DNA of 64,000 nt from Nocardioides sambongensis (GTDB lineage: Bacteria; Actinomycetota; Actinomycetes; Propionibacteriales; Nocardioidaceae), in NCBI RefSeq assembly GCF_006494815.1, contig NZ_CP041091.1:4106501-4170500 (forward strand). Reading direction: 5' to 3'. Position numbers and translations under genes: made by a program. The notes below the pieces were generated by a model. It did no database searches. It saw only the letters and a program-made list of their open reading frames with translations, and was not told the origin of the DNA. Shown piece by piece: positions 1-64,000 of this stretch (within the stretch, counting starts at the first letter, position 1; each line of letters begins with the position of its first letter).

Positions 1-1152
1 GGCCGGTGGCGCTGGCGCTGTGCGGGAACCCGTCCCCGGCCGCGTGGCGTAGGAGCACCCGTTGCCGCATGACGGTCGGGTGCTCATAGGCGGTGACGGT
101 CTGGATGGTGTTGAGGTCGATCACCGGTTGGAGTCGGATCTCGCGGTGTCGGAGCAGGACGGTGAGCTGCTCGAGGAGCAGCGGCCCGAGCCCTTCGACC
201 CGCGCCACACCACTCACACCGTCTCCGCCGAGGGCCCGCAACGCCAGCGCGGAGAGGTGCACGTGCAGCACCGCCGACCGACGCCGACCCCGCGGCTTGA
301 CCCCACCCGCGGGCTCATCACGGTCGGCGTGCTCGGCTGGATCGAGGCCGTCGAGGAACGCGACCGCGTCATGCGGCCGGGACAGCAACTCGAACGCTTG
401 GGCACGCAACTCGCGGCGCGAGGGCTTCTCCTCGCCGTCGGTGGGCTCGGCGTGCTCGGCGAGTGCGTCGGCGAGGTCGTCGAGGACCGCGTCGATCTCG
501 ACCGCTGTCCCGATCGGGAGGCGGGCGTTGATCCGCCGCGTCCCCGGCTGGGCATCCAGCACGTCAACCGCGTCGCCGGCGCGGGTGCGGGACAACCAGA
601 CACCGGTCTTGGCGTCCTCCGCAGCGATCCGGGCACGGTGGGCGTCGGGGTCGGCCTCGATCACCTTCGCCTCCGCGACCGTGAGCATCCGCTGTGGACC
701 CTCGCCGACCGCGGCAGCGACCGCGCGGTCGACCAACCCGACCCGGTCACGGTCCAGTGGCCGGGACAGCTTGGCGGCCTTCAACGCCGCCCACGGCTCG
801 CACTCCCCGCCAAGCACCCGCGCCCAGGTCAGCGGGAGGCGGTGGCGCAGGTTCAGCACGTCACCGGCGAGGTGACGGGTCGCGATCACACCCTTCTCCA
901 GTGCGATCGCGAGCTCTCCGAAACAGAGCTCGGCGACCTCCGGCGTTCCCTCACCGCCCACGGCGATCAGCCGGTCCCCGCCGTGCTTGACCGGCACCGC
1001 TCCCGGCATCGCCTGGGGTCCTCCCCGTGCCGGTCGCACCAGGCCAGCACCACCCGGAGCTGCTCGACCTCCATCGCCCGCTGCGCCCGCACCCCTGACT
1101 CCGCCGCAGCCAGCAGCTGCGTTGTCGAGAGATCGTCGGGGAGCGAAGCCAT
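1..1152 (-). CDS. DUF222 / HNH endonuclease family protein, 3' end outside window, one frameshift
   Basis: The gene starts at ATG 1152 (MASLPDDLSTTQLLAAAES) and reads leftward off the window edge. After residue ~46 the frame breaks in the GGGG run 1015-1018. One extra base there restores a continuous reading (PQAMPGAVPVKHGGDRLIAV) that stays open to position 1. The visible part is the DUF222 region typical of actinobacterial 13E12-type proteins: N-terminal helices, then a conserved block ending near RQRVLLRH. The HNH nuclease motif of these proteins is C-terminal and would lie outside the window, so it is not seen. Family function is unsettled; many copies are multicopy and mobile-like. A LexA-type box lies immediately upstream. 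The frame break is most likely a sequence error, because the downstream codons remain intact. Confidence 0.8.
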
Positions 1153-1158
1153 GCCTCC

Positions 1159-1180
1159 ATTGTATCGAACACCAGTTCGA
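1159..1180 (-). promoter_or_regulatory. LexA (SOS) box with overlapping -10, upstream of the DUF222 gene
   Basis: On the minus strand TCGAACTGGTGTTCGA (1165-1180) is a palindrome with GAAC-N4-GTTC, the actinobacterial SOS box. It is followed directly by a -10-like TACAAT (1164-1159). The DUF222 start codon is at 1152, so LexA binding here would cover the promoter. LexA sites in front of 13E12/DUF222 genes are known from M. tuberculosis. The assignment rests on sequence match and position. Confidence 0.75.
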
Positions 1181-1275
1181 ATCACTAGCGGCATGCGGCG
1201 CTTGTGACACGGCTTGGGGATGTGGGCGCACCGCCGGACCGTGCGGGAGGATGTTGCGGGTGGCGCGCTCACGGC

Positions 1276-1297
1276 TATAGCCTGGACAAATGTCTGG
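1276..1297 (+). promoter_or_regulatory. Leaderless promoter and TetR operator over the tetR start codon
   Basis: TATAGC (1276-1281) is a plausible -10. The imperfect palindrome CTGGACAAATGTCTGG (1282-1297) has the ATG start (1290) at its ninth base. There is no room for a Shine-Dalgarno sequence, so the mRNA is probably leaderless, and a bound repressor would sit on the transcription start. The same arrangement occurs at 3336-3351, which suggests both sites are read by the TetR protein encoded here. Confidence 0.7.
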
Positions 1298-1886
1298 TCA
1301 GGTGTACGAGGCGCCGCGGCGCGGACTCAACCCGCGTCAGGTCGAGACCGTCCAGAAGCTGATGGCCGCCGGGCTGGCCGAGCTGCGCGAGACCGGACGG
1401 GACGCGATGACGATCCGCACCGTCGCCCAACGCGCCGGCGTCTCGCCAGCGACCGCCTACACCTACCTCTCCTCCAAGAACCACCTCTTCGCCGAGCTCT
1501 TCTGGCGCCACCTCGCGGCGGACCAGGAGGCCCCGGTGGCCGGGACCGGCGTCCGCGAGCGGCTGGGCGCGACCTTCGAGGCGCTCACCTCCCGGATCGT
1601 GGAGGAGCCCGAGCTCGCGGCCGCGGTGACGCCGGCGTTGCTCGGCTCGGACCCGGACGTCGAGCGGCTGCGGCTTCGGATCGGCGGGGAGTTCGTCAAC
1701 CGCTTCGAGCGGGCGCTGCGCAATCCCGAGGCGCCCGATGAGCCGGTCGACCCGGCGGTGCTCGACGCACTCGTCCTGATCTGGTCCGGCGCCCTGCTCC
1801 AGGCCGGCATGGGCGTGATCGGCTACGACGACATCGCCGAGCGCCTGGCTTCCGTGGTCTCGGTCCTGCTGCGCGACCGGGCCTGA
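1290..1886 (+). CDS. TetR/AcrR-family transcriptional regulator of the P450 cluster
   Basis: 198 aa. The N-terminal TetR helix-turn-helix lies at about residues 22-62 (MTIRTVAQRAGVSPATAYTY, a typical recognition helix with YxYLxSKxxL). A diverse ligand-binding C-terminal domain follows. The ATG lies inside a palindrome that recurs at the start of the P450 gene at 3344, so autoregulation and control of that operon are likely. The position is equivalent to the TetR gene (Rv0767c) in the M. tuberculosis cyp51 neighbourhood, recalled from memory. The ligand is unknown. The hydrolase gene follows after 15 bp and is probably cotranscribed. Confidence 0.88.
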   Translation: MSGQVYEAPRRGLNPRQVETVQKLMAAGLAELRETGRDAMTIRTVAQRAGVSPATAYTYLSSKNHLFAELFWRHLAADQEAPVAGTGVRERLGATFEALTSRIVEEPELAAAVTPALLGSDPDVERLRLRIGGEFVNRFERALRNPEAPDEPVDPAVLDALVLIWSGALLQAGMGVIGYDDIAERLASVVSVLLRDRA

Positions 1887-1901
1887 CGGATCGGGGCCGC
1901 C

Positions 1902-3227
1902 GTGCGTTACACCGAGCTCGCGGCCGGAACCCCGGTGCTGACCGCCGCGGTGACCGGGCCGGACCTGGCGGCGTCCGGCTACCTGGAGGCCGAGTACCGC
2001 GCGGAGGGCACGGTCGTCCGGTTCGATGCCTCCGGCAGAGCGTGCGGGGCCACCGAGGCTGCCACGCGGATCGTCGTACGGGCTCCGGAGGCGCCGGAGC
2101 GCGCCAGCGGCGTCGTGGTCGTGGAGTGGCTCAATGTCAGCAGTGGCAACGACGTCGCACCCGACTACACCTACCTCGCCGAGGAGATCGTCCGCCGTGG
2201 GCACGCCTGGGTGGGCGTCTCCGCCCAGTACGTCGGCGTCGAGGGCGGTCGGCCGAGTGTGGGGGAGATCGCCGGGCCCAACGGTCTGCGCCACCTCGAC
2301 CCGGACCGGTACGGCGACCTGCACCACCCCGGCGATGCCTACGCCTACCACCTCTTCGCCCGCATCGCCGCCACGCTCGACGCCCCCGGAGCGCCGCTGG
2401 AACGCCACGAGGTCGGCCGCCGGATCGCGATCGGGGAGTCGCAGTCGGCCTTCGCGCTGACCGCCTACCTCGGCCTGCTCCCCGCCGCCGACGCCGAGCT
2501 CGGCGTCTTCGACGCCTACCTGGTGCACAGCCGTGGCCGGGCAGGACTCGGCCGCGGCGATGTCGGTGCGCCGGCCGATCTCGACCTCCTGCGCGCCGGC
2601 CCGACCGCCCTCCTGCCCGAGCTCGACGTCCCGGTGATCACGGTGCAGACCGAGACCGACGTGCTCTCCCCACGCTTCGCCTACGTCGACGCGCGCCAGC
2701 CCGACGGGCCGTGGCGCCGGTGTTGGGAGGTCGCCGGCACCGCGCATGCCGACCGTTGGCAGGTCGGGGAGTTCGAGGAGTTCCTCGGCTGCCCCGAGCC
2801 GGTCAACCGCGGCCAGCAGGTCTTCGTGCTGCGCGCCGCGCTGCGATGGTTGGAGCGGTGGGTGGACGACGCCACGGCGCCCCCGGCATCAGAGCCGCTC
2901 GCCGTCGATGACGACCGTTTCGTGCTGGACGAGCTGGGAAATGCCCGCGGCGGCGTGCGCACGCCTGCGGTCGAGGCGCCGACCCAGGTGTTGACCGGCC
3001 TGCTCGGCGACGACGTGTCGCTGATGTGCCGGCTGTTCGGGGCGACACGGGCGGTGCCCGTCGCGTCGCTGCGGGCTCGCCACGCCTCGGTCGAGGACTA
3101 CCTGGACACCTATGGCGCGGCCGTCGATGCCGCGATCGACGCGGGCTTCGTGCTCGCCGAGGACCGCGAGGCGCTGCTCGCCGAGGCGCGCCCCGACCTG
3201 GTCCGCGACGCGATCGCTCACGCCTGA
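1902..3227 (+). CDS. alpha/beta-hydrolase domain-containing protein (esterase-like)
   Basis: 441 aa with a GTG start only 15 bp after the tetR stop. A nucleophile elbow GESQS is centred on Ser180 (IAIGESQSAF), and the early strand-rich part (VVVEWLNVSSG) matches the large actinobacterial family of secreted or cytosolic alpha/beta hydrolases of ~440 aa. A candidate catalytic His lies near residue 287 (VAGTAHADRW). No signal peptide is visible, so it is probably cytoplasmic. It lies between tetR and the P450 operon. Hydrolysis of an ester linked to the P450 substrate is a reasonable inference, but the substrate is not shown by the sequence. Confidence 0.75.
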   Translation: MRYTELAAGTPVLTAAVTGPDLAASGYLEAEYRAEGTVVRFDASGRACGATEAATRIVVRAPEAPERASGVVVVEWLNVSSGNDVAPDYTYLAEEIVRRGHAWVGVSAQYVGVEGGRPSVGEIAGPNGLRHLDPDRYGDLHHPGDAYAYHLFARIAATLDAPGAPLERHEVGRRIAIGESQSAFALTAYLGLLPAADAELGVFDAYLVHSRGRAGLGRGDVGAPADLDLLRAGPTALLPELDVPVITVQTETDVLSPRFAYVDARQPDGPWRRCWEVAGTAHADRWQVGEFEEFLGCPEPVNRGQQVFVLRAALRWLERWVDDATAPPASEPLAVDDDRFVLDELGNARGGVRTPAVEAPTQVLTGLLGDDVSLMCRLFGATRAVPVASLRARHASVEDYLDTYGAAVDAAIDAGFVLAEDREALLAEARPDLVRDAIAHA

Positions 3228-3331
3228 GCCTCGACGCCTGAGCCGCGACGCCTGAGCCTCGCCGGCCGGCCGGGCCCTCTGCTGAGCCGACGGGCTGGCC
3301 GCAGCCCCTTGCGAGAACCTGTTCCACGTCC

Positions 3332-3351
3332 TAATCTGGACACGTGTCCAG
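3332..3351 (+). promoter_or_regulatory. Leaderless promoter with perfect 16-bp operator over the P450 start codon
   Basis: A -10-like TAATCT lies at 3332-3337. CTGGACACGTGTCCAG (3336-3351) is a perfect palindrome, and GTG (3344) is its ninth base, exactly the geometry seen at the tetR gene. Six bases separate the -10 from the presumed +1/GTG. It is very probably the operator for the TetR protein at 1290-1886. Confidence 0.8.
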
Positions 3352-4612
3352 TCTAATGGCCAGTCGGGGCTCCGCGACCGGCGAGTTCCGGTTCGACCCC
3401 TACGACTACGACTTCCACGAGGACCCGTACCCGACGTACGCCTGGCTGCGGGAGCACTCGCCCGTCCACCACGCCCCGATCGACGACATCTGGGTGATCT
3501 CGCGCCACGCCGACGTCTTCGACGTGCTGCGCCGCGACGATGTCTTCTCCAACCGCATGGGGGTCTCGCTGGACGCCACCGCCTGGAACCCCGACGCGCA
3601 CAAGGTGATGAGCTTCCTCGGGCTCGACGGGGACGAGCAGGCCCGGATCCGGCGACTGGTCTCCAAGGCCTTCACTCCGCGCCGGGTCAAGGAGCTCGCC
3701 CCCGAGGTGCAGTCGCTGACCGAGCGCTACCTGGAACGCACCTTCGCCGCCAACGCCGCGCACGGCGAGGCCGACTGGATCGCCGACTTCGCCGGCAAGC
3801 TCCCGATGGACGTCATCTCCGAGATGATGGGCGTGCCGGAGGCCGACCGCGACGAGGTACGACGCCTGGCCGACCTGGTCGTCCACCGCGAGGACGGCGT
3901 ACGAGACGTGCCGGCCGCGGGCATGGAGGCCTCGATCCAGCTCTTCGGCTACTACGGCGACATGGTCAAGCAGCGTCGCGCGAACCCCACCGACGACCTC
4001 ACCTCCGCCCTGCTCGCCGCCGAGCTGGACGGCGAGAAGCTGCACGACGGGGAGGTGATGGCGTTCTTGTTCCTGATGGTGGTCGCCGGCAACGAGACCA
4101 CCACCAAGCTGCTCGGCAACGCGCTCTTCCACCTGAGCGCGCACCCCGAGCAGCGCGCCCAAGTGCTCGCCGACCACGCCGACGACGAGGCCCGCGGTGC
4201 CCAGGTGGCGGGGTGGATCGAGGAGACGCTGCGCCACGACACCTCCAGCCAGATGCTGGCCCGCTACGTCGTCGAGGACACCGAGGTGGCCGGCGTCGTC
4301 ATCCCCGGAGGCTCCAAGGCACTGGTCCTGCTCGGTTCGGCCAACCGTGACGAGGACGTGTTCACCGAGCCGACCGACTTCGACATCAATCGCGAGAAGA
4401 CCGAGCTGAGCCAGATCCTCAGCTTCGGCACCGGCCGCCACTTCTGCCTCGGCGCCAACCTGGCCCGCCTGGAGGCGCGCGTGGTGCTGAGCGAGCTGGT
4501 GCGTCGCGTCGAGCACTTCGAGGTGCACGCCGACCGCGCCGTCCGCGTGCACTCGACGAGCGTGCGGGGCTTCGCCTCGCTGCCGGTCACCTTCACCGAG
4601 CGGGGGCAGTGA
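3344..4612 (+). CDS. Cytochrome P450 (CYP123-position homologue)
   Basis: 422 aa from GTG 3344 (VSSLMASRGS); ATG 3356 is the alternative start. The heme-binding loop FGTGRHFCLG places the thiolate ligand at about Cys368. The I-helix oxygen-activation motif is VVAGNETTTK, and the K-helix ExxR reads EETLR. It is a soluble class I bacterial P450 that needs a ferredoxin, available at 6793. It is the first gene of an overlapping operon (TGATG overlap with the SDR). In M. tuberculosis the equivalent position holds cyp123 (from memory). The substrate is unknown; oxidation of a steroid-like or lipid-like molecule is inferred only from the neighbouring CYP51. The GTG start lies inside the TetR operator. 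Confidence 0.9.
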   Translation: MSSLMASRGSATGEFRFDPYDYDFHEDPYPTYAWLREHSPVHHAPIDDIWVISRHADVFDVLRRDDVFSNRMGVSLDATAWNPDAHKVMSFLGLDGDEQARIRRLVSKAFTPRRVKELAPEVQSLTERYLERTFAANAAHGEADWIADFAGKLPMDVISEMMGVPEADRDEVRRLADLVVHREDGVRDVPAAGMEASIQLFGYYGDMVKQRRANPTDDLTSALLAAELDGEKLHDGEVMAFLFLMVVAGNETTTKLLGNALFHLSAHPEQRAQVLADHADDEARGAQVAGWIEETLRHDTSSQMLARYVVEDTEVAGVVIPGGSKALVLLGSANRDEDVFTEPTDFDINREKTELSQILSFGTGRHFCLGANLARLEARVVLSELVRRVEHFEVHADRAVRVHSTSVRGFASLPVTFTERGQ

Positions 4613-5391
4613 TGCCGAAGCCCGTGCATCCCGATCGCCGGCCCGCCGTCGTCGCCGGCGCTTCGTCGGGGATCGGAGCCGAGACCGCGAAGGCGCTGGC
4701 CGCGGCCGGCTTCCCGGTGGCGCTCGGCGCCCGCCGCGTGGACAAGCTGGAGGAGGTCGCGGAGGCCATCCGCACCGCCGGCGGAGAGGTCTTCGTGCAT
4801 CCCCTCGACGTCGCCTCGACCGCGTCGGTCGAGAAGTTCTCCGCTGCGGTGACGGCATCGCTCGGGGAGGCCGAGGTCGTCGTGTGCAACGCCGGCCTGC
4901 TCGCTCCGGGCAGCGTCATCGACGCCACCACCGACCAGCTGGCCGCCGAGTTCGACGTCAACGTGATCGGCGCGCACCGGCTGATCCGTGCGTTCGGGAC
5001 GCCGATGGTCGACCGGCAACGGGGCGACCTGGTCTTCGTCTCCTCCGACACGGCGCTGCGGGCGCGGCCCTTCATGCGGGGCTACAGCGCCACGAAGTCC
5101 GGCCTCGAGGGGCTGGTGGAGGCGCTGCAGATGGAGCTGGAGGGCAGCGGCGTGCGCGCGTCCGTCGTACGGCCCGGTCCGACGTGGTCGGAGATGGGGT
5201 CGGACTGGGACGCCGAGGCCGGCGCGAAGGTCCTCAACGAGTGGGTCAAGTGGGGCCATGCCCGCCACCCCCACTTCCTCAAGGCCACCGCGATCGCCGA
5301 CGCGATCGTGACCGTCGTCAGCGCGCCCCGGGGCGTGCACATCAGTCCTGTCGACGTGAATCCCGAAGCACCAGTGGAGAAGAAGTCATGA
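4612..5391 (+). CDS. Short-chain dehydrogenase/reductase (SDR)
   Basis: 259 aa. The start ATG at 4612 overlaps the P450 stop (TGATG). The Rossmann motif GASSGIG is at residues ~16-22, the structural NAG motif is VVCNAGLL, and the catalytic Ser/Tyr/Lys are in FVSSD and YSATKSG. It is a classical NAD(P)-dependent oxidoreductase acting on a hydroxyl or ketone. It is tightly coupled (ATGA overlap) to the following CYP51 gene, and the M. tuberculosis cyp51 locus has an SDR in the same place (Rv0765c, from memory). It probably processes a product or precursor of the flanking P450s; the direction of the reaction cannot be told. Confidence 0.87.
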   Translation: MPKPVHPDRRPAVVAGASSGIGAETAKALAAAGFPVALGARRVDKLEEVAEAIRTAGGEVFVHPLDVASTASVEKFSAAVTASLGEAEVVVCNAGLLAPGSVIDATTDQLAAEFDVNVIGAHRLIRAFGTPMVDRQRGDLVFVSSDTALRARPFMRGYSATKSGLEGLVEALQMELEGSGVRASVVRPGPTWSEMGSDWDAEAGAKVLNEWVKWGHARHPHFLKATAIADAIVTVVSAPRGVHISPVDVNPEAPVEKKS

Positions 5392-6785
5392 CCGCGACGA
5401 TGAACGAGAAGCTGGCCGACATCCCCGAGGTCTCCACCGTCCTCGACGACCAGGACCCCTCGGTCCCCGACATCATCAAGGGGACCGGCCACCTGCCCGA
5501 GATGCGGGTCGACCCGATCGCCCTCTTCCACCGGGTCCGCGACGAGTGCGGCGACCTCGGCCGCTTCCGGCTGGCCGACAAGGACGTCGTCCTGGTCACC
5601 GGCGCCGAGGCCAACGAGGCCTTCTTCCGGGCGCCCGACGACGTGCTGGACCAAGCGGCGGCGTACCCGTTCATGACGCCGATCTTCGGCAAGGGCGTGG
5701 TCTTCGACGCCTCGCCGGAGGAGCGGCAGCAGATGCTGAAGAACCAGGCGCTGCGCGGGGACATGATGCGCGGTCACGCGCAGACGATCGAGGCCGAGAT
5801 CCGACGGATGGTCGCCGACTGGGGCGAGGAGGGCGAGATCGACCTGCTCGACTTCTTCGCCGAGCTGACCATCTACACCACCTCCGCGTGCCTGATCGGC
5901 AAGCCGTTCCGCGACCAGCTCGACGGTTCGTTCGCCGAGATCTACCACCGGCTCGAGCACGGCACCGACGCGATCGCCTACGTCGACGCCTACGCCGACA
6001 TCGAGAGCTTCCGGGTGCGCGACCGGGCCCGGGAGGAGCTGGTCGCGAAGGTGCAGGCGATCCTGGACGCGCGGCTCGCCCGGGGCGAGGTGCCCAAGGA
6101 GGAGCGCGACCTGCTGGACGTGCTGATCGCGGTGGGCATGGACGCCGACTACATCACCGGCATCTTCATCTCGATGATGTTCGCCGGGCACCACACCTCC
6201 TCGGGCACCGCCTCCTGGGCGATGATCGAGATGCTGCGCCACCCCGCGGTGATGGCCGACGTGGTCGCCGAGCTCGACGAGCTCTACGCCCCCGGCGCCG
6301 ACGGCACTGCGCCGGAGGTCTCCTTCCAGGCGCTCCGCTCGATCCCGGTCCTGGAGTCGGCCCTGAAGGAGACCCTGCGGCTGCACCCGCCGCTGGTGAT
6401 CCTGATGCGGCTGGTGCAGGAGGACTTCGAGCTCCTCGGCCACACCATCCCGGCCGGCACCGTGGTCGCCTCCTCGCCCCGGGTCTCCAACCGGATCGAG
6501 GAGGACTTCCCCAGGGCCGCGCAGTTCGACCCGGCACGGTACGTCGACCCGCGCCAGGAGGACCTGCAGAACCGCTGGACCTGGATCCCGTTCGGCGCCG
6601 GCAAGCACCGCTGCGTCGGCAACGCCTTCGCGATGATGCAGATGAAGGCGATCTTCTCGGTCATCCTGCGCGACTTCACCTTCGAGCCGGTGCAGCCGCT
6701 GGACTCCTACGCCGACGACTTCACCAAGATGGTCATCCAGCTCGCCCAGCCGGCGCGGGTCCGCTACCGCCGGCGACGGGGGTGA
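5388..6785 (+). CDS. cyp51: CYP51-family cytochrome P450 (sterol 14-alpha-demethylase homologue)
   Basis: 465 aa from ATG 5388, overlapping the SDR stop (ATGA). CYP51 hallmarks are clear: the I-helix motif MFAGHHTSSGTASW, the B-C region AYPFMTPIFGKGVVF, the K-helix KETLRLHPP and the heme loop FGAGKHRCVG with Cys ~409. The C-terminal segment (VIQLAQPARVRYRR) closely resembles mycobacterial CYP51. The biochemical activity of the family is oxidative 14-alpha-demethylation of sterols in three O2-consuming steps. Most actinobacteria make no sterols, so the physiological substrate is open. The ferredoxin at 6793 is the likely electron donor. Confidence 0.92.
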   Translation: MTATMNEKLADIPEVSTVLDDQDPSVPDIIKGTGHLPEMRVDPIALFHRVRDECGDLGRFRLADKDVVLVTGAEANEAFFRAPDDVLDQAAAYPFMTPIFGKGVVFDASPEERQQMLKNQALRGDMMRGHAQTIEAEIRRMVADWGEEGEIDLLDFFAELTIYTTSACLIGKPFRDQLDGSFAEIYHRLEHGTDAIAYVDAYADIESFRVRDRAREELVAKVQAILDARLARGEVPKEERDLLDVLIAVGMDADYITGIFISMMFAGHHTSSGTASWAMIEMLRHPAVMADVVAELDELYAPGADGTAPEVSFQALRSIPVLESALKETLRLHPPLVILMRLVQEDFELLGHTIPAGTVVASSPRVSNRIEEDFPRAAQFDPARYVDPRQEDLQNRWTWIPFGAGKHRCVGNAFAMMQMKAIFSVILRDFTFEPVQPLDSYADDFTKMVIQLAQPARVRYRRRRG

Positions 6786-6792
6786 CCCGGCG

Positions 6793-6999
6793 ATGGGCTT
6801 CAAGGTCGTCGCCGACCTCGGCGTCTGCCAGGGGCACCAGATGTGCCAGGGCGAGGCGCCGGACGTGTTCGGGTTCGACGAGGCCACCGACGTGGTCGTC
6901 GTGCTCGACGAGCATCCCGACGGGTCGCGCCGCGAGGACGTGACCACGGCCGTGAGGTACTGCCCGGCCTTCGCACTCTCCATCGAAGAAGAGGACTGA
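6793..6999 (+). CDS. 3Fe-4S ferredoxin, CYP51 partner type
   Basis: 68 aa. The cluster ligands are in CQGHQMC and YCPAFAL: the CX2HX2C arrangement with His in place of the second Cys, plus a distal Cys-Pro. This is the signature of single [3Fe-4S] ferredoxins that feed actinobacterial P450s. It lies 7 bp after cyp51, as Rv0763c does in M. tuberculosis (from memory). It would pass electrons from a ferredoxin reductase, not encoded nearby, to the CYP51 and perhaps to the P450 at 3344. It is cytoplasmic and acidic, as usual. Confidence 0.93.
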   Translation: MGFKVVADLGVCQGHQMCQGEAPDVFGFDEATDVVVVLDEHPDGSRREDVTTAVRYCPAFALSIEEED

Positions 7000-7004
7000 A
7001 CCGC

Positions 7005-7679
7005 ATGAGCGACAAGCTGACCCGCCCCGAGATCGAGGAGTTCTGGGGCACCTGGCTCCAGATCAACCGCGACGTCGAGGCAAGTGGCGACTGGCGGCCG
7101 ATGGCCGAGTGGTTCGCCGAGGACGCCACCTACGGCTGGATGCTCACACCCGACGAGCACTTCATGGCCGTCGGCCGCGACCAGATCCGGGACTGGGCCA
7201 TCGGCATCGAGATGGACGGCTTCGACGGCTGGCACTACGACTACGTATGCACCGTGATCGACGAGGAGAAGGCGATGGTCGTCGGCTTCTGGAAGCAGCG
7301 GTCGGGGATCATCGACGACGCCACCGGCACCGAGTTCGAGATCACCGGTCTGGGTGGTTCCTGGTTCGGTCTCAAGCGCGTCACCGAGGGTGCTGACGCC
7401 GGGCAGATCAAGATCGACTGGCAGCGCGACTGGTTCGACTTCGGCTCGATGGCCCACTCGATGATGGAGATCGTCGGCTCGGGGAAGGCGCCCCAGTCCC
7501 TCCGCGACCGGATGAAGGTGTTCGGCCACGAGGTGCCCGGGCACTACCACCTGAAGGACCTGCCCTCGACCGTGTGGCCGCCGCCGGTCGAGGCCGGGAA
7601 GTACGTCACCCAGCAGGCCGCCCCCGCTCCGGCCGATCCCGCCTCCGACGCTGCCTCCGACGCGGGGGCCACCGCGTGA
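7005..7679 (+). CDS. NTF2/SnoaL-like domain protein
   Basis: 224 aa. ATG 7005 (MSDKLTRPEIEEFW) follows the ferredoxin stop by 5 bp. The pattern of an N-terminal helix, then WFAEDATYGWML and a long beta-rich stretch, fits the NTF2-like (SnoaL / ketosteroid-isomerase) fold, though the protein is longer than the usual 130-150 aa. The tail (residues ~205-224) is a low-complexity Ala/Pro/Asp segment. A conserved hypothetical gene occupies this place in the M. tuberculosis cluster. It could bind or isomerise the P450 substrate. The enzyme activity is not demonstrable from sequence, because KSI catalytic residues cannot be placed with confidence. Confidence 0.65.
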   Translation: MSDKLTRPEIEEFWGTWLQINRDVEASGDWRPMAEWFAEDATYGWMLTPDEHFMAVGRDQIRDWAIGIEMDGFDGWHYDYVCTVIDEEKAMVVGFWKQRSGIIDDATGTEFEITGLGGSWFGLKRVTEGADAGQIKIDWQRDWFDFGSMAHSMMEIVGSGKAPQSLRDRMKVFGHEVPGHYHLKDLPSTVWPPPVEAGKYVTQQAAPAPADPASDAASDAGATA

Positions 7680-9136
7680 GCGCGCTGCCGCCGCCGGCGC
7701 AGCAGCTGATCGACGGCAAGCTCGTCGGGGCGTCCGACGGGGCGTCGTACCCGATCTGGAACCCGGCGACCGGGGAGGAGATCGGCACCGCTCCCGACGG
7801 CACCGTCGCCGACCTGGACGCCGCCGTCGCGGCCGCCCGGCGGGCGTTCGACGAGACCGCCTGGTCGACCGACCGCGCGCTGCGGGTCCGCTGCCTGCGC
7901 CAGCTGCACGCCGCGCTCCTCGACGACGCGGAGGCCTTCAAGGCGCTCACCACCGCCGAGGTCGGGATGCCCGGCTTCATGATGGGCGCCGCCGGCTTCG
8001 ACGTACCCGTGGACGGGCTGCAGTGGGTCACCGACCTGGCCGAGGCCTACGAGTTCGAGTCCGACCTCGGCGTCGCCTCCCCGATGGGCATCGCGTCGCG
8101 CCGCACCGTACGACGCGAGCCGGTCGGCGTGGTCGGCGCGATCACGCCGTGGAACGTGCCGACGCAGATCAACCTCGCCAAGATCGGACCCGCCCTGGCC
8201 GCCGGCTGCACCGTGGTGCTCAAGCCGGCGCCGGACACCCCGTGGGTCGCCGCCGAGCTCGGCCGCCTGGTCGCCGAGCACACCGACATCCCGCCCGGCG
8301 TCTTCAACGTGGTCACGCCGAGGTCGAACGACGTCGCGTCCGTGCTGGCCACCGACCCGCGGGTGGACATGGTCTCCTTCACCGGCTCGACCGGCGTGGG
8401 TAGGGCGATCATGGCCGCGGCCGCGCCCACCCTGAAGAAGGTCTTCCTCGAGCTCGGCGGCAAGTCCGCCGCGATCGCCCTCGACGACGCCGACGTGGCC
8501 GCCGTGGCAGGTGCCACCGCCTTCGCCGCCTGCATCCACGCCGGCCAGGGATGCGCGATCACCACCCGGCTGATCGTGCCGCGGGACCGCTACGAGGAGG
8601 CGGTGGAGGTGGCCGCGGCGACGATGGAGTCGATCGGCGCCAAGGACCCCGCCGACCCCGGCGCCATCTGCGGCCCGGTGATCTCGCCGGTGCAGCGCGA
8701 GCGGGTCGCGTCCTACTTCGACGTCGCACTGGCCGAGGGCGGCCGCTTCGCCACCGGCGGCGCGGTCATCGACCGGCCCGGCAACTGGGTCCAGCCGACC
8801 GTGGTGGCCGGACTGGACAACTCCAGCCGACTCGCCCAGGAGGAGATCTTCGGCCCGGTCCTGGTCGTCATCGCCCACGACGGCGACGACGACGCGGTGC
8901 GGCTGGCCAACGACTCGGCGTACGGACTCTCCGGCTCGGTCGACTCGGCCTCGCTCGACCGGGCCCGGGCCGTCGCGGCGCGGATCCGCACCGGCACCCT
9001 CGCCGTGAACGGCGGCGTCTGGTTCAGCCCCGACGCCCCCTTCGGCGGCTACAAGCAGTCCGGGATCGGGCGGGAGATGGGCGTGGCCGGGTTCGAGGAG
9101 TACTTGGAGACGAAGACGATCGCGGAGCCGGCGTGA
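7676..9136 (+). CDS. Aldehyde dehydrogenase (NAD+), P450-cluster AldA type
   Basis: 486 aa from GTG 7676, overlapping the previous stop (GTGA). ALDH landmarks are the cofactor loop TPWNVP, FTGSTGVG, the catalytic Glu in ELGGKS and the nucleophile Cys in GQGCAITTR, all in the usual order. It belongs to the superfamily that oxidises aldehydes to acids. It is the last gene of the tightly coupled P450 operon, and a palindromic repeat follows it. The M. tuberculosis locus has aldA (Rv0768) at the equivalent place. A role in oxidising an aldehyde produced by the P450/SDR steps is an inference. Confidence 0.88.
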   Translation: MSALPPPAQQLIDGKLVGASDGASYPIWNPATGEEIGTAPDGTVADLDAAVAAARRAFDETAWSTDRALRVRCLRQLHAALLDDAEAFKALTTAEVGMPGFMMGAAGFDVPVDGLQWVTDLAEAYEFESDLGVASPMGIASRRTVRREPVGVVGAITPWNVPTQINLAKIGPALAAGCTVVLKPAPDTPWVAAELGRLVAEHTDIPPGVFNVVTPRSNDVASVLATDPRVDMVSFTGSTGVGRAIMAAAAPTLKKVFLELGGKSAAIALDDADVAAVAGATAFAACIHAGQGCAITTRLIVPRDRYEEAVEVAAATMESIGAKDPADPGAICGPVISPVQRERVASYFDVALAEGGRFATGGAVIDRPGNWVQPTVVAGLDNSSRLAQEEIFGPVLVVIAHDGDDDAVRLANDSAYGLSGSVDSASLDRARAVAARIRTGTLAVNGGVWFSPDAPFGGYKQSGIGREMGVAGFEEYLETKTIAEPA

Positions 9137-9139
9137 GGC

Positions 9140-9230
9140 TGCGGGTTTCACCGGCTGACCGGTGAAACCCGCACGACACGCCGTGTAGCGGCCCCGAAAG
9201 TGCGGGTTTCCCCGGATAACCGGTGAAACC
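9140..9230. repeat. Intergenic palindromic repeat, two hairpin units
   Basis: Unit 1 (9140-9173) is a perfect 15-bp inverted repeat, TGCGGGTTTCACCGG / CCGGTGAAACCCGCA, with a 4-nt loop. Unit 2 (9201-9230) is an imperfect copy, TGCGGGTTTCCCCGG then CCGGTGAAACC. A third unit of the same family lies at 25945-25978. The hairpins sit between the ALDH and SDR genes and may also act as a terminator. It resembles a REP/MITE-like dispersed element. Confidence 0.8.
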
Positions 9231-9255
9231 TGTGACAGATGTGACAAGGAGAACC

Positions 9256-10004
9256 ATGCGTTTCGAGAACAAGGTCGTCATCGTCACCGGTGCCGCCCAA
9301 GGCATCGGTGAGGCCTACGCCAGGGCCCTGGCGGCCGAGGGTGCGGCGGTCGTGGTGGCGGACATGAACGAGGAGTCCGGCGCGAAGGTGGCCGCCTCCA
9401 TCAACGAGTCCGGTGGGCGCGCGCTCTTCGTCTCCTGCGACGTCTCCAGCGCCGAGTCCGCCGAGGCGTTGGTGCAGCGGACCGTCGCGGAGTTCGGCGG
9501 GATCGACCACCTGGTCAACAACGCCGCGATCTACGGGGCGATGGAGTTCAACCTGCTGATCAGCGTCGACTGGGACTACTACCGCCGCTTCATGAGCGTG
9601 AACATGGACGGCGCGCTGGTGATGACCCGTGCGGTCTACCCCGAGATCGCCAAGCGCGGGGCGGGGCGGTCGTCAACCAGTCGAGCACCGCCGCCTACCT
9701 CTACTCCGGCTTCTACGGCCTGGCCAAGGCCGGGATCAACAGCCTCACCCAGCAGCTCGCCCACGAGCTCGGCGGCCAGAAGATCCGGGTCAACGCGATC
9801 GCGCCCGGGCCGACCGCCACCGAGGCGACCCGGGTCCAGGCCGGCGACGCCGCTCAGGACATCGTCCGCAACTCGCTGGCGCTGAAGCGGATGGGGTCGG
9901 TCGACGACATGGTCGGCGCCTGCCTGTTCCTGCTCTCCGACGACGCCTCCTGGGTCACCGGCCAGATCCTGGCCGTCGACGGCGGCCAGACCTTCCGGCT
10001 CTGA
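9256..10004 (+). CDS. SDR family oxidoreductase (frameshift in G run)
   Basis: ATG 9256 has an AAGGAG Shine-Dalgarno sequence. The N-terminal half shows GAAQGIG (cofactor binding) and HLVNNAAIYG. After AVYPEIAKRG the frame breaks within GGGG-C-GGGG (9658-9666). In the +1-corrected frame the gene continues with VVNQSSTAAYLYSGFYGLAK, which holds the catalytic Ser and YxxxK, and ends GQILAVDGGQTFRL at 10004. The corrected length is 249 aa, normal for an SDR. It corresponds to Rv0769 in the M. tuberculosis gene order (from memory). The gene is probably intact in vivo. Confidence 0.85.
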
Positions 10005-10023
10005 TCGACGACGGGACGGGACA

Positions 10024-10989
10024 ATGACGACGGTCGTCGGATTCGTCGGACTCGGCAACATCGGCAAACCGATGGCGCTGCGCCTGGCATCGCAACAGCA
10101 GGCCGCGGACCTCGACGTCTGGGTGTACGACGTCGCGCCGGAGCCGCTCGAGGAGGCACGTGCCGCCGGGGCCGGCGTCGCCGCCGGCGTCGCTGCGATG
10201 GCGGCGCGCAGCGACGTGCTGTGCGTGATGGTGCGCGACGACGAGCAGGTCCGGGAGGTCCTCGGTGAGGTGCTGGGGGTGGCCGGTGACCGGCTGACCG
10301 TGCTGATCCACTCCACGGTCGCGCCGAGCACGCCGGGGGAGCTGGCCGACACGGCGGCGACCCACGGGGTCACCGTGCTGGACGCACCGGTGTCCGGCGG
10401 GGCGATGGGCGCCGCGGACGGGTCGTTGGCGCTGATGGTGGGTGGCACGGCGGCGGGCTTCGCCGCGGCGGCGCCGGTGCTGAACGTCCTCGGGTCGAAG
10501 GTCGTGCATGCCGGTCCGGTAGGTGCCGGGACCCGGTTCAAGCTGGCCCGCAACATGCTGCACTTCATCTCGTTCACCGCGGCGACCGAGGCGCAACGGT
10601 TGGCCGAGGCGGCCGGGCTGGACCTGCGCGACCTGGGTGACGTCGTACGGCACACCGATGCGATCACCGGCGGGGCCGGGGCGATCATGCACCGCGACAC
10701 CACGGCGCCGCTGGACCCGGACGACTTCTGGTACGGCGTCTTCGACAACGTCACCTCGCTCGGGCTGAAGGACCTCGGGTTCGCCCTGGAGCTCGCCGAG
10801 GGACTCGGGGTGGAGGTGCCGCTGGCCGAGCTGGCGGTCGAACGGCTGGGGCCGGGGCTGGGTCTGCCCCAGCCCGCCGCCGACGCAGCGGCCGAAGCGC
10901 CGGACGACCACTCCGCCGACCACTCCGCCGACCACTCCGACAGCGACACCCACCATCACCACGGCCCGGCAGACGAGGAGCACGGATGA
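10024..10989 (+). CDS. NAD(P)-dependent 6PGDH/3-hydroxyisobutyrate dehydrogenase-like oxidoreductase
   Basis: 321 aa. The Rossmann motif GFVGLGNIGKPMA is N-terminal. The substrate-site motif DAPVSGGAMGA lies at residues ~120-130, with the helical C-terminal domain and the catalytic Lys region KLARNML as in beta-hydroxyacid dehydrogenases. The last ~28 residues are odd: Asp/His-rich with a tandem DHSADHSADHS and HHHH, resembling a metal-binding tail. It is coupled (ATGA overlap) to the next gene. It occupies the position of Rv0770 in the cyp51 neighbourhood. The substrate is unknown, probably a beta-hydroxy acid. Confidence 0.82.
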   Translation: MTTVVGFVGLGNIGKPMALRLASQQQAADLDVWVYDVAPEPLEEARAAGAGVAAGVAAMAARSDVLCVMVRDDEQVREVLGEVLGVAGDRLTVLIHSTVAPSTPGELADTAATHGVTVLDAPVSGGAMGAADGSLALMVGGTAAGFAAAAPVLNVLGSKVVHAGPVGAGTRFKLARNMLHFISFTAATEAQRLAEAAGLDLRDLGDVVRHTDAITGGAGAIMHRDTTAPLDPDDFWYGVFDNVTSLGLKDLGFALELAEGLGVEVPLAELAVERLGPGLGLPQPAADAAAEAPDDHSADHSADHSDSDTHHHHGPADEEHG

Positions 10990-11405
10990 GCAAGTTCGAG
11001 GACCTTCCCGAGATCCGCCGACGCGGGCTGGAGAAGATGGAGGAGGTCTACGGCTTCGAGATGACCGACGGCACCGGCGACTTCTTCGGCTACACCGTCG
11101 AGCACCTCTTCGGCGACATCTGGCAGCGGCCGGGGCTCAGCACCCGCGACCGTCGGCTGTTCCTGATCGGCATGCTGGTGGGCCAGCGCGCCAACGACGT
11201 GCTCGGCATCCAGATCCCGGCGGCCCTCGCGAACGGCGAGCTGGACGAGGAGGCGCTGCGCGAGCTGGTGATCCTGGCCTGCCACTACGACGGCTGGCCG
11301 AACGGCTCCCGGATGAACTCGGTCGTCGAGGACACGATCGCCAAGGCGGCGAAGGCGAGGGCGAGGGCGGCGGAGGCTGCCGAGTCGCCGGAAGCGGACG
11401 GCTGA
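10986..11405 (+). CDS. Carboxymuconolactone decarboxylase (CMD)-family protein
   Basis: 139 aa. ATG 10986 overlaps the previous stop. The single helical CMD domain includes LSTRDRRLFLIGMLVGQ and LRELVILACHYDGWPNG, matching PcaC-like proteins but lacking an obvious CxxC peroxidatic pair. In the M. tuberculosis cluster a CMD gene (Rv0771) also closes the run. The C-terminus is Ala/Glu-rich. The reaction is unknown; the fold is used for decarboxylation, lactone chemistry and peroxide reduction, so the name is only a family label. Confidence 0.82.
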   Translation: MSKFEDLPEIRRRGLEKMEEVYGFEMTDGTGDFFGYTVEHLFGDIWQRPGLSTRDRRLFLIGMLVGQRANDVLGIQIPAALANGELDEEALRELVILACHYDGWPNGSRMNSVVEDTIAKAAKARARAAEAAESPEADG

Positions 11406-11656
11406 CCCACTGCCGAGCCGCCCGGCCGATGCGCTGCCGGCCCGCCGGCGGAGCGTCTGCCGAGGCCGGCGACGGCAGAGCGTCTCACCACGAACCGGTG
11501 TCGGTTGCGTCGTCTCGGCCGAGGTGAATAGGGTCGAATGCGACTGGAGGCTCGCATGGGCGGTGGTCGGCCGGAGGGAGGCCGGACACCGGGGCGGCTC
11601 CAGGTGAACCGGGTCCTGCGCGCTCCCGTCGGGCCCGTACTCGGGAGGGAACCACC

Positions 11657-12280
11657 ATGTATCGAGCCCTGCTCAGCTTCGTCCTGTCCGCCTCCGTCGC
11701 CGCGGGAGCCTGGCTGGCCGCCGCACCGGCCGCGCAGGCCGCACCGGTCGGAGCCGACACGACCACGACGTCCGCGGTGACCACCCGTGCCGGGAGCGCG
11801 AAGAGCTGCCAGCCCCTGGCCGCCGCCGCGAGCCGGGCCGGCAAGGCCCGCGTGCAGGCGCGTCGCGCCGTCCAGCAGCGGCAGCGTGCGCTGACCCGTG
11901 CCCGGCGGTCGGGCGGTGACGTGGCGGCGGCCCGCACCTCGGTGAAGAAGGCGGAGCGTCGTCTCGCCGCGACCAAGCAGCGGGCCGGTGCAGCGCGCAA
12001 GGCGGAGCGGCTGTGCCTGGCGGTGGCCGCGGACGCGGACAAGGAGACCCTCGGCACGCTCGTGGACGACCTGCTGGAGTCCGCCGGCGTCGCCGAGCTG
12101 ATCGACTCGCTCGGCTTGGTCAACCTGCTCGACAGCCTCGGCCTGCCGGACCTCTTCGACGCGCTCGGCCTCGGCGCGGTGCTCGGGATGCTCGACGACC
12201 TGCTCGGCCTGAGCAGCCTGCTCGACTCGCTCGGACTCGGCACCCTGCTGGACCTGCTCGGTCTCGGGGACCTGCTCTGA
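11657..12280 (+). CDS. Secreted protein with coiled-coil and LLDSLGL-type nonapeptide repeats
   Basis: 207 aa. A signal peptide is evident at the N-terminus (MYRALLSFVLSASVAAGAW, cleavage likely after AAQA-A near residue 30). Residues ~50-125 are Arg/Ala/Lys-rich and predicted helical or coiled coil, with two Cys (KSCQPL and RLCLAV) that may pair. From ~140 to the end a Leu-rich repeat of about nine residues recurs (LIDSLGLVN, LLDSLGLPD, LFDALGLGA, LLDSLGLGT, LLDLLGLGD). The protein ends exactly on a repeat. I recognise no family. The repeats could form an amphipathic surface for membrane or self-assembly. It lies alone between the P450 cluster and the PPTase gene. Confidence 0.75.
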   Translation: MYRALLSFVLSASVAAGAWLAAAPAAQAAPVGADTTTTSAVTTRAGSAKSCQPLAAAASRAGKARVQARRAVQQRQRALTRARRSGGDVAAARTSVKKAERRLAATKQRAGAARKAERLCLAVAADADKETLGTLVDDLLESAGVAELIDSLGLVNLLDSLGLPDLFDALGLGAVLGMLDDLLGLSSLLDSLGLGTLLDLLGLGDLL

Positions 12281-12392
12281 TCCTGCGACCCGGGGCAGCG
12301 TGCACGGCCCGGACCTGCGGCGATGTGACCTGGCTCTCTCGGACGCCGGGGGCGCCGGACCCGGTCCTTCCGTGATGCGGCAGGGTGGAGGC

Positions 12393-13151
12393 ATGACAGT
12401 CGCGACCCGGGCGATGACGCCCTCGACGACCGGCACGCACCCCGAGCTCCTCGAGCCGACCGCGCTCACCGGGCTGCTCGACGTGCCGGCCCTCGCGGGC
12501 GGAGCCGGCGGTCCCGACGTACGGATCTGGACGCTGGACACCGCGACGGTCCCGAGCGCGGAGCTGGACGAGGCCCGCGCGTGGTTCGACGCCGAGGAGC
12601 AGGAGCAGGCCTCGGCGTACGTCCGTGCCGAGCTGCGACACGCCTACGAGGTGGCCCACGCGGCTGCGCGCCGGGTGCTCGGCGCAGTCACCGGTCAGGA
12701 TCCGGAGGCGGTGACCTGGGGACGCCACGACTGCCCCGGCTGCGGCGAGCCGCACGGCCGGCCGCGGGTGGAGGGCGCCGACGTCGAGTTCTCGCTGGCG
12801 CACACCCCCGGGCTGGTCCTGGTGGCGGTCGCCGACCACCCGGTGGGTGTCGACGTCGAGCGTCACCCGGACCCCGCCGAGCTCACCGGCCTGCTCGGGG
12901 TGCTCCACCCCGACGAGGTCAGCGAGGTCGAGCAGGCGAGCGACCCGGCCGACGCGGTCCGCCGGTTCACCCGCGCCTGGACGCGCACCGAGGCCTACCT
13001 GAAGGGCGTGGGGATCGGTCTGGGCCGCGACCCGCAGACCGACTACCTGGGCACCGCCGCCATCCCCGAACGCGAGATCGACGGATGGCTCGTCCGCGAC
13101 GTCCGCGCCCCGGAGGGATTCGGCGCGGCCGTGGCCACCCGCCCTCGGTGA
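12393..13151 (+). CDS. 4'-phosphopantetheinyl transferase (Sfp-type)
   Basis: 252 aa. ATG 12393 was chosen because GTGGAGG sits just upstream; an in-frame upstream start at 12300 lacks one. Sfp-family motifs are VGVDVERH (Mg-binding Asp/Glu) and WTRTEAYLKGVGIGL (the WxxKEAxxK equivalent, with TRTEA instead of KEA). It transfers phosphopantetheine from CoA to carrier proteins of fatty acid, polyketide or non-ribosomal peptide synthesis. A Cys-rich patch (DCPGCGEPHGRP) is as usual for actinobacterial PPTases. It is coupled by a GTGA overlap to the SemiSWEET pair, perhaps fortuitously. Confidence 0.87.
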   Translation: MTVATRAMTPSTTGTHPELLEPTALTGLLDVPALAGGAGGPDVRIWTLDTATVPSAELDEARAWFDAEEQEQASAYVRAELRHAYEVAHAAARRVLGAVTGQDPEAVTWGRHDCPGCGEPHGRPRVEGADVEFSLAHTPGLVLVAVADHPVGVDVERHPDPAELTGLLGVLHPDEVSEVEQASDPADAVRRFTRAWTRTEAYLKGVGIGLGRDPQTDYLGTAAIPEREIDGWLVRDVRAPEGFGAAVATRPR

Positions 13152-13429
13152 TCGAGGCCGTCGGCTACCTGGCGGCGCTCGGCGCCGCCTCGATGTGGCT
13201 GCCGCAGGCGGCCCGCGCGCTCCGGTACCGGCACGACCCGGCCTCACTCGCCGCGCTCAGCCTGGTGACCTACGGGGTCGCGGTCGCGTTCAACGCGCTG
13301 CTGCTCGGCTACGGCGCACTCCGCGACGCCCGGCCGGTGATGCTCGCTGGCGCCGTCAACCTCGCCTGCGCCGCGGTGATCGTGACCGTCGTCCTCGGTG
13401 CCCGACGGCGTCGTGTGGTGCAACCGTGA
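13148..13429 (+). CDS. SemiSWEET / PQ-loop transporter, first of a tandem pair
   Basis: 93 aa from GTG 13148, overlapping the PPTase stop (GTGA). Three hydrophobic segments and a PQ motif in the first helix (ASMWLPQAARALRYRHDP) define a single three-helix bundle of the SemiSWEET/MtN3 type. These act as dimers and pass sugars or other small solutes. A second, diverged copy follows immediately with another GTGA overlap, so the pair is translated together and might assemble as a heterodimer. The substrate is unknown. Confidence 0.8.
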   Translation: MIEAVGYLAALGAASMWLPQAARALRYRHDPASLAALSLVTYGVAVAFNALLLGYGALRDARPVMLAGAVNLACAAVIVTVVLGARRRRVVQP

Positions 13430-13731
13430 GCCTGGTGCTCGGGTGGTTGGTCGGCCTGGTCGACGTGGCCCAGTTCCTGCCGCAGACCCGGCGCACCCTC
13501 CGGATGCGGCACGACCCCGCCGCGCTCTCCGGGCTGAGCGTGTGGACCTGGAGCATCGCCACCGCCCAGGCGCTGGCCTGGATCGTGTACGGCGTCGCCG
13601 ACGGCCTCTGGGCGATCGCACTGCCGAACCTGGTGATCGCTCCCGCTTGCGCGATCATCCTGGCCGCACGGCTGCGCTCGTCCGGGGCCAGGTCGGATCC
13701 GGGCCGGTCCGGCACGACCAAATCAGGGTAG
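13426..13731 (+). CDS. SemiSWEET / PQ-loop transporter, second of a tandem pair
   Basis: 101 aa from GTG 13426. The same layout as the upstream gene: GLVDVAQFLPQTRRTLRMRH contains the PQ motif, followed by two more hydrophobic helices (TWSIATAQALAWIVYG and IALPNLVIAPACAIIL) and a short basic/Ser tail. The two copies share the PQ-helix pattern and the RHDPA(A/S)L motif, but little else is identical, so the duplication is old. Stop/start overlap indicates coupled translation. Confidence 0.8.
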   Translation: MSLVLGWLVGLVDVAQFLPQTRRTLRMRHDPAALSGLSVWTWSIATAQALAWIVYGVADGLWAIALPNLVIAPACAIILAARLRSSGARSDPGRSGTTKSG

Positions 13732-13813
13732 ACCCGTCCCAACCGAGACCGATCCGCGCGTGCGCGTGCCAGATTCGAGTGCTGTCCGGCCCGATCTCCA
13801 GGAGGCGATCGCG

Positions 13814-14509
13814 ATGTTCACACTCAAACGGATCCAAGGGGCGCTGCCGTCGGCGTCGATGGCGATGGCGATCCTTGCTCTCGTCGTCGCAGCCGCCGGG
13901 ACCGGCTATGCCGCAGCGACGATCGGCACCAAGGACATCAAGAACGGTGCCGTCACCAGCGCGAAGGTGAAGGACGCGAGTCTCCAGGCCGCGGACCTGG
14001 TCAAGGAGAGCAAGTTCCGCTACATAGGTCGACCCGGTGCACCCGCCTTCCGCGACGGCGGGCAGGGCGACTGCGTGTGGCGGTCGGCCGCGGCTGTGAT
14101 CTCGGGCATCCAGCCACCGGCGTTCCGCAAGGACCGCTTCGGCACGATCCACCTCGTCGGAGTGGTCATCGGAGCGGACGGCCCGGGCGGGGACGCCTCC
14201 TGCGACGGGGCGACCGAGTCCGAGGATCCGGTCATCTTCGTCCTTCCGCAGGCCTACCGTCCGGCGCGCACCCTGATCCGGCCCGTGGGTCCTGACGGAA
14301 GCATCATCGTCGTGGGGCCGAGCGGGCTGTTCGCCCCCGGGGCCACCCTGCCGCCGGGAGCTGTCGCCTGGGCCGGCGACCCGGAGTTCGGCGCGCTGCT
14401 GGACGGGATCTCCTATCAGCCGGCCGGCTCTCGCCTGGTCGCCGGTGGCCCGGTTTCACGGACGACCCCGCAGGGTCGACGCATCCTCGAGCGCCTCGGA
14501 CTCGGCTGA
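13814..14509 (+). CDS. Secreted or membrane-anchored protein of unknown function
   Basis: 231 aa from ATG 13814, chosen for the GGAGG at 13801-13805. The N-terminus (residues ~12-35, SMAMAILALVVAAAGTGYAA) is a signal or anchor. It is followed by IGTKDIKNGAVTSAKVKDAS, a motif common in actinobacterial exported proteins, where related segments repeat as I-g-x-x-I-k-N-g-S/T. The body (residues 70-231) is beta-rich with two Cys (DCVWR and ASCDG) that could form a disulfide. Collagen- or tail-fibre-like proteins use similar linkers. I do not recognise the C-terminal domain. It stands alone before tRNA-Arg. Confidence 0.7.
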   Translation: MFTLKRIQGALPSASMAMAILALVVAAAGTGYAAATIGTKDIKNGAVTSAKVKDASLQAADLVKESKFRYIGRPGAPAFRDGGQGDCVWRSAAAVISGIQPPAFRKDRFGTIHLVGVVIGADGPGGDASCDGATESEDPVIFVLPQAYRPARTLIRPVGPDGSIIVVGPSGLFAPGATLPPGAVAWAGDPEFGALLDGISYQPAGSRLVAGGPVSRTTPQGRRILERLGLG

Positions 14510-14561
14510 GTCGGGCTGAGTTGGGCGGACGTGACGCATGCCAGCGCCGGTGACGACGCGG

Positions 14562-14634
14562 TGCCCCCGGTAGGAGTCGAACCTACGACCTTTCGCTTAG
14601 GAGGCGGCTGCTCTATCCACTGAGCTACGGGGGC
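14562..14634 (-). tRNA. tRNA-Arg (anticodon CCT)
   Basis: 73 nt, CCA not encoded. The acceptor stem GCCCCCG/CGGGGGC, the D arm GCTCAGTGGATAGAGC and the T arm GTAGGTTCGACTCCTAC are all well formed. The anticodon loop CTCCTAA gives CCT, reading AGG. The anticodon stem as written pairs only three of five positions (GCCGC against GCGAA), which is unusual for an otherwise canonical tRNA. Confidence 0.9.
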
Positions 14635-14930
14635 GTGCAGGTGGCATTGTGGCAGGTTGTACGGCGCCTCCCTGCCGCGCCCCGCCCGCCGCGTCGTCGT
14701 GCCGATGACCCGGGACAGGGCCGCCGTGGCGCGGCGCGATTCGGTTGCAGCGCCGTGACCAGCGAGAATGGTCGGCGAGGCCATCAGTAGGAGTTCGCGC
14801 CGGCGCTTGTCCGCGACTCGTACCCTGGGCAGGTGCTGCGGCGCACCAGGCCACTGATTCGGCAGTGCCTCGACCACGTCACGTTCGTACCGAGCCCGCC
14901 CAGTAGGGGCGCCGACCCACCAGGTGGACG

Positions 14931-16220
14931 ATGAGCCAGGACAACCCGGAGACCTCTCCGGTCGCCGGTGCCCGCAAGGTGGGCACCTCCCGGGCCGCCC
15001 GCCGCGGGAAGGCCGGTCGCGGTGGTGCCTCGCGCGGTGGGGGGCGCCGCAAGCGCTACCTGCCCGGGCACACGGTGGCCAAGACGATCACCGCGACCCT
15101 GCTGGCGCTCGCGTTGGTCACCGGCGTCGGCGTGGTGCTCCTCTACAACCACTGGAACGGCAACCTCGACCGCTACGACATCACCTCGCAGCTGAAGAAC
15201 CGGCCGGACAAGAAGGACGTCACCGGGCCGCAGGAGCCGCTCAACATCCTGGTGATGGGCTCCGACACTCGCGAGGGTGAGGGCAACGGCATCGACGGCG
15301 AGGCCGGCGGTGGGGTCTCCGACACCACGATCCTGGTGCACCTCTCCGCCAACCGGAAGTTCGCCTACGGCATCTCGATCCCGCGCGACACGCTGGTCGA
15401 CCGTCCGGACTGCTACGACGAGTCCGGCGAGGTGATCCCGGGGCAGACCGACGCCATGTGGAACGCGGCGTTCGGGGTGGGCGGACCGGCCTGCACCGTC
15501 CAGCAGCTCGAACAGGTCAGCGGCATCCGGATCGACAACTACGTCGTCATCGACTTCAGCGGCTTCAAGGACATGGTCAACGCGCTCGACGGCGTCGAGG
15601 TCTGCATCCCCGAAGACATCGTCGACACCGAGCACGGCATCACGCTGGAGGCGGGCACCCGGGAGATCAAGGACGACGAGGCGCTCAGCTATGTCCGGCT
15701 CCGGCACACCGGTGACGGCACCGACCCGAGCCGGATCAAGCGCCAGCAGGCGTTCCTCGCCGCGATGATCAACAAGGTGCTCTCCGCCGGCACGCTCTCC
15801 CGGCCGGACCGGCTGATCGGCTTCATGAACGCGCTCACCGACTCGCTGCAGACCGACTTCGACTCGGTCGGCGAGATGGCCGACCTGGCCGGGAACTTCC
15901 AGGGGATCGGCCCCAGCAACGTCAAGTTCGTCACCACCCCATGGGTCTACTCCACGCGCCAGGAGGGCCGGGTCGAGTGGACCGAGGACGTCGAGAAGCT
16001 CTGGCAGCTGGTGGTCGACGACGAGCAGCTCACCGAGGAGTTCGTGGAGCAGTCGATCAGCGCGGCCGACGACCCGGAGGGCTCCTCCGCGACCACGGAG
16101 GACCCCACCGACACCGCCTCGCCCAGCGACGGCTCGGGCCAGGGCGGCAAGAAGAACGGCAAGAAGAAGGACGGCGGCCTCTCGGACGACCAGCGGGCCG
16201 CGGTCGGACTCTGCACCTGA
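14931..16220 (+). CDS. LytR-CpsA-Psr (LCP) family cell-wall ligase
   Basis: 429 aa from ATG 14931. A basic cytoplasmic N-terminus (residues ~17-50) precedes one transmembrane helix (TITATLLALALVTGVGVVLL) and the extracellular LCP domain. Family motifs are LNILVMGSDTREG, SDTTILVHL, ISIPRDTLVD with the catalytic Arg/Asp, and YVRLRHTGDGTD. LCP enzymes attach glycopolymers such as teichoic acid or arabinogalactan to peptidoglycan using polyprenyl-pyrophosphate donors. The ~65-residue tail is Ser/Asp/Lys-rich and disordered. The 296 bp between tRNA-Arg and this gene show nothing coding. Confidence 0.92.
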   Translation: MSQDNPETSPVAGARKVGTSRAARRGKAGRGGASRGGGRRKRYLPGHTVAKTITATLLALALVTGVGVVLLYNHWNGNLDRYDITSQLKNRPDKKDVTGPQEPLNILVMGSDTREGEGNGIDGEAGGGVSDTTILVHLSANRKFAYGISIPRDTLVDRPDCYDESGEVIPGQTDAMWNAAFGVGGPACTVQQLEQVSGIRIDNYVVIDFSGFKDMVNALDGVEVCIPEDIVDTEHGITLEAGTREIKDDEALSYVRLRHTGDGTDPSRIKRQQAFLAAMINKVLSAGTLSRPDRLIGFMNALTDSLQTDFDSVGEMADLAGNFQGIGPSNVKFVTTPWVYSTRQEGRVEWTEDVEKLWQLVVDDEQLTEEFVEQSISAADDPEGSSATTEDPTDTASPSDGSGQGGKKNGKKKDGGLSDDQRAAVGLCT

Positions 16221-16233
16221 CCCCGGGGCCACG

Positions 16234-16491
16234 ATGACCGACGAGCAGTACGACGCCGCCGCGGACCCCGCCGCGCCGGACCCGGCCGACGCCGGGCCGC
16301 CCGACGCCGGGCCGACCGACGCCGAACGCCGTGCCGCCGATTGGAGGCGACGTCGCCGCCTGGCCGAGATCTTCGGCGACCCGATGCCCGAGACCACGCG
16401 CGACGAGCGTGAACCGGCGCCGGGCGGCCCGGGGGAGTCGGCGTCGGACCGGTGGCTGAAATCGCAGGTGCCGCCCCACCACGGAGGATGA
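16234..16491 (+). CDS. Small conserved actinobacterial hypothetical protein
   Basis: 85 aa. An Asp/Pro/Ala-rich N-terminus (residues 1-30) is followed by ADWRRRRRLAEIFGD, then TTRDER and the terminal DRWLKSQVPPHHGG. This W-RRRRLAE-FGD ... DRWL-QVPPHHG pattern recurs in small proteins next to LCP or core genes across actinobacteria, so I take it as a real gene of unknown function. It is soluble, with no signal peptide. It starts 14 bp after the LCP gene and is probably cotranscribed. Confidence 0.7.
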   Translation: MTDEQYDAAADPAAPDPADAGPPDAGPTDAERRAADWRRRRRLAEIFGDPMPETTRDEREPAPGGPGESASDRWLKSQVPPHHGG

Positions 16492-16542
16492 GGCGGCACC
16501 CGTCGAGCGAGCGGCGGAGTGAGCCGCGTCGGTCGACCTGCG

Positions 16543-16902
16543 TCAGGCTCGGTTGGTCAGCGCGTCGCGGATCTCGGTGAGCAGCTCGACCTCGGAGGGC
16601 GCCTTCGGGTCGGCCTCCTCGGGGAAGTAGCGCTCCTTCGCCCGCGTGTAGGGCATGACGATCAGGAAGTAGACCACCGCGGCGAGGATCGCGAAGCTCA
16701 CCACCGCGGTGATGAACGGTCCGACCGCCACGTCGGCCAGGGTGACCTCGTCGAAGTTGGGCTGTCCGCCGATCTTGCCGATGAATCCCATCAGCACATC
16801 GGTGAAGGTCGAGACCACCACGGCGAACGAGGTCGCCATGATCAGGCCGACCGCGATCTCCACGAGGTTGCCGCGGAGGAGAAATGCCTTGAAACCGCTC
16901 AT
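16543..16902 (-). CDS. mscL: Large-conductance mechanosensitive channel MscL
   Basis: 119 aa. The N-terminal amphipathic start MSGFKAFLLRGNLVEIAVGL leads into TM1, which carries the pore-lining Gly/Ala pattern (VGLIMATSFAVVVSTFTDVLM). A periplasmic loop follows, then TM2 (FITAVVSFAILAAVVYFLIV) and a charged C-terminal bundle (EVELLTEIRDAL). It forms a homopentamer that opens under hypo-osmotic membrane tension. The length is normal for actinobacterial MscL. The flanking genes (SAF protein, ruc, cyclo-ligase) recall the M. tuberculosis Rv0985c-Rv0992c stretch. Confidence 0.93.
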   Translation of the reverse strand: MSGFKAFLLRGNLVEIAVGLIMATSFAVVVSTFTDVLMGFIGKIGGQPNFDEVTLADVAVGPFITAVVSFAILAAVVYFLIVMPYTRAKERYFPEEADPKAPSEVELLTEIRDALTNRA

Positions 16903-16951
16903 CGATCCACTCCTTGCAGATGCTCAGACGTCGCTACCCCAGCAGTAGAAC

Positions 16952-17611
16952 CTAACGGCGCACCCAACGGAACGTCACGAACGACGACACGCCGGAGGCC
17001 GCCACCGCGTCGGCGGCCGTCACCGGTGCCGCCACGATCACCAGCCGCCCGCCGAGCGATCCCGTCGCCCCGGTCGCGCCTCCTCCCTGTGGTGTCGGCA
17101 CGGCCAGCACGGTCACCGACTCGGCGACCACCCGGGTCGTCGCCGACGACGGGTCGGTGGCCACCAGGTCGATCAGGTCGCCCGCACCGAGCAGTGCTGC
17201 CTGCTCGCTGTCGGAGAGTCGCAGCGGCACCACGACCCGTTCGTCGCCGTCGGGCAACAGTCCGGCGCCGACCACCCGGGCGTCGGTGATCGGCTCGCCG
17301 CGGCGTACCGAGCCGGCCAGCACAGCACCGGCGGGAGCGGTGAGGGTGCCGTCCGGGACCGCGCCGTCGGGGAGCTCCCGGACGGTCAGGTCGCCGGCGC
17401 CGAGCAGGGCGCCGGCGGGCAGGTCGCGGCTGGCGACGACGACGGTGCTGGTCGCCGGTGCGGTCGGGGCCACCGCGGACAGGCCGGCCGCGACTGCGAC
17501 GGCGGTGGCCGCGGCGGCGAGCAGGCGGCGCCGGCGCAGCACCCGGCGTCGTACCGAGCGGAGAAGGTCGCCCGCGCGGCGGCGTGGTGGGGCGGGGTCG
17601 GTGCGAGGCAT
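16952..17611 (-). CDS. SAF-domain protein, CpaB/RcpC-like (Flp pilus assembly family)
   Basis: 219 aa. An Arg-rich cytoplasmic N-terminus and one TM helix (LLAAAATAVAVAAGLSAVAP, residues ~30-50) are followed by a SAF domain starting VVVASRDLPAGALLGAGDL. A second beta-rich part starts VVVPLRLSDSEQAALLGAGD, as in CpaB/RcpC periplasmic pilus-assembly proteins. No other tad/flp genes are near, so a pilus role is uncertain; actinobacteria often have isolated SAF proteins at this locus. It is probably exported and anchored. Confidence 0.75.
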   Translation of the reverse strand: MPRTDPAPPRRRAGDLLRSVRRRVLRRRRLLAAAATAVAVAAGLSAVAPTAPATSTVVVASRDLPAGALLGAGDLTVRELPDGAVPDGTLTAPAGAVLAGSVRRGEPITDARVVGAGLLPDGDERVVVPLRLSDSEQAALLGAGDLIDLVATDPSSATTRVVAESVTVLAVPTPQGGGATGATGSLGGRLVIVAAPVTAADAVAASGVSSFVTFRWVRR

Positions 17612-17697
17612 GGCCGCGACGCTAGGGCCGCGAGCGGTGGGTCACCAGGGCGCCGGGAGATTCTCCACAGGCACCGCCGGCGGGTGTGCGGCAGCGC

Positions 17698-18066
17698 TCA
17701 GGAGGACGGAGCAGCGGCTGCCGACGACGAGCTGCTCGACCCGCTCGTCGAGGAGCTCCCCGACCCGCTGTTGGAGGAGCTGCCCGCGGCCGCGGGGCTC
17801 TTCGAGGAGTCGCCGGACGACCCGCCGGAGGAGCCGGAGGAACCGGCGTCGGTGCCGGAGGCGGCGGTGCTGCTCGACGACGTCGAGGAGCCGCGGCTGT
17901 CGGTCTTGTAGAAGCCCGAGCCCTTGAACACGACGCCGACGGCGTTGAACACCTTGCGCAGCCGGCCACGGCACTCCGGGCACTCGGTGAGCGCGTCGTC
18001 GGAGAAGCTCTGGACCTGCTCGAAGAAGTGGTCGCACTCCGAGCAGCGGTACTGGTAGGTGGGCAT
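17698..18066 (-). CDS. ruc: FmdB-family zinc-ribbon protein, Ruc-like redox-regulated chaperone
   Basis: 122 aa. Residues 1-50 hold the zinc ribbon MPTYQYRCSECDHFFEQVQ...CPEC, with four Cys in two CxxC pairs. Then comes LRKVFNAVGVVFKGSGFYKT, nearly the same as I recall for M. tuberculosis Ruc (Rv0991c). The remaining ~65 residues are a Ser/Gly-rich disordered tail. Ruc is an ATP-independent holdase activated by oxidation of its zinc-binding cysteines, and it works with DnaK. The CIRCE-like element 37 bp upstream predicts HrcA control, as in M. tuberculosis. Order with mscL and the cyclo-ligase gene also matches. Confidence 0.87.
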   Translation of the reverse strand: MPTYQYRCSECDHFFEQVQSFSDDALTECPECRGRLRKVFNAVGVVFKGSGFYKTDSRGSSTSSSSTAASGTDAGSSGSSGGSSGDSSKSPAAAGSSSNSGSGSSSTSGSSSSSSAAAAPSS

Positions 18067-18102
18067 GGGTCGGCTCCTGGGCGGTACGGGACGGGGAAAC
18101 GG

Positions 18103-18129
18103 TTAGCACTCTCGGTTTCCGACTGCCAA
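18103..18129 (-). promoter_or_regulatory. CIRCE-like HrcA operator upstream of ruc
   Basis: TTAGCACTC (18103-18111), a 9-nt spacer, then GACTGCCAA (18121-18129). The CIRCE consensus is TTAGCACTC-N9-GAGTGCTAA; the left arm is exact and the right arm matches 7 of 9 bases, with the correct spacing. It lies between the divergent ruc and penicillin-acylase genes, 37 bp from the ruc start. HrcA repression relieved by heat shock is the expected regulation. Confidence 0.8.
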
Positions 18130-18170
18130 TGCTACGCCAGGACCCCTCGAGACGGCACAATGACCGCGCG

Positions 18171-20882
18171 ATGGACGGGACGAATGAGCGGAACGCGCGC
18201 AGCGCGACCGCAGGGGGAGGGGCGGATGCGCCCGGCCCCGAGGAACGTGGCTTCTGGGATCTGCCGCCCTCGCTGCGCTGGACGACGTACGGCGTCGTCG
18301 GCGTCGTGGTGCTGCTGGTGGTCACCTCGCTGACCGGGGTGGTCGTGGTCCGTCACTCCTGGCCGGAGACGTCGGGGAGGATGGAGCTCGACGGCCTCGA
18401 CGCCACGGTGGAGGTGGTCCGCGACGGCGCCGGGATCCCGCAGATCTACGCCGACACCACCCACGACCTGATGTATGCCCAGGGCTTCGTGCACGCCCAG
18501 GAGCGGTTCTTCGAAATGGACGTGCGGCGGCACGCCACCGCCGGCCGCCTCGCCGAGCTGTTCGGCGAGGCCGGCCTGGAGAGCGACCTCGTGGTCCGCA
18601 CGCTGGGGTGGCGCCGGGTGGCCGAGCAGGAGCTGACGCTGCTGGAGCCGGCGACCCGCGACGCGCTGGACGCCTACGCCGAGGGCGTGAACGCCTACCT
18701 CGGCGACCGCACCCCGGGCGAGATGTCGCTGGAGTACACCCTGCTCGGCCTGACCGGCCTGGACTACGCCCCGGAGAAGTGGACCGCCGTGGACTCGGTC
18801 GCCTGGCTGAAGGCGATGGCCTGGGACCTGCGCTCCAACGTCGACGACGAGGCGACCCGCGCGGTGACCGCCGCGCTGGTCGGCGCCGACCGGGCCGCCG
18901 AGCTCTACCCGGCCTACGACAGCGAGGCGCACCCGCCGATCGTGGACCGGGGTGCGGTGGTCGACGGCGTCTTCGACCCGGAGGCCACCGAGACCGGCTC
19001 CCGGCTGCGGGCGGCCCCGGGACCGCGGGTGACGCGGGCGCTGGCCGGCGCCGTCGACGTGATCGGCAACGCCACCAGCCTGCTCGGCGGCGGTGCCGGG
19101 GCCGACGAGGGGATCGGCAGCAACGGCTGGGTGGTGGCGGGCAGCCGCACCAGCACCGGCGCCCCGATCCTCGCCAACGACCCGCATCTGGGCGTCTCGC
19201 TGCCCGGCGTGTGGATGCAGGTCGGTCTGCACTGCCGCCGGGTCACCAGCGCCTGCCCCTACGACGTGGCCGGCTTCAGCTTCTCCGGCGTGCCCGGCGT
19301 GGTGATCGGCCACAACGCCGACATCGCCTGGGGGTTCACCAATCTCGGTGCGGACGTCAGCGACCTCTACGTCGAGCGCGTCGTGGGTGACGCCTGGCTG
19401 CGCGACGGCCGCCCACGCCCGCTGGTGCAACGGCTGGAGCGGCTTGAGGTGCGCGGGGACGAGCCCCTCGAGATCACGGTCCGCGCGACCCGGCACGGCC
19501 CGCTGCTCTCCGACCTCGTCGAGCTCGACGAGTCCTCGGACCGGGTCGACCTGACCAGCGACGGGTTGCTGGAGTCGGTCGTCGACGCCGGAGCCACCCT
19601 GGCCGGCGCTGAGCCCGACGAGACCGAGGGCGGCGACCGGGCCGGGTGGCGCCCGGGGGTGGCGCTGGCCTGGACCGCCCTGCGCCCCCGCAACACCGCG
19701 GACGCGCTCTTCGCGCTCAACCGGGCCGACGACTGGACCTCCTTCCGCGCGGCGATGGCCGACTTCGCGGTCCCCGGGCAGAACGTCGTCTACGCCGACA
19801 CGGCGGGCCACATCGGCTACCAGGCGACCGGCGCGATCCCGCGCCGCCGTCCCGGCCACGACGGCACCCTTCCGGTCGCCGGCTGGCGCTCGGTCAACGA
19901 CTGGGAACGCCGCCCGGTGCCGTTCCAAGCGCTGCCCTGGTCGTTCGACCCGCCGGCCGGCGCGATCGTGACGGCCAACCAGCAGCCGGTGGACCCGGAC
20001 GGCTATCCCTACGCCCTGGGCGAGGACTGGGCGCGCGGCTACCGCTCGTCACGGATCGCCGATCTGCTGGACATGGACCAGGAGCTGTCGGTGGCGACGA
20101 TGCAGACCATCCAGCTCGACGACCGCAGCGCGTGGGCGGCCACGCTGACGCCGTACCTGATGGAGGTGGGGCTGCCGGCCGGCTACTACTCCGACGGTCA
20201 GGCGCTGCTCGCCGACTGGGACCAGCGGCAGGGCGCCGACAGCGCCGCGGCGGCCGTCTTCAACGCGGCCTGGCGCCAGATCCTGCTGCACACCTTCGAC
20301 GACGAGCTGCCGCCCGCACTCCGCCCGACCGACGGCGCCCGGTGGTGGGACGTGGTCGCCGGCCTGCTGGAGCGCCCGAACAGTCCGTGGTGGGACGACG
20401 TCGCCACCGAGGAGGTGGAGACCCGGGACGAGATCCTGCGGGCGGCGATGATGGACGGCCGCGACGAGCTGACCCGACTGCTCTCGCCCGACCCCGCCGA
20501 GTGGAGCTGGGGCGACCTCCACGAGCTGTCCCTGCGCTCGGCGACGCTGGGGGAGTCCGGCGTCAACATCGTCGAGCGGCTCTTCAACCGCGACGGGTGG
20601 GACGGGGCCGGGGGCGGCTCGCTGGTCGACGCCACCGGCTGGGACGCGCAGCAGGGGTACGGCGTGACCACCGCCCCGTCGATGCGGATGGTGGTCGGGC
20701 TCGACGACCTCGACGCGGCGCGCTGGATCAACCTCACCGGAGTCTCCGGCCACGCCTTCCACCCGCACTACACCGACCAGACCGACCTGTGGGCGCGCGG
20801 GGAGTACCTGGAGTGGGCGTTCAGCCGCCCGGCGGTGCTGCGGGCCGCCGAGGAGACCCTCGTGCTCACCCCGCTCGACTGA
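18171..20882 (+). CDS. Penicillin acylase (Ntn-hydrolase) family protein
   Basis: 903 aa from ATG 18171; an in-frame start at 18129 would add 14 poorly conserved residues and would overlap the CIRCE element. One TM helix at ~45-70 (YGVVGVVVLLVVTSLTGVVV) anchors it. The alpha-chain pattern VVRDGAGIPQIYA and HAQERFFEMDVRRH is typical. The self-cleavage point is GIGSNGWVVAG, giving a new N-terminal Ser at ~317 as nucleophile; ANDPHLGVSLPGVW and a C-terminal GVSGHAFHPHYTDQ follow. The family hydrolyses amides such as penicillins and acyl-homoserine lactones. Substrate unknown; extracytoplasmic. Confidence 0.9.
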   Translation: MDGTNERNARSATAGGGADAPGPEERGFWDLPPSLRWTTYGVVGVVVLLVVTSLTGVVVVRHSWPETSGRMELDGLDATVEVVRDGAGIPQIYADTTHDLMYAQGFVHAQERFFEMDVRRHATAGRLAELFGEAGLESDLVVRTLGWRRVAEQELTLLEPATRDALDAYAEGVNAYLGDRTPGEMSLEYTLLGLTGLDYAPEKWTAVDSVAWLKAMAWDLRSNVDDEATRAVTAALVGADRAAELYPAYDSEAHPPIVDRGAVVDGVFDPEATETGSRLRAAPGPRVTRALAGAVDVIGNATSLLGGGAGADEGIGSNGWVVAGSRTSTGAPILANDPHLGVSLPGVWMQVGLHCRRVTSACPYDVAGFSFSGVPGVVIGHNADIAWGFTNLGADVSDLYVERVVGDAWLRDGRPRPLVQRLERLEVRGDEPLEITVRATRHGPLLSDLVELDESSDRVDLTSDGLLESVVDAGATLAGAEPDETEGGDRAGWRPGVALAWTALRPRNTADALFALNRADDWTSFRAAMADFAVPGQNVVYADTAGHIGYQATGAIPRRRPGHDGTLPVAGWRSVNDWERRPVPFQALPWSFDPPAGAIVTANQQPVDPDGYPYALGEDWARGYRSSRIADLLDMDQELSVATMQTIQLDDRSAWAATLTPYLMEVGLPAGYYSDGQALLADWDQRQGADSAAAAVFNAAWRQILLHTFDDELPPALRPTDGARWWDVVAGLLERPNSPWWDDVATEEVETRDEILRAAMMDGRDELTRLLSPDPAEWSWGDLHELSLRSATLGESGVNIVERLFNRDGWDGAGGGSLVDATGWDAQQGYGVTTAPSMRMVVGLDDLDAARWINLTGVSGHAFHPHYTDQTDLWARGEYLEWAFSRPAVLRAAEETLVLTPLD

Positions 20883-20901
20883 CCCGGCTCCGTCGCCCGA
20901 G

Positions 20902-21585
20902 TCACCGCCCGCCGGGGGACCCCGGCATCGGGTGCAGCCGCTGCGCGGTGATCGCGGCATCGACCGGCCGGTCGTGCGGCTCGACCGGCACCTCGACCCC
21001 GACCTCCTCCGGGTGGAGCAGCACCGCGGTGTAGGTCGACGCCGGCACGCGCGCCAGCGCCCGGTCGTAGGAGCCGCCGCCCCGACCCAGCCGGTGTCCG
21101 TCGCTGGAGACCGCCAGCCCCGGCACCAGTACGACGTCCGCCCGGCCGATCGCGTCCACCCCGAGCCGTTGCCCGGTCGGCTCGCTGAGCCCGTGCCGGC
21201 CCCCGCGCAGGGAGTCGGGCCCGGCGTACTCGGCCCAGTCCAGGTCGTTGTCGGGCAGCAGCACCGGCAGCAGCACCCGCTTGCCGTCGGCCAGCAGCCG
21301 CTCCAGCAGGGGGCCGGTGCCCGGCTCCGTCCCGATCGCGAGGTAGCAGGCGACCGTGCCGGCCCGTCGTACCTCCGGCGTGCGGTGGGCGCGGGCGGCG
21401 ATCCCGTCGGCGCGCAGCCGCGCGAGGCCGGCGTCGATCTGCGCGCGCCGGGCGAGGATCTCCCTCCGCAGAGCGGCTTTCGCGGCCCGCAGGTCGGTGC
21501 CGGTGTCGCCCGGCGTCCTCCCGGACGGCGGGTGCGTGCGATCCGGCCGGTCTCCAGGATCAGGACGCGGTTGTGGACTCGGCAC
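20902..21585 (-). CDS. 5-formyltetrahydrofolate cyclo-ligase
   Basis: 227 aa; it converges with the acylase gene and is divergent from the uridylyltransferase gene. The N-terminal helix AAKAALRREILARRAQI, the central VLLPVLLPDNDLDWAEY and the nucleotide/folate loop LGRGGGSYDRAL are diagnostic. It converts 5-formyl-THF to 5,10-methenyl-THF with ATP. The first ~30 residues are a Pro/Arg-rich extension without clear homology, so the true start may be further in. In M. tuberculosis the gene (Rv0992c) sits in the same place next to galU. Confidence 0.9.
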   Translation of the reverse strand: MPSPQPRPDPGDRPDRTHPPSGRTPGDTGTDLRAAKAALRREILARRAQIDAGLARLRADGIAARAHRTPEVRRAGTVACYLAIGTEPGTGPLLERLLADGKRVLLPVLLPDNDLDWAEYAGPDSLRGGRHGLSEPTGQRLGVDAIGRADVVLVPGLAVSSDGHRLGRGGGSYDRALARVPASTYTAVLLHPEEVGVEVPVEPHDRPVDAAITAQRLHPMPGSPGGR

Positions 21586-21607
21586 CTTCCAAGCCTACGA
21601 TCGCGGC

Positions 21608-22990
21608 ATGGGCAGCCCAGGCTTGGAGAAGGCACGCGCGAAGATGGCCGACGCGGGAGTGGATCCGGTCGCCATCGACACGTTCGCGCACTACTACCGC
21701 CTGCTCGAGCACGGTGAGACCGGTCTGATCCCGGAGTCCACGATCGAGCCGGTCGACATGGAGCGGCTCGAGGACGTCGAGGTCGACGACGACGTCGCCG
21801 CCGAGGCGGTCGCGAAGACCGTGACGATCAAGCTCAACGGCGGCCTGGGCACCTCGATGGGGATGGACCGCGCCAAGTCGCTGCTCTGCGTGCGGCGCGG
21901 GCTCTCGTTCCTCGACATCATCGCCCGCCAGGTGCTGCACCTGCGCAAGGAGTACGGCGCCGAGGTGCCGCTGCTCTTCATGAACTCCTTCCGCACCTCC
22001 GCCGACACCCTCGACGCGCTCGCCCGCTACGAGGACCTGGCCGTCGACGGCCTCCCGCTGGACTTCCTGCAGAACAAGGAGCCCAAGCTGCTGGCCTCCG
22101 ACCTGAGCCCGGCGGCCCACCCGGTCGACCCGGACCTGGAGTGGTGTCCGCCCGGTCACGGCGACCTCTACACCGCGCTGCGCGGCACCGGACTGCTCGA
22201 CCGGATGATCGAGGCCGGCTACCGGTACGTCTTCGTCTCCAACTCCGACAACCTGGGCGCGGTCCCCGACGCACGGGTCGCCGGCTGGTTCGCCGCCTCG
22301 GGCGCCCCGTTCGCGATCGAGGCGGTCCGGCGGACCCCGAGCGACCGCAAGGGCGGACACTTCGCCCGGCGCAAGGCCGACGGCCGGATCGTGCTGCGCG
22401 AGACCGCGCAGACCGCGCCGGAGGACCAGAAGGCACTGGCCGACCTGGACCGGCACCGCTACTGCTCCACCAACAACCTCTGGTTCGACCTGGCCGCGAT
22501 GAAGAAGGCCCTGGACGAGCGCGAGGGGATCCTCGGCCTGCCGCTGATCCGCAACGTGAAGCACCTCGACCCCGCCGACCCGAGCACCCCGAAGGTGGTC
22601 CAGATCGAGACCGCGATGGGCGCGGCGATCGAGGTGTTCGAGGGTGCCCGGCTGATCGAGGTGGGCCGCGACCGGTTCATCCCGGTGAAGACCACCAACG
22701 ACCTGCTGGTGCTGCGCTCCGACGTCTACGCCATCGGCAGTGACTTCGCGCTCGAGCAGGTGGCCGCTGAGGTGCCGTTCATCGACCTCGACAGCGACCA
22801 CTACAAGCTGGTCGGCGAGTTCGACAAGCGCTTCCCCGAGGGAGCGCCGTCGCTGCAGCAGGCGACCTCGCTGCGGATCGACGGCGACTGGACCTTCGGT
22901 CCCGGTGTCGCCGTGGTCGGGGACGTCGCCCTGAGCGGTCGCGGCGCCCAGCGGATCGAGGGCAACAAGGTCCTCGACGGCGAGGGGTGA
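21608..22990 (+). CDS. UTP-glucose-1-phosphate uridylyltransferase, UDPGP (eukaryote-type) family
   Basis: 460 aa from ATG 21608. The nucleotide-binding loop KLNGGLGTSMGMDRAKSLL and the later FVSNSDNLGA and STNNLWF motifs belong to the UDPGP fold group found in eukaryotes and some bacteria, not to the ~290-aa GalU type. It makes UDP-glucose from UTP and glucose-1-phosphate for glycans and trehalose. It overlaps the next gene (GTGA). Its position equals that of galU (Rv0993) in mycobacteria, so a UDPGP-type enzyme appears to fill the GalU slot here. Confidence 0.87.
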   Translation: MGSPGLEKARAKMADAGVDPVAIDTFAHYYRLLEHGETGLIPESTIEPVDMERLEDVEVDDDVAAEAVAKTVTIKLNGGLGTSMGMDRAKSLLCVRRGLSFLDIIARQVLHLRKEYGAEVPLLFMNSFRTSADTLDALARYEDLAVDGLPLDFLQNKEPKLLASDLSPAAHPVDPDLEWCPPGHGDLYTALRGTGLLDRMIEAGYRYVFVSNSDNLGAVPDARVAGWFAASGAPFAIEAVRRTPSDRKGGHFARRKADGRIVLRETAQTAPEDQKALADLDRHRYCSTNNLWFDLAAMKKALDEREGILGLPLIRNVKHLDPADPSTPKVVQIETAMGAAIEVFEGARLIEVGRDRFIPVKTTNDLLVLRSDVYAIGSDFALEQVAAEVPFIDLDSDHYKLVGEFDKRFPEGAPSLQQATSLRIDGDWTFGPGVAVVGDVALSGRGAQRIEGNKVLDGEG

Positions 22991-24300
22991 CCCCGCCGGG
23001 CGCGTCCCGCGCCGTCGCCGAGCACCTCAGCGCCCTGCTCGACGGCATCGGGGCGCTGCCCGCGGTCGACCTGGCGCTCGCGGACGCCGTCGGCCGGGTC
23101 CTCGCCGCCGACGTCGAGGCCGCGGTGCCGGTGCCGCGCTTCGACCACGCCGCGATGGACGGGTACGCCGTGCGCGCCGCCGACATCGCTCCCGACGTGA
23201 CCGGGGCCGGGGCCGGTCCCGGAGGTCCCGGCGGTGACGTGTCGCTGCCGGTGGTGGCCGCGGTCGGCGCCGGCGCGGCCGGTCCGTCGGCGCTGGAGCC
23301 GGGCGCCGCGGTCCGGATCATGACCGGCGCGCCGGTCCCGCCCGGTGCCGACACCGTCGTCCCGTTCGAGGCGACCACGGGCGAGGGCGACCGGGTGCGG
23401 TTGCCGGGTGACCTCCGGGCGGGCGCCCACATCCGTCGTGCCGGGGAGGACGTGGCCGCCGGCGAGACCCTCGCCCGCGCCGGCGACCCGCTCGACCCCC
23501 GCACCGCCGGTCTGCTGGCGGCGGCCGGGGTCGCCCGTGTCGCCGCCCGGCCCGCGCCGCGCCTGGTGGTGCTCACCACCGGCTCCGAGCTCGTCCCGGC
23601 CGGCACCGACCCGGCCCACCTCGCCCCGGGCGCGATCCACGACAGCACCGCGGTCACCCTGGTCGCGGAGGCCCGTGCCCTCGGCGCCGAGGTGCGCCAC
23701 CGCGGCCCGGTCGGCGACGACCCGGAGGCGTTCCTGGTGCTGCTGCACGACGCCGTGCGCGATGCCGACCTGGTGGTGACCACCGGTGGCGTCTCGGCCG
23801 GCGACCACGACGTGGTCAAGGCGGCGTTGGCCGGTCGTGGCGGGTTCTGGTTCGGCCAGGTCGCGGTGCGGCCCGGTCGGCCCCAGGGACACGGCGTGCT
23901 GCACGTCGACGGCGAGCAGGGGCGCCGGGCCGTGCCGGTGGTGAACCTGCCGGGCACCCCGGCTGCGTCGTACCTGACCTTCCAGGCGTTCGTCCGTCCG
24001 CTGCTGGCGGTGCTGTCCGGCGCCGACCCGGACGTCACGGTGCCGGTCACCCTCGGAGCCCCGGTACGGCGATCGCCCGACCGCACGTTGCTGCTGCCGG
24101 GTGGTCGTGGCGAGGACGGTCGGGCGGTGGTGCTGCCCGGCCACGTCGGCCACTCCCAGCGGCTGCTGGCCCGCACCGAGCTGGTGCTGGTGGTGCCGCC
24201 CGGCTCCGAGGAGCTGCCCGAGGGTGCGAGGATCGGGGCGATCGTGGTGGCGAGCGCCGCGACCGGCGAGTCCGGCCACCGGGCCGGAGGGGGAAGGTGA
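22987..24300 (+). CDS. glp: MoeA-family molybdopterin molybdotransferase, gephyrin-like Glp
   Basis: 437 aa from GTG 22987, overlapping the previous stop. MoeA motifs are FDHAAMDGYAV, MTGAPVPPGADTVVPFE, TGSELV, VVTTGGVSAGDHD and LPGTPAASYL. MoeA inserts molybdate into adenylylated molybdopterin. In Corynebacterium the paralogue at this locus, Glp, together with the membrane receptor GlpR works in cell division. A SepX/GlpR gene lies at 26145, so this copy may have the divisome role, the cofactor role, or both. The moaC and mog genes that follow favour cofactor synthesis as well. Confidence 0.85.
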   Translation: MTPPGASRAVAEHLSALLDGIGALPAVDLALADAVGRVLAADVEAAVPVPRFDHAAMDGYAVRAADIAPDVTGAGAGPGGPGGDVSLPVVAAVGAGAAGPSALEPGAAVRIMTGAPVPPGADTVVPFEATTGEGDRVRLPGDLRAGAHIRRAGEDVAAGETLARAGDPLDPRTAGLLAAAGVARVAARPAPRLVVLTTGSELVPAGTDPAHLAPGAIHDSTAVTLVAEARALGAEVRHRGPVGDDPEAFLVLLHDAVRDADLVVTTGGVSAGDHDVVKAALAGRGGFWFGQVAVRPGRPQGHGVLHVDGEQGRRAVPVVNLPGTPAASYLTFQAFVRPLLAVLSGADPDVTVPVTLGAPVRRSPDRTLLLPGGRGEDGRAVVLPGHVGHSQRLLARTELVLVVPPGSEELPEGARIGAIVVASAATGESGHRAGGGR

Positions 24301-24304
24301 ACCG

Positions 24305-24781
24305 ATGACCGAGCCGCGGCTGACCCACGTCGACGAGACCGGGGCCGCGCGGATGGTCGACGTCTCCGCGAAGGACGTGACCGCGCGCACCGCCACCGCC
24401 TCGGGCCGGGTCCTGGTCGCCACGACCGTGGTCGAGCTGCTCCGCGGCGAGGGGGTGCCGAAGGGTGACGCCCTGTCGGTGGCCCGGATCGCGGGCATCA
24501 TGGGCGCCAAGCGGACTCCCGAGCTGATCCCGCTGTGCCACCCGCTCGCGATCAGCGGTGTGCAGGTCGACCTGGCCGTCGCCGACGACGCCGTCGAGAT
24601 CGCCGCGACCGTCCGCACCACAGACCGGACCGGCGTGGAGATGGAGGCCCTCACCGCGGTGACGGTCGCGGCGCTGACCGTGGTGGACATGGTGAAGGCG
24701 GTCGACAAGGGTGCGGTGATCAGCGACGTGCGGGTGGAGACCAAGAGCGGTGGGAAGTCGGGGGACTGGCGTCGTGACTGA
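24305..24781 (+). CDS. moaC: Cyclic pyranopterin monophosphate synthase MoaC
   Basis: 158 aa from ATG 24305, 4 bp after glp. Conserved segments are LTHVDETGAARMVDVSAKD, GIMGAKRTPELIPLCHPL with the active-site KRT and CHP, RTTDRTGVEMEALTAV, and the catalytic Lys in VDMVKAVDKGAVI. It converts the MoaA product to cPMP, the first stable molybdopterin intermediate. Its length is normal. It overlaps mog. Confidence 0.95.
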   Translation: MTEPRLTHVDETGAARMVDVSAKDVTARTATASGRVLVATTVVELLRGEGVPKGDALSVARIAGIMGAKRTPELIPLCHPLAISGVQVDLAVADDAVEIAATVRTTDRTGVEMEALTAVTVAALTVVDMVKAVDKGAVISDVRVETKSGGKSGDWRRD

Positions 24782-25271
24782 GCCGGGTCGGGTCGCCGGG
24801 CTACCGGCGCGGGTTGTGGTCGCCTCCAACCGGGCCGCGGCCGGCGTCTACGAGGACACCACCGGTCCGTTGATCGTGGCCGCCCTGGCCGACCTCGGCT
24901 TCGAGGTCGCCGAGCCGCTCGTGCGTCCCGACGGCGAGCCGGTCGGCGAGGCGATCGCCGCCGCGATCGGCGCCGGCGCCCGCGTGGTGCTGACCACCGG
25001 CGGCACCGGACTCACCCCCACCGACCGCACCCCCGAGGTGACCGGTCCGCTGCTGGACCGCGAGATCCCCGGCCTGGCCGAGGCGATCCGGGCCGCCGGT
25101 GTCGCCAAGGGAGTGCCGACCGCCGTCCTTTCCCGCGGCCTGGCCGGTGTCGCCGGCGACTGCCTGGTGGTCAACCTGCCCGGCTCCCGCGGCGGCGTGA
25201 AGGACGCGCTGAACGTGCTGGTCCCGGTGCTGGCGCACGCCGTCGAGCAGATCACCGGGAGCGACCATTGA
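24774..25271 (+). CDS. mog: MogA/MoaB-family molybdopterin adenylyltransferase
   Basis: 165 aa from GTG 24774 inside the end of moaC; a start at 24750 is possible. Motifs are VVASNRAAAGVYEDTTGP, LTTGGTGLTPTDRTPE (the TTGGTG pterin site) and VVNLPGSRGGVKDAL. It adenylylates molybdopterin, preparing it for MoeA. With glp and moaC it forms a three-gene molybdenum-cofactor module inside an otherwise mycobacteria-like galU-moeA-rimJ order. Confidence 0.92.
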   Translation: MTEPGRVAGLPARVVVASNRAAAGVYEDTTGPLIVAALADLGFEVAEPLVRPDGEPVGEAIAAAIGAGARVVLTTGGTGLTPTDRTPEVTGPLLDREIPGLAEAIRAAGVAKGVPTAVLSRGLAGVAGDCLVVNLPGSRGGVKDALNVLVPVLAHAVEQITGSDH

Positions 25272-26062
25272 CGAGGTTGCGCCGGGTGCCCCAGCCCGGC
25301 CGGATGAGCACCGCCACGCCCGGACGCGCCTGGCCCAACCGGCTCACCTCCGGCGTCGCGCCCGAGGTCACCGTGCGTCCGATCCGCGTCGCCGACGGAC
25401 CCGCCTGGCGTGCCGCGCGACAGCGCAACCGCGCCTGGCTGGCGCCCTGGGACGCCACCGTCCCTCCGGGCGGTGACGCCCGCCCGACCACCTTCCGCGC
25501 CCTGGTACGCCGACTCCGCGCGGCGGCCCGCCGCGGGACGACGTACCCGTTCGTGGTGGAGGTGGACGGCGCGTTCGCCGGTCAGGTCAGCGTGAACAAC
25601 ATCGTCCGCGGCTCGGCGCAGTTCGCCTCCGTCGGCTACTGGATCGACCAGCGCTTCGCCGGCAAGGGAGTGGTGCCGCGGGCGGTGGCGATGGTGATCG
25701 ACCACTGCTTCACCACCGCCGGGCTGCATCGGATCGAGATCTGCATCCGCCCCGAGAACACCAACTCGCTGCGCGTGGTGGAGAAGCTCGGCCTCCGCGA
25801 GGTCGGCTACGCCCCGGGGTTCTTGCACATCGACGGCGACTGGCGCGACCACCGGATCTTCGCGGTGACCAAGGAAGAGGTGCCGGCCGGGTTGTTGGCC
25901 CGGATGGAGGCGTCCGGGGGGACGTGTCGGCGCTGGGGTGAGGGTGCGGGTTTCACCGGTCAGCCGGGGAAACCCGCACGACACGCCGGGGCGGCACGGC
26001 GTGTCGTGCGGGTTTCGGCCGACAGGTTCGAGACGGGTGGACGTCGCCCGTCGTCCCGTTGA
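25268..26062 (+). CDS. rimJ: GNAT N-acetyltransferase, RimJ-like, with repeat-derived C-terminus
   Basis: 264 aa if started at TTG 25268 (TTGA overlap with mog); ATG 25304 is the alternative. The GNAT core runs from TVRPIRVADGPAW to HRIEICIRPENTNSLRVVEKLG, with the acetyl-CoA loop region QRFAGKGVVPRAVAM. It is similar to RimJ/RimL ribosomal-protein N-acetyltransferases and syntenic with Rv0995. The last ~38 residues are translated from the palindromic repeat at 25945-26016, so the ancestral stop has been lost and the tail is probably not functional. The start and the tail are both uncertain. Confidence 0.82.
   Translation: MTRLRRVPQPGRMSTATPGRAWPNRLTSGVAPEVTVRPIRVADGPAWRAARQRNRAWLAPWDATVPPGGDARPTTFRALVRRLRAAARRGTTYPFVVEVDGAFAGQVSVNNIVRGSAQFASVGYWIDQRFAGKGVVPRAVAMVIDHCFTTAGLHRIEICIRPENTNSLRVVEKLGLREVGYAPGFLHIDGDWRDHRIFAVTKEEVPAGLLARMEASGGTCRRWGEGAGFTGQPGKPARHAGAARRVVRVSADRFETGGRRPSSR
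25945..26016. repeat. Palindromic repeat, same family as 9140-9230
   Basis: The 34-bp unit 25945-25978 (TGCGGGTTTCACCGG, 4-nt loop, CCGGGGAAACCCGCA) equals unit 1 at 9140 except for the loop and one arm base. It overlaps a perfect 20-bp inverted repeat, 25969-25988 against 25997-26016, whose right arm is CGGCGTGTCGTGCGGGTTTC, with an 8-nt loop. The sequence GAAACCCGCACGACACGCCG is shared word for word with the 9164-9183 stretch. It lies in the 3' end of the rimJ reading frame. Confidence 0.82.
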
Positions 26063-26070
26063 TCCCAGAA

Positions 26071-26092
26071 GTCACAGGAATCAATCTGTGAC
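26071..26092. promoter_or_regulatory. Inverted repeat upstream of sepX
   Basis: GTCACAG (26071-26077) and CTGTGAC (26086-26092) are perfect 7-bp arms around 8 nt. The element is ~50 bp upstream of the presumed sepX start. It may be an operator or a terminator stem for the rimJ transcript; no T-run follows. Confidence 0.45.
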
Positions 26093-26131
26093 ACACCGCT
26101 AGACATGCGTCCCGACCTGCGGTACCGCTCC

Positions 26132-26145
26132 TAACCTCTCCCGTG
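26132..26145 (+). promoter_or_regulatory. -10 element of a leaderless sepX promoter
   Basis: TAACCT (26132-26137) lies 7 nt before GTG 26145, the spacing expected when transcription starts at the start codon. No Shine-Dalgarno sequence is present between them. No clear -35 is seen. Confidence 0.5.
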
Positions 26146-27121
26146 TGAGCGCACTGATCTTCGTGGCCGTCGCCGTGGCGTGGGTCGTCTACCTGGTCCC
26201 CAAAGCGCTCCGACATCATGAGGAGGCGTCGGCCAGTCGCACGGTCGAAGAGGTCTCCGAGCGGGCCCGGGTGCTCGCCCGGCGCGACGCCGTCTCGGCC
26301 CGGGCCACCGCGCTGGTCTCGAGGCGCACCGTGGTGCGGACCGAGCACGGTCCCGCCGATGACGCCGCCGACCGCCCTACCGCCGCCGAGATCGACGGCC
26401 CCGAGAGCTCGACGACCCACCGGACCAACGCCGCCAACGTCGACACCGCCGACACCGCGCCCACGCCGGGTCTGATCGCCCGCCGCCGCGCCGCTCGCGC
26501 CGAGCGCCGGGCGGCCCGTGCGGCCGCCGTCGCCGCAGTCGCGCGCAGTCCGCTCACCTTCGAACAGGCTCGCCGCCGTCGTGCCGCCGCCCGGCGTGCC
26601 GCGCAGCGCCGCCGGCGGGTGCTCACCACGGTGCTGGCGGCCCTCGCCGTCACCGCCGCAGTCGCCGTCGCCGGGGTCATCGCGGTCGGTTGGGTCGCGG
26701 TACCGGCGGGAATCGTGGTGGCGTGGCTGGTGGCCTGCCGGCTGATGGTCCGCAACGAGCGCGCCCGCCCGCTCACCACCGTGCGGTCCTCTGCCGCCGA
26801 CGACCCGGCGACCGAGCAGACCGCTGCGGTCCAGATCGACGAGGAGACCGGGGAGATCATCGCGGTCGACGAGCCGGTCGAGCCGCAGGGTCCCGCCCCG
26901 GCACCTGGGAGCCGGTCCCGGTCACCCTCCCGACGTACGTCGGCAAGGCGGCCGCCAACCGGACCGTGCGCACCATCGACCTCGACTCCACCGGCGTGTG
27001 GAGCTCGGGCCGCAACGTCGACGACTCCGAGCTGGTCCGTGAGGCCGAGGCGCACGATCGCGCCGAACGCGGGACGCGTTCGGAGGCGGAGCGTGAGCGG
27101 CGGCGGGCAGCCGGCAGCTGA
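26145..27121 (+). CDS. sepX: Divisome protein SepX/GlpR (frameshift in C run)
   Basis: 325 aa after adding one base in CCCC 26896-26899. The N-terminal TM helix LIFVAVAVAWVVYLVPKALR is followed by a long Arg/Ala-rich cytoplasmic segment, two adjacent TM helices (~163-200) and a C-terminal piece. The corrected C-terminus reads GTWEPVPVTLPTYVGKAAAN and DLDSTGVWSSGR, the conserved end of this family. SepX (Streptomyces) and GlpR (Corynebacterium) are septal membrane proteins; GlpR is the receptor of Glp, encoded here at 22987. It is the homologue of Rv0996 in the mycobacterial order. The promoter appears leaderless. Confidence 0.85.
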
Positions 27122-27173
27122 CCCCCGCGGATTCGGTGGCACTCGGTGCGGGTGCTAACGTTTCTCCCTGCTT

Positions 27174-27249
27174 GGGGCTGTGGCGCAGTTGGTAGCGCGT
27201 CTCGTTCGCAATGAGAAGGCCAGGGGTTCGAATCCCCTCAGCTCCACCA
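27174..27249 (+). tRNA. tRNA-Ala (anticodon CGC), probable integration site
   Basis: 76 nt including encoded CCA. Acceptor GGGGCTG/CAGCTCC, D arm GCGCAGTTGGTAGCGC, anticodon stem TCTCG/TGAGA with loop TTCGCAA giving CGC (reads GCG), and T arm CAGGGGTTCGAATCCCCTC. The excisionase-like and integrase genes begin 49 bp beyond its 3' end, the usual layout of a tRNA-borne attB/attL site. I saw no second copy of the tRNA 3' end further right in the window. Confidence 0.95.
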
Positions 27250-27297
27250 AACTCGCTGGTCAGCAGCCATGCAGGGATCCTGAATTCAGGAGAACTC

Positions 27298-27666
27298 ATG
27301 GCAACTCACCAGAAAGTCACCACTAACGCGTCTCGTTCCGCACGTGCCTGGAGCGACCTCGGGCGCTCTCGGCCATATCCGGAGCACCTCGTGCACCTGG
27401 ATTGCATGACCACCTCCACACGTCGCCAGCCCCGCTCAGCCACGTCCGGATATGAGTCTGGACTCGACCCGGTCCTCACGCTCTCTGCCCTCGCCGCCCA
27501 ACTCGGGGTGAGCGTGCAAACGCTGTACGACCTGAGAAGCCAGGGCCGCGGGCCGCGCGGCTTCCGGGTTGGCCGAGAGCTGCGATTCCGTCTCAGCGAG
27601 ATCGAAGCCTGGCTCGCCCGGCTCGAGGAGGCCGACGCGCTCCGCCACCCGGAAGCACTGTCGTGA
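27298..27666 (+). CDS. Helix-turn-helix excisionase-like protein
   Basis: 122 aa from ATG 27298, with GGAG upstream; the longer open frame back through the tRNA gene is not coding. The C-terminal part LTLSALAAQLGVSVQTLYDL, then GPRGFRVGRELRFRLSEIEAWL, is the AlpA/MerR-like HTH with wing seen in excisionases next to integrases. It probably directs excision together with the integrase, or represses it. Its stop overlaps the integrase start (GTGA). The N-terminal ~50 residues have no clear homology. Confidence 0.82.
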   Translation: MATHQKVTTNASRSARAWSDLGRSRPYPEHLVHLDCMTTSTRRQPRSATSGYESGLDPVLTLSALAAQLGVSVQTLYDLRSQGRGPRGFRVGRELRFRLSEIEAWLARLEEADALRHPEALS

Positions 27667-28583
27667 GCATCTCCGGGCGTCCACGCACCCCGATCGGAAC
27701 CCACGGCACGATCAACACGCGCCGGACCCGCAGCGGCGTTGTCGCCGAGACTCGCGTACGTGATCTCGACGGACGACTCCGCCAGGTGCGGGCCACCGGA
27801 CGAACGTCCGCCGCGGCGCGGAGTCTGCTCTTGGAACGCATTCGTGAGCGCCCCTCGCTACCCAGTGAGGGCGTCCTGAGGCCGACCAGCTCGTTCTCTC
27901 AACTTGCCGAGCTGTGGCTGGCAGACCTGGAACTGCGTGACCTTGCCAGCAACACCAAGGAGAACTATCGCGGCTGCCTTCAGTTGCATGTACGCCCGGC
28001 GTTCGATCACTACAACCTCGCTGAAATCACCACCGGCAGGGTCGAGTGGTTCCTCGCGCGCCAGGGGAAGAACTCCCCGTCGCAAGCCCGTCAGGCGAGG
28101 ACGATGCTGAACCTCCTGTTCAGCTACGCGCTGCGGCACGACGCCATCAGTCGCAATCCGGTCGAGGGAACCTCGCCGCTCAGAAAGAAGAAGGCGGCCC
28201 CGCAAGCGCTCACCCTGGAGCAGATCTCCGCAATCCGAGTGGCGGCGGCGACGTGGCGGACCGAGGCCGGCCTGCCCGGCCCGAAGCCCGACGGACAGGT
28301 GCGCGACATCATCGAGGTCCGCTACCACGCCGAGTTCGTGGGGCTCAGCGGATGCCAGCAGCTCATCGACGCGTTCTCGCGTCTTGGCATCTCGGGCGTG
28401 TGGCGCAACGCCATCGCCGACCTGGACTGGTGGAACCTTTTCGACGTCCGCTACCACCAGCAGCTCACCGCGGCCTTGCAAGCTCGATCAGTCGACGACG
28501 CGAAGAAGCTCATCTACGAGCACAACGAGGACGTAAAGCGGATGGTTGGCGGCATCATCAGCAAACAGGGCGGGCACCTCTGA
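27663..28583 (+). pseudogene. Tyrosine integrase N-terminal half fused to a GntR-type FCD domain
   Basis: 306 aa in one open frame from GTG 27663. Residues 1-~218 are an actinobacterial integrase: N-terminal AP2-like arm region, SAM-like core-binding domain (SFSQLAELWLADLELRDLAS), and the start of the catalytic domain up to DGQVRDIIEV. At about 28318 the sequence changes to RYHAEFVGLSGCQQLIDAFS and VRYHQQLTAALQARSVDDAK, then LIYEHNEDVKR, which is the C-terminal part of an FCD ligand-binding domain of GntR regulators. The catalytic R-H-R-H-Y set of the integrase and the GntR DNA-binding domain are both absent. A deletion joined the two genes in frame. Recombinase activity must be lost. Confidence 0.82.
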
Positions 28584-28671
28584 GCGACCCTGCCCGCCGG
28601 GGGACTGCCCCGGGTTTGGTTGACACCTTGACCTGCCCTACAGCCTGGTTTCCACGACGGGTGTTGAGTCA

Positions 28672-29145
28672 TCAGGCGGAAACGGTGTCTGCGGGTGAGG
28701 CTAGCTCGTATTCGATTGGGGTCTTGTAGCCAAGCGCGGAGTGGCGGCGCTGGCGGTTATGGAAGATTTCGATGTACTCGAAGATCGCGTTCGCGAGCTC
28801 TACTCGGGTCTTCCACTTGCGGCGGTTGAGGAGCTCGATCTGCGTCGAGGACCAGAAGCTTTCCATCATCGCGTTGTCCAGACCGTCGCCCACGGTGCCG
28901 AAGGACGGCAAGAGCCCCGCGGTCCGTACTCGGTCGCCGAAGGCCCAGGACGTGAACTGGGCTCCGTGATCGGCGTGGACCACGCCGCCGGGTTCGGGTT
29001 GGCGGTTGCGGATGGCCATGTCGAGCGCGTTGACGACCAGCGTCGAGTCTTGGCGCGAGTCGATGGACCAGCCCACGATCCGCCGGCTGTAGGCGTCGAG
29101 AACGGCGGCGCAGTAGACCTTTCCCTCGCGCGTGGGGTGTTCGGT
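28672..29145 (-). CDS. IS3 transposase OrfB, second exon (rve catalytic core, C-terminal part)
   Basis: Begins right after the intron with TEHPTREGKVYCAAVLDAYS and ends SPADTVSA at 28672, inside the left inverted repeat. It contains the second Asp (VVHADHGAQFTS) and the catalytic Glu (DNAMMESFWSSTQIEL) of the DDE triad, plus RRHSALGYKTPIEYE. The first Asp is on the other exon. It joins exon 1 in frame after splicing. On its own it has no start codon. Confidence 0.85.
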   Translation of the reverse strand, partial: TEHPTREGKVYCAAVLDAYSRRIVGWSIDSRQDSTLVVNALDMAIRNRQPEPGGVVHADHGAQFTSWAFGDRVRTAGLLPSFGTVGDGLDNAMMESFWSSTQIELLNRRKWKTRVELANAIFEYIEIFHNRQRRHSALGYKTPIEYELASPADTVSA

Positions 29146-29209
29146 GTAGGGGTCGGACCGGGGCGCCCTGTCAGCCTCTCGGCTGTTGGGTTTCCCCGGC
29201 CCGCCCTCC

Positions 29210-29243
29210 GAACCGGACGTGCGACTCTCACCGCATCCGGCTC
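29210..29243 (-). ncRNA. Group II intron domain V
   Basis: The 34-nt hairpin begins GAGCCGGATGCGG and ends GCACGTCCGGTTC. It contains the AGC catalytic triad near the 5' strand, the bulge region and a GAGAGU-type loop, typical of bacterial group II introns. It lies 64 nt from the 3' splice site, the normal distance. Confidence 0.9.
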
Positions 29244-29252
29244 TCCACGTGG

Positions 29253-30713
29253 TCATGCCGCTGGGCTCGGATGTGGCGTTGTTGAACTCGACCATGGGGT
29301 CGGGATCTTGGTGCCCCGGTAGCGGTAGCGCTCGATAGGGAACGCGTTGGCTCGGAACATGTCGATCCCTCCGGCACGGATGTGCCACCCGGGCAGGTAG
29401 CGCCGGACCAGGGCGTGCATGTTCAGCCCGAGGTGTCGTTTGCGGAGCCACCCGATCACCCGCCAGAAGGCGAAGTGATCGACGTAGCCGAACGTCCGCG
29501 AGGACACTCCGTGGCGGAAGTAGGTGCACCAGCCCCGCAGCGTCGGGTTCAACCGGCGCAGCAGGTCTGCGAGCGTTCGATGTCTTGCACGGCGCGTCAG
29601 CGTCCGCACCTTGTCGATGATCGAAGTCAGCGACTTCTTCGACGGGTAGGTGTAGATCGCCTTCTTGCCGGTCCGGCTTCGCCAGTCACGGCGCTGGATG
29701 CGCCAGCCGAGGAAGTCGAACCCCTCATCGATGTGGCAGACCCTCGTCTTCTCGACTGATAGGCGCAGGCCCATCGGTGCGAGAACTTCTGCGACCTCGC
29801 CCCATAGCGCTTCCGCGTCGGCGCGTTGACCGTGGATGAGGACCACGAAGTCGTCGGCGTAGCGGACGAGCTTCATGACCGCACCGCCGGCGCGTCGGTG
29901 CTTGGCACGTGTCCACTCCGGGCCGAGCGCTTCCCACTTGGTGGTGAAGTGCTCGTCCAGCACGGACAGGGCGATGTTGGCCAGCAGCGGTGACAAGATC
30001 CCGCCTTGAGGTGTGCCGGTGATCGTCTCGCGGTTCAGGCCGTCCTCGGTGAGGACACCGGCCCGCAAGAACGCCTTGACCCAGCCCAGGACCCGTCTGT
30101 CCCCGACACGTCGACGCACGCGCTCCATCAGTGCGGTGTGGTCGATCTCGTCGAAGCACGCCTTGATGTCGGCCTCGAACACCCACTCGTAGTTCCGGGT
30201 GGGTGATGCGAGGTAGTGAATCTCAGCGATCGCGTCCTGCGCCCGGCGACGAGGACGGAAGCCGTAGGAACACGGCTTGAAGTCCACCTCGAAGATCGGC
30301 TCGAGCACCAGTTTCAACGCAGCCTGCACGACCCGGTCACGAGCAGTCGGGATCCCCAGCGACCGGACCTTTCCCGACGCCTTGGGGATCGTCTTCTGCC
30401 GCACCAGCAGCGGCACGAACCGTCCGGCCTTCAAGTCCTCGCGGACCTCGGCCAGCAGATCGGGCGCCGCCCCGCCCACGCCGCGCGGGGTGACCCCGTC
30501 GACGCCGGCTGTTCGTGCTCCCTTGTTCCCCCGCACCCGGTGCCACGCCACGACCAGAAAGGCCGGGTCGTAGACAAGGTTGGCGAGGTCATCGAAACGA
30601 CGGTCGGGATCTTCCGTCGCCCATCGGTGCAGCTTCTTCTGCATCCGCAGTACCCGCCACTCGGCCTCTTCCCGCTCGGGGAAGACGGCGCGCGACGGTT
30701 CGCCGGTGTTCAC
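29253..30713 (-). CDS. ltrA: Group II intron reverse transcriptase/maturase
   Basis: 486 aa from GTG 30713 (VNTGEPSRAVFPEREEAEWR); the open frame extends to 30869 but that part lies in intron RNA structure. RT blocks include VRSLGIPTARDRVVQAALK, SYGFRPRRRAQDAI, VFEADIKACFDEIDH, GTPQGGILSPLLANI and the catalytic YADD in VRYADDFVVL. The maturase X domain follows (PTLRGWCTYFRHG...FAFWRVIGWLRKRH). There is no HNH endonuclease domain, so mobility would use a nick or replication fork. It aids splicing and retrohoming of its own intron and is encoded in domain IV. Confidence 0.93.
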   Translation of the reverse strand: MNTGEPSRAVFPEREEAEWRVLRMQKKLHRWATEDPDRRFDDLANLVYDPAFLVVAWHRVRGNKGARTAGVDGVTPRGVGGAAPDLLAEVREDLKAGRFVPLLVRQKTIPKASGKVRSLGIPTARDRVVQAALKLVLEPIFEVDFKPCSYGFRPRRRAQDAIAEIHYLASPTRNYEWVFEADIKACFDEIDHTALMERVRRRVGDRRVLGWVKAFLRAGVLTEDGLNRETITGTPQGGILSPLLANIALSVLDEHFTTKWEALGPEWTRAKHRRAGGAVMKLVRYADDFVVLIHGQRADAEALWGEVAEVLAPMGLRLSVEKTRVCHIDEGFDFLGWRIQRRDWRSRTGKKAIYTYPSKKSLTSIIDKVRTLTRRARHRTLADLLRRLNPTLRGWCTYFRHGVSSRTFGYVDHFAFWRVIGWLRKRHLGLNMHALVRRYLPGWHIRAGGIDMFRANAFPIERYRYRGTKIPTPWSSSTTPHPSPAA

Positions 30714-31329
30714 CAGCGCCCTCCTGCGAACACGTTGATGCCGCGAACACGCTGGACCCCTTCGCCATGTGACCGGCTTTCCCGGCCTCGGACTACTACG
30801 GGTCCTCCGCCCCACCACGACGACATCGGTCGGCGACGGACCTTCCCGCCGAACAGCAGGCTGCTGCACGGGGAGGGGATCGTCGCGGTGGTTCCCACGT
30901 TCACTGTCGAACCGTTCGACGGGGTCGGCGCCCAGCTATGCCCCTGCAGCATCGCCGCGGCTACGCCGCAGACATTCACCACGGCCTCCCGGCTGGCGAC
31001 ATCACCCAGCCAAGGAGTTTCCCGCACCACGATGTCCGAAGACACCGGGTGCGGGTGCGCGCTGCTAACCGGCCCTGATCCACCAGGTTCGAGCCGGAGG
31101 CTCTCTTGAGGGGCGTTCAGCCGCTGGTTCCTCACGTACGCCTTCCCGTCTTGCTAGCCGGACCCGCGCCATCTGGCAGTGCTGACGCGTCCCGTCGTTG
31201 TCAGGACTGCTTCCACCCTCACCCCCGTCCCGGAGGTTCGGGCTGCCCTCAGCTTCACCGTGCTACTGCGACAACACGGCGGTGGTGGTCTCTCACCCCC
31301 ACTCGGTTCAACAGCGCCTCGTGGCGCTC
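30714..31329 (-). other. Non-coding 5' part of the group II intron (domains I-III)
   Basis: This 616-bp stretch has no convincing gene on either strand and should fold as intron domains I-III. It is rich in short inverted repeats, for example GATGTC-CGAA-GACACC near 31031-31046. The EBS sequences could not be assigned by eye. Confidence 0.7.
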
Positions 31330-31716
31330 GATGTCGGTGACCCACAGCTCATTCGCCCGAAGCCGATGGAACTTGCGATTGACCAGATCGTCGGCGGTCA
31401 CGACACCCTTGAGCCGCTTGACCCGTGCAGGTCCTGGAAGCCCGTAGATCCCGGCCTGCGTCATCAGGACCGACACCAGCCGCGAGCTGACCTGGACGTC
31501 CATCGCCATCGTCAGCTCCGCATGGACACGGCGGTAGCCGTAGGTGCCGCGGGAAGCGACGTGGACCTCCCGGATCAGACCGGTCAGCCACTGCCGGCGC
31601 AACTGAGTCGCCGACATCGGACGCCGTTTGTAGCGGTAATAGCCCTGCCGCGAGACCCCAAGCACCCGGCAAGCAACGTCGACGGACATCCCGGCATCGG
31701 CCAGTCGGTCGATCAC
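31330..31716 (-). CDS. IS3 transposase OrfB, first exon
   Basis: Starts near GTG 31716 in the -1 frame relative to orfA (VIDRLADAGMSVDVACRVLG). It holds the HTH_21 segment GYYRYKRRP and TYGYRRVHAEL, then NELWVTDI with the first catalytic Asp, where the intron begins. The open frame visible in DNA continues into intron sequence and stops at 31255, which is artefactual. Confidence 0.82.
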
Positions 31717-32009
31717 CGGGTGAACCCTTTTGGGTGTGGCTTGTCCTGGTCCAGGAACTTCGCCGCTTGACGGACGATCGCCAGGTCGGTCTCGAGTTCC
31801 CGGATGCGCTTACGGGCCGCACGGAGCTCGCCCGACTCCGAGGTAGTAACGCCGGAGCGCTCGCCACGGTCGATCTGATCCTGGCGCACCCAGTTGTGAA
31901 GACAGCCAGCGCTGATGCCGAGCTCGTAGGCGGTCTGCTTGACCTGCTTGCCCGAACGGACCAGCGCGACAGCGCGTGCACGGAACTCGGGCGGATAGGG
32001 ACGAGGCAC
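31713..32009 (-). CDS. IS3 transposase OrfA
   Basis: 98 aa. The HTH_Tnp_1 domain is RPYPPEFRARAVALVRSGK then YELGISAGCLHNWVRQ, with a leucine-zipper-like SGELRAARKRIRELETDLAI and the end KPHPKGFTR. The CAAAAGGG stretch just before the stop, with orfB in the -1 frame (GTGA overlap), is suited to programmed -1 frameshifting to give the OrfAB transposase, as in other IS3 members. Confidence 0.9.
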   Translation of the reverse strand: MPRPYPPEFRARAVALVRSGKQVKQTAYELGISAGCLHNWVRQDQIDRGERSGVTTSESGELRAARKRIRELETDLAIVRQAAKFLDQDKPHPKGFTR

Positions 32010-32044
32010 TCTCGGAGCCTTTCAGTCAGGCCCTCGACTCATCA

Positions 32045-32369
32045 CCGAATCTGGAACCCAATCCGTAGTGCAGCTCACAGTCCACTCGGTCCCGTCGTCG
32101 CTGGTGACGGTGAGGTGGTTGCCGATGTAGGCGGCCAGCTCGTCGGAATAGGTCGAGACCTCGCTGCTGCCGTAGTCAGTGCCGAGTGCTTGATCGAGGG
32201 TCTCGAGGGCGATGCTGATGGTTACGTCGGCGCCGTCGTCGCCGGTATGGACGGAGAGCGTGCTGCTATCGAGGCTGTGTGGCTGGGCGGGCGACGGGAG
32301 AAGGGCCACGGCCGCTGCAACCGTGGCTGCCCCTCCCAAGAGCGCCAGTCGGCGGAGTGCGCCGGCCAC
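32045..32369 (-). pseudogene. Secreted protein gene truncated by the IS (possible HupE/UreJ-like N-terminus)
   Basis: GTG 32369 lies 3 nt after the stop of the lipoprotein gene. A signal peptide (LRRLALLGGAATVAAAVALL) is followed by SLDSSTLSVHTGDDGADVTI, DQALGTDY and LAAYIGNHLTVTSDDGTEWT. This resembles the extracellular N-terminal domain that precedes the membrane part of actinobacterial HupE/UreJ-type proteins, but the match is only by pattern. The reading frame enters the IS right end and stops at 32022; the C-terminal part of the gene is missing from the window. Confidence 0.65.
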
Positions 32370-32372
32370 GGC

Positions 32373-32998
32373 TCAGGCGTCCAGGCCGGAGAAGGTGGGA
32401 GTCTCCTCTTCGCCGTCCCAGGTGACGCGGAAAGTGAACGCATCCTCGAGGGCGGCCTCGTACTCGGCGGCCTCGGCCGGCGTGATCGTGCCGTCCTCGA
32501 GCAGGTTGTCGATCGCGGGGCTCCAGGAATCAACGAGCGCGTCGACAAGGGCCTGGGGGTCGACGCCGATGTCCTCGGCGACGGCCTCGAGGTTCTGGCC
32601 CTGCTCCTCCATGCGAACGTGGAGCTCGCCGTGGCTGATGGCGAGCACTTCGTCGAGCACGTCTTGGACGGGCTGGTGGCCGCGGTGCAGGTCGAGGCTG
32701 CCGTCGCCATACGCGTCCTGGATCAGCGTCACGAGTTCCTCCTCAGTGGTCACAGAGGAGGGATCGACGGACTCGCCGGGGCCGCCGACGCTCATCTCCG
32801 TGCCGTCCGGGGCGTGCCGCCTTCGGGAAGCGCCCCCTCCTCCGGCACCTCGGTCGCGGACTCGGTCGATGACGACGTGGTGGGGGAGCTAGAGGTGGCT
32901 GTGGCCGAGGAGTCGTCTTCAGCCGCGGCAGTGCAAGCCGCGGCGACCGGAATGATGATGAGCATGCTCGCTGCGGCAAGCTTCTTGCGGGACTTCAC
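32373..32998 (-). CDS. Lipoprotein of unknown function (frameshift in C run)
   Basis: 208 aa once one base is added in the run 32809-32812. GTG 32998 starts KSRKKLAAASMLIIIPVAAA followed by Cys, a lipoprotein signal with lipobox VAAAC. A Ser/Thr-rich linker follows (~25-55). After the frame correction TPPDGTEMSVGGPGESVDPS leads into a helical domain (VTTEEELVTLIQDAYGDGSL, ..., DVLDEVLAISHGELHVRMEE) and ends TFSGLDA. It is cotranscribed with the IS-truncated gene. I do not recognise a family. Confidence 0.72.
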
Positions 32999-33494
32999 TT
33001 GGTGTCTCGTTTCGTCTGGAGGCTCGACACCACCGACGATCACAATCTCCGCTGTGCGTTCCCTGATTCGGGTCTGTGCCGTACCGATGGACTTCGACAG
33101 CGGGCTTGGGTCCGCGCTCGGAGGCACCGGTGGGTTTCCGTGACGTGCGGTGCGGACGTGCGGCGACAGTGGTGTCACCAGGTTCGTTGCGCAGGCTGAC
33201 GGCGCCACCCTGGGCCGCCACGATCACCTGCACCGGGGACAGATTGAGGCCGACGCCACCTTCGCGATGGCGGACACCGCGGGCCAAACAGATCCACTCC
33301 GAGGCGGCCGCCGCCGTCGAACGCGTCGCTGACAGTCGTGATAGCGACGGACTTCCCATCGTTGCCGGGCCTCGCCGATATCGCCGATATCGCCGATGCC
33401 GCCGCTCGAGCCGTCGAAGGGCCGTGCCGGCGGTCCATCGTCGCGGACGCGATTCGTACGGCGACAACTAGTGTCCGTCGACCTTGGGGGAGCG
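32999..33494. other. 496-bp region without a supported gene
   Basis: Open frames on both strands here are short, Arg/Ala-rich shadows with no family resemblance. A small tandem repeat, GCCGATATC, occurs around 33373-33395. The region separates the lipoprotein gene from the LysR gene and may hold decayed DNA from the element that entered at tRNA-Ala. Confidence 0.5.
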
Positions 33495-34384
33495 CTAGGT
33501 CGAGATCTGTCCGTACCTCTCCCTGGTGAAGTCCTCCAAGCGGGTGGCCAGTGCAGCCAAGGTGCGATGGGCTGGGTGATCGTGTGACCACGTAGCCGCT
33601 AGTTCAATCTGCAGTCGCGCATTCTGCGTGCCCGTGGTCAGTTCGAGTGGGATGAGGCCGAATCTGGGATCGTCTGTCGCGATGGCCGCCCCCGCCCTGC
33701 GGCTGCTAGAGCCTGGGCGATGGTGCTGCTCGCCGCGTCGATCACGGACGTTGCGTGCACGCCGTGGTGGGTGAGTGCAGCGTCCCATGATCGGCGTGCG
33801 GAGGTGTCAAGCGGCGGCAGAATGACTGGCTCGCTCGCTGCCTCGTCCAGCGTCACGTGGGCTCGGCCCGCCCACGGATGATCGGCCGGAACCTGTAGCC
33901 AGACGGGAAGGTGCGCGAGCGTGCGGCGGGCGTACGTTCGGGAACTGTCGGTCGTCATGACTACCACGTCTGCCCCTCTGGCGAAGAGCGCGGCGGGCGT
34001 GGTGCCTTCGGTGGTCCAGACGTCGATCGTCGGCGCTTCCGAACCCAGCGTGGCGACAAACGGCGCGACAATGTCGTTCAGCGTCACGCTTGGCGCAGCG
34101 ATGGTGAGACTCTCGAGTGTCCCGCTGCCTCGTGCGTGCGCCGCCATTGCCAGTGCGCGAGAGGCCGCCAACACACCGCGAGCCATGGGCAGAAGGGTTC
34201 GGCCCGATGACGTGGGGATCAGGCGGCCGGTGCTGCGGTCGAACATGTCGACGCCGAGGTCTCGTTCGAATTGTCGCAGTTGACGCGACAGGTTCGGCTG
34301 CGTGATGTGCAGTGTCTGAGCCGCTCGGCTGACGGAGCCTTCGTCACACACCGTCACGAAGTACTGGATATGGCGCAGTTCCAT
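33495..34384 (-). CDS. LysR-family transcriptional regulator (frameshift in C run)
   Basis: 296 aa after one added base at 33689-33693. ATG 34384 (MELRHIQYFVTVCDEGSVSR) is the standard LysR start; an ATG at 34408 would add eight residues. The winged HTH spans residues 1-60 (AAQTLHITQPNLSRQLRQFE), followed by the two-lobed effector domain (ESLTIAAPSVTLNDIVAPFV). The corrected end reads AIATDDPRFGLIPLEL, then LATRLEDFTRERYGQIST. It is divergent from gabT with 117 bp between, so control of the GABA operon is the natural inference. Confidence 0.85.
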
Positions 34385-34441
34385 GGACTCAGTATGCCTG
34401 AAACGCAATCAGATCCTGCCTAGGAAGTATTCGACTGCATA

Positions 34442-34455
34442 GGTCCTCGCGGACC
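34442..34455. promoter_or_regulatory. Inverted repeat in the lysR-gabT divergent promoter
   Basis: GGTCC-TCGC-GGACC is a perfect 5-bp inverted repeat 46 bp before the gabT start. A LysR-type T-N11-A site could overlap it. It is the only symmetrical element I see in the 117-bp divergent region. Confidence 0.4.
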
Positions 34456-34501
34456 ACACTGGTGCGGCATCCCATCCGAGCCCACCAGAAAGCCGATCAC
34501 G

Positions 34502-35821
34502 ATGCCGATCCCTCAGCGCCGAAGGCTGGTCACCGCTATCCCGGGTCCGATCTCGAAGGAGTTGATGAGTCGCAAGGCTGGAGCCGTTGCGGCGGGCGTC
34601 GGGACGACGATGCCAGTGTTCGCTGCGCGCGCCGCGGGGGGAATCGTCGAGGATGTCGACGGCAACCACTTGATCGATCTTGGGTCTGGGATCGCTGTCA
34701 CCACAGTCGGCAACAGCGCGCCGCGGGTTGTCGAGGCCGTGCGGGCGCAGGTCGCTGAGTTCACCCACACGTGCTTCATGGTGACGCCATACGAGAGCTA
34801 CGTGGCAGTTGCCGAGCGGCTGAACGAACTGACACCAGGTACACATGACAAGCGCACCGCATTGTTCAACTCGGGGGCAGAGGCGGTCGAGAACGCCATC
34901 AAGATAGCTCGCGCTCACACCGGACGTCAGGCGGTGGTCGTGTTCGATCACGCCTACCATGGGCGGACGAACCTCACGATGGCGATGACGGCGAAGAGCA
35001 TGCCTTACAAGCATGGGTTCGGACCGTTCGCCTCTGAGGTCTACCGCGCCCCGTTGTCGTATCCGTTCCGCGACGAGGTCGACGGACCGACGGCCGCTCG
35101 CCGTGCCATTGAGGTCGTCGAGAAGCAGGTCGGCGGGGCGAACCTGGCGGCGATGGTGATCGAGCCGATCCAGGGTGAGGGCGGATTCATCGAGCCGGCT
35201 GCGGGCTTCCTGTCCGCGCTGATCGAGTGGTGCACCGCGAACGGCGTCGTGTTCGTGGCTGACGAGGTCCAGACCGGCTTCGCCCGCACCGGTGACATGT
35301 TCGCCTGCGATCACGAGGGCGTTGTTCCCGATCTGATTGTGACGGCCAAGGGTATTGCCGGGGGATTGCCCTTGTCGGCAGTCACGGGCCGAACAGAGAT
35401 CATGGACGCACCACACTCTGGCGGTCTCGGGGGTACCTACGGCGGAAACCCACTGGCTTGTGCGGCTGCGCTGGCTGCAATCGACACCATCGTCGAGGAC
35501 GGGCTGACCGCTCGCGCACGTGAGATCGGAACGCTGATGCTGGCCGAACTGCAACGTATGCGGGCGGTCGACCCTCGCATCGGCGATGTTCGCGGCCGCG
35601 GGGCGATGATCGCAGTCGAGCTGGTTCGTGCCGGCACCAGCGAGCCCGACGCGGATCTTGCGCGTGCCGTCGCCGCAACTGCCCACGCCGCGGGCGTGAT
35701 TGTGCTCACCTGCGGCACGTTCGGCAATGTTCTGAGGTTCCTGCCGCCCTTGACGATCAGCGATGGGCTGTTGGCCGAGGCGCTCGAAGTCCTCCGCGAT
35801 GCCCTGACGACTCTCGCATGA
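34502..35821 (+). CDS. gabT: 4-aminobutyrate aminotransferase (class III)
   Basis: 439 aa. Motifs are NSGAEAVENAIKIAR (phosphate binding), FDHAYHGRTNLTMAMTAK, MVIEPIQGEGGFI, ADEVQTGFARTG, the PLP-lysine segment VTAKGIAGGLPLSAV and GTYGGNPLACAAALA. This is the GabT subgroup of class III aminotransferases. It transfers the amino group of GABA to 2-oxoglutarate, giving succinate semialdehyde and glutamate. ATG 34502 is close to the LysR gene's promoter. It overlaps the dehydrogenase gene (ATGA), and the three genes to 38478 form a GABA-to-succinate operon. Confidence 0.92.
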   Translation: MPIPQRRRLVTAIPGPISKELMSRKAGAVAAGVGTTMPVFAARAAGGIVEDVDGNHLIDLGSGIAVTTVGNSAPRVVEAVRAQVAEFTHTCFMVTPYESYVAVAERLNELTPGTHDKRTALFNSGAEAVENAIKIARAHTGRQAVVVFDHAYHGRTNLTMAMTAKSMPYKHGFGPFASEVYRAPLSYPFRDEVDGPTAARRAIEVVEKQVGGANLAAMVIEPIQGEGGFIEPAAGFLSALIEWCTANGVVFVADEVQTGFARTGDMFACDHEGVVPDLIVTAKGIAGGLPLSAVTGRTEIMDAPHSGGLGGTYGGNPLACAAALAAIDTIVEDGLTARAREIGTLMLAELQRMRAVDPRIGDVRGRGAMIAVELVRAGTSEPDADLARAVAATAHAAGVIVLTCGTFGNVLRFLPPLTISDGLLAEALEVLRDALTTLA

Positions 35822-37085
35822 CGGCCGTGGCTCAATCGACCGACGAGGCAGGGCCGTTGGCCGACGCTGTGGCTCAGCTCGAGCAGGCCGCAGAGATCCT
35901 CGGCTACGACGGGGGCACTCTCGACATGCTGCGTGCGCCGCGGCGCGAAGTCACTGTGAGTATCCCGTTGAGGCGAGACGACGGGTCGGTCGAAGTGCTC
36001 ACCGGACACCGGGTGCAGCACAGCCTCACCCGCGGCCCGGCGAAGGGTGGGGTCAGGTTCAGCGCCCACGTGGACCTCGACGAGGTGCGCGCCCTGGCGA
36101 TGTGGATGACCTGGAAGTGCGCCTTGATGCACCTGCCCTACGGGGGCGCGAAGGGCGGTGTTCGCATTGCTCCAGAGAACTACTCGGCGGCTGAACTGGA
36201 GCGAGTGACGCGCCGCTTCACCTCCGAGATCCTTCCGGTGATCGGCCCCAATCGTGATATTCCGGCACCGGATATCGGCACAGATGAGCGTCACATGGCC
36301 TGGATGATGGACACCTTCTCGGTTGCCAGTGGTCACACCGTATTGGGCGTGACCACTGGGAAGCCCGTCGGACTAGGGGGATCCCTCGGGCGCGCGGGCG
36401 CGACGTCGTTCGGTGTCGTGGAGATCGCTCTGGCCGCCCTCAGGCACGTCGGCATCACCCCCCGCATGCGACCGCAGCGGTCCAGGGATTCGGCAAGGTC
36501 GGCCGCGGAGCAGCCCGCTTGCTGGAGGAGGCAGGTATCCGTGTGATCGCTGTCAGCGATGCGTCGGGAAGCATCTGGAACCGCAATGGGATCGACGTGC
36601 AGGCCCTCGCCACCCACGTCGACGGGACCGGCGCCGTCCAGCACTTCGACGGCGGGGTTCCGATCGAGAGCGACACGCTGCTAACGCTCGATGTCGACCT
36701 CTTGGTCCCGGCCGCGATCGAGGGCGTGATCAACGCCGCGAACGCCGACCGAGTCCGCGCGGCCGTCGTAGTTGAAGGCGCAAACGGCCCCACGACCACG
36801 GAGGCCGACCAGGTCCTTGCCGACCGCGGCGTACTCGTCGTGCCCGACATCCTCGCCAACGCCGGCGGCGTCGTCGTGTCCTACTTCGAATGGGTCCAAG
36901 CCAACCAGGCCTATTGGTGGAGCGAGACGGACGTCGAAAGCCGCCTGTCAGAGCGTATGGCGTCCGCCTGGAACGACGTCTTGACCGAGGCGACCCGCCG
37001 GGACGTCTCACTACGAACTGCGGCCACCTGCTTGGCCGTGCAAAGGGTCGCAGAGGCCCACCGCCAGAGAGGACTCTACCCGTGA
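35818..37085 (+). CDS. gdhA: Glu/Leu/Phe/Val-type glutamate dehydrogenase (frameshift in C run)
   Basis: 422 aa after one added C in CCCCCC 36458-36463. The substrate site is GPAKGGVRFSAHVDLDEVRA and LPYGGAKGGV, with the Lys residues of the family, and DIPAPDIGTDERHMAWMMD follows. In the corrected frame the Rossmann motif reads AAVQGFGKVGRGAARLLEEA, then VVVEGANGPTT and ANAGGVVVSYFEWVQ. It oxidises glutamate to 2-oxoglutarate and ammonia (NAD(P)). Placed between gabT and the semialdehyde dehydrogenase gene, it would regenerate the acceptor used by GabT. Confidence 0.88.
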
Positions 37086-38478
37086 TCAGCGCCACTTTCG
37101 AAGTCGAGGACCCCGCCACCCTTGCGGTGATTGATCACGTCCCTGACGCCACTGTCGAGCAAGCCACCGCTGCCCTGGGCCGCGCCCACCAGGCCTTTCC
37201 AACCTGGGCCTCGCTCGCTCCACGCCGCCGATCAGAGGTGTTGCGCACGGCGTTCGACCTCATGCTGCGCGACAAGGATCGACTCGCCGCGCTCATCGCC
37301 CACGAGAACGGTAAGTCGCTCGCCGACGCTGCCGCCGAGGTCGCCTACGCGGCGGAGTTCTTCCGATGGTTCTCCGAGGAAGCAGTACGTCCAGCTGGCG
37401 AGTTCGGCGAAGCACCTGCTGGAGGAGCGCGCTCTGTGGTGCACCACAAGCCCGCCGGTGTCGCCGCGCTCGTCACCCCGTGGAACTTCCCCGCCGCGAT
37501 GGCGACCCGCAAGATCGCACCGGCTCTTGCAGCAGGGTGCACGGCGGTCTTGAAACCAGCAGCCGAGACCCCGCTGACAGCGCTCGCAATCGCCGACCTG
37601 CTGCGTGAGGCGGGCCTTCCCGACGGAGTGCTGGAGATTGTGCCCACGACCGCTGCGGCCGACGTGGTGTCGGCCTGGATGGGCGACGCCCGGGTCCGGA
37701 AGATCTCCTTCACCGGATCCACCGCAGTCGGTCGCATCCTGCTCGCCCAGGCCGCAGACCGTGTGGTCAACGCCTCGATGGAGCTGGGTGGCAATGCTCC
37801 GCTCGTAGTCACCGAGGACGCCGATCTCGACACCGCGGTGACCGGAGCGATGATCGCCAAGTTCCGAAACGGCGGACAGGCATGCACTGCCGCCAACCGA
37901 ATCTACGTCCACGATGCCATCGCGGAGGAGTTCATCGCCCGATTCGGTGCCGAGGTGGAGAAACTCACCGTCGGTCCCGCTGCAGACGGCTCGGCCATCG
38001 GCCCGATGATCTCCAAGGCCGCCGCCGAAAGGATCGCGGCCGTTGTGGAGGACGCGGTCCGGCAAGGTGCACGCATCTCGCACCAGGCGCGCATGCCCGA
38101 AGCTCCGGGACACTTCTTCGCGCCCACCGTCCTTGTCGACGTGAAGCCCGACAACTCGATTCTCGCCCAAGAGATCTTTGGGCCCGTGGCCCCATCGTCG
38201 CGTACACCGATGACGCCGACCTCATCAAGCAGGCCAACAACACCGAGTACGGCCTTGCTGCCTACGTCTTCGCCGGCGACCTCGGCCGAGCCCTGCGCCT
38301 TGCCGAGCGGCTCGATGCCGGCATGGTTGGTGTCAACCGAGGTGTCGTCTCCGACCCGTCCGCCCCGTTCGGGGGCGTGAAGCAAAGTGGCCTCGGCCGA
38401 GAAGGTGCTCGCGAGGGCCTGCGCGAATTCCAAGAGGCTCAGTATCTCTCTGTGGCTTGGGATGCATGCACAGCATGA
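37082..38478 (+). CDS. gabD: Aldehyde dehydrogenase, probable succinate-semialdehyde dehydrogenase (frameshift in C run)
   Basis: 465 aa after one added C in CCCC 38190-38193; GTG 37082 overlaps the previous stop. Landmarks are LVTPWNFPAAMATRKIAPAL, SFTGSTAVGR, the catalytic Glu in MELGGNAPLVV, the nucleophile Cys in GGQACTAANR and, after correction, APIVAYTDDADLIKQANNTE, then FGGVKQSGLGREGAREGL. The sequence type (PWNFPAAM, GGNAP) is that of GabD. With GabT and the glutamate dehydrogenase it completes conversion of GABA to succinate. Confidence 0.9.
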
Positions 38479-38837
38479 CTGCCGCGGAGTTGAACCTGGT
38501 GATCGAATCGGCCCTCGTTCAGAGTTCGAGCCCCGACCGTTCAGTGACGGTTGCGCAGACCCTACGCGCCTTCGACGACCTCAGGCGAGCAGTCTCGGAA
38601 CGTCTGACCGGGACCGATGGACTGTTCGCCGGCTTCGATGACCTCCATTTGGATTTCCCTGAAGAGGGAACGAAACAGGTTGCCGTGACTGCCCTGGTAT
38701 CTCGACTCGACCGCAAGCATCACATCGTGGTCTACGACGCCTTCACTACCCAGGACGGCCACGGACAACCGTGCTCCGGCAGACACATCGCTTCCGGACA
38801 CGGCGCCACCCTCACGCCGAAGGCGGCGTGGGCGTGA
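38466..38837 (+). CDS. Hypothetical protein
   Basis: 123 aa from ATG 38466 (or ATG 38475, [16 protein letters not shown]). It overlaps the end of gabD and its own stop overlaps the pdxS start (GTGA), an arrangement that supports real translation coupling. It is composed of an N-terminal helix, [20 protein letters not shown], and the strand-like [20 protein letters not shown] followed by [16 protein letters not shown]. The last part vaguely recalls hotdog-type proteins, but I make no function call. The C-terminal LTPKAAWA may be altered by an unseen frameshift. Confidence 0.5.
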
Positions 38838-39723
38838 GCGGGGAGAGCCTTGGCACCGCCCGGGTCAAGCGAGGCATGGCCGAGATGCTCAAGGGCGGCG
38901 TGATCATGGACGTGGTCACCCCGAGCAGGCCAAGATCGCCGAGGACGCCGGCGCGGTCGCGGTGATGGCACTGGAGCGGGTCCCGGCCGACATCCGGGCC
39001 CAGGGCGGGGTGTCCCGGATGAGCGACCCCGACATGATCGACGGCATCGTCGAGGCGGTCTCCATCCCGGTGATGGCCAAGGCCCGGATCGGTCACTTCG
39101 CCGAGGCGCAGGTGCTGCAGTCGCTGGGGGTGGACTACATCGACGAGTCCGAGGTGCTCACCCCCGCCGACTACGAGAACCACATCGACAAGTGGGCCTT
39201 CCAGGTCCCCTTCGTCTGCGGTGCGACCAACCTGGGTGAGGCGCTGCGTCGGATCACCGAGGGTGCGGCGATGATCCGGTCCAAGGGCGAGGCCGGCACC
39301 GGCGACGTGTCCAACGCCGTGACGCACATGCGCACGATCCGCAAGGAGATCCGTCGCCTGGGGGCGCTGTCGCCGGACGAGCTGTTCGTCGCAGCCAAGG
39401 AGCTGCAGGCACCCTTCGACCTGGTGGCCGAGGTCGCCCGGTCCGGCAAGCTGCCGGTCGTGCTGTTCACCGCGGGTGGGATCGCGACGCCGGCGGATGC
39501 GGCGATGATGATGCAGCTGGGCGCGGAGGGTGTGTTCGTGGGCTCGGGGATCTTCAAGTCCGGCAACCCCGCCCAGCGGGCCGAGGCGATCGTGAAGGCG
39601 ACCACCTTCTTCGACGACCCGGACGTGGTGGCGAAGGTGTCGATGGGCCTGGGCGAGGCGATGGTGGGCATCAACGTCGAGGAGATCCCGGCGCCGCATC
39701 GCCTGGCCGAGCGCGGCTGGTGA
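38834..39723 (+). CDS. pdxS: Pyridoxal 5'-phosphate synthase lyase subunit PdxS (frameshift in C run)
   Basis: 296 aa after one added C in CCCC 38919-38922. GTG 38834 leads to [20 protein letters not shown]; the corrected reading is [20 protein letters not shown]. The catalytic Lys lies in [16 protein letters not shown] and the phosphate site in [20 protein letters not shown] and GSGIFKSG. PdxS builds PLP from ribose-5-phosphate, glyceraldehyde-3-phosphate and ammonia supplied by PdxT. No pdxT follows, unlike the usual pdxST pair. Third-position GC is as high as in the core genes. It may serve the PLP-dependent GabT upstream. Confidence 0.9.
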
Positions 39724-39774
39724 TGCCCTGCGGCGTCAGGCTGGGTTGGACGCGCCCGGCCCGAGGCCGTTCAG

Positions 39775-39787
39775 CACTCATTGAGTG
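39775..39787. promoter_or_regulatory. Perfect palindrome between pdxS and bdhA
   Basis: CACTCATTGAGTG (39775-39787) is a perfect 13-bp palindrome about a central T, AT-richer than its surroundings, ~175 bp upstream of the bdhA start. It is a candidate operator; the regulator is unknown. Confidence 0.45.
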
Positions 39788-39961
39788 AGGTCGATGCCCT
39801 CGTCGACACCACCCGCGGAGCGATCGGCCCGCGTTCCTTCCGGCATGTGCATGTCGAGGTTGGGATGTCTCCTGACTCGGGTGAAGGCGACACGCCGGCG
39901 GGCTCGTTGACTGGTCGGTGCTCGGAGTCGGACGGCTCCGACGTCGACGTGAGGAGTTGAG

Positions 39962-40707
39962 ATGACCAACCTGACCCATCGCACTGCGATTGTTACGGGT
40001 GGAGGCAGCGGAATCGGCGCCGCGATCTGTCGAGCCCTCGGGGAGCAGGGGCCTTCGTGACGGTCGCCGATCGCGATGCGAGGGCTGCATCAGCAGTGGC
40101 CGACGAGATTGGGGGAAAGGCGTGGACCGTCGACCTGACCGACACCCGCGCACTCACCGACCTCAGCCTCGAGTGCGACATCCTCGTCAACAACGCGGGT
40201 TTCCAGCGGGTCGCTCCCATCGAAGAGTTCGAGCCTGAGAACTTCCGCGCCATGATCGCCTTGATGCTCGAGGCGCCCTTTCTTCTCGTGAGGGCCGCAC
40301 TGCCTTCGATGTACTCGAATCGCTTCGGACGGATCGTCAACGTGACCTCGATACACGGCCTGCGGGCGTCGCCGTTCAAGTCTGCCTACGTCGCGGCGAA
40401 GCACGGGCTTGAAGGTTTCTCGAAGGTCACGGCGCTCGAGGCCGGCCCGAAAGGCGTGACCAGCAACTGCATCAGCCCTGGCTACGTTCGGACGCCTCTG
40501 GTTGACCAGCAGATCGCTGACCAGGCTGCCGCGCACGGCATGAGCGAGCCCGACGTGATGGAGAAGGTGCTGCTTGAGCGCTCAGCCGTCAAGCGATTGG
40601 CTGAACCCCGGGAGATTGCCGACATGGCGCTGTGGCTGTGCGGCGATTCCGCGGGTCTGGCGAACGGTGCATCTTTCACCCTCGACGGCGGCTGGTCCGC
40701 ACACTGA
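39962..40707 (+). CDS. bdhA: 3-hydroxybutyrate dehydrogenase-type SDR (frameshift in G run)
   Basis: 248 aa after one added G in GGGG 40048-40051. ATG 39962 has GAGGAG just upstream. The cofactor loop is VTGGGSGIGAAICRAL. Then come ILVNNAGFQRVAPIEEFEPE, VNVTSIHGLRASPFKSAYVA with Ser and YxxxK (AYVAAKHGLEG), and SNCISPGYVRTPLVDQQIAD. This set is that of D-3-hydroxybutyrate dehydrogenases, which convert 3-hydroxybutyrate to acetoacetate. The CoA-transferase pair at 44527 could take the product on. Confidence 0.82.
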
Positions 40708-40830
40708 CTCCCGAACTTCTCCGTATGCCGGCAGCGTGCCGCGCCAGAACTTCGATGTCCGCACATCGTTCGCCGGGTCGAGTTTGCCACGATCGAACGC
40801 ATCATTGAGACCCACATCACGAGGAGAGTC

Positions 40831-41640
40831 ATGGCGCGATTCGATGGAAAGACCGCGATCATCACCGGCGGGAGCAAGGGACTGGGCTTCGGGTTCGCCG
40901 ATCGACTCGGATCAGAAGGAGCGAAGGTTCTGATCACCGCCCGCACGGAGTCCGAGCTCGTGGCAGCGGAGAAGGAGCTGGTCGACCGAGGCATCGACGC
41001 GTTCTCGATCGTGGGGGATATGGCGTCGCCGTCGATCGGCGACGAGTTGGTCGATGCTGCCATGTCGCGCTGGGGTCAGGTCGACGTGGTCGTCAACAAC
41101 GCCGGCCTCTTCGATGCTGCTGACTTCCTCGACATTGCGCTGGACAACTGGAACTACGTCATCAACGCGATGCTGACGGGACCGTTCCTGTTGGCGCAGG
41201 CCGCCGCGAGGCAGATGGTGAAGGCAGGCAAGGGATCGATCGTGAACATCTCCTCGATCGACGGTCACGTCGCCGACGGCCCCTACACGAGCTATGGCGC
41301 GGCGAAGGCCGGGCTGCACACCATGACCAAGTACATCGCCACGGAACTCGGACGTCACGGCGTCCGGTGCAACTCGATCAGCCCGGGCTGGGTCGACACG
41401 CCCATGGTCGCCTCGTCGGTATCCGAGGAGATGCACGACCGCATGCTGCAGGGGTTCACGCGCGTCCCGTTGCGTCGTCTGCTGACGGTCGATGAACTCG
41501 CGGCAGCCTGTGCGTTCCTGGCCAGTGACGATGCATCGGGGGTCACCGGCATCGATCTGGTTGTAGACGGCGGAACTCTGGCCGACGCGCACATCATTCC
41601 CGTGGCTGACAACCTGCTGAAGCTGGCCAACCTCGACTGA
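40831..41640 (+). CDS. SDR family oxidoreductase
   Basis: 269 aa. ATG 40831 has GAGGAG upstream. Motifs are IITGGSKGLGFGFADRL, VVVNNAGLFDA, VNISSIDGHV and YTSYGAAKAGLHTM (YxxxK), with an end VTGIDLVVDGGTLADAH. It is a classical NAD(P)-dependent alcohol/ketone oxidoreductase; the substrate is not evident. It follows bdhA after 123 bp and ends at a strong terminator hairpin, so it is the last gene of this transcript. Confidence 0.86.
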   Translation: MARFDGKTAIITGGSKGLGFGFADRLGSEGAKVLITARTESELVAAEKELVDRGIDAFSIVGDMASPSIGDELVDAAMSRWGQVDVVVNNAGLFDAADFLDIALDNWNYVINAMLTGPFLLAQAAARQMVKAGKGSIVNISSIDGHVADGPYTSYGAAKAGLHTMTKYIATELGRHGVRCNSISPGWVDTPMVASSVSEEMHDRMLQGFTRVPLRRLLTVDELAAACAFLASDDASGVTGIDLVVDGGTLADAHIIPVADNLLKLANLD

Positions 41641-41642
41641 GG

Positions 41643-41682
41643 GACACGGGTGGCCGCGCCTGGGGGCGTGGCCACCCGTGTC
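41643..41682. terminator. Bidirectional terminator hairpin
   Basis: Perfect 13-bp arms GACACGGGTGGCC (41643-41655) and GGCCACCCGTGTC (41670-41682) with a 14-nt GC-rich loop, lying between the converging SDR and NmrA-like genes. It lacks a T-run, as is common in actinobacteria. Confidence 0.8.
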
Positions 41683-41685
41683 GCG

Positions 41686-42519
41686 TCAGACGCCTTGGTT
41701 GGCGAGGTCGCGCGCGAAGGCCAACAGGGTGCGAGGCCGGTGTCCCGTCACCTCTTCGACCGTGTCCGAGAGTCCGGCGAAGCCGCCTCGCTGCACTCGC
41801 TCATAGGTCCACCGGAGTTCCGCGCGGTCGAATCCGGTGAACCCCTCGAGAGCCTCGTCAGTCGACACTTCACGATGAACGACCGTCCGCTCCAGGCCTT
41901 CGGACAGGATGGCCGCGGTCTGCGGCGCCGACAGAGGCTCGGGACCGTTGATCTCGAGGATCCGGCCCGCGTACACGTCGGGTGCCAGCAGGGCGTGCTC
42001 GACCACCTCGGCGACGTCGCGAGCGTCGATCCATGCGAGTGAGGCGCCGTGGCTCGCGAACCTCAATTCCCTGTCCGCCAGGACAGCCTGGCGGAAGAAG
42101 CGGTCGTCGCTCAGGAGCTGCATGAACCAGCCGGGCCGCACGATCGTCCAGGAATGCCCTCGCGACGTCACTAGGTTCTCGATCCGCATGGGCCAACTGT
42201 CCGGTCCGAGCGAGTGCGCGTCCCACTCCGACACCAGAACCACATGGGTCGTCGTCGGCACTTGCCGAAGAAACCCTTCGATCAACTCCGGCGTGTCGCC
42301 GCGATCCGGCCGGACCAAGTAGATCGCATCGGCGTTGTGCGCGCACGTCCAACTGGTGGAGTCGTCCCAGTCGAACCAGGTCGGTTCCACGCCTTCGACG
42401 GTGATGAGTCCGGGCCGACTGCTGCCTGCGCGCACCACCACGCCGTGTCGGTCGGCGAGGGAGCGGGTCAAGGGATCGCCAGTCTTGCCGCGGGCGCCGG
42501 TGATGAGCACGTTGGTCAT
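41686..42519 (-). CDS. NmrA-like NAD(P)-binding protein
   Basis: 277 aa from ATG 42519, chosen for the GGAGG just upstream; the longer open frame to 42765 is not supported. The N-terminal Rossmann pattern is VLITGARGKTGDPLTRSL. Later segments are VEPTWFDWDDSTSW, HVVLVSEWDAHSLG and WTIVRPGWFMQLLSDD, typical of the NmrA/SDR-a5-like atypical SDRs used as quinone reductases or redox sensors. No catalytic Tyr/Lys pair is obvious. It is divergent from the APC permease gene. Confidence 0.82.
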   Translation of the reverse strand: MTNVLITGARGKTGDPLTRSLADRHGVVVRAGSSRPGLITVEGVEPTWFDWDDSTSWTCAHNADAIYLVRPDRGDTPELIEGFLRQVPTTTHVVLVSEWDAHSLGPDSWPMRIENLVTSRGHSWTIVRPGWFMQLLSDDRFFRQAVLADRELRFASHGASLAWIDARDVAEVVEHALLAPDVYAGRILEINGPEPLSAPQTAAILSEGLERTVVHREVSTDEALEGFTGFDRAELRWTYERVQRGGFAGLSDTVEEVTGHRPRTLLAFARDLANQGV

Positions 42520-42907
42520 TGATGCCTCCAAGCGGTTGGTGTCGCTTTCGATCCTCGCGACGCCGCTCGGGTGCGCGATGCCTGGACATCGAAGTTCTCG
42601 ACCTCCCGTCGCCGGAAACCGGAGGACCGTCCGCGAAGGAGAGTTTCCTGTTGGCGCTGGCACGGATCTGAGCGCACTCTTCCTTGGGTGTATCCGCGGC
42701 GCTTTACGGTTGCGAAACGCGATCGACCCCGGGGCGTGACCCGATCGGCAGCCCTTTCCGCACATCGTCCGGTGCCGAATTCAACTTTCCTGGTTCCGTA
42801 GATCCGCGCGAACCTGTCCAGCGCCAGAATCTCGGTGATCCAGGTCACAGATCCCGCCGAGATGGTCTCCCGCGGGGTGGGTCGGTATGGAAGAGAAAGG
42901 CTTGTCC
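42520..42907. other. 388-bp divergent intergenic region
   Basis: It holds the promoters of the NmrA-like gene and the permease. The word CCGCACATCGTCCG near 42757 closely matches CCGCACATCGTTCG upstream of the SDR at 40831, which could be a shared operator half. A short inverted block ACTTCGATGTCC also occurs in both regions. No gene is seen. Confidence 0.4.
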
Positions 42908-44371
42908 ATGAGTGTGTCGTCGGAGTCATCCACCTCGAGTGCAGGATCTACGGAGGAGTCCGATCTCCCCGTGAGGCTTCATGGCCGCATTGGCGCTCTC
43001 GGCCTGCTGTTCATGATCATCGCGTTCAACGGTCCGCTGTCAGGCGTCATCGGCTACGTACCGGTCGTCATCGGCTACGGCAACGGGCTCGGCGCACCCG
43101 TGGCGTTTCTCTTCGGCGGGATCGTCCTGACCGCGTTCGCGGTCGGCTTCGTCAGCATGTCGAAGTGGGTTCCGAACCCGGGAGGCTTCTACTCGTTCAT
43201 CACTGCCGGCCTCGGCCGCACGATGGGGCTCGGCGCGTCGATGCTGGCGCTCGCCACCTACTTCGTGATCAGCCTCAGTTCTGCTGCCTACTTCGGCATC
43301 GCCATGAAGCAGCTTGTCGAAGTCACGTTCAACGGCCCGGTGATCGACTGGTGGGTGTACGGCATCGGCATCCTCGTCGCGGTCGGGCTGCTCGGCTACC
43401 GCCATCTCGAGGTCTCGGCGAAGGCACTCTTCGTCCTGCTCGGCGCGGAGATGCTGATCGTCGCGATCTACGACATCGCGGTCCTCGTGCAGGGCGGAGC
43501 CGAAGGGCTCTCGGCTGACTTCGTGGAACCGAGCCACATCTTCTCTGGTTCGGTGGGCCTGGCTATCATGTTCGCCACCATCACGTTCGCAGGGTTCGAG
43601 TCCACCGTCGTGTTCCGCCATGAGGTCCGCGACCCCGACCGCACAATTCCGCGGGCGACCTTCGGGTTTCTGGCCGTCGTTGGCATCTGCTACGCATTTT
43701 CGGCGTGGATCGTGACGCAGGCGCTCGGCCCGAGTGTTGCCGTTGAGGCGACGGCGGCTGACCCGACGGGATCGGTGTTTGCCACGATCGAGCAGTTCCT
43801 CGGGGCCTTCGGCGTCGACGCCGTGAACGTGCTCCTCAACACGAGCATCATCGCCGCGATCATTTCGATGCACAACGTTATGTCGCGATACATCTTCAAT
43901 CTTTCGACGCACGGCGTGTTCAGCAAGCGTCTCGCAGTGGTTCACGCGTCGCATCAGTCGCCTTATCGCGCATCGGTGGTCACCACGATCGCGTGCGTCG
44001 TCGGTCTCGCGGCGCTCGCGATCAGCCAGGCTGACATCGTGTTGCTGTACGCGCAGCTGGGAGGCATCTTCGGCTACGCGCTCCTGGTGCTCTTGGTGGT
44101 GACTGACGTCGCGGTCATCGTCTTCTTCTGGCGCACGAAGCCCATGGGCGTGCCGGTATGGAAGCGCATCGTGGCCCCAGTGGTTGCGCTGATGGGCTTG
44201 GTGACCGTCCTGGTGCTCGGCACACTGAACATCGACTTCCTCCTCGGCGTGTCGGCGGGTCAGGCCTACATCATCTGCGGTGCGGTCTACGTCCTGTGGG
44301 CCTTGGGCTCGCTGTGGGCCCAGGTGCTCAAGCGTCGCCGCCCCGGCGTGTACCAGTCCATCGGCGACTGA
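42908..44371 (+). CDS. APC-superfamily amino acid permease
   Basis: 487 aa from ATG 42908, with GAAAGG 8-13 nt upstream; ATG 42887 is the alternative. There are about twelve hydrophobic segments. The first carries the APC signature (GLLFMIIAFNGPLSGVIGYV) and later ones include YSFITAGLGRTMGLGASMLA and FATITFAGFESTVVFRHEVR, with the conserved GFE. It is a proton-coupled amino acid/amine transporter of the inner membrane. Its place between the GABA/ketone genes and the CoA-transferase genes makes it the likely importer of the island's substrate. Confidence 0.87.
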   Translation: MSVSSESSTSSAGSTEESDLPVRLHGRIGALGLLFMIIAFNGPLSGVIGYVPVVIGYGNGLGAPVAFLFGGIVLTAFAVGFVSMSKWVPNPGGFYSFITAGLGRTMGLGASMLALATYFVISLSSAAYFGIAMKQLVEVTFNGPVIDWWVYGIGILVAVGLLGYRHLEVSAKALFVLLGAEMLIVAIYDIAVLVQGGAEGLSADFVEPSHIFSGSVGLAIMFATITFAGFESTVVFRHEVRDPDRTIPRATFGFLAVVGICYAFSAWIVTQALGPSVAVEATAADPTGSVFATIEQFLGAFGVDAVNVLLNTSIIAAIISMHNVMSRYIFNLSTHGVFSKRLAVVHASHQSPYRASVVTTIACVVGLAALAISQADIVLLYAQLGGIFGYALLVLLVVTDVAVIVFFWRTKPMGVPVWKRIVAPVVALMGLVTVLVLGTLNIDFLLGVSAGQAYIICGAVYVLWALGSLWAQVLKRRRPGVYQSIGD

Positions 44372-44526
44372 CGACGCCGTGCCGTCGCGGCCAGGCAGAT
44401 CTCGGGCATGGGCCGCGATCTGGTTCGAGGAGTGGGCGGACGGGACAGTTCGTCGCGGCTCCCACCACGGTGAGTCGACCGTTGAAGTCGAATGACTAGG
44501 TCAAATCGATGTAGCAAGGAGCAGGC

Positions 44527-45327
44527 GTGGACAAGGTAGTGACATCCGCGACCGAGGCCGTGGCCGACATTCGCGCAGGATCGACCGTGACAGTAGGTGG
44601 CTTCGGACTGTGCGGAGTCCCCGCGGTGCTTATCCAGGCGCTGTACGACTCGGGGGTCGGTGACCTCGAGGTGGTCTCGAACAACGCGGGAGTCGACGAC
44701 TGGGGGCTGGGCATCCTGCTCGGTTCTGGTCGTCTGCGCCGGGTCGTCGCGTCGTACGTGGGTGAGAACAAGGAGTTCGCGCGGCAGTACCTCGCGGGTG
44801 AGCTGGAGGTCGAGCTCACTCCGCAGGGGACGCTCGCAGAGCGCATGCGTGCCGGAGGTTCGGGCATAGCGGCGTTCTACACCCAGACCGGGGTCGGAAC
44901 TGCCGTGGCAGATGGCGGGATGCCCTGGCGGTACGACGGTCGGGGCGCCGTTTCCGTGGCGTCTCCGCGCAAGGTCGTCGAGACCTTCGAGACCAAGCTC
45001 GGGTCCCGGGAATTCGTGCGGGAGGAAGCGATCGTCTCTGACTTCGGCTTGGTGCGCGCCTGGAAAGGCGATCGCCACGGCAACCTGGTCTTCCGTCGGT
45101 CGGCGCGCAACTTCAACCCGCTGGCAGCGATGGCTGGGCGGGTCGCAATCGCCGAGGTCGAACAGTTGGTCGAGCCGGGAGAGCTGGACCCGAACGACGT
45201 CCACCTTCCCGGGGTCTTCGTGCACCGCGTGGTACCCCTGACGGCCGCGCAGGCCGCCGACAAGCGCATCGAGAAGCGAACCGTGCGCACCGACGCTGAG
45301 GAGGCGGCCCATGACGTGGACGCGTGA
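44527..45327 (+). CDS. 3-oxoacid CoA-transferase subunit A
   Basis: 266 aa; GTG 44527 follows AAGGAG. The motif [20 protein letters not shown], then [16 protein letters not shown] and [21 protein letters not shown], are family I CoA-transferase alpha-subunit signatures. With subunit B it moves CoA from succinyl-CoA or another donor to a 3-oxoacid such as acetoacetate or 3-oxoadipate. It overlaps subunit B by 17 bp. The word TGACTAGGTCA just upstream (44494-44504) resembles part of the operator at 48526. Confidence 0.9.
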
Positions 45328-45970
45328 GCAGATGGCGGCACGCGCTGCGCGCGAGCTGAACGACGGCGACTACGTGAACCTGGGGATCGGGCTACCGACC
45401 CTGGTGCCCACGTACGTCCCGGACGATGTGGAGCTCGTGTTGCAGAGCGAGAACGGGATCCTAGGCACGGGCGCGTTCCCGACGGAGGACGAGGTCGACC
45501 CGGACCTGATCAATGCGGGCAAGCAGACCGTTACTGTGCGAGCGGGCGCCAGCTTCTTCGACTCTGCGCTGAGCTTCGGAATGATCCGAGCCGGCAAGGT
45601 AGACACCGCGATCCTCGGTGCGATGCAGGTTTCGGCAGAGGGCGACATCGCCAACTGGATGATCCCGGGGAAGATGGTCAAGGGCATGGGCGGTGCCATG
45701 GATCTGGTTCACGGCGCCTCGCGGGTGATCGTGCTGATGGAGCACGTCGCCCGTGACGGGTCGCCGAAGATTCTGCGTGAGTGCACGCTGCCCCTCACTG
45801 GTCGCCGGGTCGTCCACCGCGTGATCACCGATCTGTGCGTGCTTGATGTAACGCCCGATGGGCTCGCGATCCGCGAGCTTGCTCCTGGCGTCACGCTCGC
45901 CGAGGTCGAGGCGGCCACGGCGGCTGTCGTCCGCGGCCCTCGGGCACTGCGTGAGGACCTCGTCCGATGA
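45311..45970 (+). CDS. 3-oxoacid CoA-transferase subunit B
   Basis: 219 aa. The N-terminus [20 protein letters not shown] and [12 protein letters not shown] are followed by [13 protein letters not shown], with the catalytic Glu that forms the CoA thioester, then [19 protein letters not shown] and [13 protein letters not shown]. It forms a heterodimer or heterotetramer with the product of 44527. The substrate may be acetoacetate from BdhA, by inference. It overlaps the next gene (ATGA). Confidence 0.92.
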
Positions 45971-46833
45971 CCGAGCCCCGATCGATCGACGGCGTGACAG
46001 TGATCGGCGCCGGGCTCATGGGAGCCGGCATCGCCGAAGTGCTTGGCCGCGGCGGCATCTCCGTCCAGCTGTTCGACGAGCGGGACGGTGCTGCCGACCG
46101 CGCTGCGGCGGCCATGGCGCTGGCCAACGTCACCAGCCACCCGTCGCTGGAGGACGCCCTCCGAGGATCGGATCTGGTGATTGAGGCGATCTACGAGGAC
46201 CTGGAGGCCAAGGCTCCGCTGCTGCGAGCTCTTGCGGAGCTCGCACCCCGTGTGATCGTCGCGAGCAACACGTCGACGTTCAGCCCGTCGGAACTTGCCA
46301 GGCACGCCGCAGATCCGACGCGCCTGCTCGTGGCCCACTTCTTCAACCCGGCAACGGTTGTCCCGCTCGTTGAGCTCGTGCCCGGACCGCAAACGTCTCC
46401 TGATGTCGTCGATCTCGTCCAAGGCGTCTTGACCGCCGTCGGGAAGACGGTCGTCCGACTCAATCGAGAGATCGAGGGGTTCGTCGCCAATCGCCTGCAG
46501 GCGGCGGTGCTCCGCGAGGCATTCCATCTCGTCGAGACCGGAGTGGTCGACGCGGACGGACTCGATCAGGTCGTTCGGGCCTCGTTGGGCCCGCGGTGGG
46601 CACTGGCGGGTCCGTTGCGCGTGGCTGACCTGGGTGGGCTGGGCGTCTTCGCGGCGCTCTGTTCGCGGCTGTTTCCCCTCCTGGACGACCGCGAGCACGC
46701 CTCGTGGTTGGAGCGATTGATTGAGGACGACTGGACTGGCGCGGGCTCGCGAGCTCGCATCCACGCCGAGCCCATGGCCGACCACCAGGCGTACATGAAA
46801 CGACTCAGTGAGCTGTTCGCCGCGACGCCATGA
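45967..46833 (+). CDS. 3-hydroxyacyl-CoA dehydrogenase family protein
   Basis: 288 aa. The Rossmann motif [20 protein letters not shown] is followed by [36 protein letters not shown] and the catalytic His region [20 protein letters not shown]; the C-terminal domain carries [20 protein letters not shown]. This set covers 3-hydroxybutyryl-CoA dehydrogenase and its relatives such as L-carnitine dehydrogenase and lambda-crystallin. It is coupled to the CoA-transferase genes by overlap, so it acts in the same pathway on a beta-hydroxy acid or its CoA ester. Confidence 0.88.
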
Positions 46834-46926
46834 GTGTCGTGATCTTGGGCTTGCCGTGATGCGAAGTCACGTCGTCCAAGTCTTCGGTTTGCGGCGGATG
46901 CGACAGTCCGGCGCGATGTCAGCCTG

Positions 46927-46946
46927 ATCCGACTGGCTTGTCGGAT
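46927..46946. promoter_or_regulatory. Inverted repeat upstream of the monooxygenase gene
   Basis: ATCCGAC-TGGCTT-GTCGGAT has perfect 7-bp arms, 44 bp before the start at 46991, and is flanked by GTCCGG and CCGGAC further out. It is a candidate operator or attenuator stem. Confidence 0.45.
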
Positions 46947-46990
46947 CCGGACCCATGCCAGGAGAACTGCCGAACGAGGCGAGGAATCAC

Positions 46991-48454
46991 ATGACTGACC
47001 GAACGCAGCAGGTCGAGCAGCTCGACGTCGTGATCGTAGGCGCGGGCATCTCCGGCATCGGCGCCGGATACGAGCTCCAGCGCTCCCATCCCGACAAGAC
47101 GTTCGCCATCGTTGACATGCGCGACGACATCGGGGGCACCTGGGACCTCTTCCGCTATCCGGGAATCCGGTCGGACAGTGACATGTACACCCTCGGGTAC
47201 TCGTTCGAGCCGTGGACGCAGTCGAAGGCGCTCGCGCCCGCGGCGACCATCAAGGAGTACCTGCGAGCTCCGCTCCACCGCGCCGGCCTCGATCGCCGCC
47301 TCCGCCTGGGCCATCGCCTGACCTCCGCGTCCTTCGACACGACGACCGACCGGTGGACCCTTGCGCTCCAGACCGCCGAGGGCTGCCGCGTCATCGAATG
47401 CTCGTTCCTATACCTCGGATCCGGGTACTACAGCTACAGCGGCGGCTACAACCCGGAACTTCCAGGCGAGGATCAGTTCTCCGGGATGATCCTGCATCCG
47501 CAGGAGTGGCCCGAGGACCTCGATTACGCCGGCCGCCGAGTCGCGGTGATCGGATCCGGTGCCACCGCGGTCACACTCGTGCCCAGCTTGGCCGAGTCGG
47601 CTGAGCATGTGGTCATGGTCCAGCGGTCCCCTACATACGTCGTGAACGAAGTCTCGGTGGACGAGGAAGCAGACCGACTGCGTGAGGAGGTGGGCCCGGC
47701 CGAAGCGTTCACCCGCATTCGTCTGCGCAACATCCAAGCGCAGCAGGACCGGTACCGCGAGGCACGGGAGAACCCCGAGGCATACAAGAAGGAAATCTTC
47801 GACGCGATCGACGAGATGGTCGGCGAGGACATCCGAGCCCAGCACTTCACCCCGGCCTACCAGCCGTGGGACCAGCGGGTCTGCGCCGTCCCGGACGGCG
47901 ACCTTTTCAAGGCAATCAGGGCGGGCCGGGCCGAGGTGGTCACGGGAACGATCAGCACCCTGAACGAGCACGGCATCGTCATGGCCGACGGGACGGTCGT
48001 TGAGGCCGACATCATCGTCAAGGCGACTGGCTTGAACATCATGCCCGGAGGGGAGGCACGCTACACGGTCGACGGTGTGGAGGTGGACTTCTCCTCGACC
48101 TTCACCTACAAGGGCTTGGCGTACTCCGGGGTGCCCAACCTGTTCTTCGCGTTCGGATTCTTGAACTCGTCGTGGACCTTGCGGCTCGAGCTGGTGAATG
48201 AGTTCTGGTCGCGCGTGTTGAAACACATGGATGCCACGGGCGCCACGCGGGTCACCCCGACCCTCGCTGACGGCGAGGAATCGATGCAACGTCGACCGTT
48301 CATCGCAGACGTCAACTCGTCGTACTTCGTCCGTTCGCTTAGCAGGTTCCCCAGCCAGGGGACACCTCCCTGGACTAATCCCCAGGACTACCGCCTGACC
48401 CAAGAGATGCTCGCCGACGACCCCGACGACGGATGGCTGCGCTTCACGGGCTGA
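46991..48454 (+). CDS. Flavin-dependent Baeyer-Villiger monooxygenase, EthA-like
   Basis: 487 aa from ATG 46991. The FAD site is VVIVGAGISGIGAGYEL, followed by DIGGTWDLFRYPGIRSDSDM as in EthA. The BVMO fingerprint FxGxxxHxxxWP is fully met (FSGMILHPQEWP), and the NADPH site is VAVIGSGATAVTLVPSLA. Such enzymes insert oxygen next to a ketone carbonyl to give an ester or lactone, or oxidise sulfur. The neighbours are the CoA-transferase/hydroxyacyl-CoA dehydrogenase genes upstream and the ferredoxin operon downstream. The substrate is unknown. Confidence 0.92.
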   Translation: MTDRTQQVEQLDVVIVGAGISGIGAGYELQRSHPDKTFAIVDMRDDIGGTWDLFRYPGIRSDSDMYTLGYSFEPWTQSKALAPAATIKEYLRAPLHRAGLDRRLRLGHRLTSASFDTTTDRWTLALQTAEGCRVIECSFLYLGSGYYSYSGGYNPELPGEDQFSGMILHPQEWPEDLDYAGRRVAVIGSGATAVTLVPSLAESAEHVVMVQRSPTYVVNEVSVDEEADRLREEVGPAEAFTRIRLRNIQAQQDRYREARENPEAYKKEIFDAIDEMVGEDIRAQHFTPAYQPWDQRVCAVPDGDLFKAIRAGRAEVVTGTISTLNEHGIVMADGTVVEADIIVKATGLNIMPGGEARYTVDGVEVDFSSTFTYKGLAYSGVPNLFFAFGFLNSSWTLRLELVNEFWSRVLKHMDATGATRVTPTLADGEESMQRRPFIADVNSSYFVRSLSRFPSQGTPPWTNPQDYRLTQEMLADDPDDGWLRFTG

Positions 48455-48525
48455 AGCCGACGCACTCGAAACTGACCGTATTTCACGTCACTCGAAGTCA
48501 TTGACATCGCATGAATGCATGCCAA

Positions 48526-48558
48526 ACTTAGTCATCTGACTTAGCCGAGTGACTAAGT
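48526..48558. promoter_or_regulatory. 33-bp operator A, upstream of the ferredoxin operon
   Basis: Perfect 9-bp outer arms ACTTAGTCA (48526-48534) and TGACTAAGT (48550-48558), with an inner TGACTTAGCC. Read on the minus strand, the full 33 bp aligns without gaps to 52127-52159, sharing 25 or more positions including GGCTAAGTCAG. It lies 25 bp before the ferredoxin start. The likely ligand is the TetR protein at 51389-51979. Confidence 0.8.
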
Positions 48559-48583
48559 TGCACTCACTTCCACAGGAGGCCTC

Positions 48584-48907
48584 ATGACGACCGTGACCTA
48601 TCGATCCTCGGACGGCGCCGCGCGTGAGATCGAAGCCCGCGACGGAAGCTCGCTGATGGAGGTCGCCGTCAAGGACGGCGTGCCGGGCATCGTGGCCGAG
48701 TGCGGCGGCGCGGCGGCGTGCGCGACCTGTCACATCTATATCGACGCTGGCTTCGCCCACGTCGTCGGTGAACTCGATGACCTCGAGGACGAGATGCTCG
48801 ATGACACGGTCGGCGAGCGTCGGGACACCAGCCGCCTGGCCTGCCAGATCATCGTGACCCCCGAGCTGGACGGGATCGTGGTCGAGATTCCCGAGGCCCA
48901 GCAATGA
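48584..48907 (+). CDS. 2Fe-2S ferredoxin (putidaredoxin/adrenodoxin type)
   Basis: 107 aa; AGGAGG precedes ATG 48584. The cluster ligands are in AECGGAAACATCHIYI (C-x5-C-x2-C) and RLACQII. The acidic helix GELDDLEDEMLDD is the docking region for reductase and oxygenase. It shuttles electrons one at a time from the NADH-ferredoxin reductase encoded next (ATGA overlap) to a terminal oxygenase, usually a P450 or Rieske enzyme. No such oxygenase is encoded in this operon. Confidence 0.94.
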   Translation: MTTVTYRSSDGAAREIEARDGSSLMEVAVKDGVPGIVAECGGAAACATCHIYIDAGFAHVVGELDDLEDEMLDDTVGERRDTSRLACQIIVTPELDGIVVEIPEAQQ

Positions 48908-50169
48908 GTGCCGGCGACGGTGTCCTGATCGTCGGTGGTGGGCAGGCGGCTTCGCAGCTTGCCGTCTCGCTGCGCGAGCGCGGCTACGACCAGCCGATCC
49001 GGATAGTCGGTGAGGAGCGGAACGGGCCGTACCAGCGGCCCCCGCTCTCCAAGGCGTTCCTGGCGGGGAAGGCCGACGCCGAGACCCTCGAGTTCCGGTC
49101 CGTGGACTTCTACGCCCGGGAGCACATCGAGGTCGTGACCGGTGAGCGGATCGTCGACGTCGAATTGGGTGACGACGGTGGCGCGGTCCGCTCCGCCTCC
49201 GGGTCCTCGTTCTCGTTCGACCAGCTGGTGCTCGCCGTCGGCGCGGAGCCAAGGCGACTGGAGGTTCCGGGACACGATCTCGACGGAGTCGTGTATTTGC
49301 GCGATGTCGACGACGCGGAGGACCTGAAGGCCCGGATGGGTACCTGTCGCGACGTTGTTGTGGTCGGTGGGGGTTTCATCGGACTCGAAGCGGCCGCCGT
49401 CGCCCGAACACGTGGTCATCGAGTCACGGTGCTCGAGGCAGGATCGAGGCTCCTGGCGCGTGCAGTCGCTCCGGAGATGTCGGAGTTCTATCGTGCGGCA
49501 CACGAGCGTCGCGGTACGCGGGTCGTTCTCGGCGCCAGTGTCGAGCGGTTCGTCGGTGACGAGCGAGTGCGCCACGTGGAGCTTAGTGACGGCGAGCTGG
49601 TCGACGCTGACCTCGTCATCGTGGGAATCGGTGTCGTCCCGCGGACGGCCATCGCGGAGCAGATCGGGCTGATGTGCGACGGTGGGATCCTCGTCGACGC
49701 CTACGGGCGTACATCGAACCCTCGTGTGCTTGCGGCAGGTGACTGCACAGTCTCGGTGCATCCTCGCGGTAACGGGTCGGCGATCCGACTCGAGTCCGTC
49801 CAGCACGCGGTCGACCAGGCCAAGTGCGTAGCGGCCACGCTCGTCGATCAACTCGAACCGTACGAATCGGTGCCGTGGTTCTGGTCGGACCAGGACACGT
49901 TGAAGCTGCAGATCGCCGGACTGTCGACGGGGTATGACCAGGTCGTCGTCCGCGGAAGCGTCCAGGACGAGAAGTTCGCGCTCTTCTACTACCGCGACGG
50001 CGTCCTGATCGCCGCCGATGCAGTCAACTCGCCGCGAGACTTCATGGCCGTTCGTCGCGCGCTGGGGGAGGGCCGATCGATTCCCGCCGCTGTCGCGGCG
50101 GATCCCGATCAGTCCCTTCGTGCGGCGACGACGTCGCCGGCCGATCTCACGACAGGAGCAAGTGCGTGA
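48904..50169 (+). CDS. NAD(P)H-dependent ferredoxin reductase (FAD)
   Basis: 421 aa. The FAD site is VLIVGGGQAASQLAVSLRER, then NGPYQRPPLSKAFLAGK. The NAD site is VVVVGGGFIGLEAAAVART and the second FAD contact is NPRVLAAGDCTV. The C-terminal dimer/reductase domain contains VPWFWSDQDTLKLQIAG. It is a putidaredoxin-reductase-like enzyme, the partner of the ferredoxin upstream. It overlaps the cupin gene (GTGA). Confidence 0.94.
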   Translation: MSAGDGVLIVGGGQAASQLAVSLRERGYDQPIRIVGEERNGPYQRPPLSKAFLAGKADAETLEFRSVDFYAREHIEVVTGERIVDVELGDDGGAVRSASGSSFSFDQLVLAVGAEPRRLEVPGHDLDGVVYLRDVDDAEDLKARMGTCRDVVVVGGGFIGLEAAAVARTRGHRVTVLEAGSRLLARAVAPEMSEFYRAAHERRGTRVVLGASVERFVGDERVRHVELSDGELVDADLVIVGIGVVPRTAIAEQIGLMCDGGILVDAYGRTSNPRVLAAGDCTVSVHPRGNGSAIRLESVQHAVDQAKCVAATLVDQLEPYESVPWFWSDQDTLKLQIAGLSTGYDQVVVRGSVQDEKFALFYYRDGVLIAADAVNSPRDFMAVRRALGEGRSIPAAVAADPDQSLRAATTSPADLTTGASA

Positions 50170-50549
50170 ACGACCTGAGCAACATCTACCCCAGCATCTC
50201 GTGGGATCCCGACTCGCAGATGTGGGAGGACGGCGACTTCCCGCTCACCCTGATCGACCGTGACCCCGAGATCCAGATCCACGTGCTCGGCGATCCGCCG
50301 CCGGGTGACCCGACCGTCGGGTTCGCCCGAGGTAAGCCCTCGGTCTTCGAGGTCTCCCTCTCGACGCACGAGACGGTCTTCATCCTGGAAGGAACCGGCC
50401 GCGTGGAGGTCGACGGCCGCCTGGTCGAGCTCGCTCCCGGCGTCGCGACCACCTTCAAGCCCGGATGTGTCGCGCGTTGGACCATCGATACGCCGATCCG
50501 CGAGCTGTTCGTGATGTCCGCGCCCGTGACGCTCGCTGAGGAGGTCTGA
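50166..50549 (+). CDS. Cupin-domain protein
   Basis: 127 aa from GTG 50166. The cupin core appears in STHETVFILEGTGRVEVDGR (motif 1 lacks the full HxH set) and LAPGVATTFKPGCVARWTID (motif 2 G-x-x-x-x-F/P-x-G). This resembles DUF861-type and sugar-binding-like cupins, in which the metal site is partial. It could be a small isomerase, a binding protein or a dioxygenase. It is third in the ferredoxin operon and sits 1 bp from the orphan gene that follows, so both likely act together. Confidence 0.8.
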   Translation: MNDLSNIYPSISWDPDSQMWEDGDFPLTLIDRDPEIQIHVLGDPPPGDPTVGFARGKPSVFEVSLSTHETVFILEGTGRVEVDGRLVELAPGVATTFKPGCVARWTIDTPIRELFVMSAPVTLAEEV

Positions 50550-50550
50550 C

Positions 50551-51303
50551 ATGCACGTCGCAAATCTGCTCGACGTCGAGAAGTTCGAGGTCGCGATCGA
50601 CGGCCGGGTCGGGGTGGTGAGCGACGTGTTCCCGGAGTTCCATCGCTACGACCGGTTCGGCATCGTCATTCATGACGACTTCGGTGCGCTCGGGGCGGGG
50701 CTGCTGATCCAGGCGGTGACAGCGGAGATGTTCCGCGTTCGGCGGGCGCAAGGGATGCCAGATATCTACCCGGAGATCTACGCGTTCCACGTCGGTCGTG
50801 ATCACTGCGACCTGAGCATGTTCGACTTCTGGCCACGCCACAAGGAGGTCGTAGTCGACGACGAGCCGGCAGCCATTGTTCAAGCGATCAACGCGCGCGG
50901 CATCACGCGCCTCGCGGTTCCCGAGGGCGACGTGCGCCCCTTCGAGTTCATTTGGCCCGAGCGTGCCGCAGCGGTGGATCGCATCTCAACCGTCGTGGCC
51001 TACTCGCCTGGCGGTCACGCGGCCGACTCGGACGTGAAGATCCGCTCGCTATCGCCTGACCTGGAGTTCAACCCCGAGAAGGTCTTCGATGTGAGGGACT
51101 ACGCGCTGTCTCTGGCAAACGACGATGCCACGCCGGACGTCCGGCGGTTCATCGGCCATGCGTGGGCGCGCCAGTTCGCCGTGCCGGACGCTGCCCGCGA
51201 AGCTGCCGAGGCTCGCTTCCTTGCGAACCGGATCGACGGACTGACGATGGAGTCCTACCGCCGCGCGGACGTCGAGTATGCGCTTGGGCGCCTCGTCAGG
51301 TGA
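50551..51303 (+). CDS. Protein of unknown function in the ferredoxin/cupin operon
   Basis: 250 aa from ATG 50551, one base after the cupin stop. I recognise no family. It has no signal peptide or membrane helix. The N-terminal half is beta/alpha with FHRYDRFGIVIHDDFGALGA and PEIYAFHVGRDHCDLSMFDF, followed by WPRHKEVVVDD. Conserved-looking His, Asp and Cys residues in HVGRDHCDLS could bind a metal. The middle is WPERAAAVDRISTVVAYSPG, and the C-terminus is helical. As the only gene of the operon without a known role, and with no oxygenase nearby, it is a candidate for the enzyme served by the ferredoxin, though this is speculative. Confidence 0.72.
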   Translation: MHVANLLDVEKFEVAIDGRVGVVSDVFPEFHRYDRFGIVIHDDFGALGAGLLIQAVTAEMFRVRRAQGMPDIYPEIYAFHVGRDHCDLSMFDFWPRHKEVVVDDEPAAIVQAINARGITRLAVPEGDVRPFEFIWPERAAAVDRISTVVAYSPGGHAADSDVKIRSLSPDLEFNPEKVFDVRDYALSLANDDATPDVRRFIGHAWARQFAVPDAAREAAEARFLANRIDGLTMESYRRADVEYALGRLVR

Positions 51304-51388
51304 ATCGGTGCTGCTTCGAGAGATCGAGGCGCCCATATGATCAGCATTGCGCCTCCGCGCACACCCGTCCGAAAAGGCCAGGAGAGTC

Positions 51389-51979
51389 ATGCCCCATGTC
51401 CCGGCGTCCGAACGTCGCGTCCAGCTCGTCGAAGCGGCTACTCGCCTGATCAGCCGCGACGGTGTCGGAGCGGCGACGACGCGCAGGATCGCGGAGGAGG
51501 CTGCGGCCCCCGCGGCCAGCGTCTACTACACGTTCGGCACCAAAGAGCAGCTCTTCATCCAGGTCCTCAGTTCGTCTGTCGGCACGACCGGTGAGGTGCT
51601 GAACGATGTCGACGTCCCGGACGGTGCGGGACTCGTGTCGGCGGTGTCCACCTTGCTGAAGGGTTTCACGAGGCTCGACCCGGATTCGATCATGGCGCAG
51701 TTCGACCTGCTCTTGTGGAGTCTGCGTCAGGACGTGGTGCAAGATGCAGCCGCCGACACGTATCGCGACCTGTGGAACGGCATGACGGCGTCGTACCAGC
51801 GTGCGGCCGCTCCCGATGAGAAGTCAGCAGACTTCCACTTGCTGGCGCGCCTCACCACCACGACCTGCGACGGGATCCTGTTCGGAATGCTGTGCAATCG
51901 GGGTTCTTATCTCGACGACGTGCACCTCGACACCATCGCGATGTCGATGGTGAGGATGGCACTCCAAGCCACGGTCTGA
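51389..51979 (+). CDS. TetR-family transcriptional regulator
   Basis: 196 aa from ATG 51389 with GGAGAG upstream; a start at 51347 lacks a binding site. The HTH lies at residues ~12-55 (LISRDGVGAATTRRIAEEAA and PAASVYYTFGTKEQLF), with a helical ligand domain after it. It sits between the ferredoxin operon and the FAD-monooxygenase gene, both of which carry the same 33-bp operator, so it probably represses both. A hairpin terminator follows. Confidence 0.9.
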   Translation: MPHVPASERRVQLVEAATRLISRDGVGAATTRRIAEEAAAPAASVYYTFGTKEQLFIQVLSSSVGTTGEVLNDVDVPDGAGLVSAVSTLLKGFTRLDPDSIMAQFDLLLWSLRQDVVQDAAADTYRDLWNGMTASYQRAAAPDEKSADFHLLARLTTTTCDGILFGMLCNRGSYLDDVHLDTIAMSMVRMALQATV

Positions 51980-52002
51980 CCCTCTCCCGGGAGTCCTCCT
52001 GC

Positions 52003-52026
52003 CCAGCCCGTCGTCCGGCGGGCTGG
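52003..52026 (+). terminator. Terminator hairpin after tetR
   Basis: CCAGCCCG (52003-52010), 8-nt loop, CGGGCTGG (52019-52026), then TTCT. Perfect 8-bp stem 24 bp past the stop codon. Confidence 0.7.
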
Positions 52027-52066
52027 TTCTCGGCGCCCTCTCGTGCTCTGGCAAGTGACCTCGGTT

Positions 52067-52081
52067 ACGTGAAGTTCACGT
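52067..52081. promoter_or_regulatory. Perfect palindrome ACGTGAA-G-TTCACGT
   Basis: A 15-bp perfect palindrome 46 bp upstream of operator B. It is AT-rich compared with the surroundings and follows the tetR terminator. It may be an additional operator for the monooxygenase promoter. Confidence 0.5.
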
Positions 52082-52126
52082 GAATGCCTTGACGATCGCG
52101 CTGCTCACCCACAAGATGGTCTGACA

Positions 52127-52159
52127 AGTTAGTCAGTTGGCTAAGTCAGTCGCCTAGGT
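52127..52159. promoter_or_regulatory. 33-bp operator B, upstream of the FAD monooxygenase
   Basis: The sequence begins AGTTAGTCAGTTGGCTAAG and ends CGCCTAGGT. It aligns end to end with the reverse complement of 48526-48558. Differences are clustered in the outer arms, and the core GGCTAAGTCAG is identical. It lies 53 bp before the start at 52212. Confidence 0.8.
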
Positions 52160-52211
52160 TCAGTCCGGGTTCGCCTGAACATCACGCGGGTTACGGGAAG
52201 AGAGTGCACAC

Positions 52212-53601
52212 ATGGTGGAAGCAGACAAGCAGCACGGACATGCGGTCGTTATCGGAGCGAGCGTGGCGGGCCTGCTCGCCGCCGGCGCTGCCAGCAAGAC
52301 CTTCGACTCCGTGACGATCATCGAGCGCGATGAGCTCGTTGACGAACCTACTCCACGCAAGGGAGCCCCCAAGGCACCCAGATCCACGTCGTGTTGCCGA
52401 TCGGCCTGGAGAACATGGAGCGGATCTTCCCCGGTATCCGACAGGACTTCCTCGAGGCCGGCTGCTTCGAGTACGACGAGATGGCCATGGTCGTCACGAT
52501 GAGCCCCTACGGATGGCGCCGCCGCGTGGCCAGTGAGGAGGGCGTCGGCTTCCGCCGGCCCGTCTTGGAACTCGCGATCCGCCGCCGGCTCCAAGGTATC
52601 GACAACGTCGAGTTCATCCACGCGTCGGTCAGGGGCCTTCAGGCCGACCCTGCCAAGACCCGCGTCACCGGCGTCGAACTGCGGGACGGGCGGATGATCG
52701 AGGCAGACTTCGTTGTCAACGCGACCGGTCGTCGCACGAAGGCCATCGACTGGTTGGCGGACCTGGGATTCGGGGCGCCGAAAGAATCGCATCTCAGCGC
52801 GTTCATGGGCTACTCGACGCAGTTCGTCAAGCTGCCGGAAGACGCGTTTCTCGGCGACGTCCTCGGAGTCGTCGCGCCGCCGTGGCCGGGACACCACCGC
52901 GGCGTCGCGATCCTGCCGGCCGACAACGGACTGCACGCCTTCACGGCCATGGGAATGGCGAAAGACTACCCCTCACGGGATAAAGCGGAGATCGTCGAGT
53001 TCCTCGAGTCCGGCATGTGGCCGCCGGCCGCTGACATCCTCCGGCGGAGCGAGGCCGTCACCGAGTTCACCCCGTACCACCAGGACGGGACACTGATGCG
53101 GCACTGGCACTCGGCCGACCTTCCGGAGCGCTTCGTGACCGTTGGTGACGCGGTCGCGTCGATGAACCCGATCTACGGACAGGGCATGAGCCTGTCCGCG
53201 GTAGCAGCCTCGACTCTGCAGGACGCGCTCGTGGCCGCGGACGACCTCGACGGTGTCGGCGCGCGCGTCCAGAAGGAGCTCGGCCCGGTCATCGAGGCCG
53301 CATTTCTTCTCACAGCCGGTGCGGACGCCGGTTTCGAGGGGCCGAATGGAGTGACGACTACGTTCCGGGAACCGAGCTGGACGAGCAGCGAGCGATGGCC
53401 CTCGAGGTTCTCCTGACGCAGCGTCCCGACGTCGCCCACGCCGTGTCGCGGGCCCTCTACTTCCTCCAGCCCGAGGTGCTGGACACCACTGACGTCGTGG
53501 CGGTTCTGGACGAGTGGCTCGCCGGGGACCGAAAGGTGCCGTCCTTCGACGCGCACAGCTATCCGCAGCAGATCGATGCGGTCGACGCGAAGCTCGTCTG
53601 A
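52212..53601 (+). CDS. FAD-dependent monooxygenase (two frameshifts in G/C runs)
   Basis: 463 aa after adding one base at 52366-52370 and one at 53338-53341. The N-terminal FAD motif is AVVIGASVAGLLAAGAAS. The corrected joint reads RKGAPQGTQIHVVLPIGLEN. Then follow DFVVNATGRRTKAIDWLADL and the second FAD motif ERFVTVGDAVASMNPIYGQG, and after the second joint PGTELDEQRAMALEVLLTQR. It is a squalene-epoxidase/halogenase-like group A flavoenzyme that hydroxylates or epoxidises its substrate. It has its own promoter with operator B and ends at a strong terminator. Confidence 0.83.
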
Positions 53602-53609
53602 TCGAGCAG

Positions 53610-53641
53610 AGGCGGGGCGGATTCGACAACCCGCCCCGCCT
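53610..53641 (+). terminator. Terminator hairpin after the FAD monooxygenase
   Basis: AGGCGGGGCGG (53610-53620), 10-nt loop, CCGCCCCGCCT (53631-53641): a perfect 11-bp GC stem 9 bp after the stop codon, ahead of the alcohol dehydrogenase gene. Confidence 0.82.
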
Positions 53642-53669
53642 GAAGCGCCTTCAAGGAGGACCAGTGACC

Positions 53670-54770
53670 ATGCGCACTCCGATTCGCGCCGCCGTCTTGA
53701 ACAGTTGCGGCCGCCTCGACTACGAGACGGTTCACATCGATCTCCCTGGCCCTGACGAGGTCAGGATCCGTCCTCTGCACGTCGGGCTCTGCCACAGCGA
53801 CCTGCACTACATCGATGGAACACATCAGACCAATCTGCCGGAGATCCTGGGGCACGAAGCAGCAGGCGTGGTCGAATCGGTGGGCAGCGCCGTCGCCTCG
53901 GTGAAGGTCGGAGACCGGGTGGTCACGAGCCTCACTATGTTCTGCGGCTCCTGCAGATATTGCGTTACCGGCCGGATGGCTCTGTGTTCAAACCGGACCC
54001 AGCTCCGCGATCGCCCGCAGCCCGCAGTCGTGACCGACGCCGGGCAGGCGGTCGGGACGATGGGCGGCATCGGTGCGTTCGCCGGTCTGCTGCTGGTGCA
54101 TCAAAACGGCGTAGTCCGAGTGGCCGACGACCTTCCGCTCCCAGTGGCGTCGCTGTTCGGCTGCGCCGTTCTGACCGGCGTTGGGGCGGTGGTGCGCTCG
54201 GCGCGGGTCGCGACCGGCGACACCGTCGCCGTGATCGGGTGCGGGGGCATCGGACTTTCGGCTGTCCAAGGCGCTCGCATAGCGGGCGCGTCGCGGATTG
54301 TTGCCGTCGACCTCTCGGCGACCAAGCTCGAGGCCGCTCGCTCCATGGGCGCGACCGACACCCTCGAGTCGGGACCGGACGTCGTCCGAGAGCTCAACGA
54401 TCTGCTGGGCGCTGGCGTAGACCACGTCTTCGAGGCCGTGGGACGGCGTGAGACGGTTGAGCTCGGGCTGCAGATGCTGTCGCCTGGCGGACGCTGCACG
54501 GTGCTGGGGATGGTCCCGGACGACACGCCGATCCGCGTGTCAGCGTCCGATCTCTACTTCTTGGAAAAGACCCTCACGGGCGCGTTCATCGGCTCCAGCC
54601 GCTTCACCGTCGACATCCCACAACTGGCTGCGCTGTACCAGCAGGGGCGACTGCAGCTCGACGAGATGATCAGTCATCGCGTCCCGTTCGAAGAACTTTC
54701 GACGGGCTTCGACCGACTCGCGGACGGGTCCGCGCTGAGAGTGGTCGCCGACATGCCGCTCGGGCCGTGA
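53670..54770 (+). CDS. Zinc-dependent alcohol dehydrogenase
   Basis: 366 aa from ATG 53670, 10 nt after AAGGAGGA; GTG 53664 is too close. Catalytic zinc ligands are in GLCHSDLHYIDG (Cys) and GHEAAG (His-Glu). The structural zinc cysteines are in CGSCRYCVTGRMALC, and the nucleotide fold is VAVIGCGGIGLSAVQGARIA. It belongs to the class III-like MDR group acting on alcohols or formaldehyde adducts. A formaldehyde role would fit the demethylating enzyme downstream but is not shown. It overlaps the PucR gene. Confidence 0.9.
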   Translation: MRTPIRAAVLNSCGRLDYETVHIDLPGPDEVRIRPLHVGLCHSDLHYIDGTHQTNLPEILGHEAAGVVESVGSAVASVKVGDRVVTSLTMFCGSCRYCVTGRMALCSNRTQLRDRPQPAVVTDAGQAVGTMGGIGAFAGLLLVHQNGVVRVADDLPLPVASLFGCAVLTGVGAVVRSARVATGDTVAVIGCGGIGLSAVQGARIAGASRIVAVDLSATKLEAARSMGATDTLESGPDVVRELNDLLGAGVDHVFEAVGRRETVELGLQMLSPGGRCTVLGMVPDDTPIRVSASDLYFLEKTLTGAFIGSSRFTVDIPQLAALYQQGRLQLDEMISHRVPFEELSTGFDRLADGSALRVVADMPLGP

Positions 54771-56319
54771 GCCTCACGGTCGGCCAGCTCGTGGCGCTTC
54801 CGCCGCTGCGAACGCGATTCCTGGCTGGCGAGAGTGGAGCCGACAGGCGCGTGCTGTGGGCTCACACGTGTGAGCTTCCCGAGCCGTGGGAGTGGCTGGG
54901 GACTGGCGATCTTCTCCTGACGGACGGATACGGACTTCCCGCGGAAGCGGCCGCGCAGGTCGACTTTCTGAGGGAGCTTGTCCGCGCCAATCTCGCCGGG
55001 ATGGCGATCGCCAGCGGCCAGCACGCACCACAGTTGACGGACTTAGCCGTCGCTTTCGCAGACTCCCAGTCCTTTCCGATCCTCGAGACCCAGTACGCCG
55101 TTCCTTTCGTGACCGTGGCGCGAACGGTCGCGGAGGGCAACTCCGAGGACTCGCGCCGACGGCTCCACGTGATCCTGTCGATCTACGACATCCTGCGTCG
55201 CAGTCTCAACGGCGGTCGGCCGTCACCCGGACTGCTCGCGCGAATTGCTAGCGAGATCCACGCTGATCTCTACGTCGTGGATCGCGACGTGTCGTCACTC
55301 CGCCTGGCCTCCGCCCGCCGGAGCGCGCCATCCTCGAACAGCTTCTCAGTTCGGTTGCGCATTCGACCGTAGACCTGCCGGCCTACAGCCGCGTCGAGCT
55401 CGACGGGCGAGTGGCGACGATGCTTCCAATCCAAGGGGTACCGCACGCCGTCCTGATAGCCCTACCACGCGCAGGACGACCGGACATCGATCTCGCGGTT
55501 CTGCAGCACGTGCTGGCCGTCGTGTCGATCGAGGTCGAACGATTGGACGGCGTCGAGCTCAGACGACGCGTCAACGGCTCTCGGCTGTTCCAAGGGCTCG
55601 TCGAGGGCTCCATCGAGCCGGCGGCCGCCACGAAGCCGATGGCGTCGCAGGGTCTCGATGGCGGGCCCTGGATGGTGGTGACGGTGGACGGCGACCCCGA
55701 CCAGCTCGACATCGATCGAGTGCACGCAGTCCTGGTGCGCGACGATCTGCCCCACCTCCTCGCTCGTGCGGATCCCGGTCTCATTCTGCTGGTGTCGGAG
55801 GGCGGCGAAGAGGTGCTCGAGACGCTGGCCAGCTCGGTCCGCCCGCGGGAGCAGACCGGAACGGCGTTGCCGCGGCTGGGCATCAGCCGCACCGTCACGA
55901 CGCTCGCCCGGATTCCCGACGCGCTCCGCGAAGCTCGGTGGGCGCTGGAGACCGCGGATCCCGGCCAGCTCGCCGCACGGTACGGCGAAAGGGCAGCTAC
56001 CTTTGCGCCCTCGACCTTGGCCGAGGCCGAGTCGGTCGTCGAGCGGGTTCTCGGGGCGGTGCTCCGATACGACCAGGGCCAAGACGGCTCCGGGGCGCTG
56101 ATGACGACTCTCTCGGCTTACTTCGAGGCCAACCGCTCGGTCCAGCAGTGCGCGGACGAACTCGGTGTGCACAAGCAGACCGTGATGTATCGCCTCAAGC
56201 GGGTGGAAGCCGTGAGTAACCGACGGCTCCAAAAACTGAGTGACCTCACCGACCTCTATCTCGCGTATCGCGCTTGGCGTCAGTTGTACCCACCCCGACA
56301 CAGCGGGAACGACGCGTGA
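54767..56319 (+). CDS. PucR-family transcriptional regulator (frameshift near 55311-55320)
   Basis: 517 aa after one added base. GTG 54767 overlaps the alcohol dehydrogenase stop. The N-terminal PucR domain is LTVGQLVALPPLRTRFLAGE, then PWEWLGTGDLLLTDGY. After the correction PERAILEQLLSSVAHSTVDL leads to the GGDEF-like middle and the C-terminal HTH (LSAYFEANRSVQQCADELGV, HKQTVMYRLKRVE). PucR-type regulators respond to purine, proline, GABA or polyamine metabolites. It probably activates the next genes (56489 onward), 169 bp away; TACCCGGGTA at 56351-56360 is a candidate site. Confidence 0.86.
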
Positions 56320-56488
56320 TCGGGCGACGGGTGCGCGATCAAGACGTTCATACCCGGGTACATATGGCCGCCGTCGATGTGTGTCGCGAAGCATTTCGAA
56401 GGACCGCCTGCACCGGCCATAGTGATCCGATTCCATCCACCCAGGCGTCGGGCGAGCTCGCTCACGTCCCGTCGTCGAGGAGAGCGAC

Positions 56489-58939
56489 ATGAGAACCCGA
56501 GAGCTGCCTGATCGGGCCCAGATCGTCATCGTCGGCGGCGGAGTCGTCGGCATCGGCACCGCGTACCACCTAGCTCGCCGCGGGTGGACCGATGTGGTCG
56601 TCGTCGAGCAGAACACCCTCACGTCAGGGACGACCTGGCACGCCGCCGGGCTCGTGACCCAGGCCCGCGGCACCGATGGCACTCGTCGCATCGTCCAGCG
56701 CAGTCTTGACGTGTTTCGCCACCTCGAGGAGGACACGGGGTTCTCGACGGGATTCGTCGAGACCGGAACCCTCAACCTCGCGACCAGTCGGGACCGGTGG
56801 GAGGAACTCAAGCACCAAGCGACTTCGGTGCGGTCGAGCGGCGTACGTGCCGACCTCCTCGGGGTCGCCGAGACCCTCGAGCTCTACCCGCTGCTGAACC
56901 CGGAAGGCATTGTCGGAAGCCTCTACTTCCCCGAAGACGGTCGTGGTTCCGCCACTGACACGACGATGTCGATGGCTCGTGGCGCCACCCGCCGAGGCGT
57001 CCAGATCTTCGAGAACACCTCAGTAACCGACGTCGTCGTCCAGCACGGACGTGCGACGCAGGTCGAAACCGACCGTGGGACGATCCAGTGCGAGTACGTC
57101 GTGAACGCGACGGGCATGTGGGGCCGCCAGTTCGGCGCGAAGCACGGCATCGAGGTCCCGCTGCAGGCGTTGGCTCACTTCTACGTCGTGACCGAGGCGA
57201 TCGACGGACTTCCGCGCAACTTGCCGACGGTCAAGAGTGGCGACGATTACTCGTACGTCAAGGACGAGGCCGGAGCGCTGATGGTCGGCTTTTTCGAGCC
57301 GGGCAGCTACCCGTTCGCGTCGGGGGGTGTGCCGACGGAGCAGGGCTTCATTCAGTTGCCTGAGGACTGGGACCACCTCGGGCCATTCTACGAGAAGATG
57401 ATGGCTCGCATCCCCGTGCTTGAGGACGCCGCGATCAAGTTGCACTTCTGCGGCCCCGAGAGTTTCACTCCAGACGGTCAATATCACCTTGGCCCCGCGC
57501 CGCTGGTTCCGAACTACTTCGTCGCGGCCGGCTTCAACTCGGTGGGATTCCTGTCGGGTCCCGGTGCCGGCTCGGTGCTCGCCGACTGGATCGTTGATGG
57601 TCGCCCGCCGCTTGACCTCGCTGAGGCCGACCCGGCCCGCGTGCACCGGCACGAGATCAATCGGCGCTTTCTGGAGAAGCGAGTCGTCGAGTCCCTCGAC
57701 CTCTCCTATGAGATCCACTGGCCGTTCCAACAGCGCGAGAGTGCACGAGGTCTTCGCCGGAGCCCCCTCTACGCCGAGACCAAAGCGGCGGGAGCCGTAT
57801 TCGGCGAGCTGGTGGGCTGGGAGCGGCCCAATTGGTACGCCCCCGAGGGCGTCGCGCGGACCTACGACTACTCGTTCGGGCGTCAGAACTGGTTCGAGCA
57901 CTCCGCGCGTGAGCACCGCGCAGTCCGGGAGGGCGTCGGCATGTTCGACACCTCGTCGTTCGGCAAACTGCTCGTCCAGGGCCGCGATGCCCTTGTCCTC
58001 ATGCAGCAGCTCAGTGCAAACAACGTCGACGTCCCGGTCGGCCAAATCGTCTACACGCAGTGGCTCAACGAGCACGGCGGTATCGAGGCCGACGTGACGA
58101 TTACGCGGACAGAGGAGAATGCGTTCTTGGTCCTGTCGGGGCCGTGGACCGTCGAACGGGACCACGCGCGCATTAGGCGGCACATCCGAGACCTCAACGC
58201 CACTGTCACCGACATCACGGGATCGCTGGCGATGCTGGCTGTGATGGGCCCTGACTCGCGCCGACTCCTGCAGCCGCTGACCGACGCCGACCTGTCCGCG
58301 GAGGCGTTCCCGTTCGGGCAGTCGCAGACGATCGACCTCGGATTCGGATTCGTCCGGGCCACCCATATCACCTACGTCGGTGAGCTGGGGTGGGAGCTTC
58401 TGATTCCCAGCGACATCGCGGCGCACGTCCACGAAGTCCTAGTAGAGGCCGGGAGCGAGCACGGGCTCGTTCACGCCGGCTATCACGCACTCAACTCGCT
58501 GCGCACCGAGAAGGCGTACCGCAGTTGGGGGCACGACATCGGATACACCGACACGCCGATTCAAGCCGGACTCGGCTTCGCCGTCGCGTGGGACAAGCCC
58601 GGCGGATTCATCGGCCGTGACGAGCTGCTCCGCCAGAAAGAGCACGGCGTGGACCGACGCCTTGTCCAGTTCCTGCTCGACGATCCCGAACCGATGCTTT
58701 ACCACGACGAGTCGATCTATCGCGACGGACGGCGCGTCGGCCGGGTCGCATCGGCGATGTACGGACACACCCTCGGCGGGGCCGTCGCGCTCGGGTGGGT
58801 CACCGCTCCCGAGGTGGGGCAGCCACGTGGGTGGTTCGAGTCCGGCACCTACGAGATCGAGGTGGCGGGACGTCGCGTCTCCGCCACTGCATCCTTACGA
58901 CCCATGTACGACCCGAAGTCCGAGAGGCCGAAGAGTTGA
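56489..58939 (+). CDS. FAD- and folate-dependent dimethylglycine dehydrogenase-like oxidase
   Basis: 816 aa. ATG 56489 with AGGAG upstream. An N-terminal DAO domain (IVIVGGGVVGIGTAYHLARR) carries SGTTWHAAGLVTQ, whose His matches the residue that covalently holds FAD in dimethylglycine dehydrogenase. FAO_M, GCV_T (YDYSFGRQNWFEHSAREHRA, THITYVGELGWELLIPS) and GCV_T C-terminal barrel domains follow. The family demethylates dimethylglycine, sarcosine or gamma-N-methylaminobutyrate, passing the methyl group as CH2-THF. It is coupled to purU by a TTGA overlap, which supports folate recycling. Confidence 0.9.
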   Translation: MRTRELPDRAQIVIVGGGVVGIGTAYHLARRGWTDVVVVEQNTLTSGTTWHAAGLVTQARGTDGTRRIVQRSLDVFRHLEEDTGFSTGFVETGTLNLATSRDRWEELKHQATSVRSSGVRADLLGVAETLELYPLLNPEGIVGSLYFPEDGRGSATDTTMSMARGATRRGVQIFENTSVTDVVVQHGRATQVETDRGTIQCEYVVNATGMWGRQFGAKHGIEVPLQALAHFYVVTEAIDGLPRNLPTVKSGDDYSYVKDEAGALMVGFFEPGSYPFASGGVPTEQGFIQLPEDWDHLGPFYEKMMARIPVLEDAAIKLHFCGPESFTPDGQYHLGPAPLVPNYFVAAGFNSVGFLSGPGAGSVLADWIVDGRPPLDLAEADPARVHRHEINRRFLEKRVVESLDLSYEIHWPFQQRESARGLRRSPLYAETKAAGAVFGELVGWERPNWYAPEGVARTYDYSFGRQNWFEHSAREHRAVREGVGMFDTSSFGKLLVQGRDALVLMQQLSANNVDVPVGQIVYTQWLNEHGGIEADVTITRTEENAFLVLSGPWTVERDHARIRRHIRDLNATVTDITGSLAMLAVMGPDSRRLLQPLTDADLSAEAFPFGQSQTIDLGFGFVRATHITYVGELGWELLIPSDIAAHVHEVLVEAGSEHGLVHAGYHALNSLRTEKAYRSWGHDIGYTDTPIQAGLGFAVAWDKPGGFIGRDELLRQKEHGVDRRLVQFLLDDPEPMLYHDESIYRDGRRVGRVASAMYGHTLGGAVALGWVTAPEVGQPRGWFESGTYEIEVAGRRVSATASLRPMYDPKSERPKS

Positions 58940-59802
58940 GCACCATCACCGATCACGAGTTCATCGTCAACCTGTCGTGCGCCGACGGCCCCGGCATCGT
59001 CGCCGGTGTCTCGACGTTCCTGGCAGAGCGCCGCTTCTCCATCAAGGAGAGCAAGCAGTTCGGCGACGCCGACACCCATCGGTTCTTCATGCGTGTCCAC
59101 GTCGTCTCTCTCGACGGCGAGGTTGACCTCGCCGAACTGCAGTCCGACTCGGCGCTTCTGGCGAAGGACATGGGCCTTGACCTCAAGGTAAGGGGCGTCT
59201 CGCAGAGGGATCGGCTGCTGGTGATGGTGTCGAAGCAGAGCCATTGCCTCAACGACCTGCTCCACCGCGCGAGTATCGGAGCGCTCCCCGCGGAGATCGT
59301 GGCTGTGGCCTCGAATCACGAGGACCTGCGATCGTTGACCGAGTGGCACGGCGTCCCGTTCCACCACGTGCCGGTCACCGCCGACACGAAGCAGGCGGCC
59401 GAGGACGAGGTTCGTGGTCTGGTCAGCAAGTACGATGTCGACACGGTCGTGCTGGCTCGTTACATGCAGATCCTGTCAGACCAGCTGTGCAAGGACCTAG
59501 ACGGCCGTGCCATCAACATCCACCACTCCCTTCTGCCGAGCTTCAAGGGTGCGCGTCCGTACTTCCAGGCCTACGACCGTGGCGTGAAGGTGGTTGGCGC
59601 CACCGCTCACTACGTAACTGCCGATCTAGACGAAGGCCCGATCATCGACCAGGACTTCCAGAGGGTCGGGCATGCACTCGATGCACTGGAGCTCACCGCA
59701 CTCGGTCGCGACATCGAGGCGAGGACCCTGGCGCGGGCAGTCACCGCTCATGCGCAACGACGTGTCATGCTGAACGGTCACCGGACGGTCGTCTTCGACT
59801 GA
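58936..59802 (+). CDS. purU: Formyltetrahydrofolate deformylase PurU
   Basis: 288 aa from TTG 58936, overlapping the oxidase stop; this start gives the standard length. The N-terminal ACT domain (residues ~5-85) begins FIVNLSCADGPGIVAGVSTF. The formyl-transferase domain has LARYMQILSDQLCKDLDGRA, INIHHSLLPSFKGARPYFQA with the catalytic Asn/His, and HYVTADLDEGPIIDQD with the catalytic Asp. It hydrolyses 10-formyl-THF to formate and free THF, which the upstream demethylase needs. Confidence 0.93.
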   Translation: MSTITDHEFIVNLSCADGPGIVAGVSTFLAERRFSIKESKQFGDADTHRFFMRVHVVSLDGEVDLAELQSDSALLAKDMGLDLKVRGVSQRDRLLVMVSKQSHCLNDLLHRASIGALPAEIVAVASNHEDLRSLTEWHGVPFHHVPVTADTKQAAEDEVRGLVSKYDVDTVVLARYMQILSDQLCKDLDGRAINIHHSLLPSFKGARPYFQAYDRGVKVVGATAHYVTADLDEGPIIDQDFQRVGHALDALELTALGRDIEARTLARAVTAHAQRRVMLNGHRTVVFD

Positions 59803-59842
59803 GGGTCGGCCCGCCGTCCCGAGGGTGCTGGCTGGAGGTCTC

Positions 59843-61021
59843 ATGAGCAAGGAAGCGCTCGACGAGCGGATCGATGCGATCGCGCGCGCCCTGACGCAAC
59901 GGGTCGACCTCATCGTGGCCGAGGAGTTGCGCCGGATGCGGACGGACGCTCCGGAATTCTTCCGCTCGGAGGACCCGGATTTCGTCACCGCGTACACCGC
60001 GAGCTGCGTGGCTCACTTCCGTCTTCTCGTCGCGCGGCTCACGTCTGGCCGTGACGTTCCAGCGGTGCCGCCACCTGCGGCGGTCGAGGAGGCGCGGGCG
60101 GTCGCGCAGTGGGGCATCTCGCTGGAGTCGCTCCTCCAGACCTACCGCACGGGCCACGCCGTCATCTGGGAGCACGCCATGGAGGTCGTTGACGAGGTCG
60201 TTACAGGCCCCGACGGCCGGCGCGAGCCGATGAAGCTGATCTCGCGCTTCTTGTTCGACTACACCGACGCGATGATGACGGCGCTTGCCGAGGTCTACGA
60301 ATCGGAGCGGATGGCTGGCTTCCACGACCGCAACCGGCGCCGCCGACAGCTCGTACGGGACGTGCTCGAGGGTCTGCCGATCGATCAATCCAAGCTGCCC
60401 TACCTCGTATCGGGCGTCCACCTAGCCGCGGTGTCCGCGGGAGAGAACGCCGATCGGACGTTTGCCCAGCTAGCGGCGAGTCACGGCCTTTCGTCTCTCA
60501 CCGTGGCTGGACCGTCGGGCTCGACGTGGGCCTGGTTCGGCGGGAATGCGCTGACGGATCCCGATGTGGCGCGCCGTCTGGCTGGCGGGGTGCCGAAGTC
60601 GCTGGTCGTGGGGCTCGGCGATGTCGCCGAGGGAGTCGACGGATTCCGGGTGAGCCACGTCGAGGCGACACAGGCGTATCGGATTGCACGTCGAAGCTCG
60701 ATGAATGTCGCGCGGTACACCGACGTGGCGCTCACCTCGCTCGCGCTGATGGACGAACCCCTCGCTCGACAGTTCATGACACGTCAGCTCGGCTTTCTCG
60801 CCGACGTTGATGACCCGCGAGCTTCGGAGCTGCGGACCACGCTTCGCGCCTACTTCGACGCCGGCCACAACGCGTCGGTGGCCGCAGCCCGGCTGAACCT
60901 CAACGACCGCACGGTCGCCTACCGGCTTCGCACGGTTGAGCAGAAGCTCGACGGACCGATCGTCGCGCGTCGCGACGAGCTCTCAGTCGCCCTGCGGTTG
61001 TTCGAAGTGTTTGAGGGCTGA
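59843..61021 (+). CDS. PucR/CdaR-type transcriptional regulator
   Basis: 392 aa from ATG 59843. The N-terminal ~170 residues form a helical sensor-like domain (VAQWGISLESLLQTYRTGHA), as in the RsbRD-like N-terminus of this group. The middle (RVSHVEATQAYRIARRSS) is GGDEF-like. The end has the PucR C-terminal HTH, LRAYFDAGHNASVAAARLNL then NDRTVAYRLRTVEQKL. It sits between purU and the ligase gene and is the second PucR-type regulator within 5 kb, suggesting separate signals for the demethylation and ligase parts. Confidence 0.87.
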   Translation: MSKEALDERIDAIARALTQRVDLIVAEELRRMRTDAPEFFRSEDPDFVTAYTASCVAHFRLLVARLTSGRDVPAVPPPAAVEEARAVAQWGISLESLLQTYRTGHAVIWEHAMEVVDEVVTGPDGRREPMKLISRFLFDYTDAMMTALAEVYESERMAGFHDRNRRRRQLVRDVLEGLPIDQSKLPYLVSGVHLAAVSAGENADRTFAQLAASHGLSSLTVAGPSGSTWAWFGGNALTDPDVARRLAGGVPKSLVVGLGDVAEGVDGFRVSHVEATQAYRIARRSSMNVARYTDVALTSLALMDEPLARQFMTRQLGFLADVDDPRASELRTTLRAYFDAGHNASVAAARLNLNDRTVAYRLRTVEQKLDGPIVARRDELSVALRLFEVFEG

Positions 61022-61173
61022 CTTGCGCGTCGTCGTCCGGACTTGACCGAAGGCGGGACAACCGCGATCGACTTTACGGACTTCGTCATAGGTGTGGTCG
61101 GTCTGGGCAACCAGAGTCAGTGGCGATCGGTTTCTCGCCAGGTGCGGGCAACCGCCGAGACGAAGGAGAACCC

Positions 61174-62595
61174 ATGGCCAGCTACAAGCCGAAGGACTCG
61201 GCCGTCGAGCGATTCGAGTCCCGACGACTCCTCAAGTCGGTGGTCGAGAGCTCTGACTATTCCGAGCAGATCCAGCAAATCGTCGCGCGGATGGAAGAGC
61301 TTGACGTAGAGGGCCTCTACTTCCAGATCTCGTCCATTGACGGTCGCGTTCTCGGGAAGCTCGTGATGCGCGACTACGTCGAGGACGTGGCTCACGCCGG
61401 CGTCCGACTCTTCCACGGCGCCGTGAGCGCGGTCGGCGTGCAGGGAGAGACCATCGGCTTCGCCAACGAGGCCGAAGAGGGGCTCGTCATCCCCGATCCT
61501 GAGACGTTCCAGGTGCTGCCCTGGGAGCCTCGGCTGGCTCGGGTCTGGTGCAACTGGTACCACGAGGGGACTGGCGAGTTGCTCGACCAGGACCTCCGCG
61601 GCAACCTCATGCGGCAGGAGGCCCTCCTCGAGCAGGAGACCGGTCTGCGGGTGATGACCGGGATCGAGCCCGAGATGATGTGGCTGAAGCAGCCTGAGAA
61701 CAAGGGCGACATGCCCACCCACACCACCGACAGTTTTGCGATGTACCACGTCGCCCAGTTCCACGAGTTGGAGAAGGTCTTTCTCGACGTCGTCGCCTAC
61801 GGCCGCGCCATGGGGTTGAAGCTCTCGCACGGTGACCACGAGGATGCGTCGCAGATCGAGTTCAACCAGGAGCCCTCCACTCCGCTGCGCTTCGCTGACG
61901 ACTTCGTGACGTACCGCCAGATCTGTCGTGTCGTCGCGCGTCAGCACGGGCTGATCGCCTCGTTCATGCCGAAGCCGTTTGCCGGCGTCTCGGGCAACGG
62001 CCACCATCACCACGTGTCGCTCGTGGACGCCGATGGCCGCAACAAGACCCACGGCGACCTGATGGGCCGTTCGCAGCTCTCCCAGATTGCGCTGTGGTTC
62101 GCTGGGGGTCTGCTCGAGCACGCCGACGCGCTCACCCTCGTCGGTTGCCCGAGCGTCAACTCGTACAAGCGCTTCTGGGACGTCGGCTTCTGGGCACCCT
62201 TCATGAAGAAGTTCGGGTGGCAGAACCGCACCGTGACGCTGCGCGTCCCAGCGGCCGGTCGCTTCGAAATCCGTCAGTTTGACTCCTCCTGCAATCCGTA
62301 CCTCACCCTGGCGGGCGTGACTGCCGCTGCTCTGGACGGGATCAGTCGACAGATTGATCCCGGTCAGCCGCACGAGGCTGACGGCAGCCTCAGCACGGAG
62401 GTCGCCCGCGAGGACCGGATCCCGCTGTCGCTGCAGGAGGCGATCGATTCGTTCGTCGCCGATCCGCTCATGAAGGAAGCGTTCGGCCCCGTCCTACACG
62501 ACACCTTCCTCGGCATCCGCCGCGACGAACTGATCCGCTACTCCGGCCAGGTCACTCCGTGGGAGATTGAGACCTACCTGACGCGGACTCCCTGA
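61174..62595 (+). CDS. Glutamine synthetase-like gamma-glutamyl ligase
   Basis: 473 aa from ATG 61174 with AAGGAGA. GS catalytic segments are TGIEPEMMW, SQIEFNQEPSTPLRFADDFV, SGNGHHHHVSLVD, NSYKRFWDVGFWAP and GRFEIRQFDSSCNPYL. The N-terminal beta-grasp domain is atypical for biosynthetic GlnA, and the neighbours are catabolic. This fits the GlnA3/GlnA4/PuuA/GmaS group, which gamma-glutamylates polyamines, ethanolamine or methylamine. The ALDH gene downstream matches the PuuA-PuuC logic. The true amine substrate is unknown. Confidence 0.85.
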   Translation: MASYKPKDSAVERFESRRLLKSVVESSDYSEQIQQIVARMEELDVEGLYFQISSIDGRVLGKLVMRDYVEDVAHAGVRLFHGAVSAVGVQGETIGFANEAEEGLVIPDPETFQVLPWEPRLARVWCNWYHEGTGELLDQDLRGNLMRQEALLEQETGLRVMTGIEPEMMWLKQPENKGDMPTHTTDSFAMYHVAQFHELEKVFLDVVAYGRAMGLKLSHGDHEDASQIEFNQEPSTPLRFADDFVTYRQICRVVARQHGLIASFMPKPFAGVSGNGHHHHVSLVDADGRNKTHGDLMGRSQLSQIALWFAGGLLEHADALTLVGCPSVNSYKRFWDVGFWAPFMKKFGWQNRTVTLRVPAAGRFEIRQFDSSCNPYLTLAGVTAAALDGISRQIDPGQPHEADGSLSTEVAREDRIPLSLQEAIDSFVADPLMKEAFGPVLHDTFLGIRRDELIRYSGQVTPWEIETYLTRTP

Positions 62596-62683
62596 CCGCT
62601 CAGCTCACCGATCAGTCGGCCCGCGTTCCGCCAATCGGCTCGGGGCGCAACGCAATTACTCCACCTCATCGAAGGAATGCATC

Positions 62684-64000
62684 GTGACCGACGCGACTAC
62701 TTCCGCGGCCGAACGCGAGCCGAGTCAGCTGTTCATAGACGGCCGCTGGGCCGAGGCGTTCGGTCGGGATCGCATCAGAGTCGAGGATCCCGCCACTGAA
62801 CAGATCATCGGTGAGGTACCGGATGCTACGAAGGAAGATGTCGACGCCGCGGTGGCTGCCGCACGTCGGGCGTTCGGAGTCTGGTCCGGGACGTCGATCC
62901 CGGAGCGCAAGGCGGTGCTCCAGCGATTCGCCTCGTCCATCGCCGACCGGCGGGAGGCGCTCGCGCACCTGGTGACTCGCGAGATGGGAACACCCATCGG
63001 ACTGTCTCGAATCGTCCAGGCCGATCTCCCCGTCTCCGTGATCCAGGGATTCGCGAAGCACATGGATCAGCTCGACGAGGTCGAGCACGTTGGGAACTCG
63101 ACGGTGGTCCAGGAGCCCGCGGGCGTCGTGGGTGCGATCACGCCGTGGAACTACCCGATCCATCAGGCCGTCGGGAAGGTGGGCGCCGCCCTCGCGGCAG
63201 GGTGCACAGTCGTGCTCAAGCCCAGCGAGGTCACCCCGCTGTCCGCCTTCCTCCTCGCCGAGGCCGCACGCGAGGCGGGCCTCCCCGACGGAGCGCTCAA
63301 CGTGATCACCGGGTCCGGCGGCGCCGGCCAGCTCATGGCTGAGCACCCCGACGTCGACGTCATCTCCTTCACCGGCTCGACGAGTGTCGGCCGACGGGTG
63401 CTCGCCGCCTCTGCAGGAAACATGAAGCGGTCGTCACTCGAGCTCGGCGGAAAATCGGCCAACGTGGTGCTGCCAGACGCCGACCTGGCCACCGCCGTTC
63501 ATCGGGGAGTGGAGCACGTCCTCGAGAACAGCGGTCAGACATGCACGGCGTGGACACGGATGCTGGTTCCGGTGCACTTGCGAGACGACGTGGTGGATCT
63601 GATACGCGAGGCTTTCGAGGCAGTGGTCCTCGGCGATCCCTTGGACGAGTCGACGACTATGGGGCCCTTGGCGACTGCACGCCAGCGGGAGATCGTGCAG
63701 GGCTACGTCGAGACCGGACAGCAAGAGGGCGCCATCGTAGCCGCCGGCAGCACCGACCCGTGGGATGCGATCGGTCACTACGTGCGCCCCGTCGGGTTTG
63801 TCAACGTGCATCAGGGCATGCGGATTGCCCGCGAGGAGATCTTCGGACCCGTGCTCTCGGTCCTGACCTACTCCGACGAGTCCGAGGCGCTCGCTATGGC
63901 CAATGACTCGGTCTACGGGTTGTCCGGCGCCGTTTGGTCGTCTGACAGGGACCGGGCCTACCGGTTTGCGCGGAAGATGCGCACAGGTCAGGTTTCCGTC
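62684..64000 (+). CDS. Aldehyde dehydrogenase, 3' end outside window
   Basis: 439 codons visible from GTG 62684 (GAAGGAA at 62671-62677); the frame is open to the window end. The motifs GAITPWNYPIHQAVGKVGAA, SFTGSTSVGRR, SLELGGKSANVVL (catalytic Glu) and NSGQTCTAWTRMLVP (nucleophile Cys) are in place, and the EEIFGPVLSV motif is present. It is related to betaine-aldehyde and gamma-glutamyl-aminobutyraldehyde type enzymes by general pattern. After the ligase it could oxidise the aldehyde of a gamma-glutamylated amine. Confidence 0.9.
   Translation, partial: MTDATTSAAEREPSQLFIDGRWAEAFGRDRIRVEDPATEQIIGEVPDATKEDVDAAVAAARRAFGVWSGTSIPERKAVLQRFASSIADRREALAHLVTREMGTPIGLSRIVQADLPVSVIQGFAKHMDQLDEVEHVGNSTVVQEPAGVVGAITPWNYPIHQAVGKVGAALAAGCTVVLKPSEVTPLSAFLLAEAAREAGLPDGALNVITGSGGAGQLMAEHPDVDVISFTGSTSVGRRVLAASAGNMKRSSLELGGKSANVVLPDADLATAVHRGVEHVLENSGQTCTAWTRMLVPVHLRDDVVDLIREAFEAVVLGDPLDESTTMGPLATARQREIVQGYVETGQQEGAIVAAGSTDPWDAIGHYVRPVGFVNVHQGMRIAREEIFGPVLSVLTYSDESEALAMANDSVYGLSGAVWSSDRDRAYRFARKMRTGQVSV

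Follow-up and report, generated by a model that had tools for sequence, protein, structure and literature searches.

COQ6, the class A flavin monooxygenase of mitochondrial coenzyme Q synthesis, is driven by FDXR/FDX2, an NAD(P)H reductase with an adrenodoxin/putidaredoxin-type [2Fe-2S] ferredoxin; the reconstructed COQ6 of the tetrapod ancestor is reported to be inactive with NAD(P)H alone and active with FDXR/FDX2 (PMC7615680). The flavin epoxidases MonCI and Lsd18 (LasC) serve polyether synthesis, and MonCI is described as a class A, NAD(P)H-requiring enzyme (PMC10560226). The lower nicotine pathway of pAO1 includes MABO, FolD, PurU and SsaDH (PMC6214936). Gene sets that we label aniline-dioxygenase-like, on plasmids of Corynebacterium occultum and Dietzia kunjamensis, join a ferredoxin and its reductase to Rieske alpha and beta, glutamine-synthetase-like and amidotransferase genes (annotation).

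The window, a stretch of 64,000 nucleotides of the Nocardioides sambongensis genome, resembles each of these in part. Like the COQ6 system, it has a flavin monooxygenase, a putidaredoxin-type ferredoxin (Fdx) and a reductase (FdR); it differs in that it belongs to another pathway, that the monooxygenase is MonCI-like and that electron transfer is read from gene context only. The reductase, of the Reductase_C type, is of another family than FDXR, and we know of no COQ6 partner resembling the 250-residue protein encoded beside the pair, here termed the orphan. MonCI and Lsd18 are the best PDB matches of the monooxygenase, whereas its gene lies with a ferredoxin pair on a putative catabolic island. 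Shared with pAO1 are a demethylating type of FAD enzyme, PurU and a succinate-semialdehyde-type dehydrogenase. The C. occultum and D. kunjamensis pairs are among the closest to the window Fdx/FdR, and the glutamine-synthetase-like gene recurs; however, the island lacks the Rieske subunits, and those plasmids are not among the 16 plasmid records with an orphan relative.

The ferredoxin operon and its island

The features of the window are as follows.

27174..27251, + strand, tRNA-Ala(CGC), with the left island repeat (27213-27251) as its 3' end
27663..28583, + strand, integrase-like ORF (by eye), within the island and close to its left end
34502..38442, + strand, 4-aminobutyrate transaminase, glutamate dehydrogenase and succinate-semialdehyde-type dehydrogenase, a block common to genome G356
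42887..44371, + strand, APC-type permease, with relatives at the orphan loci of R. opacus, Arthrobacter, Mycolicibacterium and G356
48528..48557, + strand, TetR-type operator-like repeats 5' of the ferredoxin gene (pattern search)
48584..48907, + strand, putidaredoxin-type [2Fe-2S] ferredoxin, 107 aa, Cys 40/46/49/87
48904..50169, + strand, ferredoxin reductase, 421 aa, Pyr_redox_2 and Reductase_C domains
50166..50549, + strand, cupin, 127 aa, Cupin_3, weak PDB match to TM1112, usual metal-binding histidines mostly missing (by eye)
50551..51303, + strand, orphan, 250 aa, unnamed family
51392..51979, + strand, TetR-family regulator 3' of the orphan (ORF 51347-51979; start 51392 chosen by us)
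52129..52157, + strand, second copy of the operator-like site, 5' of the flavin monooxygenase gene (pattern search)
52212..53601, + strand, MonCI/Lsd18-like flavin monooxygenase, N-terminal part matching at 52239-52397 and main part at 52358-53341
56489..59802, + strand, dimethylglycine/sarcosine-type FAD enzyme with a GcvT part, followed by PurU
61120..62595, + strand, glutamine-synthetase-like ligase, below curated cut-offs

The ferredoxin contains a Fer2 domain (Pfam, E 8e-11) with four cysteines, with putidaredoxins as the nearest structures in the PDB (E 2e-30). The reductase matches both Pyr_redox_2 (3e-68) and Reductase_C (2e-31) and is a ferredoxin reductase of the BphA4/PdR type. Its gene overlaps those of the ferredoxin and the cupin by 4 bases each, and the orphan gene starts 1 base past the cupin stop; the four-gene overlapping operon described in the first-pass annotation is thus borne out by the ORF coordinates. 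Cupins usually bind metal through histidines in both cupin motifs. By eye, the window cupin (Cupin_3, E 6e-8) has one histidine near motif 1 and an alanine at the motif 2 position, unlike a metal-dependent cupin oxygenase. A plasmid search at E 1e-3 gave no relative of this cupin, matches in 145 relatives were weak and confined to 40 of them (own genome included; next best E 3e-7), and the R. opacus cupin aligned with it only weakly (pairwise, 41% over 32 aa, E 6e-5); it was therefore dropped as a locus marker.

The operator pattern TTAGTCANNTGRCTWAG has zero-mismatch matches in the whole genome at 48528 and 52129 only. With up to three mismatches, eight matches were found in the window against 0.34 expected, seven of them at these two sites. 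Genome-wide at up to two mismatches there is one further match, a 2-mismatch site at G000:3187699; the reversed control pattern likewise gave one match per strand. The shared site is thus real and a unique zero-mismatch pair, in agreement with the earlier view of the flavin monooxygenase as the co-regulated partner. From the sequence, we infer that a regulator binds both sites. At up to three mismatches the pattern was absent from loci L094, L012 and L117, and no site common to the upstream regions of ferredoxin and monooxygenase was seen in R. opacus; co-regulation is therefore seen in one genome only. A conserved operator was sought in three relatives (R. opacus, M. aquaticum and G356) and was found in none.

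MonCI and Lsd18 are the best PDB matches both of the main piece of the window monooxygenase (E 2e-25, residues 7-330) and of its R. opacus relative (E 2e-48, residues 2-340 and 5-382), with the match extending over the FAD and substrate domains. In this assembly no single frame spans the window gene: the N-terminal part and the main part are read in different frames, and this copy may therefore be dead. Several island genes contain frame changes, and so does an SDR gene outside the island (9223-9995), which points to assembly error.

The right repeat of the island lies past the window end, at G000:4186849-4186887. The glutamate dehydrogenase is shortened relative to its G356 relative; the dimethylglycine/sarcosine-type enzyme scores below curated cut-offs and PurU (formyl-THF deformylase) above. 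The mobile island is a catabolic one, with N-alkylated amine or amino-acid-like compounds as its probable substrates.

The Pfam P450, Ring_hydroxyl_A and Rieske HMMs were run against the whole genome (E<=0.001). They gave no P450 or Rieske match inside the ~53-kb tRNA-Ala island and none between window position 6716 and G000:4417707, itself a borderline Rieske match. The earlier statement that no P450 or Rieske gene is nearby is correct for the island, but not for the window, where two P450 genes (HMM matches 3959-4549 and 5466-6716) lie 42 kb upstream, outside the island. In a genome-wide pattern search at up to two mismatches, no P450 or Rieske gene carried the operator, so no oxygenase of the same regulon emerged to contradict the first-pass proposal.

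The orphan family and its loci

Judged by its homologues, which are present in Actinomycetota, alpha- and betaproteobacteria and haloarchaea, the orphan is a member of a real family without a Pfam or NCBIfam model, in line with its description as an unknown protein in the first-pass annotation. It matched no Pfam family at E<=1 and nothing in PHROGs, and it has no credible relative in Pfam, NCBIfam or PDB; two family profiles gave best PDB E values of 0.64 and 0.75. PutA, a PDB candidate at E 0.022 with the single sequence, was recovered by neither profile and was rejected. Across 25 members, seven Pfam families were matched, each in one member (best E 0.023), none of them P450 or Rieske. The sensitive profile search therefore revealed no known non-redox family. 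Among the titles and abstract openings listed by literature searches, which could not be made by sequence, none concerns the family.

Alignment A3 comprises the window and 24 of 39 genome loci. It omits near-duplicates (L017, L019, L021, L023, L025, L038, L045), broken, cut or short rows (L030, L033, L037, L043, L044, L046-L048), seven plasmid loci and G020, and retains L039 and L040 despite their broken-looking C ends; among the 16 plasmid records, the loci of H5-H7, H9, H12 and H14 were not taken in. The tree was built from 25 rows and conservation was counted over 31, one without an N-terminus, the choice of rows being ours. His2, Arg35, Gly37, Val39, Tyr73, Pro74, Phe79, Asp92, Thr119 and Pro124 are invariant in 25 rows. 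His2 is the sole universal histidine (30 of 31 rows, the remaining row being that without an N-terminus); Asp92 is found in all 31 and His80 in 27, with glutamine in its place in all four archaeal rows. No cysteine column is conserved (best 7/31), and 11 of the 31 sequences have no cysteine at all. The orphan thus lacks the conserved Cys ligands of an Fe-S or heme-thiolate protein, and it matches neither the P450 nor the Rieske/Ring_hydroxyl_A models.

The neighbour survey of 35 other loci omits L016-L018, L021, L023, L025, L026, L029, L033, L037, L038 and L045-L047, as well as archaeal L099-L101, with L113 and L094 substituting for L002 and L004. Co-occurrence of the operon genes, raised in the first-pass annotation, did not hold up: Fdx/FdR relatives lie near the orphan at just 1 of the 35 loci, and no constant ferredoxin pair beside it was found. 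In nine other genomes with an orphan, the best reductases reach no more than 46% identity. Together with the lack of conserved cysteines and the single universal histidine, this count argues against the orphan as a new redox enzyme in the place of an oxygenase. A Rieske oxygenase is near the orphan at four of the 35 loci, where no substitute oxygenase would be needed.

R. opacus plasmid pR1CP1 carries relatives of the ferredoxin (53%), reductase (53.5%), orphan (41%) and monooxygenase (42%) within ~13 kb, the orphan starting 4 bases after the MonCI-like monooxygenase and the ferredoxin pair lying 9 kb off; no P450 or Rieske gene was found in 48 kb (annotation; tblastn with two P450 and three Rieske queries). 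In M. aquaticum the orphan follows a MonCI-like monooxygenase by 5 bases, 2 kb upstream there is a PDR/VanB-type 2Fe-2S reductase (Pfam; Fer2 and NAD-binding domains), and the 16-kb contig yields neither a P450 nor a Rieske match. At the other 33 loci the orphan has no such monooxygenase nearby. The orphans of the window, R. opacus, M. aquaticum and Mesorhizobium 131-2-5 form a clade (98/93), and the same four with a Solirubrobacterales row form a five-row clade (96/92). The Mesorhizobium locus has a PDR/VanB-type 2Fe-2S reductase within ~10 kb (annotation), and the Solirubrobacterales locus an Fe-S oxidoreductase and a Rieske gene within ~10 kb. Fdx/FdR were not found in 58 kb around the orphan of G356, and none of the window's neighbours was found, among the queries used, beside the orphan relative of G020.

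Among the haloarchaeal loci, a BCCT transporter occurs with an aldehyde dehydrogenase at L008, the annotation of L099 gives only genes for transport, a hydrolase and a methyltransferase function, and no catabolic enzyme set lies beside the orphan at L100 or L101; these differences argue against one fixed pathway. Flavoenzyme neighbours occur at 21 of the 35 loci (union of six query groups), an uncontrolled count in which source loci count themselves, the queries being drawn from the same locus set or the window; DAO alone gives 9-53 matches per genome (17 genomes). The family thus recurs across bacteria and haloarchaea, in bacteria often within catabolic gene groups, and since it has no Pfam or NCBIfam model, one assay could assign a function to many 'hypothetical proteins'.

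The electron acceptor and the role of the orphan

We tentatively favor the flavin monooxygenase as the electron acceptor, with the orphan as its companion. The operon would be one half of a two-operon regulon on the mobile catabolic island, with one TetR-type operator before both the ferredoxin operon and the monooxygenase, and the class A-type monooxygenase would receive the electrons of NAD(P)H by way of FdR and Fdx, as in mitochondrial COQ6. The orphan may be a soluble companion without redox cofactor, rather than a redox enzyme, that deals with the oxygenated product or binds the substrate or the enzyme, the chemistry being a guess. The earlier argument that a flavin monooxygenase would not need a ferredoxin fails as a general rule, COQ6 being a counterexample (PMC7615680). 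Still, MonCI, with Lsd18 the closest solved relative, is described as requiring NAD(P)H (PMC10560226), so that a ferredoxin may be needless.

Nearly as likely, if still only possible, is that Fdx/FdR supply at least one P450 or other oxygenase encoded in another part of the genome and that the orphan is a mere operon neighbor. The genome has 14 P450 matches in 11 genes against only two matches to the window Fdx, and related pairs adjoin a P450 in Rhodococcus sp. USK13 or lie within 4 kb of one in Rhodococcus ruber Y14. However, no P450 or Rieske gene has the operator, the pair lies on a mobile island with its own regulator gene, and the R. opacus pair is likewise without a P450 or Rieske gene near it. 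It is unlikely that the pair is the leftover of a lost island Rieske oxygenase of aniline-dioxygenase type, as the C. occultum and D. kunjamensis sets, the glutamine-synthetase-like gene of the island and its frame changes might suggest; a Fdx relative in Nitratireductor OM-1 also has neither reductase nor oxygenase in the annotation. Against this, the four operon genes are intact, tightly packed and preceded by an operator-like site, the frame change in the SDR gene points to assembly error, and the island holds no Rieske remnant (Pfam HMM, E<=0.001).

The 2-His-1-carboxylate motif of non-heme iron enzymes consists of two conserved histidines and an Asp or Glu. The conservation of His2, His80 and Asp92 in bacterial rows, and an electron-transfer module within ~10 kb in all five rows of the 96/92 clade, would fit an orphan that is itself a new kind of ferredoxin-dependent oxygenase, but the missing cysteines, the archaeal Gln80 and the scarcity of Fdx/FdR near other loci make this very improbable.

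Returning to the monooxygenase as acceptor, a wider version, in which the locus is a bacterial catabolic counterpart of COQ6 with a dedicated partner from a new family (invariant His next to the start Met), and other members of that family serve further oxidative amine/betaine pathways in proteobacteria and perhaps haloarchaea, is quite unlikely. Should the monooxygenase prove to be ferredoxin-driven, mitochondria would not be the only place with the COQ6 arrangement, and it would no longer do to assign ferredoxin pairs to P450 or Rieske enzymes alone. An MpaB-type protein is encoded near the orphan in both R. opacus and M. aquaticum and could be the acceptor there instead of the monooxygenase.

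The operon and its island

The ferredoxin, reductase, cupin and orphan genes form a single overlapping run, as the first-pass annotation had described, and the next gene after the orphan is a TetR gene. The operon sits on an integrative island. The GC content drops at ~28 kb from 0.70–0.75 to 0.64–0.68, and a repeated tRNA-Ala(CGC) 3' end marks the island borders, with an integrase-like ORF directly inside the left copy; the repeat pair and this ORF thus define an element of ~53 kb.

Features of the operon and island borders (window positions; G000 is the host's own genome)
about 27174–27251: tRNA-Ala(CGC), 3' end repeated at the right end of the island
27213–27251 and G000:4186849–4186887: 39-base repeat of the tRNA-Ala(CGC) 3' end, island borders
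48584–48907: ferredoxin, putidaredoxin type
48904–50169: reductase with Reductase_C, 4-base overlap with the ferredoxin
50166–50549: Cupin_3-like cupin, 4-base overlap with the reductase
50551–51303: orphan, 1-base gap after the cupin

By eye, the left end (28672–30869) contains two frames, one transposase-like and the other resembling a group II intron reverse transcriptase, and a second integrase-like ORF pair lies directly past the right repeat copy (fetched locus L114, 16906–17783). Island genes assigned at curated cut-offs encode 4-aminobutyrate transaminase, PurU and PdxS; those below cut-offs or named by relatives encode a succinate-semialdehyde-type dehydrogenase, an APC-type permease, a dimethylglycine/sarcosine-type FAD enzyme and a glutamine-synthetase-like ligase. 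This set resembles the MABO-PurU-SsaDH set of the pAO1 lower nicotine pathway (PMC6214936).

Several genes are split or cut. The flavin monooxygenase (52212–53601) is split over frames in the window assembly, the glutamate dehydrogenase (35818–36546 among the frame-changed stretches) is short relative to that of G356, a related genome that also has an orphan, and a PucR-like regulator (54767–56319, by eye) occupies two frames. Either assembly errors or decay could be responsible; assembly error is likely, since a frame change also affects an SDR gene off the island (9223–9995).

The orphan family

The orphan has no match in Pfam at E≤1 or in NCBIfam at E≤0.1, and family members scanned singly gave isolated weak matches only. 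The best PDB match of the single sequence, PutA (E 0.022), was recovered by neither of two profiles and was rejected as a relative. Orphan relatives occur in 16 plasmid records and at 39 places in genome contigs, with hosts including Actinomycetota, alpha- and betaproteobacteria and haloarchaea; own genome counted, they are present in 2 of 145 relatives of the host and, across the class, in 3 of 394 genomes.

GTG and TTG starts coincide with the orphan start in three relatives (L002, L003 and L045), supporting this start and hence a histidine directly behind it. This His2 is conserved in 30 of 31 aligned rows, the remaining row lacking the N-terminus, and Asp92, Tyr73, Pro74, Phe79, Gly37, Val39 and Pro124 are invariant (31/31). 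His80 is retained in 27 rows and is Gln in all four archaea. The alignment has no conserved cysteine (best column 7/31; 11 rows lack Cys altogether), and the Cys of the HVGRDHCDLS motif is mostly Gly in relatives. At the level of sequence, this pattern rules against an enzyme of the cluster or heme-thiolate type, and a conserved metal triad would be hard to accommodate.

Neighbours were surveyed at 35 other orphan loci chosen by us, using queries from these loci or the window, with source loci counting themselves. Relatives of the ferredoxin and reductase were found near the orphan at one locus, a MonCI-like monooxygenase at two, Rieske genes and PDR-type 2Fe-2S reductases at four each, GMC enzymes and trimethylamine-dehydrogenase-like enzymes at seven each, and aldehyde dehydrogenase at 11. 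With no conserved Cys and a ferredoxin pair at 1/35 loci, the earlier proposal of a new redox enzyme was not borne out. Betaine- or amine-like settings include one locus with a BCCT transporter, another with an FMN oxidoreductase and an Fe-S oxidoreductase, and a weak relative adjoined by ProX and a trimethylamine methyltransferase family protein. In G356, the orphan accompanies an APC-type permease and a block in common with the window island (transaminase 79%, glutamate dehydrogenase 80%, aldehyde dehydrogenase 67–71%), with no ferredoxin pair within 58 kb; the orphan loci of genome G020 and of L100 and L101 show no such setting. Therefore, the family appears to lean towards oxidative amine-type catabolism and has no fixed tie to a ferredoxin. 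A similar integrase-like fragment lies ~20 kb from the G356 orphan (L119, 11754–12134), near the shared transaminase block, and the two islands may thus be related mobile elements.

Candidate electron acceptors

The P450 family has 14 matches in 11 genes in a genome-wide Pfam search, Rieske nine matches and Ring_hydroxyl_A one; all of them fall outside the stretch from window position 6716 to G000:4417707. The claim that no P450 or Rieske gene is nearby holds for the island, but two P450 genes, which the first-pass annotation left out, are present in the window 42 kb upstream, off the island. These lie in its high-GC part (3344–6785) with an SDR-like frame between them, the second perhaps followed by a small ferredoxin-like frame (by eye only). 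A ferredoxin search of the genome returned the query itself and one other match. The operator TTAGTCANNTGRCTWAG occurs with zero mismatches only at 48528 and 52129, and thus no P450 or Rieske gene elsewhere in the genome belongs to the regulon by this test; no operator match was found in the relatives tested.

In a 25-row tree, the window orphan groups with those of Mesorhizobium 131-2-5, R. opacus and M. aquaticum (98/93), joined next by a Solirubrobacterales MAG (96/92). The orphan starts 4 bases behind a flavin monooxygenase in R. opacus and 5 in M. aquaticum, and these enzymes share ~38–42% identity with the co-regulated one of the window. On R. opacus pR1CP1, a ferredoxin (53%) and reductase (53.5%) lie ~9 kb from the orphan; random placement on the 885-kb plasmid would bring the pair within 10 kb in ~2% of cases by our arithmetic. 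The M. aquaticum contig has a 2Fe-2S reductase in place of the pair, and no P450 or Rieske gene was seen in its 16 kb or in 48 kb of R. opacus. Therefore, the puzzle raised by the first-pass annotation, an electron supply with no P450 or Rieske gene close by, recurs in two further genomes, with the flavin monooxygenase as the orphan's common neighbour there. The other two members of the group, Mesorhizobium 131-2-5 and the Solirubrobacterales MAG, do have a Rieske gene and lack a monooxygenase of this kind.

The nearest relatives of the window monooxygenase are MonCI and Lsd18. MonCI is described as class A and NAD(P)H-requiring (PMC10560226), which argues against a need for ferredoxin, as the first-pass annotation held; the Lsd18 paper reasons from likeness to p-hydroxybenzoate hydroxylase (PMC12144862). 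Class A COQ6 weakens that argument: according to PMC7615680, its reconstructed tetrapod ancestor is inactive on NAD(P)H alone, but active with FDXR and FDX2. Because this precedent stands against the NAD(P)H requirement of MonCI, we tentatively rank first a reading in which the ferredoxin would drive the flavin monooxygenase, with the orphan as its companion. An acceptor elsewhere in the genome is almost equally probable and is placed a close second. Loss of a Rieske enzyme once present appears unlikely; the case for it comes from close ferredoxin relatives that stand in aniline-dioxygenase-like settings. That the orphan itself is the oxygenase is very improbable given its residue pattern.

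For R. opacus and M. aquaticum, another candidate acceptor is an MpaB-type protein near the orphan (L004 9889–10920 and L012 3341–4363, respectively; 71% identical); the R. opacus copy carries the annotation "oxygenase MpaB family". Neither copy has a Pfam match at 1e-5, and the window contains no match to them; PF09995 has six matches in the host genome, outside the window.

The highest-identity plasmid relative of the reductase (55.7%) is found in R. opacus G13 (L102, 7992–9227), with no adjoining ferredoxin or oxygenase recognisable by eye. In Nitratireductor OM-1, a ferredoxin relative (51%; L098, 8001–8321) has amidohydrolase, creatininase-family and FAD oxidoreductase genes around it, with no reductase or P450/Rieske annotated in the 16 kb covered.
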